Shown one piece after another: positions 1 through 64,000 of a DNA stretch of 64,000 nucleotides. The first letter of the stretch is position 1. The number at the start of each line of letters is the position of its first letter. This stretch comes from Corallium rubrum. Its lineage: Eukaryota; Cnidaria; Anthozoa; Scleralcyonacea; Coralliidae. The notes under the pieces were generated by a model. It saw only the letters and a list, made by a program, of their open reading frames with translations, was not told the origin of the DNA and did no database searches. The stretch spans positions 3,354,031-3,418,030 of the forward strand of contig OZ036003.1 of the NCBI GenBank assembly GCA_964035015.1. Direction: 5' to 3'. A program made the position numbers and the translations under genes.

Positions 1-772
1 CACCAGTCACCAGTCACCAGTCACCAGTCACCAGTCACCAGTCACCAGTCACCAGTCACCAGTCACCAGTCACCAGTCACCAGTCACCAGTCACCAGTCA
101 CCAGTCACCAGTCACCAGTCACCAGTCACCAGTCACCAGTCACCAGTCACCAGTCACCAGTCACCAGTCACCAGTCACCAGTCACCAGTCACCAGTCACC
201 AGTCACCAGTCACCAGTCACCAGTCACCAGTCACCAGTCACCAGTCACCAGTCACCAGTCACCAGTCACCAGTCACCAGTCACCAGTCACCAGTCACCAG
301 TCACCAGTCACCAGTGATTAGTGATTAGTGATTAGTGATTAGTGATTAGTGATTAGTGATTAGTAATTAGTAATTAGTAATTAGTAATTAGTAATTAGTA
401 ATTAGTAATTAGTACTTAGTACTTAGTACTTAGTACTTAGTTCTTAGTACTTAGTACTTAGTACTTAGTACTTAGTACTTAGAACTTAGTACTTAGTACT
501 TAGTACTTAGTACTTAGTACTTAGTACTTAGTACTTAGTACTTAGTACTTAGTACTTAGTACTTAGTACTTAGTACTTAGTACTTAGTACTTAGTACTTA
601 ATACTTAGTAATTAGTACTTAGTAATTAGTAATTAGTAATTAGTAATTAGTAATTAGTGATTAGTGATTAGTGATTAGTGATTAGTGATTAGTAATTAGT
701 AATTAGTAATTAGTAATAGTAATAGTAATAGTAATAGTAATAGTAATAGTAATAGTATAGTATAGTATAGTA
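1..772. repeat. 7-mer satellite array with ordered sequence variants
   Basis: Head-to-tail 7-mers fill the left edge and the array probably continues outside the window. CACCAGT runs from 1 to about 315, GATTAGT to about 364, AATTAGT to about 413, ACTTAGT to about 600, then AATTAGT, GATTAGT and AATTAGT again to about 712. It collapses into a 6-mer (AATAGT) to about 755 and a 5-mer (AGTAT) to 772. Variants occur in homogeneous blocks rather than mixed. No coding content. Confidence 0.97.
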
Positions 773-820
773 TGAAAGTTAGAGGTCTAATTTTGTAATT
801 AGACCTCTAACTTTCATACT
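769..820. repeat. Perfect 24-bp-arm hairpin at the satellite edge
   Basis: Arms 769-792 and 797-820 are exact reverse complements around a 4-nt loop. The hairpin sits exactly where the satellite ends, so it may be a foldback or the remnant of an inverted-repeat element. Confidence 0.9.
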
Positions 821-827
821 ACATAGT

Positions 828-1981
828 CCCCGAGCCCGGGCGTAGGGCCGAAGGCCCGGAGCCCGGGTGAGGGTGCTAATTTCGACGTGCGTGGAGTCCA
901 CTTTACACGCGAGATGAAAAGCCGAAAGCAATTCTGAAACCTGTTTGTATATATGTTATCAAATCCACAACTTGCGCAGTTCGAATAGCAGGGTACTGGT
1001 AACTAACCTGTTAAATTATTCAAATTATTTAAATTTACGTCAGCAAATATATAATTTATAAGTTCGGTTGGATTACGAAATAGTTTTTCAACGATCATGA
1101 CGAAAGAAATCTTTGCCAGAAAAAATGGTTTCAGCTAAAATGCTAAAATGTACGTCAATATTACTATGGAAAAAGACAAAAGAAAGAAGACTAACAAGAG
1201 ATGTGGCAGCGAGAAAAAGACAACAATACCATTGGAAAAAGCCTAAAAATTTTAAAATACGATAAAGACCGAAAACGGTGCCGACCGAAATGTAAAACTG
1301 AAAGAAGAAGGATGTGTCCTGAAACTGTTCAAAGCCGGTAAGGAATTTTGCTCTGGTGTATTCTACATAACTCGAGAGGGAACAATGAGGAAATTTTGAA
1401 ACAAACGGCTTTTTACATCATGAAGAGAACTGAATGATGCCTTGTCATATTTAATTTAAGTTTATGTGTCAACAACGAAAAAAAGTACGAAACCGCGAAC
1501 GAGAAAAACAATCTGAAAAGACTAGACTGAATTGCCAGTGTTTGTGGTGACAAAAGCAGAAGAAAGTTTAACGGTAGGAGATTCGTATTACTATTTACCA
1601 GTTTAGCTGAGTTAAATCGGAAGAAATCTTGAAAATGAAAATTAACATAAATAATATTTTGTCTGGAATTGTCTTTGAACGCTAGGACATTGACATTGTG
1701 TCTTCTCTTGGCCATTGTTTATATATGATATATTTTTGAATGAAAATTTGTTATTTGCTTCATCTCGTTGTTTGTTTGTTTTTTAACATTGACTTTGCAT
1801 GTTCTTTCGGTGTTTCAATACATGACTACAGATGAACCTTGCTAACTAATTTTCTGGGATGTTTTCTGATCTGTGTGTCATTTATAATAAAACAAAAAAC
1901 AGAAATTAGGGGGGGGGGTAGGGGGGGTTAAAAAATGCATATAAAGCGGGCGAGGGGTTGTTGCGTTCATGTATTTCTAGT
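828..1981. mobile_element. Dispersed repeat, copy A (about 1.15 kb)
   Basis: Nearly identical to 22575-23721 over its whole length. Both copies start at CCCCGAGCCC and end at GTATTTCTAGT, with unrelated flanks, which defines the element ends. No ORF of note, no clear terminal inverted repeat and no clear target duplication were seen. Both copies carry a G-rich run close to the right end. Class unknown; it behaves as a non-autonomous transposon. Confidence 0.85.
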
Positions 1982-2049
1982 AATATAGTAAATATAAAGT
2001 ATAGTAAAACACATCTATTTGACTATTTACAAATCGTTTTCATATGCTA

Positions 2050-3606
2050 TTATCTAAAAATGTGAGTAGTGATTTTACTTTCAAAGGACATGAGGGAGTT
2101 GCTCTCCCTAACTTCTTTTGGTAAAGAATTCCAAATGTATGCCCCGTCAAACATGAAGCTTTTTTTCATGCTATTAGTACGCGGCTGTGGTAAGCAGAGT
2201 ACTTGAAATGTCTCGAAGTTCATAATTTGACATTTCACTTTTGAAGGTAAATAATTCAGTAAGTGATTTAGGACCCATTTTGTTAAACAATTTAAACATC
2301 AGTTTTGCCTTAGCCTTTTTCCTTTCTGCTTTAAGTGGCTCCCAGCCTAAAGCACCTAAAGCAACCAAATGATCTACATCATTGCTCATGTTCATTATGA
2401 TTCGAGCAGCTCTGTTTTGGAGCTTTTGGAGGCGTTTTGATTGCGTTTCACCAAACACATCCCATACTTCACAGCAATAAGTAAAGTATGAGCGAACAAT
2501 AGAATTATATACAGAAACAAGCGTATTTTTCTCAACAAATTATTTTATTCGACGAAGAGCTGATATTCCTGATGCTATTTTCTTGCAAATGTTTTCAGTA
2601 TTATTCTTCCAAGACAAATACTGGTCAACAGTCACTCCAAGAGTTTTGCAATCATAAACTTGTTTAATTGGTTTGTTTTCTATGATAACGTTGGGCTGTT
2701 TATTTGAAATACTTTTTATCATTGGTTTAGATCCAATTAACATAGATTCAGTTTTGGCTACATTTAAACTTAGTTTATTTGCAATTAACCATTTCCTAAG
2801 GTTTTCTAAATCAGAATTCATTGCAGCTTCAACATCATTTATAGATTCTCCAGCAGCTGTTAGGTTTGTATCATCAGCAAACAATCGAGGTTTGGTTTTG
2901 TTTAAACACTGAGGCAAGTCATTAATATATAATAAAAAGAGTGATGGCCCTAAAACAGAGCCTTGTGGCACACCACACTTAACCAACCGCTCCGATGAAA
3001 TAGTTCCATTTACTTGGCATTTTTTGGCCATTTTTATAAAGAGGTGATACTCTTGTCATTTTCCACTCATCAGGAAAAGTGCATAGTGCAATAGCCTGAT
3101 TAAGGATATAAGTTAATGAACTGGAGATAGCAGGTGCTGCTAGTTTTAAAATTTTACTTGAAACTTTGTCAATGCCAGTGGCTTTTGCACTAGAAAGGCC
3201 ACGCAGGAGATGGTAAACTTTGTTGGTAGTAATTGTCTCAAATGCTGTGAATTCTGATTTAGGTTTCTTAATATATTCTTGAAATTGTAATTTGAGGTAT
3301 CAATTTTGCTAGCTAAGTCAGGACCAATATTTGAAAAGAACTCATTGAAGCCCTCTGCAATGTCTTCAGAATTTATTAAATTTTTTCCACTTATATTCAA
3401 CTCATTTACTTTTGTTGGTTTGTTTTGTCTGCCTAGTAAGTTGTTTATTGTTTTCCAAGCCTCTTTTGGATTATGTTTTTGACCAGCAATTCTCTTGGAG
3501 TAATAATCTTTTTTGGCTTTTCTTATTTCTATATTTACTTTATTTCTGGTTTGTTTATACACTACCCAATCTGCTTCAAGGTTTTTCACAATGGCTTTCC
3601 TCTTAA
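2050..3606 (-). pseudogene. LINE ORF2, linker and reverse transcriptase, broken
   Basis: This would be the C-terminal two thirds of a LINE ORF2 polyprotein, which reverse transcribes the element RNA at the target site. Visible are the pre-RT linker with NKPTKVNELNISGKNL and AEGFNEFFSNIGP, then RT motifs GVPQGSVLGP and the FADDTN catalytic box near 2870-2900, then a C-terminal tail with RAARIIMNMS and AYIWNSLPKEVRES. Frame changes occur near 3240, 2530 and 2200. The segment that should carry palm motif A (the first catalytic aspartate, usually in an F-D-x-x-x-A-F-D context) is missing at about 3028: the reading jumps from SPLYKNG to VNGTISSERL. The enzyme could not work. CR1/L2-type assignment is from general resemblance. 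Confidence 0.85.
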
Positions 3607-3939
3607 ATCTATCCCTCTTATTTATAAGCTTTTTGATCTCACTAGTAATCCAAGGGACTTTTTTTTATCTGATCTTTGTTTGTTGAATGGGTGCATGCTT
3701 ATTTAGTACTTCCTCATACAAATTCTTCCAAATCTCCCACATAGCATTTGGATTATCTGTGAAAAAGTACACATACTCCCCCATCGAAGTTTTTCATATT
3801 TCTAATTTCCACTATGTTTTCATCTTGTTTCTTAGAAATATGGATTTTTCTGATGGCAAATACCAAATTATGATCACTGATTCCTGTATGAATGACACCA
3901 GAATCTGAGATTTTCTCTGGTGTATTAGTAACTATATGA

Positions 3940-4551
3940 TCAAGGAAGGCTGGAGGTTGTCATGGTTACCCGAGTAGCTTCCTTAATCAATTGTGACAAT
4001 TGATACAATTCATACAGCGATTTTATTTTCTTGGTTGGTGTATCAGATTCTATTTTGAACATGTTGCAATTTAAATCACCAAGAATATACATTTCTTTAT
4101 TTTCATCATCAATCGCTTTGATTAATTTTTCAAAATTTTCAAAATTTTCAAAGAAATCATGTGGTGAATTTGGTGGTCGATAAATAGTTGCAACCAAAAA
4201 TGGTCGACTATGTGGCTTCATAATTTCTACACAAACAGCCTCCAATTCAGAGGGGAAAAGATCATTTCTTATTTTATAGTTGATGGAGCTACGCAAGTAG
4301 ATACAAACTCCACCCCCATTTCTTGATCTGTCTTTTCTAATAATATCATAGCCATCAAGGTCGATCATATTATCATCTATATTTAAATCAAGTCGTGTCT
4401 CATTAAAGCCAATCAGGTCAATGTGTTTGTTGGACATTGAGTAACGTATTTCATCAATCTTTTTAGGCAAACCGACAATGTTTAGCAAAGCCATCTTAAA
4501 ACCTCTTTCATTGCGAATAGAATTAAGGCTAGTAAAAAAATCGCTACCCAC
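3940..4551 (-). pseudogene. LINE ORF2, AP-type endonuclease domain
   Basis: This would be the N-terminal endonuclease of LINE ORF2, which nicks target DNA to prime reverse transcription. An open frame of 203 codons contains the family's landmarks in order: DLIGFNETRLD (catalytic glutamate region), RNGGGVCIYLR, ATIYRPPN and ILGDLNCN. It begins about 30 bp after the end of ORF1, the usual LINE spacing. The frame ends after TTSSLP and the following linker is in another frame, so ORF2 is not continuous. The region 3607-3939 should hold the end of the endonuclease and the connector, but I see only fragments. Confidence 0.85.
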
Positions 4552-4577
4552 ATTTTCATTTCATGGATTTATATTAA

Positions 4578-5110
4578 CTAATTTCTCATTACTTGACTGA
4601 CATATTCTAGATAATTTGTCCAGTCTTTCTTGCGATGTCCAACTAGTTGAAAAAAAGGCCGATCATTTCTTGTCGGTACCGGCCCAGTATTACTAGCTCT
4701 AGTTGACTTCAAGAAAGTGCAAAAGGCACTCCCTAGTGCTCTATCTCCCACTTTGTTCAAATGTAAATTTGAGCGGTTTAAAAGAGATTTGTCTATATCA
4801 TCATTATCAATATAATAAATTTAAAAATGAATATCAGAGCCCAGCAACTGACTTTGAAACAAGACATAATAAAAAGAAAAGAAAATCTACAATATAATAA
4901 ATGTTATGCTTTGTTTAAAGCATAACATTTATTATATTGTAGATTTTCTTTTCTTTTTATTATGTCTTGTTTCAAAGTCAGTTGCTGGGCTCTGATATTC
5001 ATTTTTAAATTTATTATATTGATAATGATGATATAGACAAATCTCTAAGTTATAGATTAAATTATTATAAGATGTTATCTTACTTGATGGAACTCGACCA
5101 CCATACTTTT
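4578..5110 (-). pseudogene. LINE ORF1, C-terminal part beyond the hAT-like insert
   Basis: On the minus strand just past 5110 the reading YGGRVPSSKITSYNNLIYNL continues the esterase fold left at 6866 (VTVSSVMKR). After the inverted duplication it resumes with YIDNDDIDKSLLNRSNLHLN and KVGDRALGSAFCTFLKST, the usual end of these SGNH-type ORF1 proteins. The conserved histidine region (SNLHLN) is present. Stops occur between the two pieces because of the hairpin. A final tail follows to the stop at 4578. Confidence 0.65.
4783..5046. repeat. Perfect inverted duplication, 130-bp arms, 4-nt loop
   Basis: Arms 4783-4912 and 4917-5046 appear fully complementary, with GTTT between them. The left arm in minus-strand reading belongs to LINE ORF1 (YIDNDDIDKS), so the right arm is an inverted copy of ORF1 sequence. 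Such near-zero-spacer palindromes usually arise by template switching or fold-back repair. No mismatches were found by eye. Confidence 0.93.
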
Positions 5111-5486
5111 CAGGGGCGGATCTAGGATTTTTGTCACCTTAGTCCAAAATATTTGGGTTCTAGGTGGGGGGGGGGGGGGGGGGGTGCAGGGGTGGTGGTC
5201 ATGCTCCCCGGCCCTAGAAAAGTTTAGCAGATTTAATTATTTTAACCATGAAATAGACAACAGATCAACAGATACAATACATCTACTTCAAATATTTGAT
5301 AAGATTCATGACTTCAAATATTTTTATATGAAACTGATAATCATACTGCAGGTTAGACCACTTCACTCCATGCAATAGCTCGAAACAGAGCTGTATGGGC
5401 AATTCCCAGATGCCTCAGACCTAAAACATTTAAATACTAGGTCAAATTCAAAAACGTTGTAGGCCTGACTCTGTCTCTGTATTAAG

Positions 5487-5746
5487 GGCTTATTTACAAG
5501 GAGGTATTATCCTAGCCACTGGGTTACTCTAGCACAATGGTTACCCTAGCTCTCATACATTTCCTGTGGGGTTCTTTTGTTTGTCGTATTTGCAAGGACA
5601 TGCACTTAGCTGGGTTATGTTTTGTCCTTGTAAATGCATTTGGTAGGGATAACTCACCTACCCAGGACAACTTTTTACCTGTTTGGTAACCACATCTACT
5701 AGAGTTGACCCAGGGTAGGATTAACTTTACCTTGGAAACAGGCCGT
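5487..5746. repeat. MITE-like imperfect inverted repeat
   Basis: The left sequence around TTTACAAGGAGGTATTATCC and the right sequence around GGATTAACTTTACCTTGGAAA are imperfect reverse complements enclosing about 190 bp. No ORF. It is nested inside the hAT-like element. Confidence 0.5.
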
Positions 5747-6125
5747 AACTATGGTCTCTCACATAAAATAACATAATTATGATTGCCAGACCTCACTATC
5801 TATTCTATGAATTATGAAGTAGTCTTTAACTTGTATTTCAATTCTTGCTACAATGCTAGTCTCAAAATCATATTAATATTCAATTAAGTTTTCAAACCAC
5901 TTATATCAACAAATACAAGAAGGGAAAACCGTGAATGAATTTGAGCTATACTTGCGCTACAAACACGTAGATATATAAATAAGATTCTAAATGCCATGTG
6001 GTCTCAATCGTGGCGAAGGTTGTTATTGTCGTATTATTAAAATTCCATGTAGAATTTATATGTCTTTATACGTTGAACGAACTTAAAGAAACTAGAAAAT
6101 AATTAAGGCAGAAAGATCTGCTTAC

Positions 6126-6380
6126 CTGAGAGCAGCACGAGGTTTCTTCTTGTCATTTTTGGCGTATATTTCCACGTATATCTCAGTGCCAAAATTCCTT
6201 TGAAGCGTCTTGCCAATCTTGGTATTAAAAATGCTCTTTGCGCAAAGCATCCTTCGCTTGTTGACCCTCGAGTCGACGGTATTAAACTTGCCGTTTTATA
6301 AATCTCTCGCAACACATCTCGTCGTTGTCCTTCAAAGCGAATACATCAAGATCTATCACGTTTGTATTAGGCAAAGCCAT
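6126..6380 (-). pseudogene. Possible first exon of an unidentified gene
   Basis: On the minus strand an ATG at 6380 opens MALPNTNVIDLDVFALKDND, continuing through DEMCCERFIKRQ. One base-level frame change near 6285 is needed to reach VDSRVNKRRMLCAKSIFNTK and IGKTLQRNFGTEIYVEIYAK. The reading then ends at a good donor, CTCAG/GTAAGC (6126/6125). Reading across one lesion to a donor suggests a decayed 5' exon. I do not recognise the family and no downstream exon was found. It lies inside the hAT-like element, so it may be cargo or a transposase remnant. Confidence 0.35.
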
Positions 6381-6543
6381 GTTCCAAACGAATGAATCCG
6401 CTTGCAGTGATACTAGTGCAAGTTAGTCAGAATCGATCACTGATCAGTCCACAAATCAGTCGAGAACTACAAAGTAAAACGCCGCTAAACCAATCCGTGC
6501 TCTTGATAAAGAGCTATCGAAAAATTAAGGCAGTCAGAAAGGG

Positions 6544-6690
6544 TGATACAAGGGGTCTAAATCCGTCGAGAAAGACAAAGAAATCCGGCGAACACTCGGC
6601 AAACCAATCACAGGTCGCTATAAAGGCTAATTTATAAATTCAACCAATCACAGCGGTTGATACAATAGGCTTAAATCCGCCGAGAAAGAA
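6544..6690. repeat. Duplicated CCAAT-containing segment
   Basis: TGATACAA-type sequence followed by AAATCCGYCGAGAAAGA occurs at 6544 and 6658, 114 bp apart. ACCAATCACAG occurs at 6603 and 6643. The segment lies upstream of the possible minus-strand exon at 6380 and could be its promoter; this is only a suggestion. Confidence 0.4.
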
Positions 6691-6865
6691 CAAAGTCAAC
6701 CGCGCGGCGCGGTTAAAATGCCGGTCGGCAGTCTCACCTAATCGATTGTCTCGGCGATCTCGAGAGTCGAGACTGAGGGAAGAACGATATACGATAATTA
6801 TTTTTTCTTGCGGATTATTTTACCTTAGTCGTATGATTATTTGACTAACGCTAAATCCGCCCCTG

Positions 6866-8077
6866 CCTTTTCATGACACTGGAAACAGTAACTCTCTCCG
6901 CTCGATGCTTCACTTTTTCTATAAGCTCTTCCATCTTCTCAGCCACCTTGTCTGCATCCTCGCGCACCAGATTATTGGTTCCGACGTGTAGAATGATGGT
7001 TTCGTACTCCTCATCGTGGCAATTTTCTTTAAACTTTTCGTGCAATTGACTTACAGTGGCACCACTGTACGGGTGGCAAACGGTCTTGCCTCTTGCCGCC
7101 CTTTCAATTTTCTTTTCCTCAATGTGTTTAATCATAGAGTCCCCAATGACCAGGGTCTTCTTGGTTTCTCTTGGTTGGTTTGGGTGTTGAGGTTTTCTTT
7201 GATTTCCTTGGGTCTTGTTCAATTTACGGAACTCCCGCTTCTGTTTGGTTCTGTAATCATTGATTTGCATGCGGATATTACTGTTTGTATCAGCTTCAAC
7301 TGGCAAGCTGTTTCCTTCAGCAACAAGGTCTTCGATAGCCAGGACAGCAAAGCGATTTTTTTCAACTGGCGTCGAAGGAATAGCGGTCTTTTTAGGTTTA
7401 TTCGAGCTTTGTCTTGATTCAACTTGAATCCACTCGTTTTGTTTGATGTCCAATAATGTTCTGATTCCATCGTTTTCTTCTTGTAACTCGGCCACAGTCG
7501 CTTTCAAATGCTCAATTTCGGTCGCCATTTTGTTGTTTTCAGTAACCAGCAACGTTTCCGCCATCTTTTCATTATGCGTTTTCTCTTCGAGTTTACTAAG
7601 CCAAGCGAGTACCAGTTCGAACTTAGCTTCTATTTCAGTTTGGTCGGGACAAAATTCATGTTTACCGCACTCGCTACACGTTGGCGAATGCAGAGGCAAC
7701 GACATGGCAGCGCACACGTGGCCGGCTGGTTCTTCGAGAATTTTGTAGTCGTTCGCTTTAGTTTCTTCATGGGCATGGCTTTTCAGGCTATTTAAAAGTT
7801 CGTTGTCACGATCTTTCACTATCTCGATCTTTTCCCTTTTCAAACCCTGCCATTTGAAGACCAATTCCTCACTTGAACTCGAAAATATTTTCACATTGCC
7901 ACCCGGTGATTTCCATTTCCCTGTCAGCTTCAAAACACTACACGTAAAATGCTTTAATTGCTCTATATTTCCCCTCCATGAGAGCTGAAGGCCACAGACG
8001 ACAAGAAAGTTGTTTCTTGGAGATAATTTATCGATTTGGTCGCTTTGATTCTCAGATTTTGAACTTGAATTTGTCAA
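6866..8077 (-). pseudogene. LINE ORF1, coiled coil plus SGNH/GDSL esterase-like domain, truncated
   Basis: ORF1 proteins of CR1-type LINEs bind element RNA, and some carry an esterase domain of unclear role. This open frame of about 400 codons has a cysteine/histidine stretch (CSECGKHEFCPDQTE), a leucine-rich coiled coil (EIEHLKATVAELQEENDGI) and the start of an SGNH fold: block I VIGDSMIKHI with the nucleophile serine, then SGATVSQLHE and block III ILHVGTNNLV. It runs off at VSSVMKR into the terminus of the hAT-like insert; the rest lies at 5110-4578. No ATG starts the frame. The best start is unclear, and a duplicated 23-bp segment precedes it at about 8090-8133. Confidence 0.8.
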
Positions 8078-8132
8078 ACACGAGGAGCTCAGATTTTCCT
8101 GACTAGCCGGCTCAGATTTTCCTGACTAACCG

Positions 8133-8224
8133 GCATGATTTTAAGTTGAATTTATCCAGCCCCTCTTTGATATTCTTAGCTAACTCAATGCCTGTGTGAC
8201 CTTTGACAATAGGCTGTCCAAAAC
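8133..8224 (-). pseudogene. hAT-like gene, segment beyond the 3.5-kb insert
   Basis: The minus-strand reading GQPIVKGHTGIELAKNIKEG directly continues ELLQVISFG from the other side of the insert at 11718, once one copy of the 7-bp duplication is removed. It then reads LDKFNLKSCR and meets the LINE 5' end. The remainder of the gene is not found in this window, so the LINE may have replaced or displaced it. Confidence 0.75.
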
Positions 8225-8333
8225 CAGGGCGTCTATAAGATAGGGCGGGGAAACGAGCCGTGTGCCCTGAAGTATGTGTGATGCGCGGGACCTCCCGAAT
8301 AATATTCGAACACATTGAGGAAATCGAGAAAAA

Positions 8334-9048
8334 TATGGCAGCCGCTGCTGACAACGAAGAGGAAGAACTTCAGTTAATACTTAGTTTAGACGACACCGAT
8401 GTTGATAAAGATGATCAACCATCTCCTATTATTCGACAGTCAACCAATAGTTTCGCTGTCAATGAAGTAATTTCAGTTCTTGAGAGGATTTCGTCGAGCG
8501 TGATAAAGGCCGAAGCCGACTTGGCGCAACAATACTGCTGAACACGCGCGGGAAAGAATTGTTTACCACTTTGGATTGCTTTGTATCTGTGTTTGTTGAG
8601 GCTTTTTGTCACTGCAACGATCGAGTGAAGAAGTTTAAAAGTGATAGCATACGGGCCATTAAGTTGAAGAGAGAGTTTACCTACCACGTTAAGAAACGAC
8701 CAAAACTCGGCGTTGTTTAATGCATGGCAACAGCTTGCAGGAAATACTCATTATTTACAAGTCGATTGCTCTCTCGTGGTATTTCAGCATGCTCTTCAGC
8801 ATTTTTGGAGCTGTGTTTCATTAAAGGAAAGTCAGTCTGTTGATGTAGAACGCCGTAGCCCAACTGTTAACGTTGCTGGATTGGAATGTTGTGGAGACGA
8901 AGCAGAGCGAGAAGCCATCCAACGACATGCTGGCTGGGCTATTATAAAGCGTGCAAGGGATGTAATTTATTCTGTAACACTCTTACAGAGGTTACCAAGA
9001 GGTGTTTACTTTCATTTTTCGAAAAATTTGGAGTGGATCACATAAAGA
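8334..9048 (+). pseudogene. Element ORF A, unknown protein, frameshifted
   Basis: The frame opens at ATG 8334 in a good context with MAAAADNEEEELQLILSLDD, an acidic N-terminus. It reads to about 8538, where a stop (TGC TGA) occurs while another frame carries on plausibly with NTRGKELFTTLDCFVSVFVE and AFCHCNDRVKKFKSDSIRAI. At about 8710 a second shift returns to the first frame with FNAWQQLAGNTHYLQVD. Later text includes EREAIQRHAGWAIIKRARDV. Two or three frameshifts make it non-functional. I do not recognise the family. It converges on ORF B and lies wholly inside the 3.5-kb element, so it is probably element-encoded. Confidence 0.55.
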
Positions 9049-9132
9049 ATTTCAACATTTTCAAATCGCTTATCACATCCTTGCCATTTACATACAGGAT
9101 TGTGCAGAACTTGTCTTTTTTCAAACACTCCT

Positions 9133-10552
9133 TCATACACTTTTTTTGAAAATGGCTTGCAAATCATTGTCAGTTTTTGGTCCTACTGTGGTCATTTTAC
9201 ATCTGTATTCTTCTAATTGTTGACATTTTCGTTTCCAATATTTCATTTCTTTTACTGATTTTCTTGTAACATCCAGAAGTTCTTCCTTTGATATATAGTC
9301 ATATCTAACCCTCCCCGGCTCTGTATTGCCTTTTTTATTGTTTACTCTTGAGAGCTTTGTTCTCAGGTAATGATCTGTACTTTTGCACGCCTCACAAGTA
9401 TTTGGTGTTTTAATTGTATCATCTTGCCAAAGAAATAGCATGCGTTTTGAAGACCTTATTACTTTTTCTTTATCTTTAGATATCAAGATGTCAACAAATG
9501 CTGCTGGAGTACCATCCTTGGTCTTGAATAGTGGTTGACTGCCATTCTGTGTCATGTGATTGATAAAGAGACTTGTACTTGTTGAAATGGCAGCTCTGGT
9601 GTACTTTCATGCTTCCAATTGTGTCAAGGAGATGTTTCAGATCTTTGTAGGTTTTTATGGTTTTTGGAACATCTGCCCAGTCCAGGTCAACACTCCGATT
9701 TTCCCCTTCCAAGTATATGGACCAAGTGCCAGCTGCTGTCAATTCTATTTTCCTTTCCGCATAACCAGGACATTTACCAAACTGATAGAAATGCAGGGTG
9801 TTCTTATCAGTGTTCAAATGCTTGGACCACTTGCTAGTTAATTTGGGCATTATATCCATTTCAAACTCTTGGTTGATGTAATTTATATCAAATTCTTTGT
9901 CTATGCAATCTTCATTAATTAGGGGGCATGTTTCAATCAGTGGTGTGCAGTGAGACTTCAGTTGGTGCACCACAGAATTAATTGTTATCTCATCAAACTG
10001 TTCGCCTTGTAAAGCTGGTATAAGAAGGTGCTTGTTTAGTTCTAGGAAAGATTTCACATTTTCCTGGAAATAGATCCACCTGCACACTCCTTTTGTTTTT
10101 CCAACACCCTTCACTGTGTTTGTGTGAACTCGATGGAAATAGTTCCTAATACTGTGATTGCTGTATTTCACACCAGTGATTTGGAAAATGACGTTGATCA
10201 TTGCATCAAATTTATTATGTGCATAAGTTTTGGTGAAGGGTAATGTTGGAAACACAAGGGTCGTCATGGAATAGAGTAGTAGCTCCTCCTCACGCAAATG
10301 AGAATCATTTACAAATTGCACAGGACTATTTGAAGTGAAATTCACATTAGAAGCATTGGGGTTGACAGCAATTGATGTTGTTAATCTGTTATTTCTTACG
10401 CCTGTGTCACTTGACGGAGTTGTATTATCATTCCACATAGAGTCCAGAATATTTCTTGGTGGCCGAGGAGGTGTGCTAAAGTCTGCTCTTCTTTTGTTTG
10501 TGTCAGTGGATCCTCTCACTGGCGAAACAGTTCTTTTCAAACTATTTGACAT
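9133..10552 (-). pseudogene. Element ORF B, unknown protein, one frameshift
   Basis: ATG at 10552 opens MSNSLKRTVSPVRGSTDTNK, a basic, low-complexity N-terminus. A globular part of about 240 residues follows, including KYSNHSIRNYFHRVHTNTVK and WSIYLEGENRSVDLDWADVP. Near 9606 the frame changes by one base (after DTIGSMK) and continues as YTRAAISTSTSLFINHMTQN, then NGSQPLFKTKDGTPAAFVDI, CEACKSTDHYL and a C-terminal helix KYWKRKCQQLEEYRCKMTTV. Together about 470 residues. No DDE signature was recognised; the zinc-like CEAC and the coiled tail hint at nucleic-acid binding. It fills the right half of the element. Confidence 0.55.
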
Positions 10553-11717
10553 GGTTCTAAGAGCAGATAATTGTAATTACCATCTACCATTGGTATTGAA
10601 CCATTTAGTTTTTGCAACGTTAGTGCATGTAAGTCAGTTTTTCTTGTTTTGTATTTTTATTTGAACAGTGTTGAATGTTTAAACTTTTACTATGCCTATA
10701 GCATATTTTATTTAAAAGAATAAAATGTTTGTTTACCTTGAATTTATTTTGCAATAATTATTTTGCAATCCTCTTCGCCGGTTGTCTTTTTTTTTCCCGC
10801 TTCTTTGCAAATTATTTACTCGCCCCAGTCCTCGCGCGTCTTTAGAAATGTCTGCCAAATCTTTTTTCCTTTTGGACGTGTTTGTTCGCATTCAGCAAAA
10901 AAAGCTCAAAAACTTAAGTAACAATATTATACCAAAGATACATCTATTACTGGAGTAACCGTCCTTGGATTTGCTAAGTTCTGATGCCAGGGCAAGTTAT
11001 TAAATATTTTACAAAACGAGTGCGAGTTGGAACTGAGGAAACCGCCACGATGAACGAAACGAAAGCTTGCTTGAAGGGAATTCACATTTCCTCTTTATAT
11101 TTTGGTTTCTGGTGAAGGATGATCATACGGTAAGAAGAACATGTATTCTTTTGTCGATTAAAAATAAAAAAGCGACCACAAGACGCTTAACTACCTTTCA
11201 AATACGTAAATTTTCAAAACATTCGAGCCAGGAAAATTTCTCAACTGTAACCAAATTTTTAGGCTGAAATCAACACGCTATTGCTAAAAAAGCTCACAAA
11301 ATTACGCGATGAAATTTGACAGGAATAAAGTTTAATGCCTTTCAGACACGTCTTTAAAAAAGTTAAGTTCTGGCTCGTTTTTGAGTTATGAAATAATTAA
11401 AAGGTTTTACGCGTGGAGCAAAATTAGACAAGGTTGCCATAAATGGCTTCGGCCTCAACATTGAAAATTGTAGCCGTTTTATACTTAAGAATGCCTTCCA
11501 CCATGTTATATGAACAGTAAAACGTATGAATAACAAAACAAAAAACTTACACCAACAATCGAGTCAAGAGTTGCAGCATTATAACTCCTTGAATTTCACA
11601 CGGATTTTCTGTTTTGATCAAAATTTGCAGTTGGCTGCGCTCGCCCCATGGCTAAAGTGCATCACATGTTTCAGTAGTCAGATTGGCGTTTCCCCACCCT
11701 ATCTTATAGACGCCCTG

Positions 11718-12364
11718 CCAAAACTAATCACCTGAAGCAGTTCCTCTGCACCAGGCACCACTGCAACACAAGACAGAAACTGTCCATTATTATGTTTATA
11801 TGTAGCCTTGTCTGCAGTGATACTTACAGCTGGAAGATGTCCGGTCTGGGGAAGCTTTCTGCCAATGAATCCGCTAACTCTTCGAGCTATGGCCTTATTA
11901 ACGAAATGCCTAAATGCTGCTGGAAACTTTCGCGAATGATTCAGCTCTCCAACAACTGACCCGTTCATCTTCTGCACAATAACGTCATTCTCGTAGTCGG
12001 CATTGGGGCGCCCTTGCAAGTAAAGTTTCATACATAGTCTCCCCAAATTCATCCCAGCTTTCTCGTTCTTTTTTTCAAACAAACTTCTTTCTACTTTTCT
12101 TTCTTCTTCTGCTTTCACGTTATTCTGATGACTGATAGCATCTGTGAGATGGCGTCTGACGCTTTTCTTTAAATTTATGAATTCCCTTGGAAGAAATTCC
12201 TGATCATCAAAATCGTTCTCCGGATCATTAGGATATGTAAATACACCATCTGTTGTGTTTGCATTGTTGGGATCACGACACTGGTGACATGCAACATAGG
12301 TTAGCTGTGAAGAATTGCTGTCATATGTGAAACCAAGATCTAGCAGTTCTTTAATTATTACTTT
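11718..12364 (-). pseudogene. hAT-like gene, BED-like and N-terminal catalytic region
   Basis: The frame is open from about 12364 to the insert boundary. It shows a cysteine/histidine module (TYVACHQCRDPNNANTTDG), EFLPREFINLKKSVRRHLTD AISHQ typical of a BED-like linker, then FRHFVNKAIARRVSGFIGRK and PAVSITADKATYKHNNGQFL, where the aspartate in TADKAT matches the first acidic residue region of KIAA1586-like, hAT-derived proteins. The frame ends ELLQVISFG at the 7-bp target duplication and continues at 8224. It may be a transposase or a domesticated relative. How it joins the N-terminal piece at 12436 is not resolved: I see no good acceptor in 12364-12435. Confidence 0.7.
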
Positions 12365-12435
12365 TTTTTAATTTTATTTAAAGACTTAGTATAAATGAAT
12401 GCACTAGGTGTACAAATACTAGGACATGAGGTCCC

Positions 12436-13056
12436 CTACAAGGTTTGACACCTGTTTGTATTAAGCCTTTTGATATCCTTCGTGAAGTTCGTGTAGTCCG
12501 TAGCACTTGTAGCAGAGACTGAGCTTTTGTTTGGTTGGTCATCTACTTTCCCCACCTTCATCTCACTTTGGATGCTTTTTAATTCAATTAGTTGAGCCTG
12601 TATATTGTCAAGTTTATCCAATACAATATCATCTGAGCTAGGGGTAGTAGGGATATGTGATAACTTTAGAATCATATCGAGCTTGCTTTTCCCATTCTCT
12701 TTCTCCACCTGCTCACCATTTTCATCTTCTATCATTTCTATGCCTATGGGTGAATAAGGAGTCTGAAATACCCAATTATCTGGAAGTGGAGATTCGCATG
12801 GTTCATCTTCATCAACATGTATTCTCTTTGGCGGAATTCTTGTGAATCTGCTACTGCAACTGCTTCTTTTTTTATTTGCTGTGATCTTGAAATAAGAATT
12901 GCTAAGCTTTGTCTGTCCAAAGGGAGTCGTTTCTGTATGATCCTCCTCTGGGTGCTTGGCTTTTATACGCTCTTTGTAATTCTTTTGTAGTATAGTTTTA
13001 CAACAAACGCGACACTTTACATCTGCAGTTTCACTTCGAAAAAATGTTTTTGACAT
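12436..13056 (-). CDS. Zinc-finger plus coiled-coil protein, probable N-terminus of the hAT-like gene
   Basis: ATG at 13056 opens MSKTFFRSETADVKCRVCC. A zinc-binding module CRVCCKTILQKNYKERIKAK with a following H fits a C2-H-type finger, after which come basic and acidic low-complexity tracts, then a short coiled coil (LDKLDNIQAQLIELKSIQSE). The frame ends RLNTNRCQTL at 12436. Downstream on the same strand is an A-rich, 3'-end-like stretch with AATAAAATTAAAAAAAA (about 12360-12380), so this could instead be an independent retroposed unit. The finger and position favour it being the 5' exon of the hAT-like gene, with a possible donor ACAG/GTGTCA. Confidence 0.55.
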   Translation of the reverse strand: MSKTFFRSETADVKCRVCCKTILQKNYKERIKAKHPEEDHTETTPFGQTKLSNSYFKITANKKRSSCSSRFTRIPPKRIHVDEDEPCESPLPDNWVFQTPYSPIGIEMIEDENGEQVEKENGKSKLDMILKLSHIPTTPSSDDIVLDKLDNIQAQLIELKSIQSEMKVGKVDDQPNKSSVSATSATDYTNFTKDIKRLNTNRCQTL

Positions 13057-13119
13057 ACTGATTACATTTTGAGAACAGTATTTTATACACTGATACGATC
13101 GGTTAAGCAATAGTATTAC

Positions 13120-14520
13120 TATTTAAAGTATTAGCTAATAGGCTATACTGTATAGTTTTGGAATATGTTAAAATAACCATTGTTACAATAGGAGCCGGTA
13201 GTCAGTCTGTGTGACGGAAGGTACTTCATGTCAGAACCACATAAAAGTTTCGATTTTCAAAATGGCCGTCTTCATTCAATTTTTCAATTTGACTTCACTC
13301 ACTAAACATTCAAAAGCAAATAGCATGCAAGTCTGCAACTGTGAAACAATATAGATCAACATAGTTCATGGAAGATCTGCGTCATCTCATTCTTCCGTGA
13401 TCTGTATTTAGTTTTTATGTTGCATTATCGAAATTTCTCTGAAGGTCGTGATTCGTGAGAACTGAGAAGGCTGTTTACTTCTGGAAAGAACTTTTAAAGG
13501 TAAAGTACTGTATGAGTATCTACAGATACTGTGTCTATAGTGGGAATTTCGACAACCTAGACTCCTAGAGTTAGGGCGTTTTAGGTGGTTTCCAGAAGAT
13601 AAGACCAGTAAAACTATTGTCTGTAACCGTATTAGGTATTCAGCAATCAGTATTTAATTAAATTAATTATTTGTACAATCATTGTACAACTCTACTAATA
13701 CAATGTTAATGTACAACATAGAGTCAGTTACTAGAGTAAGTGACTAAGTGTATTAGTGTAATTTCACTATTTCAGTTAAGTGAATTTTTTCTGTTAACCA
13801 TCAAACCTCAAACATTTTCTGGAAAAATTTCTGGGAACTACGTTTCCAAGTTCCGATACTTTTTCCACCTCTGGAAGACTGGGAGGTCGAAAGAAATGTA
13901 TTAATTTGATCCAAACTATAAAGTTTGAAAAACATCGCGGGATGATATAAATATGCTTTGTTTTGAGCCACCTTAAGATAATTTTAAAACCTCATTAATT
14001 ATTTTCTTCGATTCTTTTATAAAGGAGGTGAGCGATGCTCACGAATACAGTTTTGACGACGAAGAACAGCAAGGTCCAGTTAGATTCTTTAATGGGAAAA
14101 TTAAGTAAAACGTGAAATCATTATTTTTAACTACTTATTAACCGATAGTGAAGTCTTTACGGTAAAATATCAAACTGAGGCTTTGCTGTTATTGACCGAG
14201 TGATATCGAGGTCAACACAGCAAGGCCAAGGTTTAATATTTTACCGTAAAGACCGAATAGTTGAGATTATTAAGTAGTTCATTGGATCGCACTTTTTACT
14301 GCTTCTTTTAACTTCGTCAAAATTTCAAACTAAACCCTTTTGCTGGGGTTTTTCTTGTCATACTAAAATTTACTTTCAGCGTGCTACTCGTCATTTGTTT
14401 CAGTTATTTTCATTGTTTTAAAGTAATAAAAGTTATTCAAGCTGTTTTTTAAAGAATTTTCGCTTTTTTCGTTAGTAGGGCATTTTCGTAATGCCCGCGG
14501 GCATTGCGGAGAAATCTTGC
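13120..14520. other. Intergenic stretch
   Basis: No supported gene. It contains simple AT-rich sequence, the 5' flank of the minus-strand zinc-finger ORF and one MITE-like repeat (14131-14283). Short ORFs here lack codon structure. Confidence 0.6.
14131..14283. repeat. MITE-like inverted repeat
   Basis: CTTTACGGTAAAATAT (left) and ATATTTTACCGTAAAG (right) are exact inverses, with weaker complementarity outwards (AACTACTTATTAA against TTATTAAGTAGTT). The core is about 60 bp. No ORF. Confidence 0.75.
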
Positions 14521-14538
14521 CACGCCGGGTCAGCTGTC
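14521..14538. repeat. 18-bp inverted repeat, left copy
   Basis: CACGCCGGGTCAGCTGTC is the exact reverse complement of 28694-28711. The two copies bracket four genes over 14.2 kb. It may be a terminal repeat of a large element or a shared promoter motif; no target duplication was seen. Confidence 0.6.
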
Positions 14539-15036
14539 GCAATTTTCAGCTCAGGCAATGAAGCCAAAATATCGCGCTTTACCGGGAATATTTGTCTAAG
14601 TCCTGGGAACTAATTTGTGAGCTAATTTCGTAGCCCGCTTGTGTTCATGGGATAGCTTATTTGCTTTCTCGTTGCTCGAAGATAAAAGGAAGAGGTCCTC
14701 AGCTTTAGTTTGATGCTAAATTTGTTTGAAAAAGTTTTAAAGATAGTCGTTTTCTACGCCGGGCAAGATGGCCCTTGCAAGTCTTGGTGTAAATACCTCT
14801 CTGAGTGGGTGTTTTTAACGTTAATAAAATATGAAGTTGTGCAAAATATCGTGAAAATAAAAGGACATGTGCAAAGCTTTACTCTCTGGTAAGAAACTTA
14901 TGTTTTTACTTTTTGTGAAATATGTTTTGTTTGGCCAGGTATGGGAGACACGGCGATTTCAACCCTTCTTTGCTAGACCAGGATGCTTTGCGACTTTTGA
15001 GTGAGCTTTCGAGTTGAGCTTTTAGCGGTTTTGTCT

Positions 15037-16058
15037 ATGGCGCATGCGTACGGCGTTGTTTATGTTGTCAAGATGGCGGCTATGTTGTCCCCTCTTGGTA
15101 ACGATCTGGAAATAACTCCTTCTACTGATGTTTTAAAAGAGCTCTTTCGTCAGCAAGTGATAGTTTTTGAAAGAAAATTAATTACAAAGATTACTGACAA
15201 CAATGTCTTTCGAGTAACAAGAGACAAACCAATGGAAAAGTTTGTTGTTCTAGATGCGTTTAGACTCGTGTTCATGAAATCCATTTCTAATCGATTCAAC
15301 AAGTCTGAAAGAGTCGATGAACTGCCTGTTTGTTTTGTTCTAAACACTCTGGACCGAATGATGGAAGTATTTAGTGCATTGGTTAGAAGGTTCAGATCTG
15401 GAGATTTCACCGTGATTTTACCCTTCTTCGTAGTTGCTTGTGACATTGACATTTCTACTCAGGAAAAACTATGTGCCGGTCAATTTGTCTTTGCTATCGA
15501 AAAAGCTGGTGGCTGTTTTAAGTGTTTGATTCCGTATGGTGGTACAGATCCTAATGCTGAAGATCAGACGGCGATACTGGAGGGATATGTTAACACATAC
15601 ATCGAAACAAGCAAAGATAGACTTTGGTTTCCAAATTACAAAGGTGAAGCTGCTTTAGTTGTAGAGAGAGGATTTGATTTTGTCTATTCGCCATGCAATG
15701 TGATAAAGCCAGACAGCGCTATTGTACTGCGAGGAAAAGTATATCAAGTAATTGCCGTTGTGAATGACACTTTCGACTCAACTAGAGATCTTGTTCGTTT
15801 AAACTACGCTCCTGATTTTAATTCAAAGCACTGTGCATATCAGATTAAAAGACCAGTTCAAATTCTTGCCAGATCTTTGGATATCCCATGTGATAAAGTT
15901 ATCTACATCAGGAAAATGAAGTTAATCTAGGCTACAAAGAGGATGAAATATCTACAAATGGCCATATTGAATTGCGATTCTGGAATGCTGCTTTTAATAA
16001 AATGGGCATTTTAACACAAGATGTTGCAATTCCTGCTGCTGAAGTTGAAGTATCATAA
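15037..16058 (+). CDS. Unknown protein, frame changes near the C-terminus
   Basis: I do not recognise this gene. An ATG at 15037 (MAHAYGVVYVVKMAAMLSPL) or, in better context, at 15073 (AAGATGGCGGCTATG) opens a long frame that ends after CDKVIYIRKMKLI at 15930. A different frame continues plausibly from about 15902 with HQENEVNLGYKEDEISTNGH, then IELRFWNAAFNKMGILTQDV and AIPAAEVEVS to a stop at 16058. That implies a one-base lesion near 15900, giving about 330 residues. The start is a YY1-like motif (CAAGATGGCGGC), often seen at promoters with initiator codons. The gene is single-exon and convergent with the minus-strand gene ending at 16452. No motifs, signal peptide or membrane span are evident. 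Confidence 0.6.
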
Positions 16059-16451
16059 CATACATATTTTTACATTATTATTTTATCGAACTCGTAAGGT
16101 ACTTTATTATATAGATATCAATGAATACCAGGATTTTTTCCCCATGTAATAAAAGTGATATCTTCACACTGTCCTCAGCACTACAGCAAAATCAACTAAT
16201 AGCTTTCTTCTTGATAATTTATTGATAACTATAAAAAGTTTATATAATAAACAGAACATTACATGGTCACTTGGAGATATTATTCTTGTGTTTTTATATC
16301 TCACTCGTTTGATTCACTCACTTGTGAGACATTACAAACACTCGAAAATAAAATTTGTATCTCTGCATGGCCATGTAATTAATTAATAATAAATAATTTA
16401 TAATAAATAAATAAATAAATAAATATATAATATCCTCTAAGTATTTGGCAG
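16059..16451. other. 3' intergenic region between convergent genes
   Basis: AT-rich sequence with AATAAA-type signals in both directions (for example near 16148 and 16350) and a short TAAATAAA run at 16405-16425. It is likely to hold both polyadenylation sites. Confidence 0.5.
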
Positions 16452-19400
16452 TTACATGTCAGCAGTTGCTTCATCCTCTGAATCTTCAAAGTGTATGACT
16501 GGCTGAGATGGATGCATAGGACAGCTTTTGTTTTTTCTGTTATGGCCTGGCTGTTGACAAGCAGAGCAAGCGATGTTTCGTTTTTCTGTGAACAATGTGC
16601 CTGTATAATGGAACTGTTGTGTGCGAATCCTTGTGGTAATGGTTAAAAACCTCTTCATATCCTGGTTGGTACCACTCCATTCCACAGCTTTAATGGATTT
16701 GTTTAAATGCTCTGAAGCCACACAAGAAAAGTATCCATAGCCCCAACCAAGCATTTCAAACCAAAACTTCATTTGTTGTGGAATATGGTCCCTTAATATA
16801 TGCAAATAAGGAAGTTTCGCAGTGCACTGGGCAGGACCATACTCTTTCAACTTTTGAAAAAACAGTTCAGACCTCTCCTTGATTGTTGACACTCGAGCAA
16901 GTGTTGTTAATTACAGTCACGGATATCTCTGAAAATAATAACATGTTCAATTGTTTCACTGACATTTTATTAAATAACATTTAATTAATGTTTGTATAAT
17001 TCAATGAATGTATATGCTGCAAAAGCACAATCATGCATAACGACCAGTAACTAAGGTAAGCTATCAGGTAACTAAGGGTACTGTAGGTTAGATAGCTGAA
17101 CAGCAATGAGTTTTGTTTTTCCTAATTGAGGAAAGTACACTCGTCACTGTTTGCTAATTTAACAAACCCTTAGTTACAGTAGCTTTCCTTAGTTTCCGGT
17201 TATTATGCACGATTCTGCTTTCGTATGATTGCTATCTACTGTAGTTACATGCATGAAAATATATTTTAATTCCACCCCACCCCCTCCCTCCCCTCCCTCA
17301 CAGGGACAATTACTATATGTTAAAAAGGGCCCAAATTATCTAAAAACAAACTTATACTAATTTGGCAGTTTACTTTAATTGAAGTCTATACTAACCTTGC
17401 AATATCATCAAATTTATCATACAAATAATGTAACTGCCTCAACTTTAAAAAACTAGGAGAATTCCATGTCTCGCTTGCCTAAAATGTAAAAAAACTGACT
17501 TGGTTTATTTTGAGTACCATTAGTTCAATAAACGTTTTATGGTATTGAGTCAATAACAAGTATTTACATGTATAGCCAACTACACAAACTAACCTGGGTT
17601 GACCCTAACTTGGGTTAGATCTAACCCGGGTTAAACTAAGTGTAAATGTGACTAACCTGGGGCAAATCTGGGTTAAACTAACCCACATCTGGAGTTGGGT
17701 TAGTTTAACCTGGGTTCACCCTGGGTTAGTCACATTTACACTTAGTTTAACCTGGGTTCACCCAGGGTGAGATTTCACCCAGGTTAGGGTTAACCCAGGT
17801 TAGTTTGTGTAGTATAAATTGGGCTTATAATACTCAGTTTCCCATAATACATGTTTTTGTATTACCTTTACAAAATATTCAACAAGCTTCTTGCAGTTAT
17901 CTTCTAACAACTTGCAATCATTTCCTGTCATTTTCAATGTAGCACTGCCATCATAGAATTTGTTTTTGCTAGAAAGAAATGCATGTTTAGTGTACAGTGT
18001 ACTAACCTTTACAAGTAGTAAAAAAATACCGTATTTAACTGATGAAAACATTAATGTGATTTTGATTATTATGAAATTGTACATTTACCTTTTATGATAA
18101 GTTTCTATCTGGTAAGCAAGATATCCACAATTGATGTTTCTTAGTGCAGCAGGCAACTGTGTTTCCTGCCCCCTCTTTGAAACTACAGTATTCCAAACAG
18201 CATTTTCCATAAACTTCTGTGTATGGCAAGAATCAAGTGCAACCCACATGGAAGAAGGCAACTTTCACTACATGCAGAAAATATTGGCATTCCCTAAGGA
18301 AATAATAAAAATGTTCCAAATAGTCAAAATAATGTTGTACTCTGTTAAGGGGTCTTTTACCGGATAGCTGAAAAACACAGTTTCTTTAATAACTCTTTCA
18401 ATCTTAAACCTATGAAATTGAATTTTGGACTTAAAGTGATATTTTATATTGTTTCTTAAAATTGTAAGCATAGCCATATTGACTTTTGGTGGTCACGTGG
18501 AATTAAGGTGAGCAAAACAAGAATTTCAAAATGGGGTGGTGGTGTATAATTATGTGAATCTAAAATATTTTGATATGGGGTTGTTAAGTAAAATTACCTT
18601 AACAAGAATCTGTCTGGACTGGTTGAATATTATTCTTTGTTAAAGCAGAAATATTAAAAATGTTGACTTGGTCATGTGACTGGTTTTGTCAAAAAAAAAC
18701 AAAAAAAGGAAGGACAATCATTCCGTACACATTCTTGCTAAGGTTATTAGTACTTAACAACTCCACATCAAAAGATTTTGGATTCATATCAACCACGGGA
18801 AGTCAACATGACCATACTTAAAATGTTAAGAAATCTAAATATCACTTTAGGTCCATTATTACAGAAAATATGTTTTTCAATGAACCGGTAAAATACCAGC
18901 CTTATGTTAAAATGTACATAATTACAAAAATTATACTTACAGTTTGGGCAAAATGTGACTGCTGGAATTTAGTATAAGCTGTAGAACCTTTAAGAGGATT
19001 TTCTCCAAGTACTTTCTCAGCTTGTTTAGCCCATGTTTCCATATCTGCAATGGTTTGAGGGGGTGAGGTAGATGGTCGACTGTCATCCCAGGCTGAGATT
19101 TTTTTTCGGCACCAGTAGCAACCATACATTGCTGTGCACAGGCATTTCTCTAAGGTTTCTTTTAAGTGACAGAGGTCAGCAATAAAGAAAGCAATTACAT
19201 TAAATGTCTCAAAAGATCCATTTATTGTCAAAGCCAAACCCTGTTCCACAGCTTGAGTTACATCCTTGTAATGACCCTTCGTGTGAGCTTTGATGTACTC
19301 CCTACTCTCAGGACCTCTCCAAATGGATGACAAAAATTGCCCATTGGGAGAATTGATCAAATCTGTTAGGTTAAGAATTGAAAATGACATTTGCTCTGTA

Positions 19401-21075
19401 GGCTGATGAGCACCAGCTCTGAAATTGTCACCAGTCTCCCTTAAGAACAGTGTCCTTTTATCTGCATCTAACCCTTTGTACAAAGAATTTCTTTCTTTTT
19501 TTAGCTGAAACAGTTTGTTTTGCTGTTCAATATTTGGGAACTGAAATTTTGAAAATAATAAATCACTTGATACAACCCTTTGCATGGTGTCAGTAAAGTC
19601 TGTAGTTGCACACATGCAATCTAGGTTTCCATCTGAAACATTAGGGTCATTTTGGTGACATTTATGGAAATCGATTGAGCCTATATCCAGTTCAGAAGCA
19701 TATTTAACAACATCAATATATTTTGCCAGGTGAACATTCCCTTTTAGTAGGGCTTTCCTTGCTGCAATATATTCTCGTTGAGTTAAACCTGTTCGACCAA
19801 GAAGGAATTCAGCTGAGTCATGGACACTTATGTGCCTTGGACCAGATTTGTCTAATTGGGATATTATGTCATGACCCAATTCACTTTCATTTATGGCACT
19901 GGTGACAAGATCAGGATCATTCTCACAGAGGTAGAGGACATAGCTTTTTACATCATTAAATGAAGTAAATTGAACTGCTTCATGCACCAAAGCATTTCGA
20001 TCCTTTTGTGATTTGACCTGCAAACTACTTGTTGGCCCAGCATTTCTGGTCTTAATTTTTGATAGCTTGTCTAGCAAGGGATACTGCATAAGTGCAAATG
20101 GTTTGCGCTTTATTGCAGGGGCACCATCCAAGTTGTTTTGCTGCATGTCAAGGTCTGTAGATTTTCGCTTCCTTGCCTTTACATGACTTGAACACTCGTA
20201 TAATTGTTGAATAACTTCAGGCCTTGTAAACCCAAAGAACTCATAGCCAGATAGGTTTTTGTTGTAATTCTCTAGTTTCAAGAATTCAAAAACCTTTTTC
20301 ATTGTTGTTGTTGGTTTGGTCTCAGCAGAAGTAAATACTGTGTGGCCATCTTGTAGTACCTCACACTGGAATAGTGGTCCAAATTCACCTAATTCACTTT
20401 GTTGTGTTAGCTGACATGACACTTCATAGGATTTTCCATTGTGATGAATCAAGTGTCTAGCGTCATATCCAGGGCGAAGTCGCACAGTACAGTTCCCCTT
20501 GTGGTGATATGACCACTTTGCTGAGTTAGGTGGATCTTTTCCTATTGATTTTATTCCCAGCCAATTGACAACTTTCCCAGATTTTTTTACAATGTTAATA
20601 AAAGTGCTGTCACTTCCTGTAGTGGCAGTTGATGTAGCCTGTTCAGTGTTGGCATCTAGATCTGGTGATCCTGCAGCAAGCTGAGGTTCAATTATGAGCT
20701 GTTTTAAAACGTCATTTCTTAAAAAGCCGAAAAACATTGGCCCAGACCAATGTTTTTAGTGACACTTATCTCATTTAGAAAGTTATTTGCAGCTTGGGTT
20801 GGAGTTGTAGCCACAATTTCAACTCCTTTCTCTTCGCAGGTACACTTGAATAATGGTACTGTACATGTTAGTTGCTTAATGATCTCACAAAAAACTTGCA
20901 CATTCTCCCCAGTGTCCAACCTGATAGACCTTTCAGATTTATAGCCCGGTCTAATATAATACTGTTCACCTTTAGATGAGGAGCGAACCCAAGGACTGTC
21001 TTTCTTGTACTCAATACCAGAGTGACCCAGAGATACCAAGCGAATCCACTTAATATTCTGCTTTGTCTTGCTCAT
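16452..21075 (-). CDS. Multi-exon gene with two FYR-like repeats and a C-terminal zinc-knuckle-like end
   Basis: ATG at 21075 (MSKTKQNIKWIRLVSLG). The first exon runs to a donor ACT/GTAAGT at 18941. It holds two homologous modules: YYIRPGYKSERSIRL..VPLFKCTCEEKG..GPMFFGFLRNDVLKQL, and VRLRPGYDARHLI..GPLFQCEVLQDG..GYEFFGFTRPEVIQQL. The layout resembles FYRN/FYRC (F/Y-rich) modules of chromatin proteins. A basic segment (KARKRKSTDLD) and a long unknown domain with CTAMYGCYWCRKK follow. A small exon lies at 17968-17866 (FYDGSATLKM..LVEYFVK, donor AAAG/GTAATA), and the last exon ends with PYLHILRDHIP, SEHLNKSIKAVEW and CSACQQPGHNRKNKSCPMHP. A one-base gap in an A-run near 20754 separates the frames of the two modules. 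A TE-derived origin is likely; the function is unknown. Confidence 0.6.
17028..17222. repeat. MITE-like inverted repeat in an intron
   Basis: AGCACAATCATGCATAA (left) matches the inverse of TTATGCACGATTCTGCT (right) with few mismatches. AACTAAGG-type motifs repeat inside. It lies between exons of the minus-strand gene. Confidence 0.6.
17581..17811. repeat. Palindromic MITE made of AACCTGGGTTA motifs
   Basis: It starts TACACAAACT and ends AGTTTGTGTA, and the arms are complementary for most of their length. Both arms contain multiple copies of TAACCTGGGTTAA-type 13-mers that are themselves palindromic. It is intronic in the minus-strand gene, adjacent to the small exon. Confidence 0.8.
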
Positions 21076-21549
21076 TTGCAATTATAATATTAACTAATAT
21101 TCTTACTCAGTGATCCTTGAACATTTGCACGTATATCGGCAGGACTCTTGCTGCTTAAAACGTTGTATTAAAGCCGTTTTAAAACAGAGATCCCTTTTAT
21201 CCCGTCAAATCCCCGAAACAGATCCCTTTCACCAAGTCGTAAAGAAAACCATATATTTTCTGAAATTACACGAGTTTTATACCGTTGAAAAGCTTGAAAA
21301 ATCGTTTTTTTGATCGGCCATTTTGAATATAAATTAGCATGAACCCACGCATGTCAGATTGAAGTAAAGGCGCTGAATACGTCATTTTAGCGACTCGCGC
21401 GTGGAGAGAAATCGATCCGATTACAGCCAGGGGCAAATGTCTCAAATCGCCGTGAGACACTCTCAGTATATTTCTCTGTTTAATGGCATGCATGTATGTT
21501 TTAATATACATGCCCAATGCCCCCTGTACGTTATTCAGTTGGGCATTTC
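21076..21549. promoter_or_regulatory. Shared upstream region of two head-to-head genes
   Basis: About 470 bp separates the minus-strand start at 21075 and the plus-strand start at 21550. The arrangement implies a bidirectional promoter. I see no canonical TATA box at a convincing distance on either side. CGCGCGTGG and CGATCCGA at 21395-21420 mark a locally GC-richer patch. Confidence 0.45.
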
Positions 21550-24500
21550 ATGGCAAAAAAGAAGAAGCTTATGGATTCTTTAGCTGAGGGGAAAGCCAAA
21601 CTTGACCTTGAAGTGAAGAATCGTCAACAACAGGTTCGCCGACTAAAGATAAAGGTAAGATTTCAGATTTCCGCATGACTTTAATAATCATGATATTTTA
21701 CAAATTGCATCATTGCATACTAAGCATAGTTATTCGTGGTTGTATAGAAATTGTATTGAATGTATAGTGTGCGATGTTGAAAGCAAAAACTAAAAAGAAA
21801 CTTGCTTACTGAACATTTTGCATGCACTTTCTGGCATCAGCTGTCAGGGTAGGCATTTAATTATTATCCCAGGCATATAATTACGATGAATCTCTGGTCA
21901 TGTTGCTTGCAACTGACATTTAGAGTTCTGTCCTTTAAATTACTTGCCGCTGCTGTGCTGGACCAAACAATGTTTGAGGCAGCACTGTTCAACTCGATTT
22001 TAAAAGGCAGTTACAGCCCGGTCATATTTATATGAGACATTGCAGGTCAGGTAAATTCGACCCCAGGGCATTAGTTAAGACATACTTAATTGTAGTTGTT
22101 TTGTTTTGAATGAAATGTCTTATGTAGTCGGGTCATAACATTTTCCGAACTTAGGTTTAAAATTTTCTAGACCCAGGACATCCCATAAATATTGACCAGT
22201 TTCTTAATGGGACATGTACCCTCATTTGCAACGTTACTGCATATAAAAACATACAACTAAATTTTTGGAGGGGGAAGGCTCCCCAACAAAATTATCAGTG
22301 GACTGTCAATTTCTTAAGTGTGCAATAATAAATGTTCAGTAGGCATATGGTATGGTATTCCTTCAATGTGTACTTCAATTATTTTAAGCCAACAGCACTT
22401 AAGGAAACCACAACAGATCTGCAGCGTGAAATATCTGTTGATGCTACCTCCAAATCAAACAAAACCAATGGTATGTTAGCAATGATTTTTTTAAATGTAC
22501 GTTATTACCTTTTTCCTATCCACAAGTGTGTTCAACCAGAATATTTAAAAGATTATATTCAGAAGAATGATAATCCCCGAGCCCAGGCGAAGGCCCGGAG
22601 TCCGGGTGAGGGTGCTAATCTCGACGTGTGTGGAGTCCACTTTACACGCGAGACGAAAAGCCGAAAGCAATTCTGAAACCTGTTTGTATATATGTTATCA
22701 AATCCACAACTTGCGCAGTTCGAATAGCAGGGTACTGGTAACTAACTTGTTAAATGATTTAAATTATTTAAATTTACGTCAGCAAATATATAATTTATAA
22801 GTTCGGTTGGATTACGAAATAGTTTTTCAACGATCATGACGAAAGAAATCTTTGCCAGAAAAAATGGTTTCAGCTAAAATGCTAAAATGTACATTAATAT
22901 TACTATGGAAAAAGACCAAAGAAAGAAGACTAACAAGAGATGTGGCAGCGAGAAAAAGACAACAATACCACTGGAAAAAGCCTAAAAATTAATACGATAA
23001 TGACCGAAAACGATGCCGACCGAAATGTAAAACTGAAAGAGGAAGGATGTGTCCTGAAACTGTTCAAAGCCGCTAAGGAATTTTGCTCTGGTGTATTCTA
23101 CATAACTCGAGAGGGAACAATGAAGAAATTTTGAAACAAACGGCTTTTTAGATCATGAAGAGAACTGAATGATGCCTTGTTATATTTAATTTAAGTTTAT
23201 GTGTCAACAATGAAAAAAAGTAAGAAACCGCGAACGAGAAAAACAATCCGAAAAGACTAGACTGAATTGCCAGTGTTTGTGGTGACAAAAGCAGAAGAAA
23301 GTTTAACGGTAGGAGATTCGTATTACTATTTGCCAGTTTTAGCTGAGTTAAATCGGAAGAAATCTTGAAAATGAAAATTAATATAAATAATATTTTGTCT
23401 AGAATTGTCTTTCAACGCTAGGACGTTGACATTGTGTCTTTTCTTGGCCATTGTTTATATATTATATATTTTTGAATGAAAATTTGTCATTTGCTTCATC
23501 TCGTTGTTTGTTTGTTTTTTAATATTGACTTTGCATGTTCTTTCGGTGTGTCAATACATGACTACAGATGAACCTTGCTAACTAATTTTCTGGGATGTTT
23601 TCTGATCTGTGTGTCATTTATAATACAACAAAAAACAGAAATTAGGGGGGGTAGGGGGTAGGGGGGGTTAAAAAATGCATATAAATCGGGCGAGGGGTTG
23701 TTGCGTTCATGTATTTCTAGTTAAGTTAAGAAATTAAACTATTCATGTAATTGCCATTATTTATATTTTGTTGTATGGTTTTGACAGTTATCCATACCAG
23801 ACCACCTACCACATTGGCAAATGATGGCATAACACCTGCAACATTAAAGCGAAGAAGAGCTGAGGCATTTGATATGGCTCTGAATATACATGGTGGAACA
23901 AAAAGCAATCAAAAACGAGCATTTGATGGACTATATGACACATTGTCAAAAAGGTGCAAAACAAGTACCATCAGCAATTATGTTTCGAATGACAGTAAAG
24001 TAGCCAACTATGTTATCGACAAAATCAGTAAGAAGGAAGTGATAACATTTGAAAATTCCGAAGCCAATACTTTAAGAAGCATTGCCACATATTACACTGC
24101 TGGTGTGATGGGCAAGAGGAAATATCAGGGAGTGAAGCTTGCCACAAGCACAAAGACGGCTGATAGCAAGAGAGGTGGCAACACAGCTATAAAATTCATG
24201 ACAGATTGTACTATTCCAAAGCTTCTTACCTATAATAAGCTTATGCATGAAATTAAGAAAATAGATATAGGTAAAGTTTACTCAATCAAAGAGCAACTTG
24301 CTGCTTACTTTGAAGATAAAGATGCAACAGGTTGCTTTCGAGACCTAAGGGAGTACTTGCCCAGGCTTGCACTGTTTTATCTTACCATGTGGAAAACCAA
24401 GAAAGGTACCCTGAAATGGTTTGGGGAGATTGAGGGAATCATTTTAGTAGCCTTTGGGGGTGATGGGTGTCCTTTTGGAAAAACAGAGACAGCCTGTTCA

Positions 24501-25917
24501 TTCCTTGTGAGCTTTTTAAATGGAGGAAAAAGGGTGGCACCCAGTAGCGACAACTTTTTAGTATTTGGGGATAATGTTGAGGAGACCTCGCTTGTTGTGA
24601 AAAAGTATGTGCAATATGTTTATAAACAAATTGCAGATTTAGAGGGGAAAGTATTTGAAATGTTGGGATTGCACATAACATTTCGTTTTGAAGAACTCCC
24701 CAACGATATGAAGATGCTGGCGATGCTTGCTGGTGAGCTCACCAATTCTGCCACTTATTTTTCAACTTTTGGCAATGTCAGTAGCAATGATTATACTGAC
24801 CTAAATGGTACTTATGGCCTTGACCCTAAGTCCAAATGGAAACCTTGGGTATTTGAGGAAAGAGAAAGAGTTGTCAAAAAGGTTGACTCTTTTAAGGCTA
24901 AGCTGAAAAAAAACATGTCGGCAAAAAATAAAAGAAGCAAGGTAACTGAATTTATTGCTCAAAATAAGAGCCGTCAAGAGTTTACCCCTCTTGTAGGTAA
25001 ACTAATTGAAAAAGCGCATGTGGAGCCACTGCACCTAAAAAAACAATGCCTGGGGTTACTTTTTTAAAGTATTGTTAAAAGAAGCACTAGCTAAATCGAA
25101 GATTTCAGTAACATGTAAAACGTTCGCTGAACTGCCTCAAGATAGTTGTTTGGTAAAACTTGTTAAGGCTCTACAACATGAAGTTCGCGTAGGACGTTTG
25201 GCCAAAAAAGTTCAAAAATGGTTTGACGAAACCCAAGGTAGGCAAAGTGATATGCATTATCGGTTTACAGGAAAAGAGTCGAGAGCATTTTGCCACCATT
25301 TTTCAAAACTGTTATCAATTTTGAAACTGCGAGGTGATAGTCAAAAACAAACACAGACAATTTTGGCACTTCACTATGTAGGACTTAGACTAAGAGATTG
25401 CTGCTCAATTATTAATAGATATGACACAAACCAAACAGAGATTGAGAAACTGAAAACATTGTCTCAGGAGTACTTCTGTGCAAATGCATTGTTTCTTCCC
25501 ACCTCGGTAAACCCAACCATTTGGACAATGGGGCATGTTGTACCCTTGCATGCTCAGGTCTATAATAAATACAAGCAAGGTCTCCTCACTGTAACCATGG
25601 AAGATAGAGAAGCAAAGCATTTAGTTTTGTTAAGGTTCAAGGCCAACACTACTTATCAGAATAGGTGGCATGAAATCTTTCGGCATGAATTTATCAAGGT
25701 GATTTGGTTGCCTGAGAAGCAGCAAAAACCTTGTCCTTATACTTCCAGCAAATGTGTCTATATTCCAAGTAGAGTATTTAGTGATAGCACATACTGCTAT
25801 TGTGGACTACAAAAAACTGACCATAGAGAACAGTCATGTAGCCTTTGCAGTGACAATCTCATGAAGCTTATTTGTCAAAGTGTGAAACAGGGAAAAATTG
25901 TAAAAGGCTTGGTTTAG
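21550..25917 (+). CDS. GREAKH-type multicopy cnidarian gene, three exons, one frameshift
   Basis: Exons: 21550-21654 (MAKKKKLMDSLAEGKAKLDL, donor AAAG/GTAAGA), 22389-22470 (donor AATG/GTATGT) and 23788-25917 (acceptor TTGACAG). Phases agree across both introns. The large exon has RADDF-like RRAEAFDMALNIHGGT, VMGKRKYQGVK, CPFGKTETACSFLVSF, then after the lesion VPLHAQVYNKYKQGL, MEDREAKHLVLLRF, RWHEIFRHEFIKVIWLPE and a C-terminal cysteine cluster (CYCG..CSLCSDNLM). I associate this pattern with a large, poorly characterised cnidarian family; a transposon origin is possible. An extra A in the A7 run at 25037-25043 shifts the frame; reading without it joins the two ORFs. Intron 2 carries the dispersed repeat at 22575-23721. 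Confidence 0.7.
22575..23721. mobile_element. Dispersed repeat, copy B, inserted in an intron
   Basis: The second copy of the 1.15-kb element at 828-1981, same orientation, with small indels (for example 10 bp shorter near the left end and a different G-run near the right). It sits within intron 2 (22471-23787) of the GREAKH-type gene and does not affect its splice sites. Confidence 0.85.
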
Positions 25918-26392
25918 ACAAGTTTAACTTGGCAGACTGTAAGATTTGCATTTTTGTATGTTATAGGATTTTTATCCTATATTTTAACTTATTTAATCTG
26001 TAATGATATTTATTGAGGTGTTCAGAACCTTTCCTTTTAATGTACAAATATTTTATTGGTTTCAAATGTGTAAAAATGTTAAACTTTTAAGAATATGTTA
26101 ATAAATATGTACTAAACTTGTTATGAAAATCTTATTTGTCAGTCACAGTTCACTTATGATTTTTACATTATTTGTCCACTATTTACACTATTTGTCCACT
26201 ATTTACACTATTTGTCCGTGAGTCACTCCAAATAACATCAATTTAAAGTACTAATACAGAGTACAATGCTGTGGAATCTCGTAAGTATCCCCCAATCTAC
26301 TTTCAAAATTAGTAACCTCTTTTTGAGGGTACATATACCTTCAGGTTGTTATTTTTAGTTGCGGAAGCGGTTACTTTCTGGTTTTCCCAGTA
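25918..26392. other. 3' flank with a short 20-mer tandem repeat
   Basis: Probable 3' UTR of the plus-strand gene, with AATAAA at 26100. At about 26163-26217 a 20-bp unit (CTATTTACACTATTTGTCCA) repeats almost three times. No ORF. Confidence 0.6.
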
Positions 26393-27413
26393 CAGTAGAA
26401 CTTGAGTTTTACGACCACCCCTGTTGCCTTGTAAAAGTGGTGGTAAATGACAGGAGGTCGTACATGGAAGGTAGTGATGTGACGTCATAGCAGCCATTTT
26501 GGCAGCGACGCAGCGCTTCTTTATATAAACATTGTTTCAAGGTTAGGAAAATGGCGATTTCTAAAGATTTACAAGGGAAATGGAAAAGCAAGAACATTTC
26601 AAAGAAGTGCAGTCTTGATTTATTAATGTTAGTATGGTTATTAAAAGAAAAGAAATTTGACATTTGTGCGTTTAATATCATTGGCTTTATAGAGTGATGT
26701 TCTCCATATCAAAATGGTGTCGTACTATCGGTTCACTTCAGTTTTTGCGCTGTGTTTTTATTACGTTTGATTCAATTTTTACGCTGGTTTGGTCTTGTTA
26801 AAAGCTCTTGCCTTTATTTACGATCTTCCAGTAGTATTTTTTAGATGTGAACACTGAGTTTTGTCACTTTCCTTTCCAAGTTAAAAAGCCGTTGTAAAAC
26901 CGTTGTAAAATATACAAACTTGTCGCGGTAACGTCAACGATCGTCAAGATCAACTTGTCTAAAGTTAACAAGTATTACTCATGGTTTCGAATTGTTCAGT
27001 CATTGTATTAACTCTCAAACATCAACTAAAAAGTATTTAACTCTGACAACAAAAATTCACACAGATTTTCATCAAATAATGCTCAAAAGAGAAGCAAAAC
27101 AAGTCTAAAATGCTGTAACACGGCAATTGGGCAACACTTCCGGTTTCAGGTTTTCGCATGTGGTCGCATTCGCGTTTGTTTACTACGAAAAAACGGGTAT
27201 TTCTTTAACGTATTTCGACAGTTTTATGTTGAGATGGTCGCTCATAGCAGGTAAATATCTTATTTGGGACACTAAAAAGTGGTCGCTGGTCGCGTTAGGC
27301 AGGTGGTCACACATTGGAGGTACATTTCTATTACAAATCGTCCGTGCCAGAAAAAGTGGTCGTAAACAGCAGGTGGTCGTTAAAAGGAGTGTCGTAAAAC
27401 TCAGGTTCTACTG
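26393..27413. mobile_element. pogo-like non-autonomous DNA element
   Basis: The ends CAGTAGAACTTGAGTTTTAC (26393) and its near-exact inverse ending CTACTG (27413) are flanked by TA on both sides, as expected for Tc1/mariner-superfamily pogo-like elements. Subterminal GGTGGTCGT motifs recur in both halves. No transposase is visible; the length of 1,021 bp and the content suggest a deletion derivative. Confidence 0.8.
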
Positions 27414-27924
27414 TAAGTGATAATGAAGGCAGCTACTTTCGAGATTCTATGGCATGGTGTATATTATGTAAAAGTAATATTTTTTCAGACCTGTTTACAA
27501 GCCAAATGCCAAAGAGTCAAAAGTATATATTTTTATTACATTATATGACTCTGCAGGGGAAATGAAATGGAAATTTTCCCAGAGTCATGCCCAGCACCAA
27601 CCAGGTCAATGAATTGGGTCAAGTTAGTTTAGTACTGGGTCGATGATTATAATATTATTACTTAAGTGCTGTATAAAGTATTTATGCATGCACCTGTCAA
27701 TGTTGATTGTCATTTTGGCCCAATGGTTGGGCAATTTATTATCATTATGATATTTGATACATTTGACAGATATTTATTGCCCGACACTGCCGACAGTTGA
27801 TGGAAAATTAGTATGAAAATCAAATGGCCAAAGGTCCCCACTCTGCTCTCTGGGGCTTAACATTGACATGTGCATACATTACTATTAGATCACAGATATA
27901 AATAGCTTCCACCTGCTTTATAGT
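27414..27924. other. Intergenic stretch
   Basis: No gene recognised. It is probably the 3' flank of the minus-strand ORF. Confidence 0.5.
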
Positions 27925-28623
27925 TTATTCATGAAATCCATATCCAAAATTATTCCAGCATCCATACTTGCATGCTACAGTTATTGTCTTTTTCTCGTTG
28001 TCAAATGAAATAATAAAAGGTCTGCCCTCGTCCACTAAAACTTTGGCACTAAATCCTTTCCGATTTCCTCTGTAACTCTTCTGAAACTCAGTGCTGATTT
28101 GACTTTTTGAAAGACCACAAAATTTAGACAGATCACGCAGAAGTCGATTCACATTCGTAAACTTCACCTTGTGTGTTTCTACTGAAACTCCAAATGCTGT
28201 GGAACTTCTTTTTATGGCATCTCGCATGTGCTCAAACACTTGTTCTGGTAGGTCACGTTTAAACTCAATACTCCACGGATTACGAGCTCGTGGATTAGCC
28301 AACATTCGTCTGTGTATTCCCTTTAACCAGCAAATGACTTCTGAAGAAATCATAGGCCAAACTGGAGTACTAGACCTCAGAACTTTTTCCATGCCGTCTA
28401 GTCCGGCTTCATGCTTTTGGTAAAGAAATCGTAACTCCTTCGCTTCCTCAAGAAAGCTGTAATAATTTGATAAGGAATCACGCAAACAGCTAAATTTACC
28501 CGCTGAAATGCTAATAACTTCGTCCAGGCTATAAAAAGGCCCTTCCTCCGTTTCGGATTCATCGTTTTCAAAAGAAACTTCGTCTAATACTTGTTCGACA
28601 GTTAAATATCTAGAGGAAGCCAT
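27925..28623 (-). CDS. Intact single-exon ORF, unknown protein of 232 residues
   Basis: ATG at 28623 (CTAGATATTTAAC context, MASSRYLTVEQVLDEVSFEN) to the stop at 27925 with no lesion. The N-terminus is acidic (NDESETEEGPFYSLDEV), followed by helical segments (SNYYSFLEEAKELRFLYQKH), a tryptophan-rich core (STPVWPMISSEVICWLKGIH) and a basic segment with repeated lysines and arginines ending in CKYGCWNNFGYGFHE. No signal peptide or membrane span. I do not recognise the family. It converges on the GREAKH-type gene and its promoter contains the right copy of the 18-bp inverted repeat, about 75 bp upstream. It is one of the few lesion-free frames here, so it may be recent or under constraint. It might be element-encoded. 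Confidence 0.6.
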   Translation of the reverse strand: MASSRYLTVEQVLDEVSFENDESETEEGPFYSLDEVISISAGKFSCLRDSLSNYYSFLEEAKELRFLYQKHEAGLDGMEKVLRSSTPVWPMISSEVICWLKGIHRRMLANPRARNPWSIEFKRDLPEQVFEHMRDAIKRSSTAFGVSVETHKVKFTNVNRLLRDLSKFCGLSKSQISTEFQKSYRGNRKGFSAKVLVDEGRPFIISFDNEKKTITVACKYGCWNNFGYGFHE

Positions 28624-28693
28624 ATTGTTTACTGCGAGAAACCGCTGCTTATATTTTTGGACGATTGCGGTACACAAATGAGCCTGTTTTGAT

Positions 28694-28711
28694 GACAGCT
28701 GACCCGGCGTG
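28694..28711. repeat. 18-bp inverted repeat, right copy
   Basis: GACAGCTGACCCGGCGTG is the exact inverse of 14521-14538. It is followed by a CCAATCA box at 28725, so it may be a promoter motif rather than a transposon end. Confidence 0.6.
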
Positions 28712-30304
28712 CCTTGTCAGGAACCAATCACAGCGCGTGATTTGGCCGGAAGTAACCTGTGCCATATAAAATAATATAAGGTGTTGGTATAAAGAATTCT
28801 ATGATCATCAACTAATTAAATATAGGAACCTAATTAAAATGCGGAAGGAAAACGGCTGTATGACAGGAGAAATATATGTTACTATTGTGAAAAGGCCAGC
28901 CCCAAAATGAGCCGTCATTTGCTGGGAGTGCACAAGAACGATAGGGAAGTCGTCGAAGCCTTGGCTTTTAAAAAAGATAAGAAAAAGAAGAACAAGATGT
29001 TAGAAAAAGTTATGTTGATGGGCAACTTTGCCCACAACCTGAAAGTGTTAGAAAAAAATGAAGGCGAGCTTAAGGTAGTATTCTTAAAAAAACGATGTCA
29101 TACAATGATTAGAATGTAATACGATCGTAATTTTTTTCTCTCGTGCAGTATCAGAGTATAATTGTGAACACTTTCGCTTTTAAGGTGGTAAGACGGCCAA
29201 CAAAGGATCAAAAATTTGATCCAATGGACTATTTGCCATGTTATCATTGCCATGGATTCGTCCAGAAGTCAGAGCTGTGGAGGCATATAAAAACCTGCCA
29301 GTTTTCGATGGACAAAGAAGTTGCGCAGAACCGCAACAAAAAGTTGCAATATAAGGGAAGATTACTTCTTGCTGCCAATCATTTCTCCGCTGGGAGCAGT
29401 AAGGAACTTTCAGAAGGAGTAATTTCTATCATGTCCGAAGACGACACACGTTAGTCGCAAGACGGGACCCTATTATTTTGATCTTCGGGTCCCACGTCTT
29501 AGAAAAGGTTGGCGTGAAAAAGGCCACGTATGTTTCCCAAAAGATGAGGGAGTTGGCGAGATTGCTCATTCAAGCAAGGAAAGAATCTAAGAATCCAACT
29601 ATGTCAATCAAGGATCTGCTGGCCCCAAACTATTTTGATTTGGTTGTATCGTCGGTTCGCTCACTTTGTGGGTACAAGGAAAGTGGCTATGACAAGCCTT
29701 CGACAGCTATGAGAATTGGATACACAATGAAAAAGGTAGTTTTTTTACATTTATATATATCAGACACTTTTACTTAGCAGTATAACAGGCACGACGGGAC
29801 TGGGAGACTCCCCCCACTTTTCTCTGGAATAACTTTCATTTATTGAGGTTATTGTGTACGGGCCTACGGCGTATTTTAAAAATAATTTGAAGATATCATA
29901 ATGAAAATAGGATGCTAAAGTAATAGGTTTAGTTTCTGTTACTAATTCGTTTGTATCTCTAAACGAAAATCGTCAAAGGAATTTCGGTACATTTACTATT
30001 GATGACTTTCAGTGATGAACAACATAATTTGGACGCTCTTAGGCATTTACTGTTGTAATAAGGTTTAATATTTAATAACTACACAAATTTTAAAACAAAA
30101 AGAATTGATGCTAACATAATCAGAGTTCTTGTTTTCTGAGTGATTAATGAAATTTAGAAGCGTTTTTAGCCATCTCAGAGGTATTGATTTTGAAAAATTC
30201 CCACCCCCGTTGTTAGCTGCCCCCCTCACTTCATATTCTGTTCTGCCATATAATGTCATACTTCGAACTCGTTTATGCTCAAACTATCTGAGCCCCATTA
30301 GATC

Positions 30305-30370
30305 GATGCATGCTTAAAACGCTTCACTGGTGATCATGCAGAAGGTTGTGTGTTCGAGTCCCGCTTACAT
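30305..30370 (+). repeat. tRNA-derived SINE-like fragment
   Basis: GGTTGTGTGTTCGAGTCCCGC contains a B-box-like TTCGAGTCC with a plausible T-arm. The upstream A box is weak. It lies in an intron of the decayed zinc-finger gene. Confidence 0.4.
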
Positions 30371-30415
30371 GGTAACTTAGAAATTTTTCTGAGTAAAATA
30401 GCCCGAAGAAGATAT

Positions 30416-30600
30416 CTGTTATTGAAAACATGTAAATCTGTTATTGAAAACATGTTATTGAAAACATGTAAATCTGTTATTGAAAACATGTTATTGAAAA
30501 CATGTAAATCTGTTATTGAAAACATGTTATTGAAAACATGTAAATCTGTTCTTGAAAACATGTTATTGAAAACATGTAAATCTGTTATTGAAAACATGTA
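30416..30600. repeat. 36-bp minisatellite
   Basis: About five units, each made of a 22-mer (TTATTGAAAACATGTAAATCTG) and a 14-mer (TTATTGAAAACATG). It generates spurious repetitive ORFs on both strands. Confidence 0.9.
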
Positions 30601-30629
30601 AATTAACAGTAACTGTATTATGAAAAATA

Positions 30630-30700
30630 CTGCATTTTTACAGTAAAATGTACGTACTTGTAATGTGAAGCTACCAGTACATTTTACTGTAAAAATGCAG
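30630..30700. repeat. MITE-like hairpin, 24-bp perfect arms
   Basis: CTGCATTTTTACAGTAAAAT plus GTAC (30630-30653) is exactly inverted at 30677-30700 with a 23-nt loop. Further TTTTACTGT motifs extend to about 30780. Confidence 0.88.
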
Positions 30701-31290
30701 CAATTTTTAAAATACAGTCTTTGCTATTTTGCAGCACTTGGCATCCAAGCCGCTAGTACGTTTTACTGTTAAAATAGCAGATATTCCAAACAGCGTAATT
30801 CTTATGCATATCTGAATTCCATATACGTCTCTTCTCTTAACAAGGTAGCTTTTGTCGTTCATGGAGAGGCGTTGAAGGGGAGAAACTACGATGGAAAAAA
30901 AGATGTTGATGATTATTTAGAACTTCACGAAATGTACTGGACTGACAAAGTATCCAGCCATGCGCTGAATACTTTGTCATTCCGAAAACACAATAAACCG
31001 GAATGGCTGCCCATCACCAGTGACTTGATGAAATTGAGGAAATTCCAAACTGAGAAGCTGCAAGAGTGTTATTGGCGACTCACCGTCATAGATTCGCCGG
31101 AGAATTGGAGAAATCTTGCCGAGATTTGCTTGTCACGCATGACGGTTTTCACAAAAGACGAGGTATGTTGAATCACGTACATTGTTTGAGAATTAATTTA
31201 TATAAATATTTACTAAGAATTAATGTGAGTAATTTGCTGTGACTGTACTAAGAATAAGCTAATATTAATCCGACAACTCCATTATTTGTT

Positions 31291-31429
31291 GTCTGTTCAG
31301 TTATAGGTACACAGAAGACGTCACAACGTGGAAAGAACATCAGTGACCCACTCGCCCCAGCAGCTTGTGGGCCACTTTTTTGTTCTTACCACGTTGTGAC
31401 GTCATCTGTGCATCTATAACTGAACAGAC
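31291..31429. repeat. MITE-like inverted repeat
   Basis: GTCTGTTCAGTTATAG at the left and CTATAACTGAACAGAC at the right are exact inverses. The inner ACGTCACAACGTGG and CCACGTTGTGACGT extend the pairing. Total 139 bp, intronic. Confidence 0.88.
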
Positions 31430-31439
31430 AGTGGCCATC

Positions 31440-32087
31440 TAGACAGCTACTGATCAACGTCTATAAGAATTTTGCTTATGTTTTTCAGAAATATCACAAC
31501 TTAGAGAGAAAACGAATAAAAAATCCTAGAAATTTGGAATAGCTATACTAATAAGTAGAGCAGTTTTCTTTAAAGACTTAAGATAATAATAAACAACAAT
31601 TGGAAAAGATTTTTTGGTATCAAGAATTATCGCGGTCCAAGAATTATCGTGTCATCTGCGAGAAATAGAGATCTTGATAATTCTTGATATAGAAAGGTCA
31701 AATTCAAAAATTGTTTTGTTATACATTCTGAGCTGAAAATACAGAAAGAATTTCTCCCGCTGCAAAAAAGGAAAATTCATAGACACTAAAATAATCTAAA
31801 AAGAGCAAGACGTTTGTTATGAGATGCATCAGCGGTCATCCTAAGAAAAATTGAAAACTGATCATTTTCAAATGTTTTGTGGGTTTGCATATCTAAGGCA
31901 TGCCCGCTAAAATTTAGGTCTCTAGAATGGCATTTTCCGCATTCTGGCAACACTTTTGAGCAATCAATTTTAAATTTAACAAATAGATTCCATTTTGCCG
32001 CAGACCCTATAATGCAAATAAGATGTGTTGTATTGTATGGTGCTACAGTGCAGTGATTTAGTTTTAAATCACCCACAACGCTTTAAA
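31440..32087. other. Intron of the decayed gene
   Basis: No exon or element recognised apart from a short inverted AAGAATTATCG motif near 31620-31690. Confidence 0.5.
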
Positions 32088-32380
32088 AAGGCCAGTATTA
32101 AACAAACGAACAGATATTTTTACTGATTTGTTTTAAATATCAACATTTTGTGAATAAAATCTACTAAGCTTGTTAATATAATGTTTTGTCTCGTGTTTTA
32201 TTCCTCGATGAATCCACTTGATACGATCCACTCGTCACAAATCGTATAAAGTCGACTCAACGAGGAATAAAACACGAGACAAGACATCATATTGACAAGG
32301 TAAGTAGATTTTATTCACAAAATGTTGATATTTAAGACAAATTCATACAAATCCATTCGTTTGTTTAATACAGGCTTATG
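32088..32380. repeat. Imperfect palindrome related to the 38890-40133 palindrome
   Basis: The arms share TTTTAAATATCAACATTTTG, TGAATAAAATCTACT and TGTCTCGTGTTTTATTCCTC in inverted orientation about a centre near 32235. The same motifs recur in the 1.24-kb palindrome, so both belong to one foldback family. Confidence 0.75.
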
Positions 32381-33418
32381 TAAAGTACATATATTTTCAA
32401 AAGTGTCGTTAAAATGCAAGCACTTCGGCTATCATACCTTGAAATTGGGCCGCATGTGAGCTATTTATCCTCAAAACGTTTGAACACCCTGTTATGTGAT
32501 GAGCACATTCAAATATTCTTAACGTCTTTGTTATGTTAGGTGGAGAGGCTGCCTTGATGGAAGTCGACACCTTTAATAGGCGGCCAGATTGGAGTAAAGT
32601 TAACAATGCAGAAATTTTCAAATCGCTGTCACAAAGTGAGGAAGAGCTATGTAAAAGGTAAGCCCGAAAATAGGCAGTGTAGCTTGTGCAGGCAATTACA
32701 TCTATACATGGACCTGCTTAGTACATTCGTTTCAGTGAAACAATATCGAAGAACTAAGAAACACAAGTTAGTTTCTACTAAAACAATCACATTATTCGTT
32801 CTCAATTTCCACGTAAACAATAGTTGACTGTTGGGCTTCGCCTTCATAGAAATCTAAAACTTTTGCATATGTGCACTTTCAATAGATTCGACATGGTGGA
32901 GATTGTTGGTAAAAGGAAAAGAAAAGTTCTGGTCATTTTAACCCCGGATGTAAAAAAGGCAATCGTGCTGCTAAACCAAACGAGAGAAAAAGGAAATATG
33001 GCCCGGTAAAATCCGTACGTTTTCGCCGTCAACAACGAAAACTCTAAACATGCTCTTAGAGGCAACGCTGTTCTCTCAAAGGTTTGTGAGGTGGCCGAGC
33101 TTAGCCAATCCAAGCTCATAACGTCAACCAAGTTGCGAAAATATGTCACAACAGTTTCACAGCTGGTTGAGATGAACCACAATGAGCTGGGTTGGTTGGC
33201 TAAACATTTGGACACGACGTAGATGTACACAAATATTTTTACAGGTTGCAAGAACACACACTGGAGATGGCAGTTGTAGGAAATCTGCTAATGCCCATAG
33301 ACAATGGCGAAGCCAGCCGATTTGCGGGGAAAAGTCTGCGGGACATTTCCATAAATGGTAAGACTTTTATATATATATCATAATTATGAGCATAATTTTC
33401 AAGGTGAAGTGCAATATA

Positions 33419-33426
33419 TATATACA

Positions 33427-33515
<89 letters not shown>
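33419..33515. repeat. (TA)n microsatellite
   Basis: Alternating TA with two CAGTA interruptions, immediately after the donor of the last recognisable zinc-finger-gene exon. Confidence 0.95.
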
Positions 33516-33521
<6 letters not shown>

Positions 33522-33615
33522 CGAGTTTGAGTTCCCTCGGATTGATGCTAGCGGATCGGCAGCCCGTATGGGATTATTATCCTGAGGGGATTAATTGTAG
33601 ATTTGACTGTGATTC

Positions 33616-33760
33616 AACCGGAGTTATTTAGCTTCAAGCACTTAAATATTTCTTTGATCAACGCACAACTCGGGAGCCATCGACCACTACTTTGTTACGC
33701 CTGGCTGAGTTAGTGCTCACCCTCAACAATTTTTCGTTTGATGGTGAGCATTACCAATGC
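33616..33760 (+). pseudogene. Penelope-like RT fragment
   Basis: The plus-strand reading LKYFFDQRTTREPSTTTLLR and LAELVLTLNNFSFDGEHYQ matches the Penelope-type RT at 61566-63110 (LKFFFNQRTLLEPSTTTLLR) almost residue for residue, but only about 45 residues survive. It is flanked by a (TA)n tract and a Penelope terminal motif. Confidence 0.85.
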
Positions 33761-33802
33761 TATAAATACGCGTGACCACACGTGAGTTGTTTACTAATTT
33801 TT

Positions 33803-33830
33803 CCTGACGAAGGGCCTTCACTCGAAACGT
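33803..33830 (+). ncRNA. Hammerhead-ribozyme-like motif of a Penelope-like terminus
   Basis: CTGACGAAGGGCCTTCACTC followed by GAAACGTC carries the CUGANGA and GAAA core strings with a short potential stem II between them. Penelope-like elements are known to carry hammerhead motifs in their terminal repeats. One base between the core and stem II and a mismatch reduce confidence in activity. Confidence 0.4.
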
Positions 33831-33849
33831 CGAGAAGATTTTTCTCTGT

Positions 33850-34733
33850 TTTTCAGGCCAACGTGACTTAACCCTGGTAATATTTATATATATTATACTG
33901 GCGCGTAAACGATTTTGAGAGAAAAATCAGTGTAGCAATCGGAATCAAGCAGTTTTTTGCACAGTCGGCGGTTAATTTGAATTCGTGGAAACTGGACATA
34001 ATGCGACCAGTGTTTCAAGTTTGTAGCAGCTTGATAAGATAATGCAATTGCTAAAACATTTTCAAAGCCTTGTAAAAATAACAAGGTTGATGTGAATACA
34101 TCTTGTTGACAAGCTGTGACATTCTTACGGGTGTAGATTTGACGTCATTTGAACACGAAACAAGTTGAGTAGAGACACGAGCTGAGGTGAAGCCTATTTG
34201 CCTTAATTAAATTGGGTATACGAGAGATTTTTTGTATTCATAGAATCCGAAGTTCCTTTTAGAATGTTTGCATGGTCATTCTTTGGAATGAAAATACACG
34301 CTACATAATATCTTCCGGGTCCGGCTGGCTGACAGTCGCATAAAACATGGTTTCTATAAAAAATTCATTGATCATTTGAACCTGGAACTTCGATCAAAAT
34401 TAAGTTTGCTATAAGCAAGACTTGTTGAAGAATTCGTACTTTTTTAGGGTGACTGTACTATGAAATAGACTGCAAAAGTCTCTTGAATTTTAATTTTTTT
34501 AAAAATAGTTTACATAAAATTCATAGTAACTTCTTCCGGATGGAACATAGTAGTTTGTTTTTATATTATATATGTAAACAGTGATGATTAAAAGCGGTGA
34601 TATTTAATGTTTAACAGGGTTTTAAAGTTAAACTTTTTAACTGTTTCTAATCTCTTATGTTCTCATTCTGACGCGCAAAAATATTAAGAAATCGAATATA
34701 TTAATGGGACGACTTCTTTTCTTTCTCTATTAG
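33850..34733. other. Intergenic/intronic stretch
   Basis: No exon or repeat was recognised until the microexon at 34734. Confidence 0.5.
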
Positions 34734-35145
34734 AAGAACAAACGAAACCGGAATCCCATTCCAATGGCGATGCGGGAGGTTAGTGTTATATTTTTAATAG
34801 AGCTGTCCTACTTCTTTTATAAAGAAGATGAGGCAATTATTGACTATGATTTCGTATATATCCTGTTATTAAACATACATTTAAAACTGAATAAATCTTT
34901 AGTAAAAAATGAAACAAATCTTACACAACATAAAAATGAAATCTGGAAGAGTTCAAGAAATTTGCAAATCCTGCAATATCCTACGGTGTTAATGTTTGAA
35001 CGTGACTGACTGCATGCCTGTTTGCAAATGAAAACCTAACTGACATGCACTGTCTGAAGGAATTAATACGACTGACCGACCGACCGACCGACCGATTGCC
35101 TGGCCGGATACTTACGGTAAAACCTTGCTCTGCCGCCTGAGTCCT

Positions 35146-35215
35146 AGTAGTTCAATGGTTAGACCGTCAGACTAGTACTCAGAAGGTTACCTACGGTATA
35201 ACTTTGCTCTGTCAC
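35146..35215 (+). repeat. tRNA-like fragment
   Basis: TAGTAGTTCAATGGTTAGACC resembles an A box with a D-arm. A partial repeat (TTCTAGTAGCTTAATC) follows 75 bp later. The B box is poor. Probably a SINE remnant. Confidence 0.35.
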
Positions 35216-35463
35216 CGGAGTTCTAGTAGCTTAATCAACGTACAGATGAACATACAAAACAGTACACTGCACCAAAAATCGATGCTGTAATATTGAAAAT
35301 GGCCGCGTTTACACAGCTTTATATAGATAAGGGTACAACCTCCTCTTTAAGGCATTGTTGAGCTGAAGAATGCGACTGTGCCTCAAAATGCAGTCAGATT
35401 TTAAAATGTTATTTTCGCAGTACACAAAACTAAAAATTACAGCAACCACTGAATGTTTTAATA

Positions 35464-35630
35464 AAATACAACAATAGCGAAACTCCCAATTCTGAAATCA
35501 TTTCAATTGCGATTCTACGCTACAACTAGGTTTTAATCATAGATTCCTGATGATGACTAAAACCTAGTCGAAACATAGAATCGCAATTAAAATGATGTCA
35601 GTATTCGGAGTCACTATTGTCGTGTATTGC
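35464..35630. repeat. Foldback element with a hammerhead-like centre
   Basis: Arms of about 80 bp are imperfectly complementary (CAATTGCGATTCTA against TAGAATCGCAATT; ACTAGGTTTTAATCAT against ATGACTAAAACCTAGT). On the plus strand the centre reads CTGATGATGACTAAAACCTA then GTCGAAAC, close to CUGAUGA, stem II, GAAA. Confidence 0.65.
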
Positions 35631-36254
35631 ACAAAACTATATTTAGAAAAATCCATTTTTATTCTAACTTCGCTATATCTTTATAGAAATGTATCTTAAC
35701 CTTAAATTCTTTTGTTATTTAGATGTTTCAAATCCATCGGATTCAGATGAAGAGGGTAAGTTACTTAAATGTATTTAAAACGGAAAATTTGAAGTAAAAA
35801 TTGTTTTTGCAGTATTAGCTTTTGTTATAAAATTAAAGCCATTTTTAAAAACTTTTAAATTAATTTCGTTTATATTGATCCCCACGTTTAGCGAGTCATA
35901 ATCAGACAATTAAAATAAAACACTAACATTTATATGTTAGTGTATTTATATGCCCACCACAGAAATCCCACTCATCCGAATGTGCTTTTAAAAATCATCA
36001 ATTTTTAGTATACAAGTTCAAAATTACGGCTGTCAACACCACTCACCTTCAAAGTAAACACTATCCTATGAGATTTAACGTGGTTGCCTGCTTGTAACAA
36101 AAAATGCTATCAACGGTGACTTTGACTACTTTTCTCAAGGTTGGCTGGCCGTTTATATTACCACCCATTCGTACAACAAGCAACATGGTGCAAAAAGTAG
36201 AAGTAACGTCTACTTTTCGCAACAGGTTGTTGCAACCTGCAACAAGCAGATGTG

Positions 36255-36475
36255 TTAAAGTCTAGTTTCCATATAATAGCCGGCGGATCGCTGTCGATCG
36301 CCAGCGATCCACAGCGATTCTGAGCGATCGACGACGGTCTTATGGAAACACTTTCCAGCGATCCGACGAACGTTAACGATCGCGATCGCTCACGATCGCT
36401 GAGATGTTCTATCCCAGCGATCGTGAGCGATCACGAACGATCGTAAGCGATCGTCAGCGATCATAATTTTGGCGT
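36255..36475. repeat. Cluster of CGATCG/GCGATC motifs
   Basis: More than a dozen overlapping GCGATC, CGATCG and TCGCTG motifs within 220 bp of otherwise AT-rich DNA, many self-complementary (for example AACGATCGCGATCGCTCACG). No ORF. Possibly a degenerate palindromic MITE. Confidence 0.8.
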
Positions 36476-37888
36476 ACGTTGTTATTTCGCATTTACCAAA
36501 ATTGCAGGGTATTATTTTTGTCTACGCGTTTACTTGCAAATATTGTGATGAAAAGCTACGGTTTTCCCAGGAGTTATGAAACAAATGATCATGTCAATAA
36601 AAGGTTTTGGTGCTCTATCTCGCGTCTTAGTCTAATTTAAAATGCGGTCCATATAATCACCCCCTTAGAAAGCTGTTTGAACTTTAGCGTTTTAAGTTAA
36701 AACAACTCCAGTAAAAGGTACATTAACAAAAGGTTTCCTGTTTTCCAACCATTGTTCACATGCTAGTCTCTTTTTAAAACAAAGCAGCAACGAATCAGAT
36801 GGCGTAGGGAAATGGAATCAATGAGTACACGGAAAATATGCATATGCACGGCCTGGTACCGGTTTTGTACGTGGGTGTAATTTTTTTCGAACTAGTTTAA
36901 ACGTATGGATCGTGCAATTATCCCATACCCGTTTCGCGCCGTAAGTGAGGAGAATATACCTTTCATACGCGCTAAACGTAGTAATTGTTAAGTCCGATGT
37001 GCAGCTTTAGCTTGGAATTTTATTTTACTACAGTACACAAAACTATATTTAGAATAATTTCAAGTTTATTCTAACTTTGCTATATATGTATAAAAATATG
37101 TCTTACCAATCCCTTAATTTATAAATTCTTCTGTTTATTAGATTTTTCAAATCTATTGGATTTAGATGAAGAAGGTAAATTACTTCTATTTATTTTTGCT
37201 TCACACTTCTTACCTTGTAAGTTGCCATGGTGTTGGAAAAAGTTACTGGCAGTGCAAGTGGTAAAATTTAAGTTAAACTGTTTAACGCCTTTTTTAATCT
37301 CTTATATTTTCATTCCGAAGCAAAAAAAAAAATTAAGAAATTGAATATAGCAATGACACGACTTCTTTTGTTCCTTTATTAGATTAACAAACCAATGAAT
37401 ACCATTCTTATGATGATGTGCCAGGTTAGTGTTATATTTTTAATAGAGTTGTGTCACTGACTTCTTTTGTAAAAAGATGAAGCAATTATTGGCTATGATT
37501 GCATACATCGGCTTTCATAAAACACGTACTTAAAACTGAATGACTCTTTAGTACAAAATCAAACAAATCCTATATAACATAAAAATCCTGGTAGGATTCT
37601 AAAAGGGCTATTATAACACTTCAAGAAAGAAGTTCTGTACGGTTTTGCAGGCAGCCAATCAATAGAACAACATAATCAACAGATGAACATATAAAGGGGA
37701 TATTACACAGTGGCGAGAAGATATGGATTTTATGTTCGACTGGCAAGGACATGTCACGGGTGAGCATAGCGAACGAGTGAGATATTGTTCTTACCACGAG
37801 AACATAAAATCCATATCTTTGAGCAACCGTATAATGTTCTATTTATTATATGGACAACTGGAGGTGACGTTGATAAACTGCGTTTAAT

Positions 37889-38026
37889 GATATATATATA
37901 TATATATATATATATTCGAATATTTTGACAGGATATACATTTCAGTAATAAATTACTGTTATCAACATGTGTCCTGTATAAATAAAATTACTTTACAAAA
38001 TAGCCTATATAGTAATAGCATATATA

Positions 38027-38086
<60 letters not shown>

Positions 38087-38092
38087 TATATT
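37889..38092. repeat. Two (TA)n microsatellites
   Basis: TA runs at 37889-37915 and about 38021-38092 separated by about 105 bp. Confidence 0.92.
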
Positions 38093-38325
38093 TATGTCTT
38101 CCACCGTCTCTCTCTGATTAATATCAGCACTGCACTAACTTAGCTATGTTTACTGGGCAACCCACAAGGAAAATGAAATGCACCAATTGGGATAAATTGG
38201 CTATGGTCCCCTTGGACCACAGCCGCGTTTATTAAAAAGTCATAATTAAATTACATAATTATTTTCCATAATTCAAACTGATGATTGAGCCCAGTGAAGG
38301 TGAGGGCAATAAAACGCCAAAGGAT
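38093..38325. repeat. Dispersed repeat, copy 1 (about 235 bp)
   Basis: From TATGTCTTCCACCGTCTCTC to GGCAATAAAACGCCA it matches 44832-45070 closely. Ends are defined by the loss of similarity on both sides. Non-coding. Confidence 0.85.
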
Positions 38326-38889
38326 CATTATGCAATAATGATACCGCCCCACCCCAGGCAAATGCAGTGCTGATAAGATACACCGTGACACAAGCTGTCT
38401 AAATTGTCCAGTAATCGCAATAGCGTCTAGCGCTTATGATACAAAACTTTCAAAATATCTCTCCAGTGTAATCAAGATTTCTGGCGCTAATCAGCCTTGT
38501 AAAGCATTTCCCCTGATACGGAGACATGAGGTTGTTAGCGCAATTCGCGTTGCACTTAATGAAAATATCTTCGTGCGATGAATTTTTTTGAGGAAATCAC
38601 AGTAAAATAATATGCAGCCATACAATAACGCATCAACGAACATGAAAGATTGCAATTGTTGCCAAACAAAAATTACTCGTTCTAAAATACTAACCTAAAC
38701 GGATCTGTGACACTTCAATAAGACAGCTCTATCAGCTTGGCTTAGCCTAGCTCGGTTGTTTCAAGGAGGTTAAAGGATTTCCACCCTTGCTAGATAATCC
38801 CGTTCTCCAGTGAACACAAACTGCGAACTTTCAATAAAATTGGTCAAGCTAATTGTTACAAGGCCTTGGAAAGACTGCTGCCCTTGCTA
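38326..38889. other. Intergenic stretch
   Basis: Nothing recognised. Confidence 0.5.
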
Positions 38890-40133
38890 GACAGTCCACA
38901 GGTGGCCCAAGTTCAAGGTGTGTGGTAGCCCGCAGTGCGGGTGTTTTAACGGTAATTTGAAAATATATGTGACTTGACATAAACCCGTAAACAAACGAAC
39001 GAATTTGTCTTAAATATCAACATTATGTGAATAAAATCTCCTAACCTTGTCAATATGATGTCTTGTGTCATGTTTTATTCGTCGTCGAGTTGGTTTGCAG
39101 CGATTTACAGCGAGTTTTTTTCGACGCCGTTGCTTCCCGTACTTCGGCGACTCTTTAATAGTATTACCATATAAAATAGAAAGGCTGCACACTTCAGCGA
39201 CGACACCCCGAACTCAAAGTCAAACATCTCCGCTCAAAATCGTCGCTCGAACATAATTCTTTCACGAGCGCATAGCACGAAGGTTGGGCTTGCCATGGAA
39301 TACGGTTTGTTGACAACTCGTGGAATTTTCGCCATGTACGAACCCATTACCCTTCTCAAATTCATCAGTTTCAAATGTCCTCAGAGCCGTGGCGACGAGT
39401 TCGTGTTCTGATTTGAACAAGACACGCCCCTGCCCGGGGTGGGACAGTCAAGTTATGCACATGAATTACCGGGGGGGGGATTGCGCGGCTTCATCGCGTT
39501 TGGCTGCCTGAGACAATAGCCAAGGTTCAAATTTATTCAAAATTTCCCCCCGGTAAATCATGTGCATAACTTGACTGTCCCACCCCGGGCAGGGGCGTGT
39601 TTTGTTCAAATCAGAACACGAACTCGTTGCCACGGCTCTGAGGACATTTGAAACTGATGAATTTGAGAAGGGTAATGGGTTCGTACATGGCGAAAATTCC
39701 ACGAGTTGTCAACAAACCGTATTCTATGGCAAGCCCAACCTTCGTGCTATGTGCTCGTGAAAGAATTATGTTCGAGCGACGATTTTGAGCGGAGATGTTT
39801 GACTTTGAGTTCGGGGTGTCGTCGCTGAAGTGTGCAGCCTTTCTATTTTATATGGTAATACTATTAAAGAGTCGCCGAAGTACGGGAAGCAACGGCGTCG
39901 AAAAGAACTCGCTGTAAATCGCTGCAAACCAACTCGACGACGAATAAAACATGACACAAGACATCATATTGACAAGGTTAGTAGATTTTATTCACATAAT
40001 GTTGATATTTAAGACAAATTCGTTCGTTTGTTTACGGGTTTATGTCAAGTCACATATATTTTCAGATTACCGTTAAAACACCGGCACTGCGGGCTACCAC
40101 ACACCTTGAACTTGGGCCGCCTGTGGACAGTCT
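38890..40133. mobile_element. 1.24-kb near-perfect palindrome (foldback element)
   Basis: Arms of about 585 bp (38890-39476 and 39546-40133) are almost perfectly complementary around a 70-bp centre. Mirror-image ORFs occur in both arms and are by-products. Differences are few (for example TTTTTTTCGACG against TTCTTTTCGACG). The outer ends read GACAGTCCACAGGTGGCCCA and its inverse. No target duplication was recognised. Related sequence occurs at 32088-32380. Confidence 0.92.
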
Positions 40134-41039
40134 CCTAATTTACTACTAAATGGTTGAGTATGCCATTACACGTTTTTATATACACCTCTTGCTCCTTACG
40201 TCAAAAACGGTGGATCTGGAGGACAAAATAAAAGTTCGACTTTAACCGAGAAATTAATCAATGAAGATACTATAGTTTGTAGTTGACATCCACCAAAGAA
40301 ATAAGTGCAAGTGGTCTATACAAGCTGGTAAATCAGGGAAGCCAGGAAACAACCTGCTGCTGGTAAAAACCCTTTGGGAAAAGCCAGTTGACAGGAAAAC
40401 CTGAGTGGGGACAAGATAAAACCAGCAAGCTTCCCCCACGAAGCATTAATAAAATTAGAGTCCTTACATCAGTTCCTTACATCAGTTAAGTGCTACAAAT
40501 AAGATTCTAAATGTAAGGCTAAGTTAACAAAGTATTAGTTTGCTGAATATTCTTAATATTTGTTGTTCCGCTTGTCCCTCCATCGTCAGTGACACAATTG
40601 ATTACGTATATATTTGAAATCTGGTCCCCCAAATACTGACTCAACCATGTAGATCAACCATTTAGGCACTCGGAAAAATTGGTAATCAAGCTCTGGGTGA
40701 GATGAGTACTGAATTCTGTAAGGCAAAAGAAAACAAACGGCAGAATCTAATCCAAAGTACAGAGTATTCTCATATGTGCATGAGATGGTTCACAACCAGA
40801 AAATTAACTTGACATCCACAAAGGCAAAGACAAAAATGAGGGTGCCATATATGTAGTTAGTGTAAAGAAAATAAACACCATAAAATTTTTAGGGTCAAGC
40901 CCTGGATTCAAAATTTAATGAGATCACCCAACACATGTTGGGATGTTGGGAGAATACCGCAACTCAAGTGAGGACCAAACTCTAAATAAATGGATGCCAA
41001 ATCGCTTAACCATAAGGTTAGAACACATCAGCGAATAAT
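40134..41039. other. Intergenic stretch
   Basis: No gene recognised; short ORFs lack support. Confidence 0.5.
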
Positions 41040-42116
41040 AATAATAATAATATCTATAGTAAACCACAAAACGTTGAGTAAACCAAAACGTTGAGTAGAT
41101 TTAGAAAAACGCGAAAGATAACAATAATCTTTACTTATACAGGTTAACTCTGTCAGCTGCCATAAGCATAGCTGTTATAAATAGAGGACCTGTGATTATA
41201 GAGTTTTTCGCAAGGACAAGCATGGCAGACAGTTTAATGTCGCCGCATCACTAGCCTTGGATGGCCAAAATCTATTAATAAATAAACCTCATGTGAGGAA
41301 AAAACTCCAAATACATGGATAAATTGCTTAACCAAAAGGTTAAAACAATACCTCAGCCAATTAAGGTGAGGACAAACTCAACAGAAGTTGGGACAAAACC
41401 TCAAATAACATGAGGAACACACTCCAAATACATGGAGAAATTGCCTAACCAAAACGTTGAAACAACACCTCAGCCAATTAAGGTGAGGACAAACCCAACA
41501 AAAGTTAGGACAAATCCAATAAAGGTTGTGGCAAGGTCAAGCATGGCAAACAGTACTGTCGCCTCAACACCAACCCTTGTATGCCACACAACAAAATTGT
41601 GAGGACAAAGCCCCAACAAAACATGCAGAAGCAATTAGCTCAACAAACACGGCTGTGAGAACAAAGTCATCACAGAAAAAGCGAGGAGGAACCCTCGAAT
41701 TGCACGCAAGAGCAAATATTGCTTTCCGTAATTAACCCCCTCTAGCCCAAGACCTTCCCATATGCTGAATAAAATCGTCTGGTGTTAGCCAGAATAAAAT
41801 TATTAAAGTGGCCATGGACTAAACAGGGCCAAGGAGATAGCGCGACATAGTTGTTCAACCCCTTATACCCAAGACCTTCCCATATGCTGAATAAAATCGT
41901 GTGGCGTTAGCCAGAATAAAATTCTTAAAGTGGCCAATGGACTATACAGGGTTAATGCCGTGGTAGCAAAGTCATCACAACAAAGCGAGGACAAAGCCTT
42001 AGTCAAAACATGCAATGAAGCCTGAATAACAACATGTAAGCTTCATGAATAACAAGCAATTATGCCTCGTTGAATGGGCAAAGACAAAAGATATGTAGTT
42101 ACATTTACAGTAATAA

Positions 42117-42118
42117 TG

Positions 42119-42156
<38 letters not shown>

Positions 42157-42157
42157 C
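42117..42157. repeat. (AAT)n microsatellite
   Basis: Uninterrupted TAA trinucleotides next to the hexamer array. Confidence 0.95.
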
Positions 42158-42175
42158 AAATAATAATAACTGAAT

Positions 42176-42412
42176 GATAGTAGTGGTAGTGGTAGTGGTA
42201 GTGGTAGTGGTAGTGGTAGTGGTAGTGGTAGTGGTAGTGGTAGTGGTAGTGGTAGTGGTAGTGGTAGTGGTAGTGGTAGTGGTAGTGGTAGTGGTAGTGG
42301 TAGTGGTAGTGGTAGTGGTAGTGGTAGTGGTAGCGGTAGTGGTAGTGGTAGTGGTAGTGGTAGTGGTAGTGGTAGTGGTAGTGGTAGTGGTAGTGGTAGT
42401 GGTAGTAGTAAT
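42176..42412. repeat. (GGTAGT)n hexamer array
   Basis: About 39 copies of GTAGTG/GGTAGT with a single G-to-C-type interruption near 42331. It produces poly-Val and His-Tyr ORFs that are not genes. Confidence 0.97.
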
Positions 42413-42660
42413 GATAGTAAAGCAAAACTTTTAGTAGACTGAGAGAAACGTGAAGGAATATGAATTATATTTTGCAGAGACAAGCATGGCAGACAGGTTA
42501 ATGTCGCAACATCACCAGCCTTGGCCCTTGGGTGGCCAAAATCTGTTAATAAGTAAACCTCAGTTGAGGACAAACGCCATAAAGTTAAAGGCCAACAAGT
42601 GCTGAAACGATGGCGCACATACAGTAAAGTGAGGAACAAGAACAACAGGCTACGGCGAAT

Positions 42661-44560
42661 TAGGGACATTAGGACTCAAAATTATTCAGTCTCTTTGTTT
42701 TACAAAAGGAATTATTTTGTTTAAAGGACATCGTCGTTGAGTTGACGTATAGTAGATCTTAAATCCCTGGTTATTACTGAGACAAAAGTATATAATATTA
42801 AAATTTCTATATTTAAAACTGAGTATGACTACATTAAAATTCCTGTAAAAATGTAGATTGAATTTATTAAGAACTAAATTAGTTCAAATGACGCGAAAAA
42901 CAGATAGAGCGGTTATTGTATAACAAACAGTTGGATCATAGATTGCTTTTGCCCTACCACATTGAGAGAAAACAAACACCTTCAAACTTCCGTAGTATAG
43001 AATAGCATATGGCCGCTTTTTTCCTTTAATAAGCATAAAATTATTAGTGATATGGCTAGTCAGTCCAGCCCTTCGTATAGAGATCCCTAGAGTGCTAATT
43101 GAAATCGAAAAGTGTTTTGAGGGCCACTCTTGTATTCTTACCAGTTTCTGCCTGGCAATGATCTCAGAAATGCCAATCTGTATTGTAATAAGACAACTGC
43201 GGCAAAATTGCTTACTTAAATTGCTGTATGGCGTCACGTCGCGCTGTTGTAGTCTCTTGAATATTAAGATGTAGATGTAGATGTAATCTAATTTATCTCA
43301 AATATCCTGCACACCAATCAACTGTGGCAGTACAGAAAAGCCGCCCTGACACACAGGCGAGTAATCCTATCAGTAACCGGACATAAATGTAAAACATTGC
43401 GTGCAAAATACAGATTAGCTCACAAGGTTTAACCATGCGGTATAAGCTTGAATCAGAATTGTGGGAATTAACAGAGATAATTATCAAAAGGTGATTACCC
43501 ACGCCGAGTCGACGGCGATTCTAGCGCGGTTCTAAAGTCGGAACTCGGAAGGATGTGTTTATTATAACAACATGCACTTCGGATGAAACATTCAAACCTA
43601 ATGCCGCTACCGCGTGGTATTATACGATAAGGAATATTTCGTGGCGTTTAAGAGTTCAATCTCGTAGCCCCATACGTGTGCAATCGAACACCAAAATTAC
43701 GTACTGTAACTGGGGATGTAGGAAATATAGCTAGGATATCAGACGACCAGATATTGGCGGTCATTTGCATGCTAACTTGATCGTCGCGATCTTTAGTTTG
43801 ACGACACTATAATAGCCTCATACGAACTTACTCCAGTAGCTTGTGACTTCATATAGAGCAGATAACCATTTACTTGGAGAAAATAGCAATTATTTTCAGA
43901 AGCGGAGAGGTGCGAACAATTATAACCGAAACGCGTGATGAGTACAAACCAAATGTAGATATTTGACTCTTAATTAGTAGTTTCATATCAGTGTAAACTG
44001 TATTAAGCCAAGGATTAGGCCTGGTTCATACGTCGCATTTCATTCAGACGAATTTAATTCATAGTTAGCTTCGTCGACTAGTCGACATAAACTCGAATTC
44101 GTTTCATGCGACGAATTTAATTCAGTGACGAGCAAGGAAAATCCCGCTAGATCGCGCCAAAACGTCCAATACGCATGCGAAGTAAACAAAAATCGGAATC
44201 ACGGGCACAAAAGATATGTTCTCACAATTTATGCATAACGATACAGGCAATATAATATAGCCCGACTTCGAACTTCTCCGTGTAGCTTGTGACGGGTAAA
44301 AAGTCAGTACTGAATAGTTGGCAAAGGACTTAAGTAAAACGGAGAGATGCGCACAAATATACTAGAAAGCATGTTCAGTAGGCAAGTTATAAACGTTTTT
44401 TGCCTGAATGTAAATTAGCATAAAGCTAAAGATAAGCGCATAACTAGACACCTTTGCCCTTGGTAAAACAATAAAGAAACGCTGAACAGCATAGTAACGT
44501 AAGATTCAAAACAACTCTTACCTTGAAGATGAAGAACACCAAAACCAACTTGAAGGTTTA
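42661..44560. other. Intergenic stretch
   Basis: No convincing gene. A short imperfect palindrome containing GACGAATTTAATTCA and GTCGACTAGTCGAC lies at about 44035-44120. Confidence 0.5.
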
Positions 44561-44566
44561 AAAATC

Positions 44567-45415
44567 AAATTGAAATCGTTCGTCTATGCCTGTCTTTGCG
44601 AAGAGCAGTGATTACTGAGACTGCACTCTTGAATGTGATACCTATATAACAGCTTAAGCCCTATAGGAAGTAGCTGTAATTAGATCTTTACCATTCATAA
44701 AGACAGACCACCTCTTTGCCTTAGGTCATGTTAGTTCTCGTTAATAAGGTTTGCGTTATTTACATTCTCAATTACAATGTAAACCGGACAGATGGAAGAC
44801 ATAAAAATCATATTCGCTTGCAAATATTTCCTTTATGTCTTCCACCGTCTCTCCCGTCTCTCTCTGACTAATATCAGCACTGCATTAACTGAGCTCTGTT
44901 TACTGGGCAACCCACAAGGAAAATGAAATGCACCAATTGGGATAAATTGGCTATGGTCCCCTTGGACCACAGCCGCGTTTATTAAGAAGTCATAATTAAA
45001 TTACGTAATTATTTTCCATAACTCAAACTGATGATTGAGCCCAGTGAAGGTGAGGGCAATAAAACGCCAGATAGATTCTGTATTATTCTTCGCCTAATAC
45101 ACAACAAAGCAGAAAGGTGGTCAGCTAACGGGGAGGGGGTGGGCAAATTGAAATCGTTCGTCTATACCTGTCTTTGCGAAGAGCAGCGATTACTGAGACT
45201 GCACTCTCGAATGTGATACCTATATAACAGCTTAAGCCCTATAGGAGGTAGCTGTAATTAGATCTTTACCATTCGTAAAGACAGACCACCTCTTTGCCTT
45301 GGGTCATGTTAGTTCTCGTTAATAAGGTTTGCGTTATTTACATTCTCAATTACAATGTAAACCGGACAGATGGAAGACATAAGAATCCTATTTGCTTGCA
45401 AATATTTCCTATATA
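44567..45415. repeat. Pair of 270-bp direct repeats (44567-44836, 45147-45415)
   Basis: Both run from AAATTGAAATCGTTCGTCTA to CTTGCAAATATTTCCT and differ at a handful of positions. They enclose about 310 bp that includes copy 2 of the 235-bp dispersed repeat. The layout resembles a miniature LTR element, but no primer-binding site or TG/CA ends were seen. Confidence 0.8.
44832..45070. repeat. Dispersed repeat, copy 2 (about 235 bp)
   Basis: Matches 38093-38325 with a small internal duplication of CCGTCTCTC. Confidence 0.85.
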
Positions 45416-45459
45416 TAGTAAGGTTAGATATACTGCAGAAACAGAGAACGTAGGAGTCT

Positions 45460-45488
45460 AACGTTTCGAGCGAAGGCCCTTCGTCAGA
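45460..45488 (-). ncRNA. Hammerhead-ribozyme-like motif at the Penelope 3' end
   Basis: The minus strand reads CTGACGAAGGGCCTTCGCTC then GAAACGTT: core strings CUGANGA and GAAA with a GGGC/GCUC stem and CUUC loop. The position past the GIY-YIG stop fits a Penelope terminal repeat. Activity is not shown. Confidence 0.45.
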
Positions 45489-45789
45489 GAGAAACGTAAA
45501 GAGTGTAAACAAACAACGTGCTTATATACGGAAGGTAATCATGTGACCAAAAATAAGTCAATCAGATAAAAATGACAACAACAAACTGAAAATGAGATGC
45601 GAAAAATTAGCCAATCAAATCAAAATAACAACAACAAATCGATCATGAGATGCGAAATACATTTGCTATTCATACCGTCGATGAGCAAGGAGGGAGTGTA
45701 AAAAGAATGAGCGAGAAAAAAAATATATATAAAGTGAAAACGCTGTTTGTGTCCGTCCTTGCTAAACAGAAACATTGTCTTCAGAGGTG

Positions 45790-46079
45790 TTAAATAAAAG
45801 AAAAACGTTCGTTGAGTCCGTGAGGATGAATGGTACCAATTTTGAAAATGAGACGTTTTTCTAGTCTTTTGCGGCTGACATTACCGCCAGAAATGGGTGA
45901 GATGGCACAAACTTGCATGTCCGAAATACAATGGTTGGCACTATTAAAATGTCGGGCAACAGGCTTGTAAACATCACTGTTCCTCACAGAACGAAGATGT
46001 TAAGCAAACCTGTCAGATAAACGTCTGCCAGTTTCACCGATGTAAAGCATGCAACATTTATTGCAAGAAATACAGTAAA
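45790..46079 (-). pseudogene. Penelope-like GIY-YIG endonuclease domain
   Basis: Minus-strand residues YCISCNKCCMLYIGETGRRL open the GIY-YIG fold (here L-Y-I-G-E-T-G-R), preceded by the Cys pairs usual in Penelope enzymes. After a small frame change near 46000 it continues NSDVYKPVARHFNSANHCIS, with the H-F-N element typical of the family, and ends RLIFKIGTIHPHGLNERFSF at 45790. This domain would nick target DNA for the RT. The upstream half of the protein lies beyond the 10.7-kb insert. Confidence 0.85.
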
Positions 46080-46330
46080 CCCTTACAAAAATTCCACATA
46101 AATTCACACGTGTGAATTTATGTGAATTCATGTGAGCACATGTGAAACCATGTGATCCTATGTGAAATGTAACAAGTGAGAGAATTTCACATGAGATCAC
46201 ATGTGAAAATTACCATGTCAGAGAATTTCACATGATTTCACACGTGTGAAAGAACTTCACATATGTGAGATTTAACATGGGAAAGAATTTCAAATGATTT
46301 CACATGCGATCACATATATTCACATGAAAT
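46080..46330. repeat. Left terminal inverted repeat and subterminal repeat array
   Basis: After the 20-bp terminus come at least ten CACATG, CACACGTGTG or ATGTGA-type motifs in both orientations, spaced roughly 15-30 bp. Candidate binding sites for an element-encoded protein. Confidence 0.85.
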
Positions 46331-47938
46331 CAACACAAACATTGACGTTAAAATATAAATATATTCAATACAATATTTTGCATATGCAAATATACACTAT
46401 TTATTTTATTATTAATGAATACCAAGTTTAAGCTAAATGTATTTAAAAAGCATCATGTCCACATAGTTACAACTTATATGTACACACAGATTTATGTGAT
46501 TTGCAATTACCAAAACAAAATCTTTCTTCACTTCACCCAGCTAATGCCACACAGTGCGAATCAGAGTAGATCAAGGCGCTCTTCACTGAGGTGAATAATT
46601 AAAATCATCTGGCCTTGCCGGATAAAATAGTTAAACTTTTAGGTAAATTTTTCACTGACCAGGATGAGCCAAAGGCAATGCTTGAAAATAAGATTCTTGA
46701 ATTTGGTTATGCATCACACAAGAAAATCTAATAGGGGGGTAACTCATCAACTTATTTCTAAAAATACAACCTATGTACAGTACATGTAATAATATATATA
46801 CAATATTCATGTTTGTACTTACTCAATGCAGCACTTAGTCTCTGTCAATAGTATTGGGCAACTTACAGTAGAACTGTTCCTGCTGGCTTACGCCTTCAAT
46901 AACTGCAAACTTGTCTTGAATATTGCCCAACTCAACAATTTCCAAAACAGAGCAAGTTTCCACAATCTTCTTAATGTGGCTGCACAAGATGCCACATCCA
47001 GCTTCAGAATGTACCAGTGCATTTTCAAGTTTAACTTGCCGTCCAAAAGCAATACTACAAATATCATCACATTGTTGAAAATGGATGACAGCAAATACAA
47101 CAAGTTCAAATGTTAAATTTGTTTTTGTCCCAACAATGTAATTTTTTCTTCTTGAAGCCCGCTTGTAATTGATACAGTGGAATACATTCCCATTCACAAT
47201 GGCTTTTGTGAAAAATTCTGCATCACTTAAGACATCAGCACTCTGATAATACTCCTCAACAACATATCTTTCTTCAATGCTTAGCGGTCGTGAATAAGAA
47301 GCACCCAAAAAGATTATGTTCTGTTCCATCTTCTTAGCCTTTCTCAGTGGTACATGGCCTTTGAGCTGCTCATTCATAAAGGAAAAGATGGAGTTGATGG
47401 CAGGATCCTCTGTTGAACTGCTACAAATAGCTGATATGGCTTTGTACAACAGGAATGAATTAGCAATCTGGCGAGGAACTGCTTGTGTTCCATGGAATAA
47501 TCTCAGGAGCACCAAATTAAATCCTTCAAAAATATAAGAGGAATAACATGGCAATGGACCCCAGTCAATAACTGTTTGTGCCAAATGGGTTAGCTGATGA
47601 ACATTGTAGGTCATGTGGGTCTTGCCATACAGTGCTTGAAACTTCTTCGTAAACTTGGACAAGCACAGGTCAGCCTTGTTAATATCAGAGCGACTGATAC
47701 TGGACTTTGTCAGCAAATAGACACCTTCCACCAAAAGGAGAAGATGTCTAAAATGCTGGGTTGGGAGCAGTCCACGCAGGACAACTGGCGAATATAAAAG
47801 CAGCCACCAGTGCCACTCGGATCCCTTCCAAAAGGCTCTCTGCGTAATTGAACGGGGAACTCTTGTCACTTCTTCTGGTGGCATCACTCCTCGCAGTCTT
47901 GAGTCGATAACTTGAGTGTGTCTACCAAGGTACCAAGG

Positions 47939-49119
47939 CAACCTCGTACCCAGGCTCTTTTCAACCCGCCGCGCGGAGAAAAGACCCTGGTATATCATGG
48001 TCACGTGACTACCAAAATCTGGTTGTGACAAATTTTGTTTGGGCAGGGGTGGGGTAGAGAGGATTCGAAGCTTTCGGTTTGAAAGAAATATCATTTGAGA
48101 AAGTACTTCGATCTTGGATTCAAGAGTTCAGCGCTGAGTGGGTACGATATGATTTCTGATTATGTCCACAAGAAACGGATAACGTTGAAGAGACTCGCGC
48201 CGCAGAGAAGCGAAGCAAAGAAGCAGATCGCCGACGGTAAATAATTCACCATTTCAAATTCACCTAAGTTATTCCTTCTCTAGCTGCTCAAGATTTCGAC
48301 TATAATGCGCTTATTCTTATACACAACTTGTTTTGATGTGAGTACTATACGTAAATTGCCGAGGTGTAGAGCAGAGAGAAATTCGAAGCATTCGGACCGA
48401 CGATCGTCGGCATTTACCCAGACGGCAGTCTGAAGTTTTAATTTGGATAAACAACCCCGAGGAAAATATCTCAGCGCTTTGTATTTTTACGATTTATTTG
48501 GTGTGATGTACGTTGCAGATAATTTTTCGTTGCTGTGAAATTAATGATCAGCCCTCAAGTTTGAGTACCGAATATCTTTGTATATTTCACTTGTTTATAT
48601 AAAAAATTTGCCTAGTCCTGTGCGAGACAAATCAGTTTCTGTCTCCGTTCAGTTCAAGTGGGTTCGACGACGCAGTGTAAACTGTATAAGACTTTCTCTC
48701 CGCTCCACACGTCGATAATTTGCGTAGTATTCACATCAAAACAAGTATAGTATGTGTAAGGATAGCATTATAGCAAAAAAACCTGAGCAGCTAGATAAGG
48801 AATCCGAATTTAAAACGGGAAAAATATTTACCACCTGCCGTCATTGCTTTTCGCTTTTCTTCGCCGTCAGTCCCTCGTACGTCACCCGTTTCTTGTGAAC
48901 ATATTAAATCAGAAATCATAGCCACATATATTGTTGAATTCAAGATCGAAGTATTTCGTCAAACGGTAAAATCTTTCAGACAAGAAGCTTTAAATCATCG
49001 CTACCCCACCCCGGTCCAAACAAAATTTGTCACAACCAGATTTTGGTAGTCACGTGACCATGATATACTAGGGTCTTTTCTCCGCGCGGCGGGTTGAAAA
49101 GAGCCTGGGTACGAGGTTG
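47939..49119. mobile_element. 1,181-bp foldback/MULE-like element inside the transposase exon
   Basis: Ends CAACCTCGTACCCAGGCTCT and its inverse. The first 100 bp or so of each end are nearly identical inverses, and weaker complementarity continues to about 450 bp, leaving a short unique centre (about 48415-48680). The flanks carry a 9-bp duplication GTACCAAGG (47930-47938 and 49120-49128). The host reads NHNQPWY on one side and LGRHTQVIDSRL on the other, in frame once one duplication is removed. Long inverted repeats plus 9 bp suggest Mutator-like origin. Confidence 0.9.
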
Positions 49120-51082
49120 GTACCAAGGTTGGTTGTGATTGCTGGAATCGAACCACAAGTGTCCCAGTTGTCTGGTAACACCAAGATCAACACAGTGAAG
49201 ATTGTCCACCACAAACCCTCTAACAATGTCAAAGTATGGCAAATCTGACAGTTTTGTTGGTCCTTTGACACCACACACCGGTTCCTGCTTACGATAAGCC
49301 AGTCGACCATTTCTTTCCATTTGTTCATGTGTTCTCATGCCATGCTGCGATGATTCTTCTGTGTATACTCTGCAATGACCTCTTCCTTTTGCAATTGACT
49401 CTCCAGGATTTTGACACCAACTGCAACCATATAGCCCATTAAACTGATGAATATTCTGGAGAACACACCTTGCAACACTGTCACACGAGCATATACATGC
49501 AAACACTCGTGAACACACAGTCACTCCTCCACGAACCCAGGTCATTCCAATTCTACCCAATCTTCTCAACTCTTCTGTGAAGGGGTTGAGGAATGAGGTC
49601 ATAGTGGGTTTGCCAGTTCCAAACCATAACCCAATTAGAAAAACATTTTCCTTCCTTTGCTTTGGTGGCAGTTCATTCATAATTCCCTGCAGTGGCCAGA
49701 TTCCAAAATTGGAGGATTTAAAGATTGGAACACCGTCACAGTTAAATGAAACACTCAAAGAATTTGGATCCGACATTAGCAAACCTCCTGCCATAGTTTT
49801 GTATAACTGGCCATCAAAAATGTCCTCAATAGCAGAAGAGGAGACTTTTTTTCTTGTAAATCTGTAAGCCAGATCTACGGTTTCTCCACACTTCGTGAAC
49901 AGATCACGGATCGGTTTCTCCAATGGCAGATAGATAAAAACGTTTCCATTTTGCAGCAACATGTCCTTTTGATATGTTGCTTCACATATTGTGCATTCGA
50001 GAGCTTCAAATCCTGTAAATAGGGCATTGCAAGTGGGGCAATAAAGCTTAAATTGCACACCATCCTTGAAAGCATTAAAATACTTATCAAAGAGAAACTT
50101 TGTCCTTGAAAGTCGCGAGTCAGTTGGTAAAATGAGAGCTAACAACTTCAGAAGATTTCCAATAGCAGCACCAGAAAGATTATTACCAAGCATGAAAGCC
50201 ATAAGCAGCAACAAACATTGGCCAACAGTCACTTGAGCCCCATCATAGAGCAGTTCGTCAATCTGGGATTGATCATTTTCGATCTCCTAAAACAAACAAA
50301 AAATATTCTTGAATACCAATTTATGATTAACCAACTAAGGGGCAAGGGCACATCAGAGCCATTACTCTTAGTATTTATAGTAATCACTATATTATATAAC
50401 TAGATATCCCAAATATTGCCTGTAATTTTTTGCTGGATACTCTTACTTACTGTAGTTACCACAAGGAAAGGAGAGATGGAAGCATCTAGAAAAGCAATAT
50501 GATTTTTTTCCATCTCTCTTTGTAAAGAAATTCCCTCGCAAGTTAAAAATTTACTCCTGAAAATATTAAGATTACAATAATATTAAAAGTCAAATACATG
50601 GTACATACATTTTCATCATCATCAGTATTGCTTTGGTCTTGGCAACTGTCTTCTTCCTGACAAGAGTCATCTTGGCTATAGTTTACTTCTTGGCAACAGT
50701 GTTCATAATTTTTCATTGATGACATCATGAAAAATTTTCTCATGTTTCTGAGGATGATTCTGTAATAGTGTTCATAATCATATCCAAGTATGTTGAAGTC
50801 TTTATAAAAAAGAAGAAAAACATGAGGATTCAGATAAAAAGAGCAAGTTTATTTGTCCAGAAACTACATTCTGATCATACTAAGCATTCTTTAAATTCCA
50901 ACAGTCCTGTCACTAAGGGGTTTTATTTAAAAGCAGTAAAATGAGTACCTGCATGCATGTCAGACCACATGTCAACTAAACAGAATTTGGGATAATACAA
51001 AGCCAAATATGTCATTTAGACTCTTTCATGTTACAGTACATGCTGCCAAACTGTGTTATGTATTCCTTCATATTCTACTAAA

Positions 51083-51681
51083 GTTGGGTGGTATGGGAAT
51101 GTCGATACTGGTATTCGATACTCCAAAAATATGATCATTACAATTTTCCAGCCAATGTGTAATCTACAGTTGACACCCGATAACTCGAACATTCAAGGAA
51201 AATGGAAAAAAAGTTTGTGTAATCAGGGAGTTTGTTTTGTCAAATGTCATCTGAAATGACCTCATTCTATCTCAGCATGTAATCACGGTTTCCACATCAT
51301 TGATTGCTGTGATCGTTGAGTTTATTTTTGGGTGATCATAGTGATCATGTGGAAACCAGCCTAAAGTTTCAACACATTTCAACAATTTTTCGATTTTGTT
51401 TACTGCGTTGACTTATCACTGTATATGGGTGCTTTTGGCTGACAGGAATGAGGCTTAACAGTTACGTTAGCTTAATGAGTAACCTACAATTTGTGAATGG
51501 TGATGACGAGTCAGTTGCTGCAAAATTTCGGGGTGGGGGGGGGCTGGGGCTCCCCCCTATTGAGATTTCTCCAGGGGCTAAAGCCCCTCAGCCCCCCCCC
51601 CCCCCCCATACTCTATGCCAATAATACCGGTATCAACTAAATACTGTGAATAACTAAAAATACCAGTATACCACCCAACAT
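51083..51681. repeat. MITE-like repeat in a transposase intron
   Basis: GTTGGGTGGTAT at 51083 and ATACCACCCAAC at 51681 are exact inverses. The interior includes an inverted G/C-rich block (51530-51610) with long G and C runs and GGGGCTxxxxCCCC motifs. Confidence 0.65.
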
Positions 51682-52038
51682 TAATTTTTACCCACATTAT
51701 CTAGCAGGTATAAGATAAAACATGCTCTGAACAGTGAGCAGACAAAAATAATGCTACTCCGGTTTTATAATTTGATGAATGTAGCTTAAGAAAGCTATTT
51801 CAGTTGTTCCCCTATCGGACCCCACGTTATGAGCATCAGCAAAAAGCTCTTCACGCTGTGATTCATGATCGTCTCCAGTTTGTAGACGACGCCATTTGGT
51901 TGTTCTGGGGACAGCAACGCTGTTACCCGTGTCTGACGGTGCAAGGTACAACTTATATGGGCCACGTTTTCGTCTCGGTGTTTCATTATTAACAGAAGAA
52001 CAGCTTCCCACATCTTGACTATCGGAATTGTCTTCCAT

Positions 52039-52601
52039 GATACCACATGACCACAAATTGTGGCACAAACAGTCAAACACAATATTGAAACAAGCACAAT
52101 TAAAGTATCAACCTTCGGTGTTTTTCCGTTTCTCTGGATAAGGATATATAAATTTTCAAAATATATATATATATAGGGATCACTGGGTAAATATAGGGAT
52201 CACTGAGTAAATATAGGGATCACTGAGTAAATATAGGGATCAAGAAGCAACAGGAAGCGGAAACGCTCGATGGTCAACATTTTTTAAAAAATCAATATTT
52301 CTAGCTTGCTTGTTTTTATTCGGTCAAGAGCACGGTTACAGTAATGGGTCAAGCTACCAAAATATTTTAATGCTGCTATATTTTTTTGAGGCATGGTTTA
52401 GTGTTTTCTGTGCCATTGTTATTCCTCATCTGACCTCAGACCTCATGAGGCATTCAAACTTGATAATTATTGACTACGTCATCAACACGTGACAAGAAAC
52501 GCGGCAAGTTCGACTTTCGAGTCTTCCGTCTTCTTCAACTATCGTCAGTATCGTGGTCAATCTCCGTGTTTTTTGATAAATTTTCAACTGTTTTAAGCGC
52601 C
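52039..52601. promoter_or_regulatory. Shared promoter of the transposase and BEN-like genes, with 20-bp iterons
   Basis: The 560 bp between the two divergent starts. At 52171-52241 a 20-bp unit GGGATCACTGAGTAAATATA repeats about 3.5 times. A bidirectional promoter is inferred from layout; the iterons could bind an element-encoded regulator. Confidence 0.5.
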
Positions 52602-55600
52602 ATGAAGTACATTCTCGTTAACTGGACTGCAACCAATGAAACTAGCATCTTGACAGATGAATTTGTTCGTGATAAAAGCATGCTGAAAGACGTCAACAAA
52701 GAAGGAATGATTCGCTTTGGAAAGCTTGGTTGCAAAGAACCGAAGGAAGGATGGAAAGCGTATTTAGGACGAGTTATATTTGTCAATGGTGAGTCTTTTT
52801 GATATTTTAGTAATGGTTAATCTCGATTCTGTAAAGATTTAGTAATTTGGAGAGTTAATTGCACGATTACGATAAATACAATACAGTTTCATAGCATATT
52901 GCCAGCGATGGGGCCATGCGGTAATGCCACAGTCTGTCGTCTGAAACTGCTTATTTTAAAGGCAATTAATCATATTTTCCCAAAGCATTTAATGCTTTTG
53001 ATTACTGACAAAGGTATGCGGGATGTCGAAAGTAAATTGAAAACTTTAAAAGTCTTTACATGTTAATATATGGGCCTGTTAAAATGCTGCTCCCAATCCT
53101 TAGTTTTCTCGTCAATTGGCGGCCATTTTGAATTCATTAGATAAAGAGTTAGAGTCCTCAATTTAAACTGTGATTTATTGTTAGTAGCCTTACACTGTTA
53201 TAGTAAAGAATTTGCAAATTGTGATGTACATAGATATACAGCTCTATCTTTGTTTTGTCTCTGATAGAACGAAAGAAGCTGGTTGAACTGAGGGAGAGAA
53301 CGTTCCTTGGTGAAGTGTCTAGCATAATGGGCGATGGTGAAGGTTACCTTGCATCCAGCCATAGAAACAGAAAGAGGAAGATCTCATCATCTGACTCTGA
53401 ACTCTCATATGATTCATTTACAGAGGAACGAAACTCAAAAGTAAGTATTACACTCTCACATTCCTTGTTGGTTTGTTAGTGTGTGTCAAGATAATTGACT
53501 CTGTAAAGATGACTGAATGAACTTTATTTAATGAGGGAAAGATGTATTAACCAAAAAGGTTATCTAACATCATTGTTTATCAGGCTGTCCACCTCTTAGG
53601 GGTCATTATATGGAGGCGAGTTACCCGGCTAAGCGAGTTACTCAGCTAGCTGCGTGGAAAAAATTGTCCGTTATGTGAAGCTGAGTTACTCGACAAGACA
53701 ACACTTTGGTTCTCATATATGTTTAGTAAAAGAATTAGAGTTCTCGACGGCTGAAGAATGAAAGAAGTGAGAAACAGGTTTCTCACACTCAGTGGTGAGC
53801 CTGGGTCTGGCACATGCTCTTATTGTATGCGCCTTCAGTGAAAGTGTGAGAAACAACAATCCTTTTTCTACATTTTTAGAAAAAGATTGCAGATGCTAAA
53901 AATGCTGCCCAAAACAGAGCATTCAAAGACATTATAGACAGGATGGACCCAGAATCAGAGTATGAGCCTGAACAGATGGAATCTAAGCAGGAATTGAAAG
54001 AAAAACTTATGGAGGTGGAAAAGGAGTTGGCTAAAGAAAGAAGCTTGGTGAAGCAGCTACAAAATGCAAATCTTATGCTTCAAAAACGTGAGTAAATCCA
54101 TTAGTAAAATTTATTTAAAGCATTCTCTGACCAATTATAAATGTTCCTATAAGCTTTCGGTTACCAGACTGTAACCTTCAATGGGTAGATATAATAAAAA
54201 TAGAATAAGATTAATCTATTTACAGTATATACAAACAAACAAGTGATGAAAGGTGGGCATGAGTAATTAGCAGTGTCAATATTACTTTTGAAGTAAAATG
54301 GGTCATTCCAGAAAAGATCCATACCTCCCCACAGAGGAAATTTGTGCCATCCGGGGAGGGGAGGGGGGTAAATCTACTTCTGATAATAGTAAAATGTACT
54401 AGGACGTCCGAAGGGGGGAGGGGGTCAATTTCACATTTCCTCTGTGGGGGAGGTGTTGATGTTTTCTGGAATGACCCAATGGTGTATCACCAGAACATTT
54501 ACACCATTTTACATTACATGTACTTCAAAAGTAATATTGACACCACTAATTACTCACTCCCTCACATTCAGTATACTGTATATAGATGGTAATAAATGCC
54601 TATGAAGTTGCTTAACTAAGGTTTATTAAACCAATATTTGGCAGGGTCTTAAAAATAATTTCACACTCACGATTATTCTTAGCCCAAATTTATGTGTTGA
54701 TCATTTGAGTGTGAAGTAAGTGTCAAATATAAGTTTTAATTGATATTACAATTCACTCATTTAATCAGCACTATCACTTAAAAAATGTTTATTTTCTTAA
54801 CAGATCTCCCAGATCTTTTAAAGCAAACATGCAACAAGGCCATTACAGAATGCATTGTTGCCGACAGAAAGAACAATTCAAAAATTCAGCACAGCCCTTC
54901 TTCACTTAACCAACAATCACGTAAACCTTTACTTGGACAACGACCAGGCAGTCCTTACCCACTCAGCCAGCAACCATGTAGCCCTACAGTATTCTGTGAA
55001 ATGGACCAGTCCTCGACTCCTCACTCAACACAGAGATATTCAACAGAAAGTTCAATTGCTAAACCTAAGCGAGTGGGCCTGGAAGCAATTTCCATGTGCA
55101 GACCCTCCAAGGACATCGAGAGTGATGATCACACTAGCAGTGGTTATTCCGATGGTCAACAGAGTTCCTCAACCTGCCCTGATGACCCACTTCCACCTCT
55201 GTCGGTAAGTTGACAACCGCGCATTTATTTTAGTTATTTTATTAGAAAAGTATTTTATATTAGAAATGCAAAATATGTGCCTCGCCACATGTTCTACACA
55301 TTTTTAATAAATACTATATCTTGTATCATTGAGCTGGCAGCTGAAAGTTTGCAGATTTATTTTTAGTTATATGTATTATTACCATTTTATTTATGTTCTC
55401 ACAGTTTTAACCATTGTTTGTTTCAGAACTTTGCGGACTCTATCCAGGTGTCAGAAATTATGAATGCAAGAAGTGAAAGAAAAATGACAATGATTTTGAT
55501 GTACATTTTATTTGAAAGAAAGGTCCTTGCATCCTCATCTGTCACTGGGAAAAGCAAGGAAGGTCGCCCTGCATTGGATCGTCAGAAAGTCCAATTAATC

Positions 55601-55848
55601 ATATGTAAGTTTTAGTTGATTTTTAAATATTGGTTAACGGTAATTGCTTGGTCACTAACACATGTGTTTATCAATAGATGTCTATGAACTTTATGTAGTA
55701 ATAGCTTTTTTGTATTCATTTCATAGTCCATGTGCTCAAACGATTCCCAAAGGCTACTCCAACAACAGTTAAGGCTGCCATGGCACAAAAGTGCAAGGAT
55801 GAAAGAAACGCTACTGAAAGTAGGAAGCTAAAAGCTGAAAAAGACTAA
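52602..55848 (+). CDS. Coiled-coil and BEN-domain-like protein (six exons, 422 residues)
   Basis: Exons 52602-52788, 53268-53440, 53880-54087, 54804-55204, 55427-55604 and 55727-55848. Every junction is AG/GT and phases agree, giving an uninterrupted frame from ATG 52602 to TAA 55848. The N-terminus has MKYILVNWTATNETSILTDE and GKLGCKEPKEGWKAYLGRVI; exon 3 forms a coiled coil (QELKEKLMEVEKELAKERS); exon 4 is Ser/Pro/Gln-rich and likely disordered. Exons 5-6 (residues about 324-422) resemble a BEN domain: SERKMTMILMYILFERKVL, GRPALDRQKVQLII, HVLKRFPKATPTTVKAAMAQ. BEN domains bind DNA or chromatin. It is the only intact gene in the transposon and is divergent from the transposase, so a TnpA-like role is proposed. 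It could instead be a captured host gene. Confidence 0.75.
54213..54588. repeat. Nested MITEs in intron 3 of the BEN-like gene
   Basis: The inner repeat 54300-54477 has ends GGGTCATTCCAGAAAA and its inverse. It lies inside a second inverted repeat whose arms share GTGTCAATATTACTTTTGAA and its inverse. Both lie between exons 3 and 4, leaving splice sites intact. Confidence 0.75.
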
Positions 55849-56049
55849 CTGATCTTACTTATGATCTTATTCATGCATCAATTGTAAATTAGTCTTTCGG
55901 GCCTCGCTTGTGTGTCTGTAATTCAAGAGAATATTTGCTCCCAATTGAGGCCAGAAAGGGTAATTTAGATGCACATAAAAGAATATTATTTTAAATCAGT
56001 CTACATTATGAAAGTAATATTTGGCATTTCACTTGATTAAACTGGATGT

Positions 56050-56328
56050 TGTAGGTAATTTAGGTGAAGGAAAATTTCGAGTATAGATTATATACAATTC
56101 TACTCTCGGCATTACAACATTATATATATGTATATAGAACTTGTGGCCACGCTCTTGGCAACAGCTTCCGTAGCTCAGTGGTCAGAGCACTGCACTAGCA
56201 TCACAGGGTCGTGGGTTCAATTCCTAGCCAGAAGGCCTTGATGTTGCATTTTTTGCAACTGGTCCCGGTTTGGTCTTAAAATGTATATAATCTACACTCG
56301 AAATTTTCCTTCACCCAAATTACCTACA
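56050..56328. repeat. MITE with a tRNA-like core
   Basis: Ends TGTAGGTAATTTAGGTGAAG and its near-exact inverse, arms about 46 bp. The core at about 56163-56235 has an A box (TAGCTCAGTGGTCAGAGC), a loop CTAGCAT (anticodon position AGC, alanine-like) and a B box (GGTTCAATTCC). The stems are imperfect. A tRNA-derived SINE inside a MITE is likely; a functional tRNA is unlikely. Confidence 0.65.
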
Positions 56329-56524
56329 TTATGAAAGGTCTATGTTATACTGTATCATATAATTTATTCTATATATTTTATTCCATATTTCATATTTGTC
56401 TTGTGTTATATTTGTTATATCACAGGTATATTATAATAAATTTTCAAACTTCCCTGTATTTAGATGGTATTGGTTTAGTGTGTAGCTTCATCATGTATAA
56501 TTTTACACTCAAACGTAATTTAAT

Positions 56525-56763
56525 AGTTTTGAAACATGTGATTCCACACATGTTAAACTTCACATATGTTATATTTCACATGGTTTCACATGTGAAATTT
56601 AACATGGGGAATATCACATGTTCCAAAATCACATGTTAAATTTCACACATGTTAAACTTCACATATGTTAAGTTTCACATGGTTTCACATGTGGAATATC
56701 ACATGTTCCAAAATCATATGTTAAATTTCACACATGTGAAATCATGTGGAATTTTTGTAAGGG
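56525..56763. repeat. Right subterminal repeat array and terminal inverted repeat
   Basis: About fifteen CACATGTG, CACACATG, TTCACATATG or ATCACATG motifs, partly organised as a tandem unit of about 100 bp (TTAAACTTCACATATGTTA recurs), followed by the 20-bp terminus. Confidence 0.85.
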
Positions 56764-57154
56764 AAATGATGTTGGAAGAGATGCAGGTAAAATTATGCTG
56801 AATAACAAAATTATATTTAGGTCCCAAAATACATGTAGCGGAGTTAAGAAAGGAACACGTGTAACAACGGGTACGGGAGCAAGAAAAAGTACCCGCTGGT
56901 GCCAATAGATTTTTTCTAAGGGCACTACGCACCAAACCATCACGAATATTTTTATTACGCCGAAAAGAGATTAACGGGTTGTCGGTTAAAATACCTGACG
57001 TTTCAGGATCATTCTTTAGGATATGGAAATTGTGGCTATCATTAGTTATCATTAGTTGAAAGGATGAAATGTGAGAACTAATGGTATTTTAGTATCAGAA
57101 ACTCTTTCTAAAGGTTGTTTTAAAGTGTCAGGACGAGGAATACTAGATGCTTTG
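56764..57154 (-). pseudogene. Penelope-like element, connector between RT and endonuclease
   Basis: Minus strand: SSIPRPDTLKQPLERVSDTK, IPLVLTFHPFN, then after a 10-bp micro-duplication (CTAATGATAA/CTAATGATAG) that shifts the frame, NPLISFRRNKNIRDGLVRSA, then CSRTRCYTCSF and NFTCISSNII, which abuts the 10.7-kb transposon. The cysteine-rich CCYTC-type part normally precedes the GIY-YIG domain. Confidence 0.8.
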
Positions 57155-57313
57155 TATAGTATCCATGCAAACACAATATATACAGATTCCAATAAGCGTT
57201 CGTTTATTATTCCCTTTCTGTCCTCGTGTCTCACTCGCTTACTTCTCCCTCGCGATCAGTCCCTCACGTGACAGAGTCAACGACGCGGTTAGTTATTAAC
57301 AAGCAACACTATA
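57155..57313 (-). repeat. 3' LTR
   Basis: 159 bp, two substitutions from the 5' LTR (CAGATTCC against CAAATTCC; GCGGTTAG against GCAGTTAG). Confidence 0.92.
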
Positions 57314-57667
57314 TCCCTCATCTATTTAGATAGTTATCCTTAACTTAAAATCAACATAGCTATACAATATATAGTCTTTTGTTCGTTTGTTTATGTTCTC
57401 TGCATGTCACTACTTCAGAACAAAATCCTTAAGATGTGCAGGCAACCTGCGCTCTCTTGTCAATCTTGCTGGAGTTGAACATGTTGGACGCTTTTCCTTT
57501 TGATCTAGAGTGTCCTTGTCTTTGTCACTCTGTGGCTGTTGTTTGGTGCTTTGTTTCGGAATCTTTTGGACTATTGAAACATTACGCATAATGCATGGTT
57601 CTTCCCCACGTTTCAAGATGACGCTTGACCCCTTTTTCTTGATCACAACATATGGTTCCGGATCATA

Positions 57668-58333
57668 TCACAAAGACAGTTTGTCTTTCTTTTGTTGTTG
57701 CAGGAGGACGGTATGCCCCTCCTCTATTGTAGAGAATTTTGCATTCTGTATTTTGTCGGCATAGTTCTTTGCTCGGTGTTTGTAATGTCGATCTCGTTCG
57801 CAGGCATCTTCCAACGTACGTTTTGGCTCTTGTGCGTTGATCTGAGGCAGTTTCGTTTTGATGGGTCGTCCAAATAACAGTTCAGCAGGGAAAATGCCAG
57901 TTGAAATATGTGGTGTTGCTCTGTAGATCATTAGGAATCTAGGCAATTCGTGTTTCCAGTTGCGACCTTCCGTGTGTGCAGCTCTGATGGCTTTTTCCAT
58001 GGTTTTATTGAACCGCTCTACAATGGCGTTCGCTGAGGGCCAGTACGGAGTTATGTATTGTTGTTTGATGCCACAACTCTCCAGGTACGACTTGAATTCT
58101 TGAGAAATGAATCGGGGACCATTGTCCGATATGATTTCTGCTGGGTAGCTGAACTGTGCGAATAACTTTTCCAAAGGATGAATAATGGTGGTTGCTGTGG
58201 TGTTTGATATGATTTCAACGGCTGGCCAGCGAGAACAGGCATCCACCACGACTAATAATGATTCTCCAGTGGGAAACGACCCACATAGGTCGATATGAAG
58301 GTTTTGCCAAGGCTGGGTAGGCATCGTGGACAT
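57668..58333 (-). pseudogene. LTR element integrase domain
   Basis: Core motifs in order: LHIDLCGSF (first D), EIISDNGPRF (second D) and ANAIVERFNKTM (catalytic E), followed by FLMIYRATPHISTGIFPAEL, typical of gypsy integrases. It would insert element cDNA. The upstream zinc-binding segment (58334-58530) is out of frame with both neighbours. Confidence 0.88.
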
Positions 58334-58530
58334 CCGGAGTGGCTATGGGGTGATCTTTGAACCTTGAGCTTGGCATGGTAGGCATCGGCTAATCATGGTT
58401 TCAACAGCCTTATCTATTCCAGGCCACCAAACTTTTGGCGTAGGAGCTGTTAATTAGTCTTTACAACACCCTGGTGACCTTGATGGCTTAGCTCTAGCGT
58501 AGGCTTTTGCAGCTGGCTTGGTATGACGAT

Positions 58531-59835
58531 TCATGTTCCGCGAAGTATGATATTGTTCTGTATTGACAGTTCCTGTCTCACGTTGAAATACGGCCTAATG
58601 TTCTGATCATTCGGCCATTGGTTGGATGTGATGCACTCAGTAAATGACTGATCTGTGAGTGGTAATCGGGAAAGGACATCAGCTGGGTTTTCGGGACCAG
58701 GAATATGGATGATAGTAAATCGGTAAGGCTGCAAGCGGAGAGCCCAACGCTCGATTCTGGCAGGAGGTTTCCCTTTGGGGCTGTATATTATCTCCAGAGG
58801 CTTGTGGTCGGTATACAGGGTGAACTCGCTACCACATAGATAGATGTGAAATTTCTCACACCCCCAAACCACTGCAAGAGCCTTCTTTTCCGTCTGGGAA
58901 TATCGACGCTCGACGTCAGACAATGTGCGGCTTGCATAGGCTACAGGTCTTGTTGTTCCTTGTTGGGTCTGGGTCAGTACCGCTCCGAGTACCGCTCCGA
59001 GCCCAACAGGGCTGGCATCGACTCGTAGCTGAGTTGGAGCTGATGGGTCGTAGTGTGCCATAACATGTGGACTGGTGAGGAGGTTCTTCAGTGCATCGAA
59101 AGCATTCTGGTGAACAGTGTTCCATCGCCATGGGCTGCCTTTGCGGGTGAGTAGGCGTAGCGGCTCTGCGACAGTTGCAAAGTCAGGGATGAAACGTGAA
59201 CAATATGTCACAAGCCCCCAAAAACTTCGGACTTCAGCTGCATTAACAGGTGATCAGGCTTCGCGGATAGCATCCACTTTCTTGGTATCAGGCCTGACAC
59301 CATTTGATGATACTTCGAATCCAAAGAAGGTCAGCTTGTTAACACCAAATATGCATCTCTCTCTGTTGAGAGTGAGGCCTTTCTCTTGCAGTCGCTGCAG
59401 CACCTTGGCAAGGTGTTGGTCGTGCCCTTCCTTGTTTCTGCCGAAAACAATGATGTCATCAGATATGTCCCTTGTACCCGGGCATCCTTGCAAAGCTTGT
59501 TGGATGATGTGTTGGTAAATCTCGGGTGCTGAGGTAACTCCGAACATCAAACGCGTGTATTGATACAAACCATTGTGGGTAACAAAGGTCGTAATTGGTC
59601 TTGAATCAGGATGTAGCTCGATCTGATGGTATCCCCATCGCAAATCTAGCTTGGAATAGGCTGTAGAATCCTTGTAGTTCCTGCAGGGTCTCTTCAACAG
59701 TAGGGATCGGATGTCGTTCTCGAATGATCGCGGTATTTGCTTGTCGCATGTCCACACAGACACGAATGTCACCGTTGGGTTTTGGAACTGCAACGAGGGG
59801 AGACACCCACGGGGTTGGACCATCCGTTGGTTCAA
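58531..59835 (-). pseudogene. LTR element reverse transcriptase (C-terminal part) and RNase H
   Basis: From about 59680 the frame reads AYSKLDLRWGYHQIELHP, TSAPEIYQHIIQQ, and ISDDIIVFG (catalytic YxDD-box position with S in place of Y). Then after an in-frame TGA at 59254 it continues TYCSRFIPDF and the RNase H part: RVDASPVGLGAVL, YSQTEKKALAVVWGCEKFHI, YTDHKPLEIIY. A one-base lesion near 59670 separates it from the upstream RT segment. Confidence 0.88.
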
Positions 59836-60380
59836 TTATTCCAAGTGTTTCAAGCTCTTCTAGTTTTTTTTGAACTGCTTTACGAATGTGGAATGGAATG
59901 CGCCGCTGAGGTTGGGCAACTGGCTGTACGGAATGGTCGATGTGGAGCTCTAGTTCGAAGTCTTTGAGCTTTCCAATTCCATCGAATACTTGCGGATTAT
60001 TGCGAGCTAACTCATCTACATTGGTTTCTTCTTGGATAAGTATTTCCTGCACTGGATGAACATCATCATGTTCATGGAAGAAACCAAGAGCAATTGCTGT
60101 TTGACGGCCGAGGAGTGATCCAGAATCTTCATTCGCAACAACGATGAAGGTAGCATACGTGTTCATTTGGTCGTGTGAGATCTGACAGGAAAATGAACCT
60201 TGAATAGGTAACGGCGTTGTTGATCCATATGGAAACAATCGTAAAGGTGTATGGACAAGTGTTATTTTGTTGTTGTTGTTGTTCACCTGGGCAAGAGTTG
60301 ATTGTCAAGCACATTGACGCTTGCCCCTGAATCAACGATAAGGTCAACTGGAATATTGTCGATTCTTACTGTCGCATCTG
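59606..60380 (-). pseudogene. LTR element protease and N-terminal reverse transcriptase
   Basis: The protease active site VDLIVDSGASVNVLDNQLLP lies near 60300-60360. A one-base shift then leads to a frame from 60286 with GSLLGRQTAIALG (protease C-terminal motif), IRKAVQKKLEELETLGIIEP, WVSPLVAVPKPNGDIRVCVD and MRQANTAIIRERHPIPTVEE. The frame is lost at about 59670. Confidence 0.85.
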
Positions 60381-60510
60381 GCATCTTGCCATTGTTACCA
60401 AGTGCAAAGACGTATTCTTCCTTAGATGAACTTTGGTCGTGTACTGGAAGTGGTTTGCCATGTACATATCGGATTTCACTTTGCTTGTAAATTTCATTTT
60501 GGTTGTTTTG

Positions 60511-61341
60511 TCATTGTGCGGTCTTATCGTCACGACGGGTTGACTCTGCTTGATTCTCTCTTCTTGGTTGTCGACATGCTCTCGCGAAATGTCCCTGTTT
60601 TAGGCAATTATTGCAAGTCTTTCCTTGTGCGGGGCAATAACGATCTTTGGCGCGATGTCCAGCATTACCACAACAATAGCAGACAATATGCGTGTTTAAC
60701 TGACCTAACTGTTGTTGTCCTTGTTTCTTTGTTGGGTTTGAAAAACGAGTTGATCTAGATTGTTCACGAATAAAGCTAATGTCCTTGTCGATGTTTCTAG
60801 AACTGTCGGTTTCCATCTGAGACGCTTGTCGTTCAGATGCCTCGAGGGAACGACCAATTGTAATGGCGGTTTCAAGAGTAAGAGTTGTTTCTTGAAGAAG
60901 TCGTCGTCTCAAACGGCTGGACGAGCAGTGGTCGACAATCTGGTCATAAATCATGTCGTTAGGGTTATCGTATTCACAAAATTTCACTTTGTGCTTCAAA
61001 CGTGTTATAAACTGTTCAATTGTTTCTCAGGGTTGCTGAGTTGTTTGGCGAAAATTGTGGCGCTCGAAGGGAATATTTTTCTGCAGCTCAAAATAAACAG
61101 TGAGTTTGGCGAGGGCCGTGTCTAAATCATTCCCGGTATCTTCGAGAGTTTCAAATATATCTTGTACATCTGAACCTGCCAGATGAAGTAAGACGGCACG
61201 TTGTTGTTTCTTTTCGGTTATTCCTGAAGCCGCGAGATAATATTCTAGAGATTTGACCCATTTTCGCCATCGTTGTGCTATTGTTGATGTGTCATCGACA
61301 CTAAAAGGTGGTACTTTAGGTAGATCAAGTACTTTAACCAT
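60511..61341 (-). pseudogene. LTR element gag-like protein with two zinc knuckles
   Basis: ATG at 61341 (MVKVLDLPKVPPFSVDDTST). A capsid-like helical region (RWRKWVKSLEYYLAASGI; VYFELQKNIPFERHNF) is followed by an in-frame TGA at 61027-61029 within QQP/ETIEQF. The frame then carries on to CYCCGNAGHRAKDRYCP and CNNCLKQGHFARACRQP, two CCHC-type knuckles. The stop makes this copy defective. Confidence 0.87.
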
Positions 61342-61406
61342 ACCTGTATATGTTGAAAACTTGTAGAAAACACACTTCAAAATCCGTTGTTATCCTCGTC
61401 GCCAGT

Positions 61407-61565
61407 TATAGTATCCATGCAAACACAATATATACAAATTCCAATAAGCGTTCGTTTATTATTCCCTTTCTGTCCTCGTGTCTCACTCGCTTACTTCTCC
61501 CTCGCGATCAGTCCCTCACGTGACAGAGTCAACGACGCAGTTAGTTATTAACAAGCAACACTATA
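61407..61565 (-). repeat. 5' LTR
   Basis: 159 bp; followed on the minus strand by the primer-binding-site-like sequence at about 61395-61405. Confidence 0.92.
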
Positions 61566-63110
61566 CTTTGTTAATACAGTGTCTAACAGGTGGGTGGGAT
61601 AGCCACGCTGGACAAAAAAGGATCTCATTTCCAAACACTTGGTCTCAAAGTCTTTGTCAACACTGCATAGGCGGCTAAGTCGCAGAAATTGAGAGTATGG
61701 AATAGATTGTTTAGTGTGTTTGGGATGAGAAGATGAAAATAAAAGGTAACTATGTGAATCAGTCAGCTTATAAGATACAGAAGTCATGAGCGAATGATCA
61801 CTAATCGATACCAAGATATCCAGGAACAACACACAGGTTTCACTGATTTCCCATGTGAATTTGATGAGTCCAGGGTGGAAATCGTTAACATAATTAATAA
61901 ATCTCTCTAAATTCACACGCGAGCACGATGCTTTTCCGAAACAATCATCTATGTATCTCTTAAAGAGATCAGGAAAGGGTCCAGTGTATCGTTCAAAGAT
62001 TTGTTTTTCAACATAACCAACAAATAAGTTTGCATAGCTAGGGCCCATTTTGGTACCCATTGCTACTCCACTAATCTGTTGGTAATGTTCACCATCAAAT
62101 GAAAAATTGTTGAGGGTGAGTACAAGTTCTGCCAAGCGAAGTAATGTAGTGGTGGATGGTTCCAAAAGGGTGCGTTGATTAAAGAAAAACTTCAAAGCTT
62201 CCAGACCATCACGGTGAGGAATGACGGTGTAGAGAGACTTAACATCCATGGTGAAAATGAGTTTACTGGAACTGCTGAAATGTATTTGGTCGAAAATCTG
62301 TAGAGCATGTTTTGTATCTTTGATATAAGAAGGCAACTTCTTTACCAAAGGTAACATAACATTGTCTAAAAAGCTGGAAATGAGTTCAGTAGGACAGCTG
62401 CAAGCTGAGACAATCGGCCTGCCAGGATTGTTAGGTTTATGAATTTTAGGTAAAAAATAGATAACTGGTGTTCTAGGAGTGGTGATCAGGTTGGAGGCAG
62501 AGGCAGGCAATCCACCAGCTTGAATAAGATTGTTAATGGTAGTTTTAACAGTTTTTTGGTGAGTACGGGTGGAATCGGAACGTAACTTAGTGTAAAAGGA
62601 GGCATTGCTGAGTTGACGAAGAGCTTCTTGTCGGTACAAGTCAGATCTCCAGACAACAACGGCACCACCTTTGTCCGCAGGTTTGATGACAACGTCATTA
62701 CGACTACGCAATGATTGAAAAGCTAGAAGTTCCTCTTTATTGAGGTATGAATGGTTTAATCTGTCGATACAAGTCAGATATCCAGACAACAACGGCACCA
62801 CCTTTGTCCGCAGGTTTGATGACAACGTCATTACGACTACGCAATGATTGAAAAGCTAGAAGTTCCTCTTTATTGAGGCGTGAATGCTTTAATCTGTCAA
62901 TTTCATGGTGGCACTGTCGAACAAAAAGATCAAGAGACGAAAATTGGCCTTCTGGTGGAGACCAAGAATACTTTTTAGGGTTGATTTCTTCAAAGACATC
63001 CTTATTAAAGGTGGAGGATTGATTATGAAAATGGGCTTTTAGGCGTAAACGGCGGAAAAAAGCTTCAGTGTCTTCTTTGACTGAAAATAGGGACTTTAAG
63101 CATGCACCAC
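61566..63110 (-). pseudogene. Penelope-like reverse transcriptase
   Basis: The minus-strand frame reads FNKDVFEEINPKKYSWSPPE, SRNDVVIKPADKGGAVVVWR, VIYFLPKIHKPNNPGRPIVS, FTMDVKSLYTVIPHRDGLEA, GVAMGTKMGPSYANLFVGYV and FKRYIDDCFGKA (catalytic YxDD), ending LLDTVLTK at the LTR insertion. These are hallmarks of Penelope-like RTs. A 133-bp tandem duplication at 62635-62895 repeats the IKPADKGG region and disrupts the N-terminal reading. The rest of the protein lies at 57154 and 46079. Confidence 0.9.
62635..62895. repeat. 133-bp tandem duplication within the RT
   Basis: Units start at 62635 and 62768 (TACAAGTCAGAT) and differ at few sites. It duplicates about 44 codons of the Penelope-like RT. 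Confidence 0.9.
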
Positions 63111-63118
63111 GACTACGA

Positions 63119-63412
63119 CTACGGCAACATGTTTGAACAATAGAATTTCATGTCATATACAAAGAGCTTTTGCAAATGACGGTCCCAAGAGTAATTTTCA
63201 TGCCGTCGCGACTCTGTTGACAACGTAGAAAAATCATTTTTACGTTGTAAAGACAACGCGGAACCTGAGTCACTACAGAAGCCTTGGAAAGGCTTAACCG
63301 TATACTCTCGCGAATAACAGATTGAACAAGTGTTTTTCTTCAAGAGTTTAAGAACAAAACGAGCCTGTGCGATTATGTATCTTGAAATTTGGATGTATAA
63401 AAACACCGCCAT
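63119..63412 (-). pseudogene. Penelope-like element, N-terminal region
   Basis: An open minus-strand frame upstream of the RT with QARFVLKLLKKNTCSICYSR and RHLQKLFVYDMKFYCSNMLP. Its position fits the poorly conserved N-terminal extension of Penelope-like proteins. Assignment rests on position. Confidence 0.4.
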
Positions 63413-63578
63413 TTAATACCACTCTGAAACTTTCCACCGTAGCCGTAGTCCGTTGTCTGAAGCTTAAAGTCTCTAATAAATCAATGGGCCCGGAGTTAGG
63501 AACGAATTTGAGACCTTTTGCAAGAACAGATCATACAGGATATACAGGATATACATTTCAGTATTTAATTACTGTTGT

Positions 63579-63644
<66 letters not shown>

Positions 63645-64000
63645 GTGTGGGTTTTGGTCTACGAAACGCAAAGAGTGCTGGATAACATATAGTTAGAGCA
63701 AATATATATTTTCGGTTACCTCAAAAGTCTGCTACAGGCTGCTTCATCTAAAAAAGAATCTTCAGGCAGATGGCAATTTTCGAAAACAGGGGGTGCTTAT
63801 ATCCTTCTTGTCGGAATGTGGGAGTGTGGGGGCGAAACAATACATGCATTCATGGCTTTGTTGCGCTGTTTGCGCGGAATTTGTTTCGATGACGACATTG
63901 ACTGATAATTTCTGCTCTTTTGTTGAGTAAACAATTCTTGTTTTTATCTTTCAAAATATAAAATTTTTCTTCTAAACATAAATTACATCGTTTTGAACCT
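63413..64000. other. Right edge, flank of the Penelope-like element
   Basis: Contains a (TA)n tract and no supported gene. Confidence 0.5.
63585..63643. repeat. (TA)n microsatellite
   Basis: Uninterrupted TA run. Confidence 0.95.

Follow-up and report, generated by a model that had tools for sequence, protein, structure and literature searches.

The window, a 64,000-nucleotide stretch of Corallium rubrum DNA, contains a 10,684-bp transposon copy (46080–56763) that is delimited by inverted termini and by the reading frame of its empty site. The 20-bp terminal inverted repeats, CCCTTACAAAAATTCCACAT at 46080–46099 on the plus strand and its counterpart at 56744–56763 on the minus strand, are perfect, as a first-pass annotation of this DNA had reported, but its description of the element as CACTA-like does not hold for the termini, which read 5'-CCCTTAC..GTAAGGG and thus neither 5'-CACTA nor 5'-CA..TG-3'. 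The exact 20-mer occurs 32 times in the 474-Mb C. rubrum genome (12 forward, 20 reverse; reversed control 0), and an 18-base version with up to three mismatches had no match elsewhere in the window (shuffles average 0.14 each). The target-site duplication is AA (46078–46079 and 56764–56765). The flanks of this copy share AAA and were earlier read as a 3-bp duplication, but this was rejected because the flanks match by 2 bp in 10 of 12 delimited copies and by 3 bp in the window copy alone.

When the flanks are rejoined without the element, a 133-aa frame ending in CISCNKCCMLYIGETGRRLSDRFA is restored, which agrees with the earlier proposal that a host frame resumes here; its assignment to a Penelope-like element is plausible, since RVT_1 is found upstream of the insertion on the strand of the restored frame. 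The frame also contains what we take to be a GIY-YIG-type motif, and a Pfam search of the 133-aa piece gave no match. An Rfam search of the element gave no match and a tRNA scan across the window detected none.

The transposase is encoded on the minus strand. Its main exon consists of a 5' part (49120–50286) with two candidate catalytic Asp residues (codons starting at 49737 and 49482) and a CSWC motif, and a 3' part (46835–47938) with an HQLTH motif, a candidate catalytic Glu (codon starting at 47527) and the stop codon at 46835–46837. The frame is broken by a nested 1,181-bp insertion (47939–49119) with 148-bp inverted ends and the 9-bp duplication GTACCAAGG at 47930–47938 and 49120–49128, which the first-pass annotation did not contain. 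A splice scan with several solutions places a probable exon 2 at 50609–50799 (start uncertain) and a probable exon 1 at 51758–52038 (ATG at 52038, 3' end uncertain), both on the minus strand. The earlier identification of a Tnp2/Transposase_21-like gene is borne out for the lineage: many of the 111 relatives, which are named from an octocoral, fishes, echinoderms and arthropods, have precomputed PF02992 matches, 10 of 12 aligned relatives show the domain when E values up to 1 are allowed (the best being 3e-9), and the 5' half of the window transposase matches it weakly (E 0.0061, below the cut-off). Judged by its sequence, the protein belongs to the PF02992 (Transposase_21) lineage and is of EnSpm/CACTA (CMC) type. 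The motifs CDG, CSCDS, CSWC, HQLTH and FEG follow in this order, split by the nested insertion, and the second D and the E of the predicted catalytic D, D and E enclose the motifs CxxC and HxxxH, as in animal EnSpm/CMC transposases; PMC12730594 describes CMC transposases as having C(2)C and H(3–4)H between the second D and the E of their D, D, E triad. CxxC pairs are also present in the N-terminal part.

Head to head with the transposase lies a second gene on the plus strand, and the 563-bp stretch that separates the start codons (52039–52601) is a putative divergent promoter on account of this layout. As described earlier, the gene is intact, with six exons, GT-AG introns and 422 aa: exon 1 (52602–52788) encodes a conserved N-terminal domain, exon 2 (53268–53440) is followed by exon 3 (53880–54087) with a probable coiled-coil region taken from the model of a relative, P0001, and exon 4 (54804–55204) precedes exon 5 (55427–55604), with the first part of a BEN domain, and exon 6 (55727–55848), with the end of this domain, its DNA-reading helix α5 and the stop codon (55846–55848). 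The BEN-like character suggested by the first-pass annotation was confirmed by a match to PF10523 (E 4.6e-11, 43.2 bits against a curated cut-off of 23.2), which the relatives P0001 and P0002 also exceed, and a close relative is confidently predicted to adopt the BEN fold. A profile search for further BEN relatives returned P0001 and P0002 again and no others. By sequence profile and fold, the closest solved BEN domain is that of Insv and not that of NACC1. In a residue register extended from the ends of the aligned ranges, the base-reading α5 residue D462 of NACC1 is kept (D407), whereas Thr465 is replaced by Asn and Arg469 by Ser. Over the N-terminal domain, the window exon and P0002 share 56% identity. 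This domain is weakly modelled as beta strands (pLDDT 60), and its sequence comparison with solved structures gave nothing convincing (best E 0.11).

The two genes are paired in many places of the same 474-Mb genome. A transposase survey, in which 60 of 357 candidates were scored, listed 51 loci, and the partner was matched within 15 kb of 15 of these, with one more added by direct inspection; 14 of the 15 paired loci are head to head, against 0.12 expected. Conversely, 65 exon matches to the BEN partner form 37 loci, and for 22 of these none of the listed transposases, with 60 of 357 candidates scored, lies within 15 kb. Among the scored candidates, seven transposases reach full length without a stop within a single row, and six of them have the partner adjacent, so that a second protein is encoded in these elements, as expected of a TnpA-type system. 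The seventh (C226) is 35% identical and does not group with the partner-bearing transposases on the tree. There, a 99/97 branch sets all partner-bearing rows to one side, and a single change accounts for their distribution. Full-length copies that lack the BEN-like gene, which the first-pass annotation had named as evidence against the pairing, were therefore not encountered on the partner side among the scored 60 of 357. The pairing is thus multi-copy, nearly always head to head and limited to one side of the tree, and a one-off association is rejected. Not every long copy carries both genes, a point that the first-pass annotation had put up for checking: an 8.44-kb copy (C8:12151589-12160028) has both ends and neither gene. 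Of the nine partner-bearing tree rows the BEN domain is shown in four, with the N-terminal exon alone matched in the other five. In a 4.2-kb stretch of one copy (C12), the N-terminal domain is present and one BEN match (E 0.026) lies on the opposite strand, while no BEN domain was found on the strand of the gene.

Both ends of the element are packed with CATG. The left subterminal array (46080–46340) holds 10 sites in TTTCACATG-type repeats and the right one (56521–56763) holds 13, nine of which read ACATGT, corresponding to densities of 38 and 54 per kb compared to 4.3–4.7 elsewhere. CACATG occurs 25 times in the element ends (0.28 expected) and 15 times in the right array (0.13 expected). 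Under a dinucleotide model the excess of plain CATG on the left is moderate (39 of 5,000 simulations as high), whereas for CACATG/CATGTG none of 5,000 simulations was as high on either side. The ends thus carry the repeated subterminal motifs of EnSpm/CACTA elements, and published work gives CATG as the target of the BEN domain of NACC1. A further CATG cluster at 30351–30600 was considered as related ends and rejected as a minisatellite.

Short derivatives point to what is retained at the ends. Eight of nine delimited derivatives (80–183 bp) keep CATG sites between their termini and contain neither gene nor the promoter, and one 50-bp derivative is without CATG. The search with the 20-bp terminus that had been proposed earlier recovered further exact copies, but none of the 10 termini followed, out of 30 outside the window copy, reached either gene within 20 kb inward; the 8.44-kb C8 copy is among those followed. 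No further element copies were confirmed in viral contig and genome contig collections.

Taken together, these findings suggest that the element probably represents a two-gene DNA transposon lineage with a BEN protein as its own, TnpA-like terminal-binding factor. The Transposase_21-type DDE enzyme would cut and join DNA, while the BEN protein would dimerise or oligomerise via its coiled coil, contact the many CACATG palindromes of the subterminal arrays through helix α5, and thereby mark and pair the ends for the transposase; the TnpA job of plant En/Spm would then be carried out by a different fold. Array binding, oligomerisation and the need for the BEN protein in transposition are inferred, and the TnpA role that the first-pass annotation had proposed is supported because the ends are CATG-packed and tiny derivatives keep both termini and CATG sites. 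The counterweights are the several copies in which no BEN domain was matched, the replaced NACC1 base-reading residues, the closer resemblance to Insv than to NACC1, the moderate excess of plain CATG on the left, the 10 followed termini that led to neither gene, the 50-bp derivative without CATG and the 22 BEN loci that are not near a listed transposase.

It is unlikely that the BEN protein is carried as a regulator that is dispensable for transposition and acts on expression or chromatin, whether by repressing the element itself, by counteracting silencing or by regulating host genes. Such a role would agree with the mostly chromatin-related functions of human BEN proteins (PMC11472053), with the BEN genes that bracoviruses also carry (PMC4574769) and with the accessory TET/JBP dioxygenase gene of fungal EnSpm elements (PMC12730594), and end binding could repress the divergent promoter, as plant TnpA also holds a suppressor function (PMC2613891). 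The fungal elements resemble the present one in joining an extra chromatin-related gene to an EnSpm-type element, but their cargo is an enzyme thought to aid escape from methylation in many transposon lineages (PMC12730594), whereas the partner here is a DNA-binding protein that, in the rows examined, occurs on a single side of the transposase tree. A transposition role for the CATG sites fits better than a promoter role, because eight of nine short derivatives keep the sites without genes or promoter.

Gene capture by transposons occurs, and a host BEN gene could have been acquired by a copy or subfamily without any role in the element, the more so as humans have nine BEN proteins and the domain occurs across diverse animals (PMC11472053). 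This is hardly credible for a single host gene, given the 37 BEN loci, the presence of the partner beside most of the closer transposases, the conserved head-to-head layout, the one change on the tree and the shared N-terminal domain, and the 65 exon matches also speak against the single-copy orthologue with recent capture that had been raised earlier. Segmental duplication of one copy is opposed by transposase divergence down to 39–54% identity. It is similarly very improbable that the arrays are nothing more than common subterminal palindromes, which the transposase itself reads or which form hairpins, and that they resemble the NACC1 motif by coincidence. CATG is a 4-bp palindrome, the arrays do consist of repeats, the N-terminal CxxC pairs of the transposase could bind DNA, and in a diverged copy (C1:75353) the repeat block beyond the transposase reads TTTCATATATGAAA instead of the TTTCACATGTGAAA-type end repeats of the window, C53 and C1:66 copies. 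Against this, plant relatives of the transposase use a separate protein for subterminal repeats (PMC2613891), a separate DNA-binding protein is encoded in the element, and the changed repeat of C1:75353 accompanies a changed BEN domain (38–41% identity) in lock-and-key fashion.

The proposed BEN-partnered lineage shares with plant En/Spm (CACTA; TnpD and TnpA) the tnp2/Transposase_21 lineage, a second element-encoded protein and repeated subterminal motifs (PMC2613891). It differs in that the partner has a BEN domain and is encoded by its own gene, head to head with the transposase, instead of arising from one gene by alternative splicing (PMC2613891), and in its CCCTTAC termini, compared with 5'-CACTA, or 5'-CA..TG-3' 'in most cases', in EnSpm/CACTA elements (PMC12730594). 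Its 2-bp duplication departs from the 3 bp of plant CACTA (PMC2613891) and lies inside the 2–5 bp of the wider CMCT group (PMC12730594). According to PMC2613891, TnpA-like proteins have little sequence in common. NACC1, with an N-terminal BTB domain, is a host regulator that has one of its three base-reading residues in common with the partner, and the Drosophila BEN proteins Insensitive and Bsg25A are host transcription factors for which a transposon-borne location is not described in the literature searched. No paper in the PMC literature searched mentions the BEN domain together with EnSpm, and no BEN gene in an EnSpm-type element was reported among the titles listed there, a scope outside which Repbase and most subscription papers lie.

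A broader, tentative and rather doubtful extension is that BEN domains serve an ancient clade of animal EnSpm-lineage transposons as the modules that recognise the termini. Partner and ends would then have diverged as lock and key (TTTCACATGTGAAA, TTTCATATATGAAA and, beyond the C12 transposase, repeats of CACTGTG), and some host regulators in which a coiled coil precedes the BEN domain may be descendants of transposon proteins of this kind. In plants, CACTA systems with two proteins are already known. The BEN partner, if true, would bring the same logic to animal elements via a fold for which the rules of DNA reading have been worked out, which makes the model readily testable. In addition, it would link a protein family that comprises chromatin regulators and viral members to mobile-element function, and the end repeats that differ between diverged copies would provide a natural series for BEN specificity.

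The element spans 46080-56763 and is bounded by perfect 20-bp inverted termini, as the first-pass annotation had claimed; joining its flanks restores a 133-aa frame, in line with the further claim that a host Penelope frame resumes. The element appears to be inserted in a Penelope-like element; a reverse transcriptase (61551-62855; RVT_1 match, E 1.8e-7) lies upstream of the restored frame on the same strand. Gypsy-like pol and gag pieces (rve/integrase core, RT_RNaseH, zinc knuckle) at 57668-61389, between the element and the RVT_1 frame, seem to be further insertions in this Penelope-like element. The Tnp2-like gene is present on the minus strand, with a main exon running from 50286 to the stop at 46835 and two probable upstream exons, but its frame is interrupted by a nested insertion of 1,181 bp at 47939-49119 (148-bp inverted ends, 93%; 9-bp duplication), and the transposase of the window copy is therefore probably dead; candidate catalytic residues are still present. 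The BEN-domain partner gene, annotated as an intact six-exon gene, starts at 52602 on the plus strand and is indeed open through all 422 aa. The two genes are divergent, and 563 bp separate their start codons. Inverted repeats of 41 bp (90%) at 54255-54561, within the third intron of the partner gene, probably represent another nested short element. In addition, 50-bp inverted repeats (94%) at 56050-56328 surround a stretch (GTAGCTCAGTGG...GGTTCAATTCC) that we take to resemble a tRNA; ARAGORN called no tRNA in it, and the whole looks like a nested element with embedded tRNA-derived sequence.

The genome (474,352,983 bases in 312 contigs) contains 65 exon matches to the partner and, with 60 of 357 candidates scored, at least 64 matches to the transposase, which cluster into 37 partner loci and at least 51 transposase loci. 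A partner match lies within 15 kb of 15 of the 51 listed transposase loci, the window copy included, where 0.12 would be expected by chance, and the layout is head to head in 14 of these 15. A sixteenth pair, at C1:74142616, was recognized from an exon-1 match of 27 residues (E 4e-5) in its upstream stretch. When this locus is counted as paired and the 51 listed loci are classed by identity to the window transposase, the partner accompanies 14 of 19 transposases at 44% or more (the five without it are all partial), two of 11 at 39-41% and none of 21 at 38% or less. Six of the seven full-length, stop-free transposases (one row from residue 9 or earlier through 753, among the 60 of 357 candidates scored) are paired; the seventh, on C226, is not, its best match in the 3.7 kb upstream reaching only E 0.25. 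Conversely, among the transposases listed (60 of 357 candidates scored), none lies within 15 kb of 22 of the 37 partner loci, many of which are single-exon matches.

A tree of 26 transposases (nine partner-bearing, eight others and nine unlabelled database rows) contains one branch (99/97) that parts the nine from the eight, and none of 500 shuffles gave a value as low. Dendronephthya P0008 and fish P0022, both database relatives, fall on the partner-bearing side. The BEN domain itself was found at four of the nine (window, C53, C1:66333, C1:75353), and the N-terminal exon alone was matched at the other five (C25, C12, C23, C1:31522, C1:74142).

A second delimited copy, C1:66325566-66336548, carries transposase and partner head to head between a left terminus CCCTTATGAAAATTCC and a right terminus complementary except at two bases, with a CA duplication and a CATG density that peaks at 8 and 13 per 200 bp towards its ends. 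The C53 copy has a stop-free transposase match of 753 residues (83%), matches to partner exons 1, 3, 5 and 6 with two stops within the exon-3 row, an exact right terminus and a left terminus so worn that it was left out of the duplication count. In that count 10 of 12 delimited copies have 2 bp in common between their flanks and one has 3 bp, which does not support the 3-bp duplication originally described.

The exact 20-bp terminus occurs 32 times in the genome (reversed control, 0), two being the window's own and six belonging to three short copies. None of the ten occurrences traced 20 kb inward reaches either gene (tblastn, 1e-5): six belong to short derivatives, and one belongs to an 8.44-kb copy, C8:12151589-12160028 (1561-10000 of the extracted stretch L023), with both CATG-rich ends and a TA duplication. 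Neither transposase nor BEN gene was found in this copy, which has one stop-to-stop frame above 100 aa. Most copies with exactly window-type termini are therefore non-autonomous, and the ends of the gene-bearing copies found are related to these termini but not identical. Nine short derivatives were delimited. Eight measure 80-183 bp, are made up of the termini with a brief stretch between and carry 2-11 CATG in total; the ninth, at 50 bp, lacks CATG.

CATG occurs 10 times in the left 261 bases of the element and 13 times in the right 243 (38 and 54 per kb, versus 4.3-4.7 elsewhere), and 11 of 21 gaps are 10 or 14 bp. CACATG is observed 25 times at the ends, where the rest of the window would predict 0.28; the CACATG/CATGTG level was reached on neither side in 5,000 first-order-model simulations, and for plain CATG 39 of the 5,000 reached the left-hand level and none the right-hand one. 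Outside the element, the window exceeds 6 CATG per 250 bp at one place alone, a minisatellite at 30400-30600 with a GAAAACATGTAAATCTGTTATT-type unit; the window start (1-60) is a simple repeat of CACCAGT.

The site selected by the NACC1 BEN domain is ACATGT, within which the CATG core is essential (PMC7764960), and in the NACC1 crystal structure Asp462, Thr465 and Arg469 read this site (PMC11472053). In a register from structural alignment, these positions of the window protein are occupied by Asp407, Asn410 and Ser414, so that only the Asp, the contact to C and A, is kept; the CpG-reading Arg316 of BANP would correspond to Lys406. Helix alpha5, as judged from its residues, therefore allows a CA-containing site but is no proof of CATG. 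The two BEN exons of the diverged C1:75353 copy show 38-41% identity, and beyond its transposase lies a repeat block TTTCATATATGAAA with 14 CATATATG and 1 CATG in 500 bp. The corresponding extracted stretch (L058 1-700; C1:75352300-75353000) shows units of about 21 bp, ACTTTCATATATGAAATTAAA, in the CATG-repeat layout with another core. Beyond the C12 transposase, CACTGTG is repeated 5 times in 351 bp. That BEN domain and end repeats diverge as lock and key is only a lead, since the C1:75353 and C12 ends are undelimited.

The transposase places the element in the EnSpm/CMC lineage, but termini and duplication length fail the CACTA hallmarks, so that of the earlier label EnSpm/CACTA-like only the first half stands and the element is named EnSpm-lineage, not CACTA. 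Among the papers seen in a search of the PMC library, none couples BEN domains with EnSpm-lineage elements. In plant En/Spm both TnpD and TnpA are required, the latter as the protein that binds the subterminal repeats; from one plant to another, TnpA-like proteins have little sequence in common (PMC2613891). By analogy, whereas plant En/Spm uses TnpA, the coiled-coil BEN protein most likely fills its place here: both genes would be transcribed from the shared central region, and the BEN protein would bind the CATG arrays as an oligomer, which may pair the element ends.
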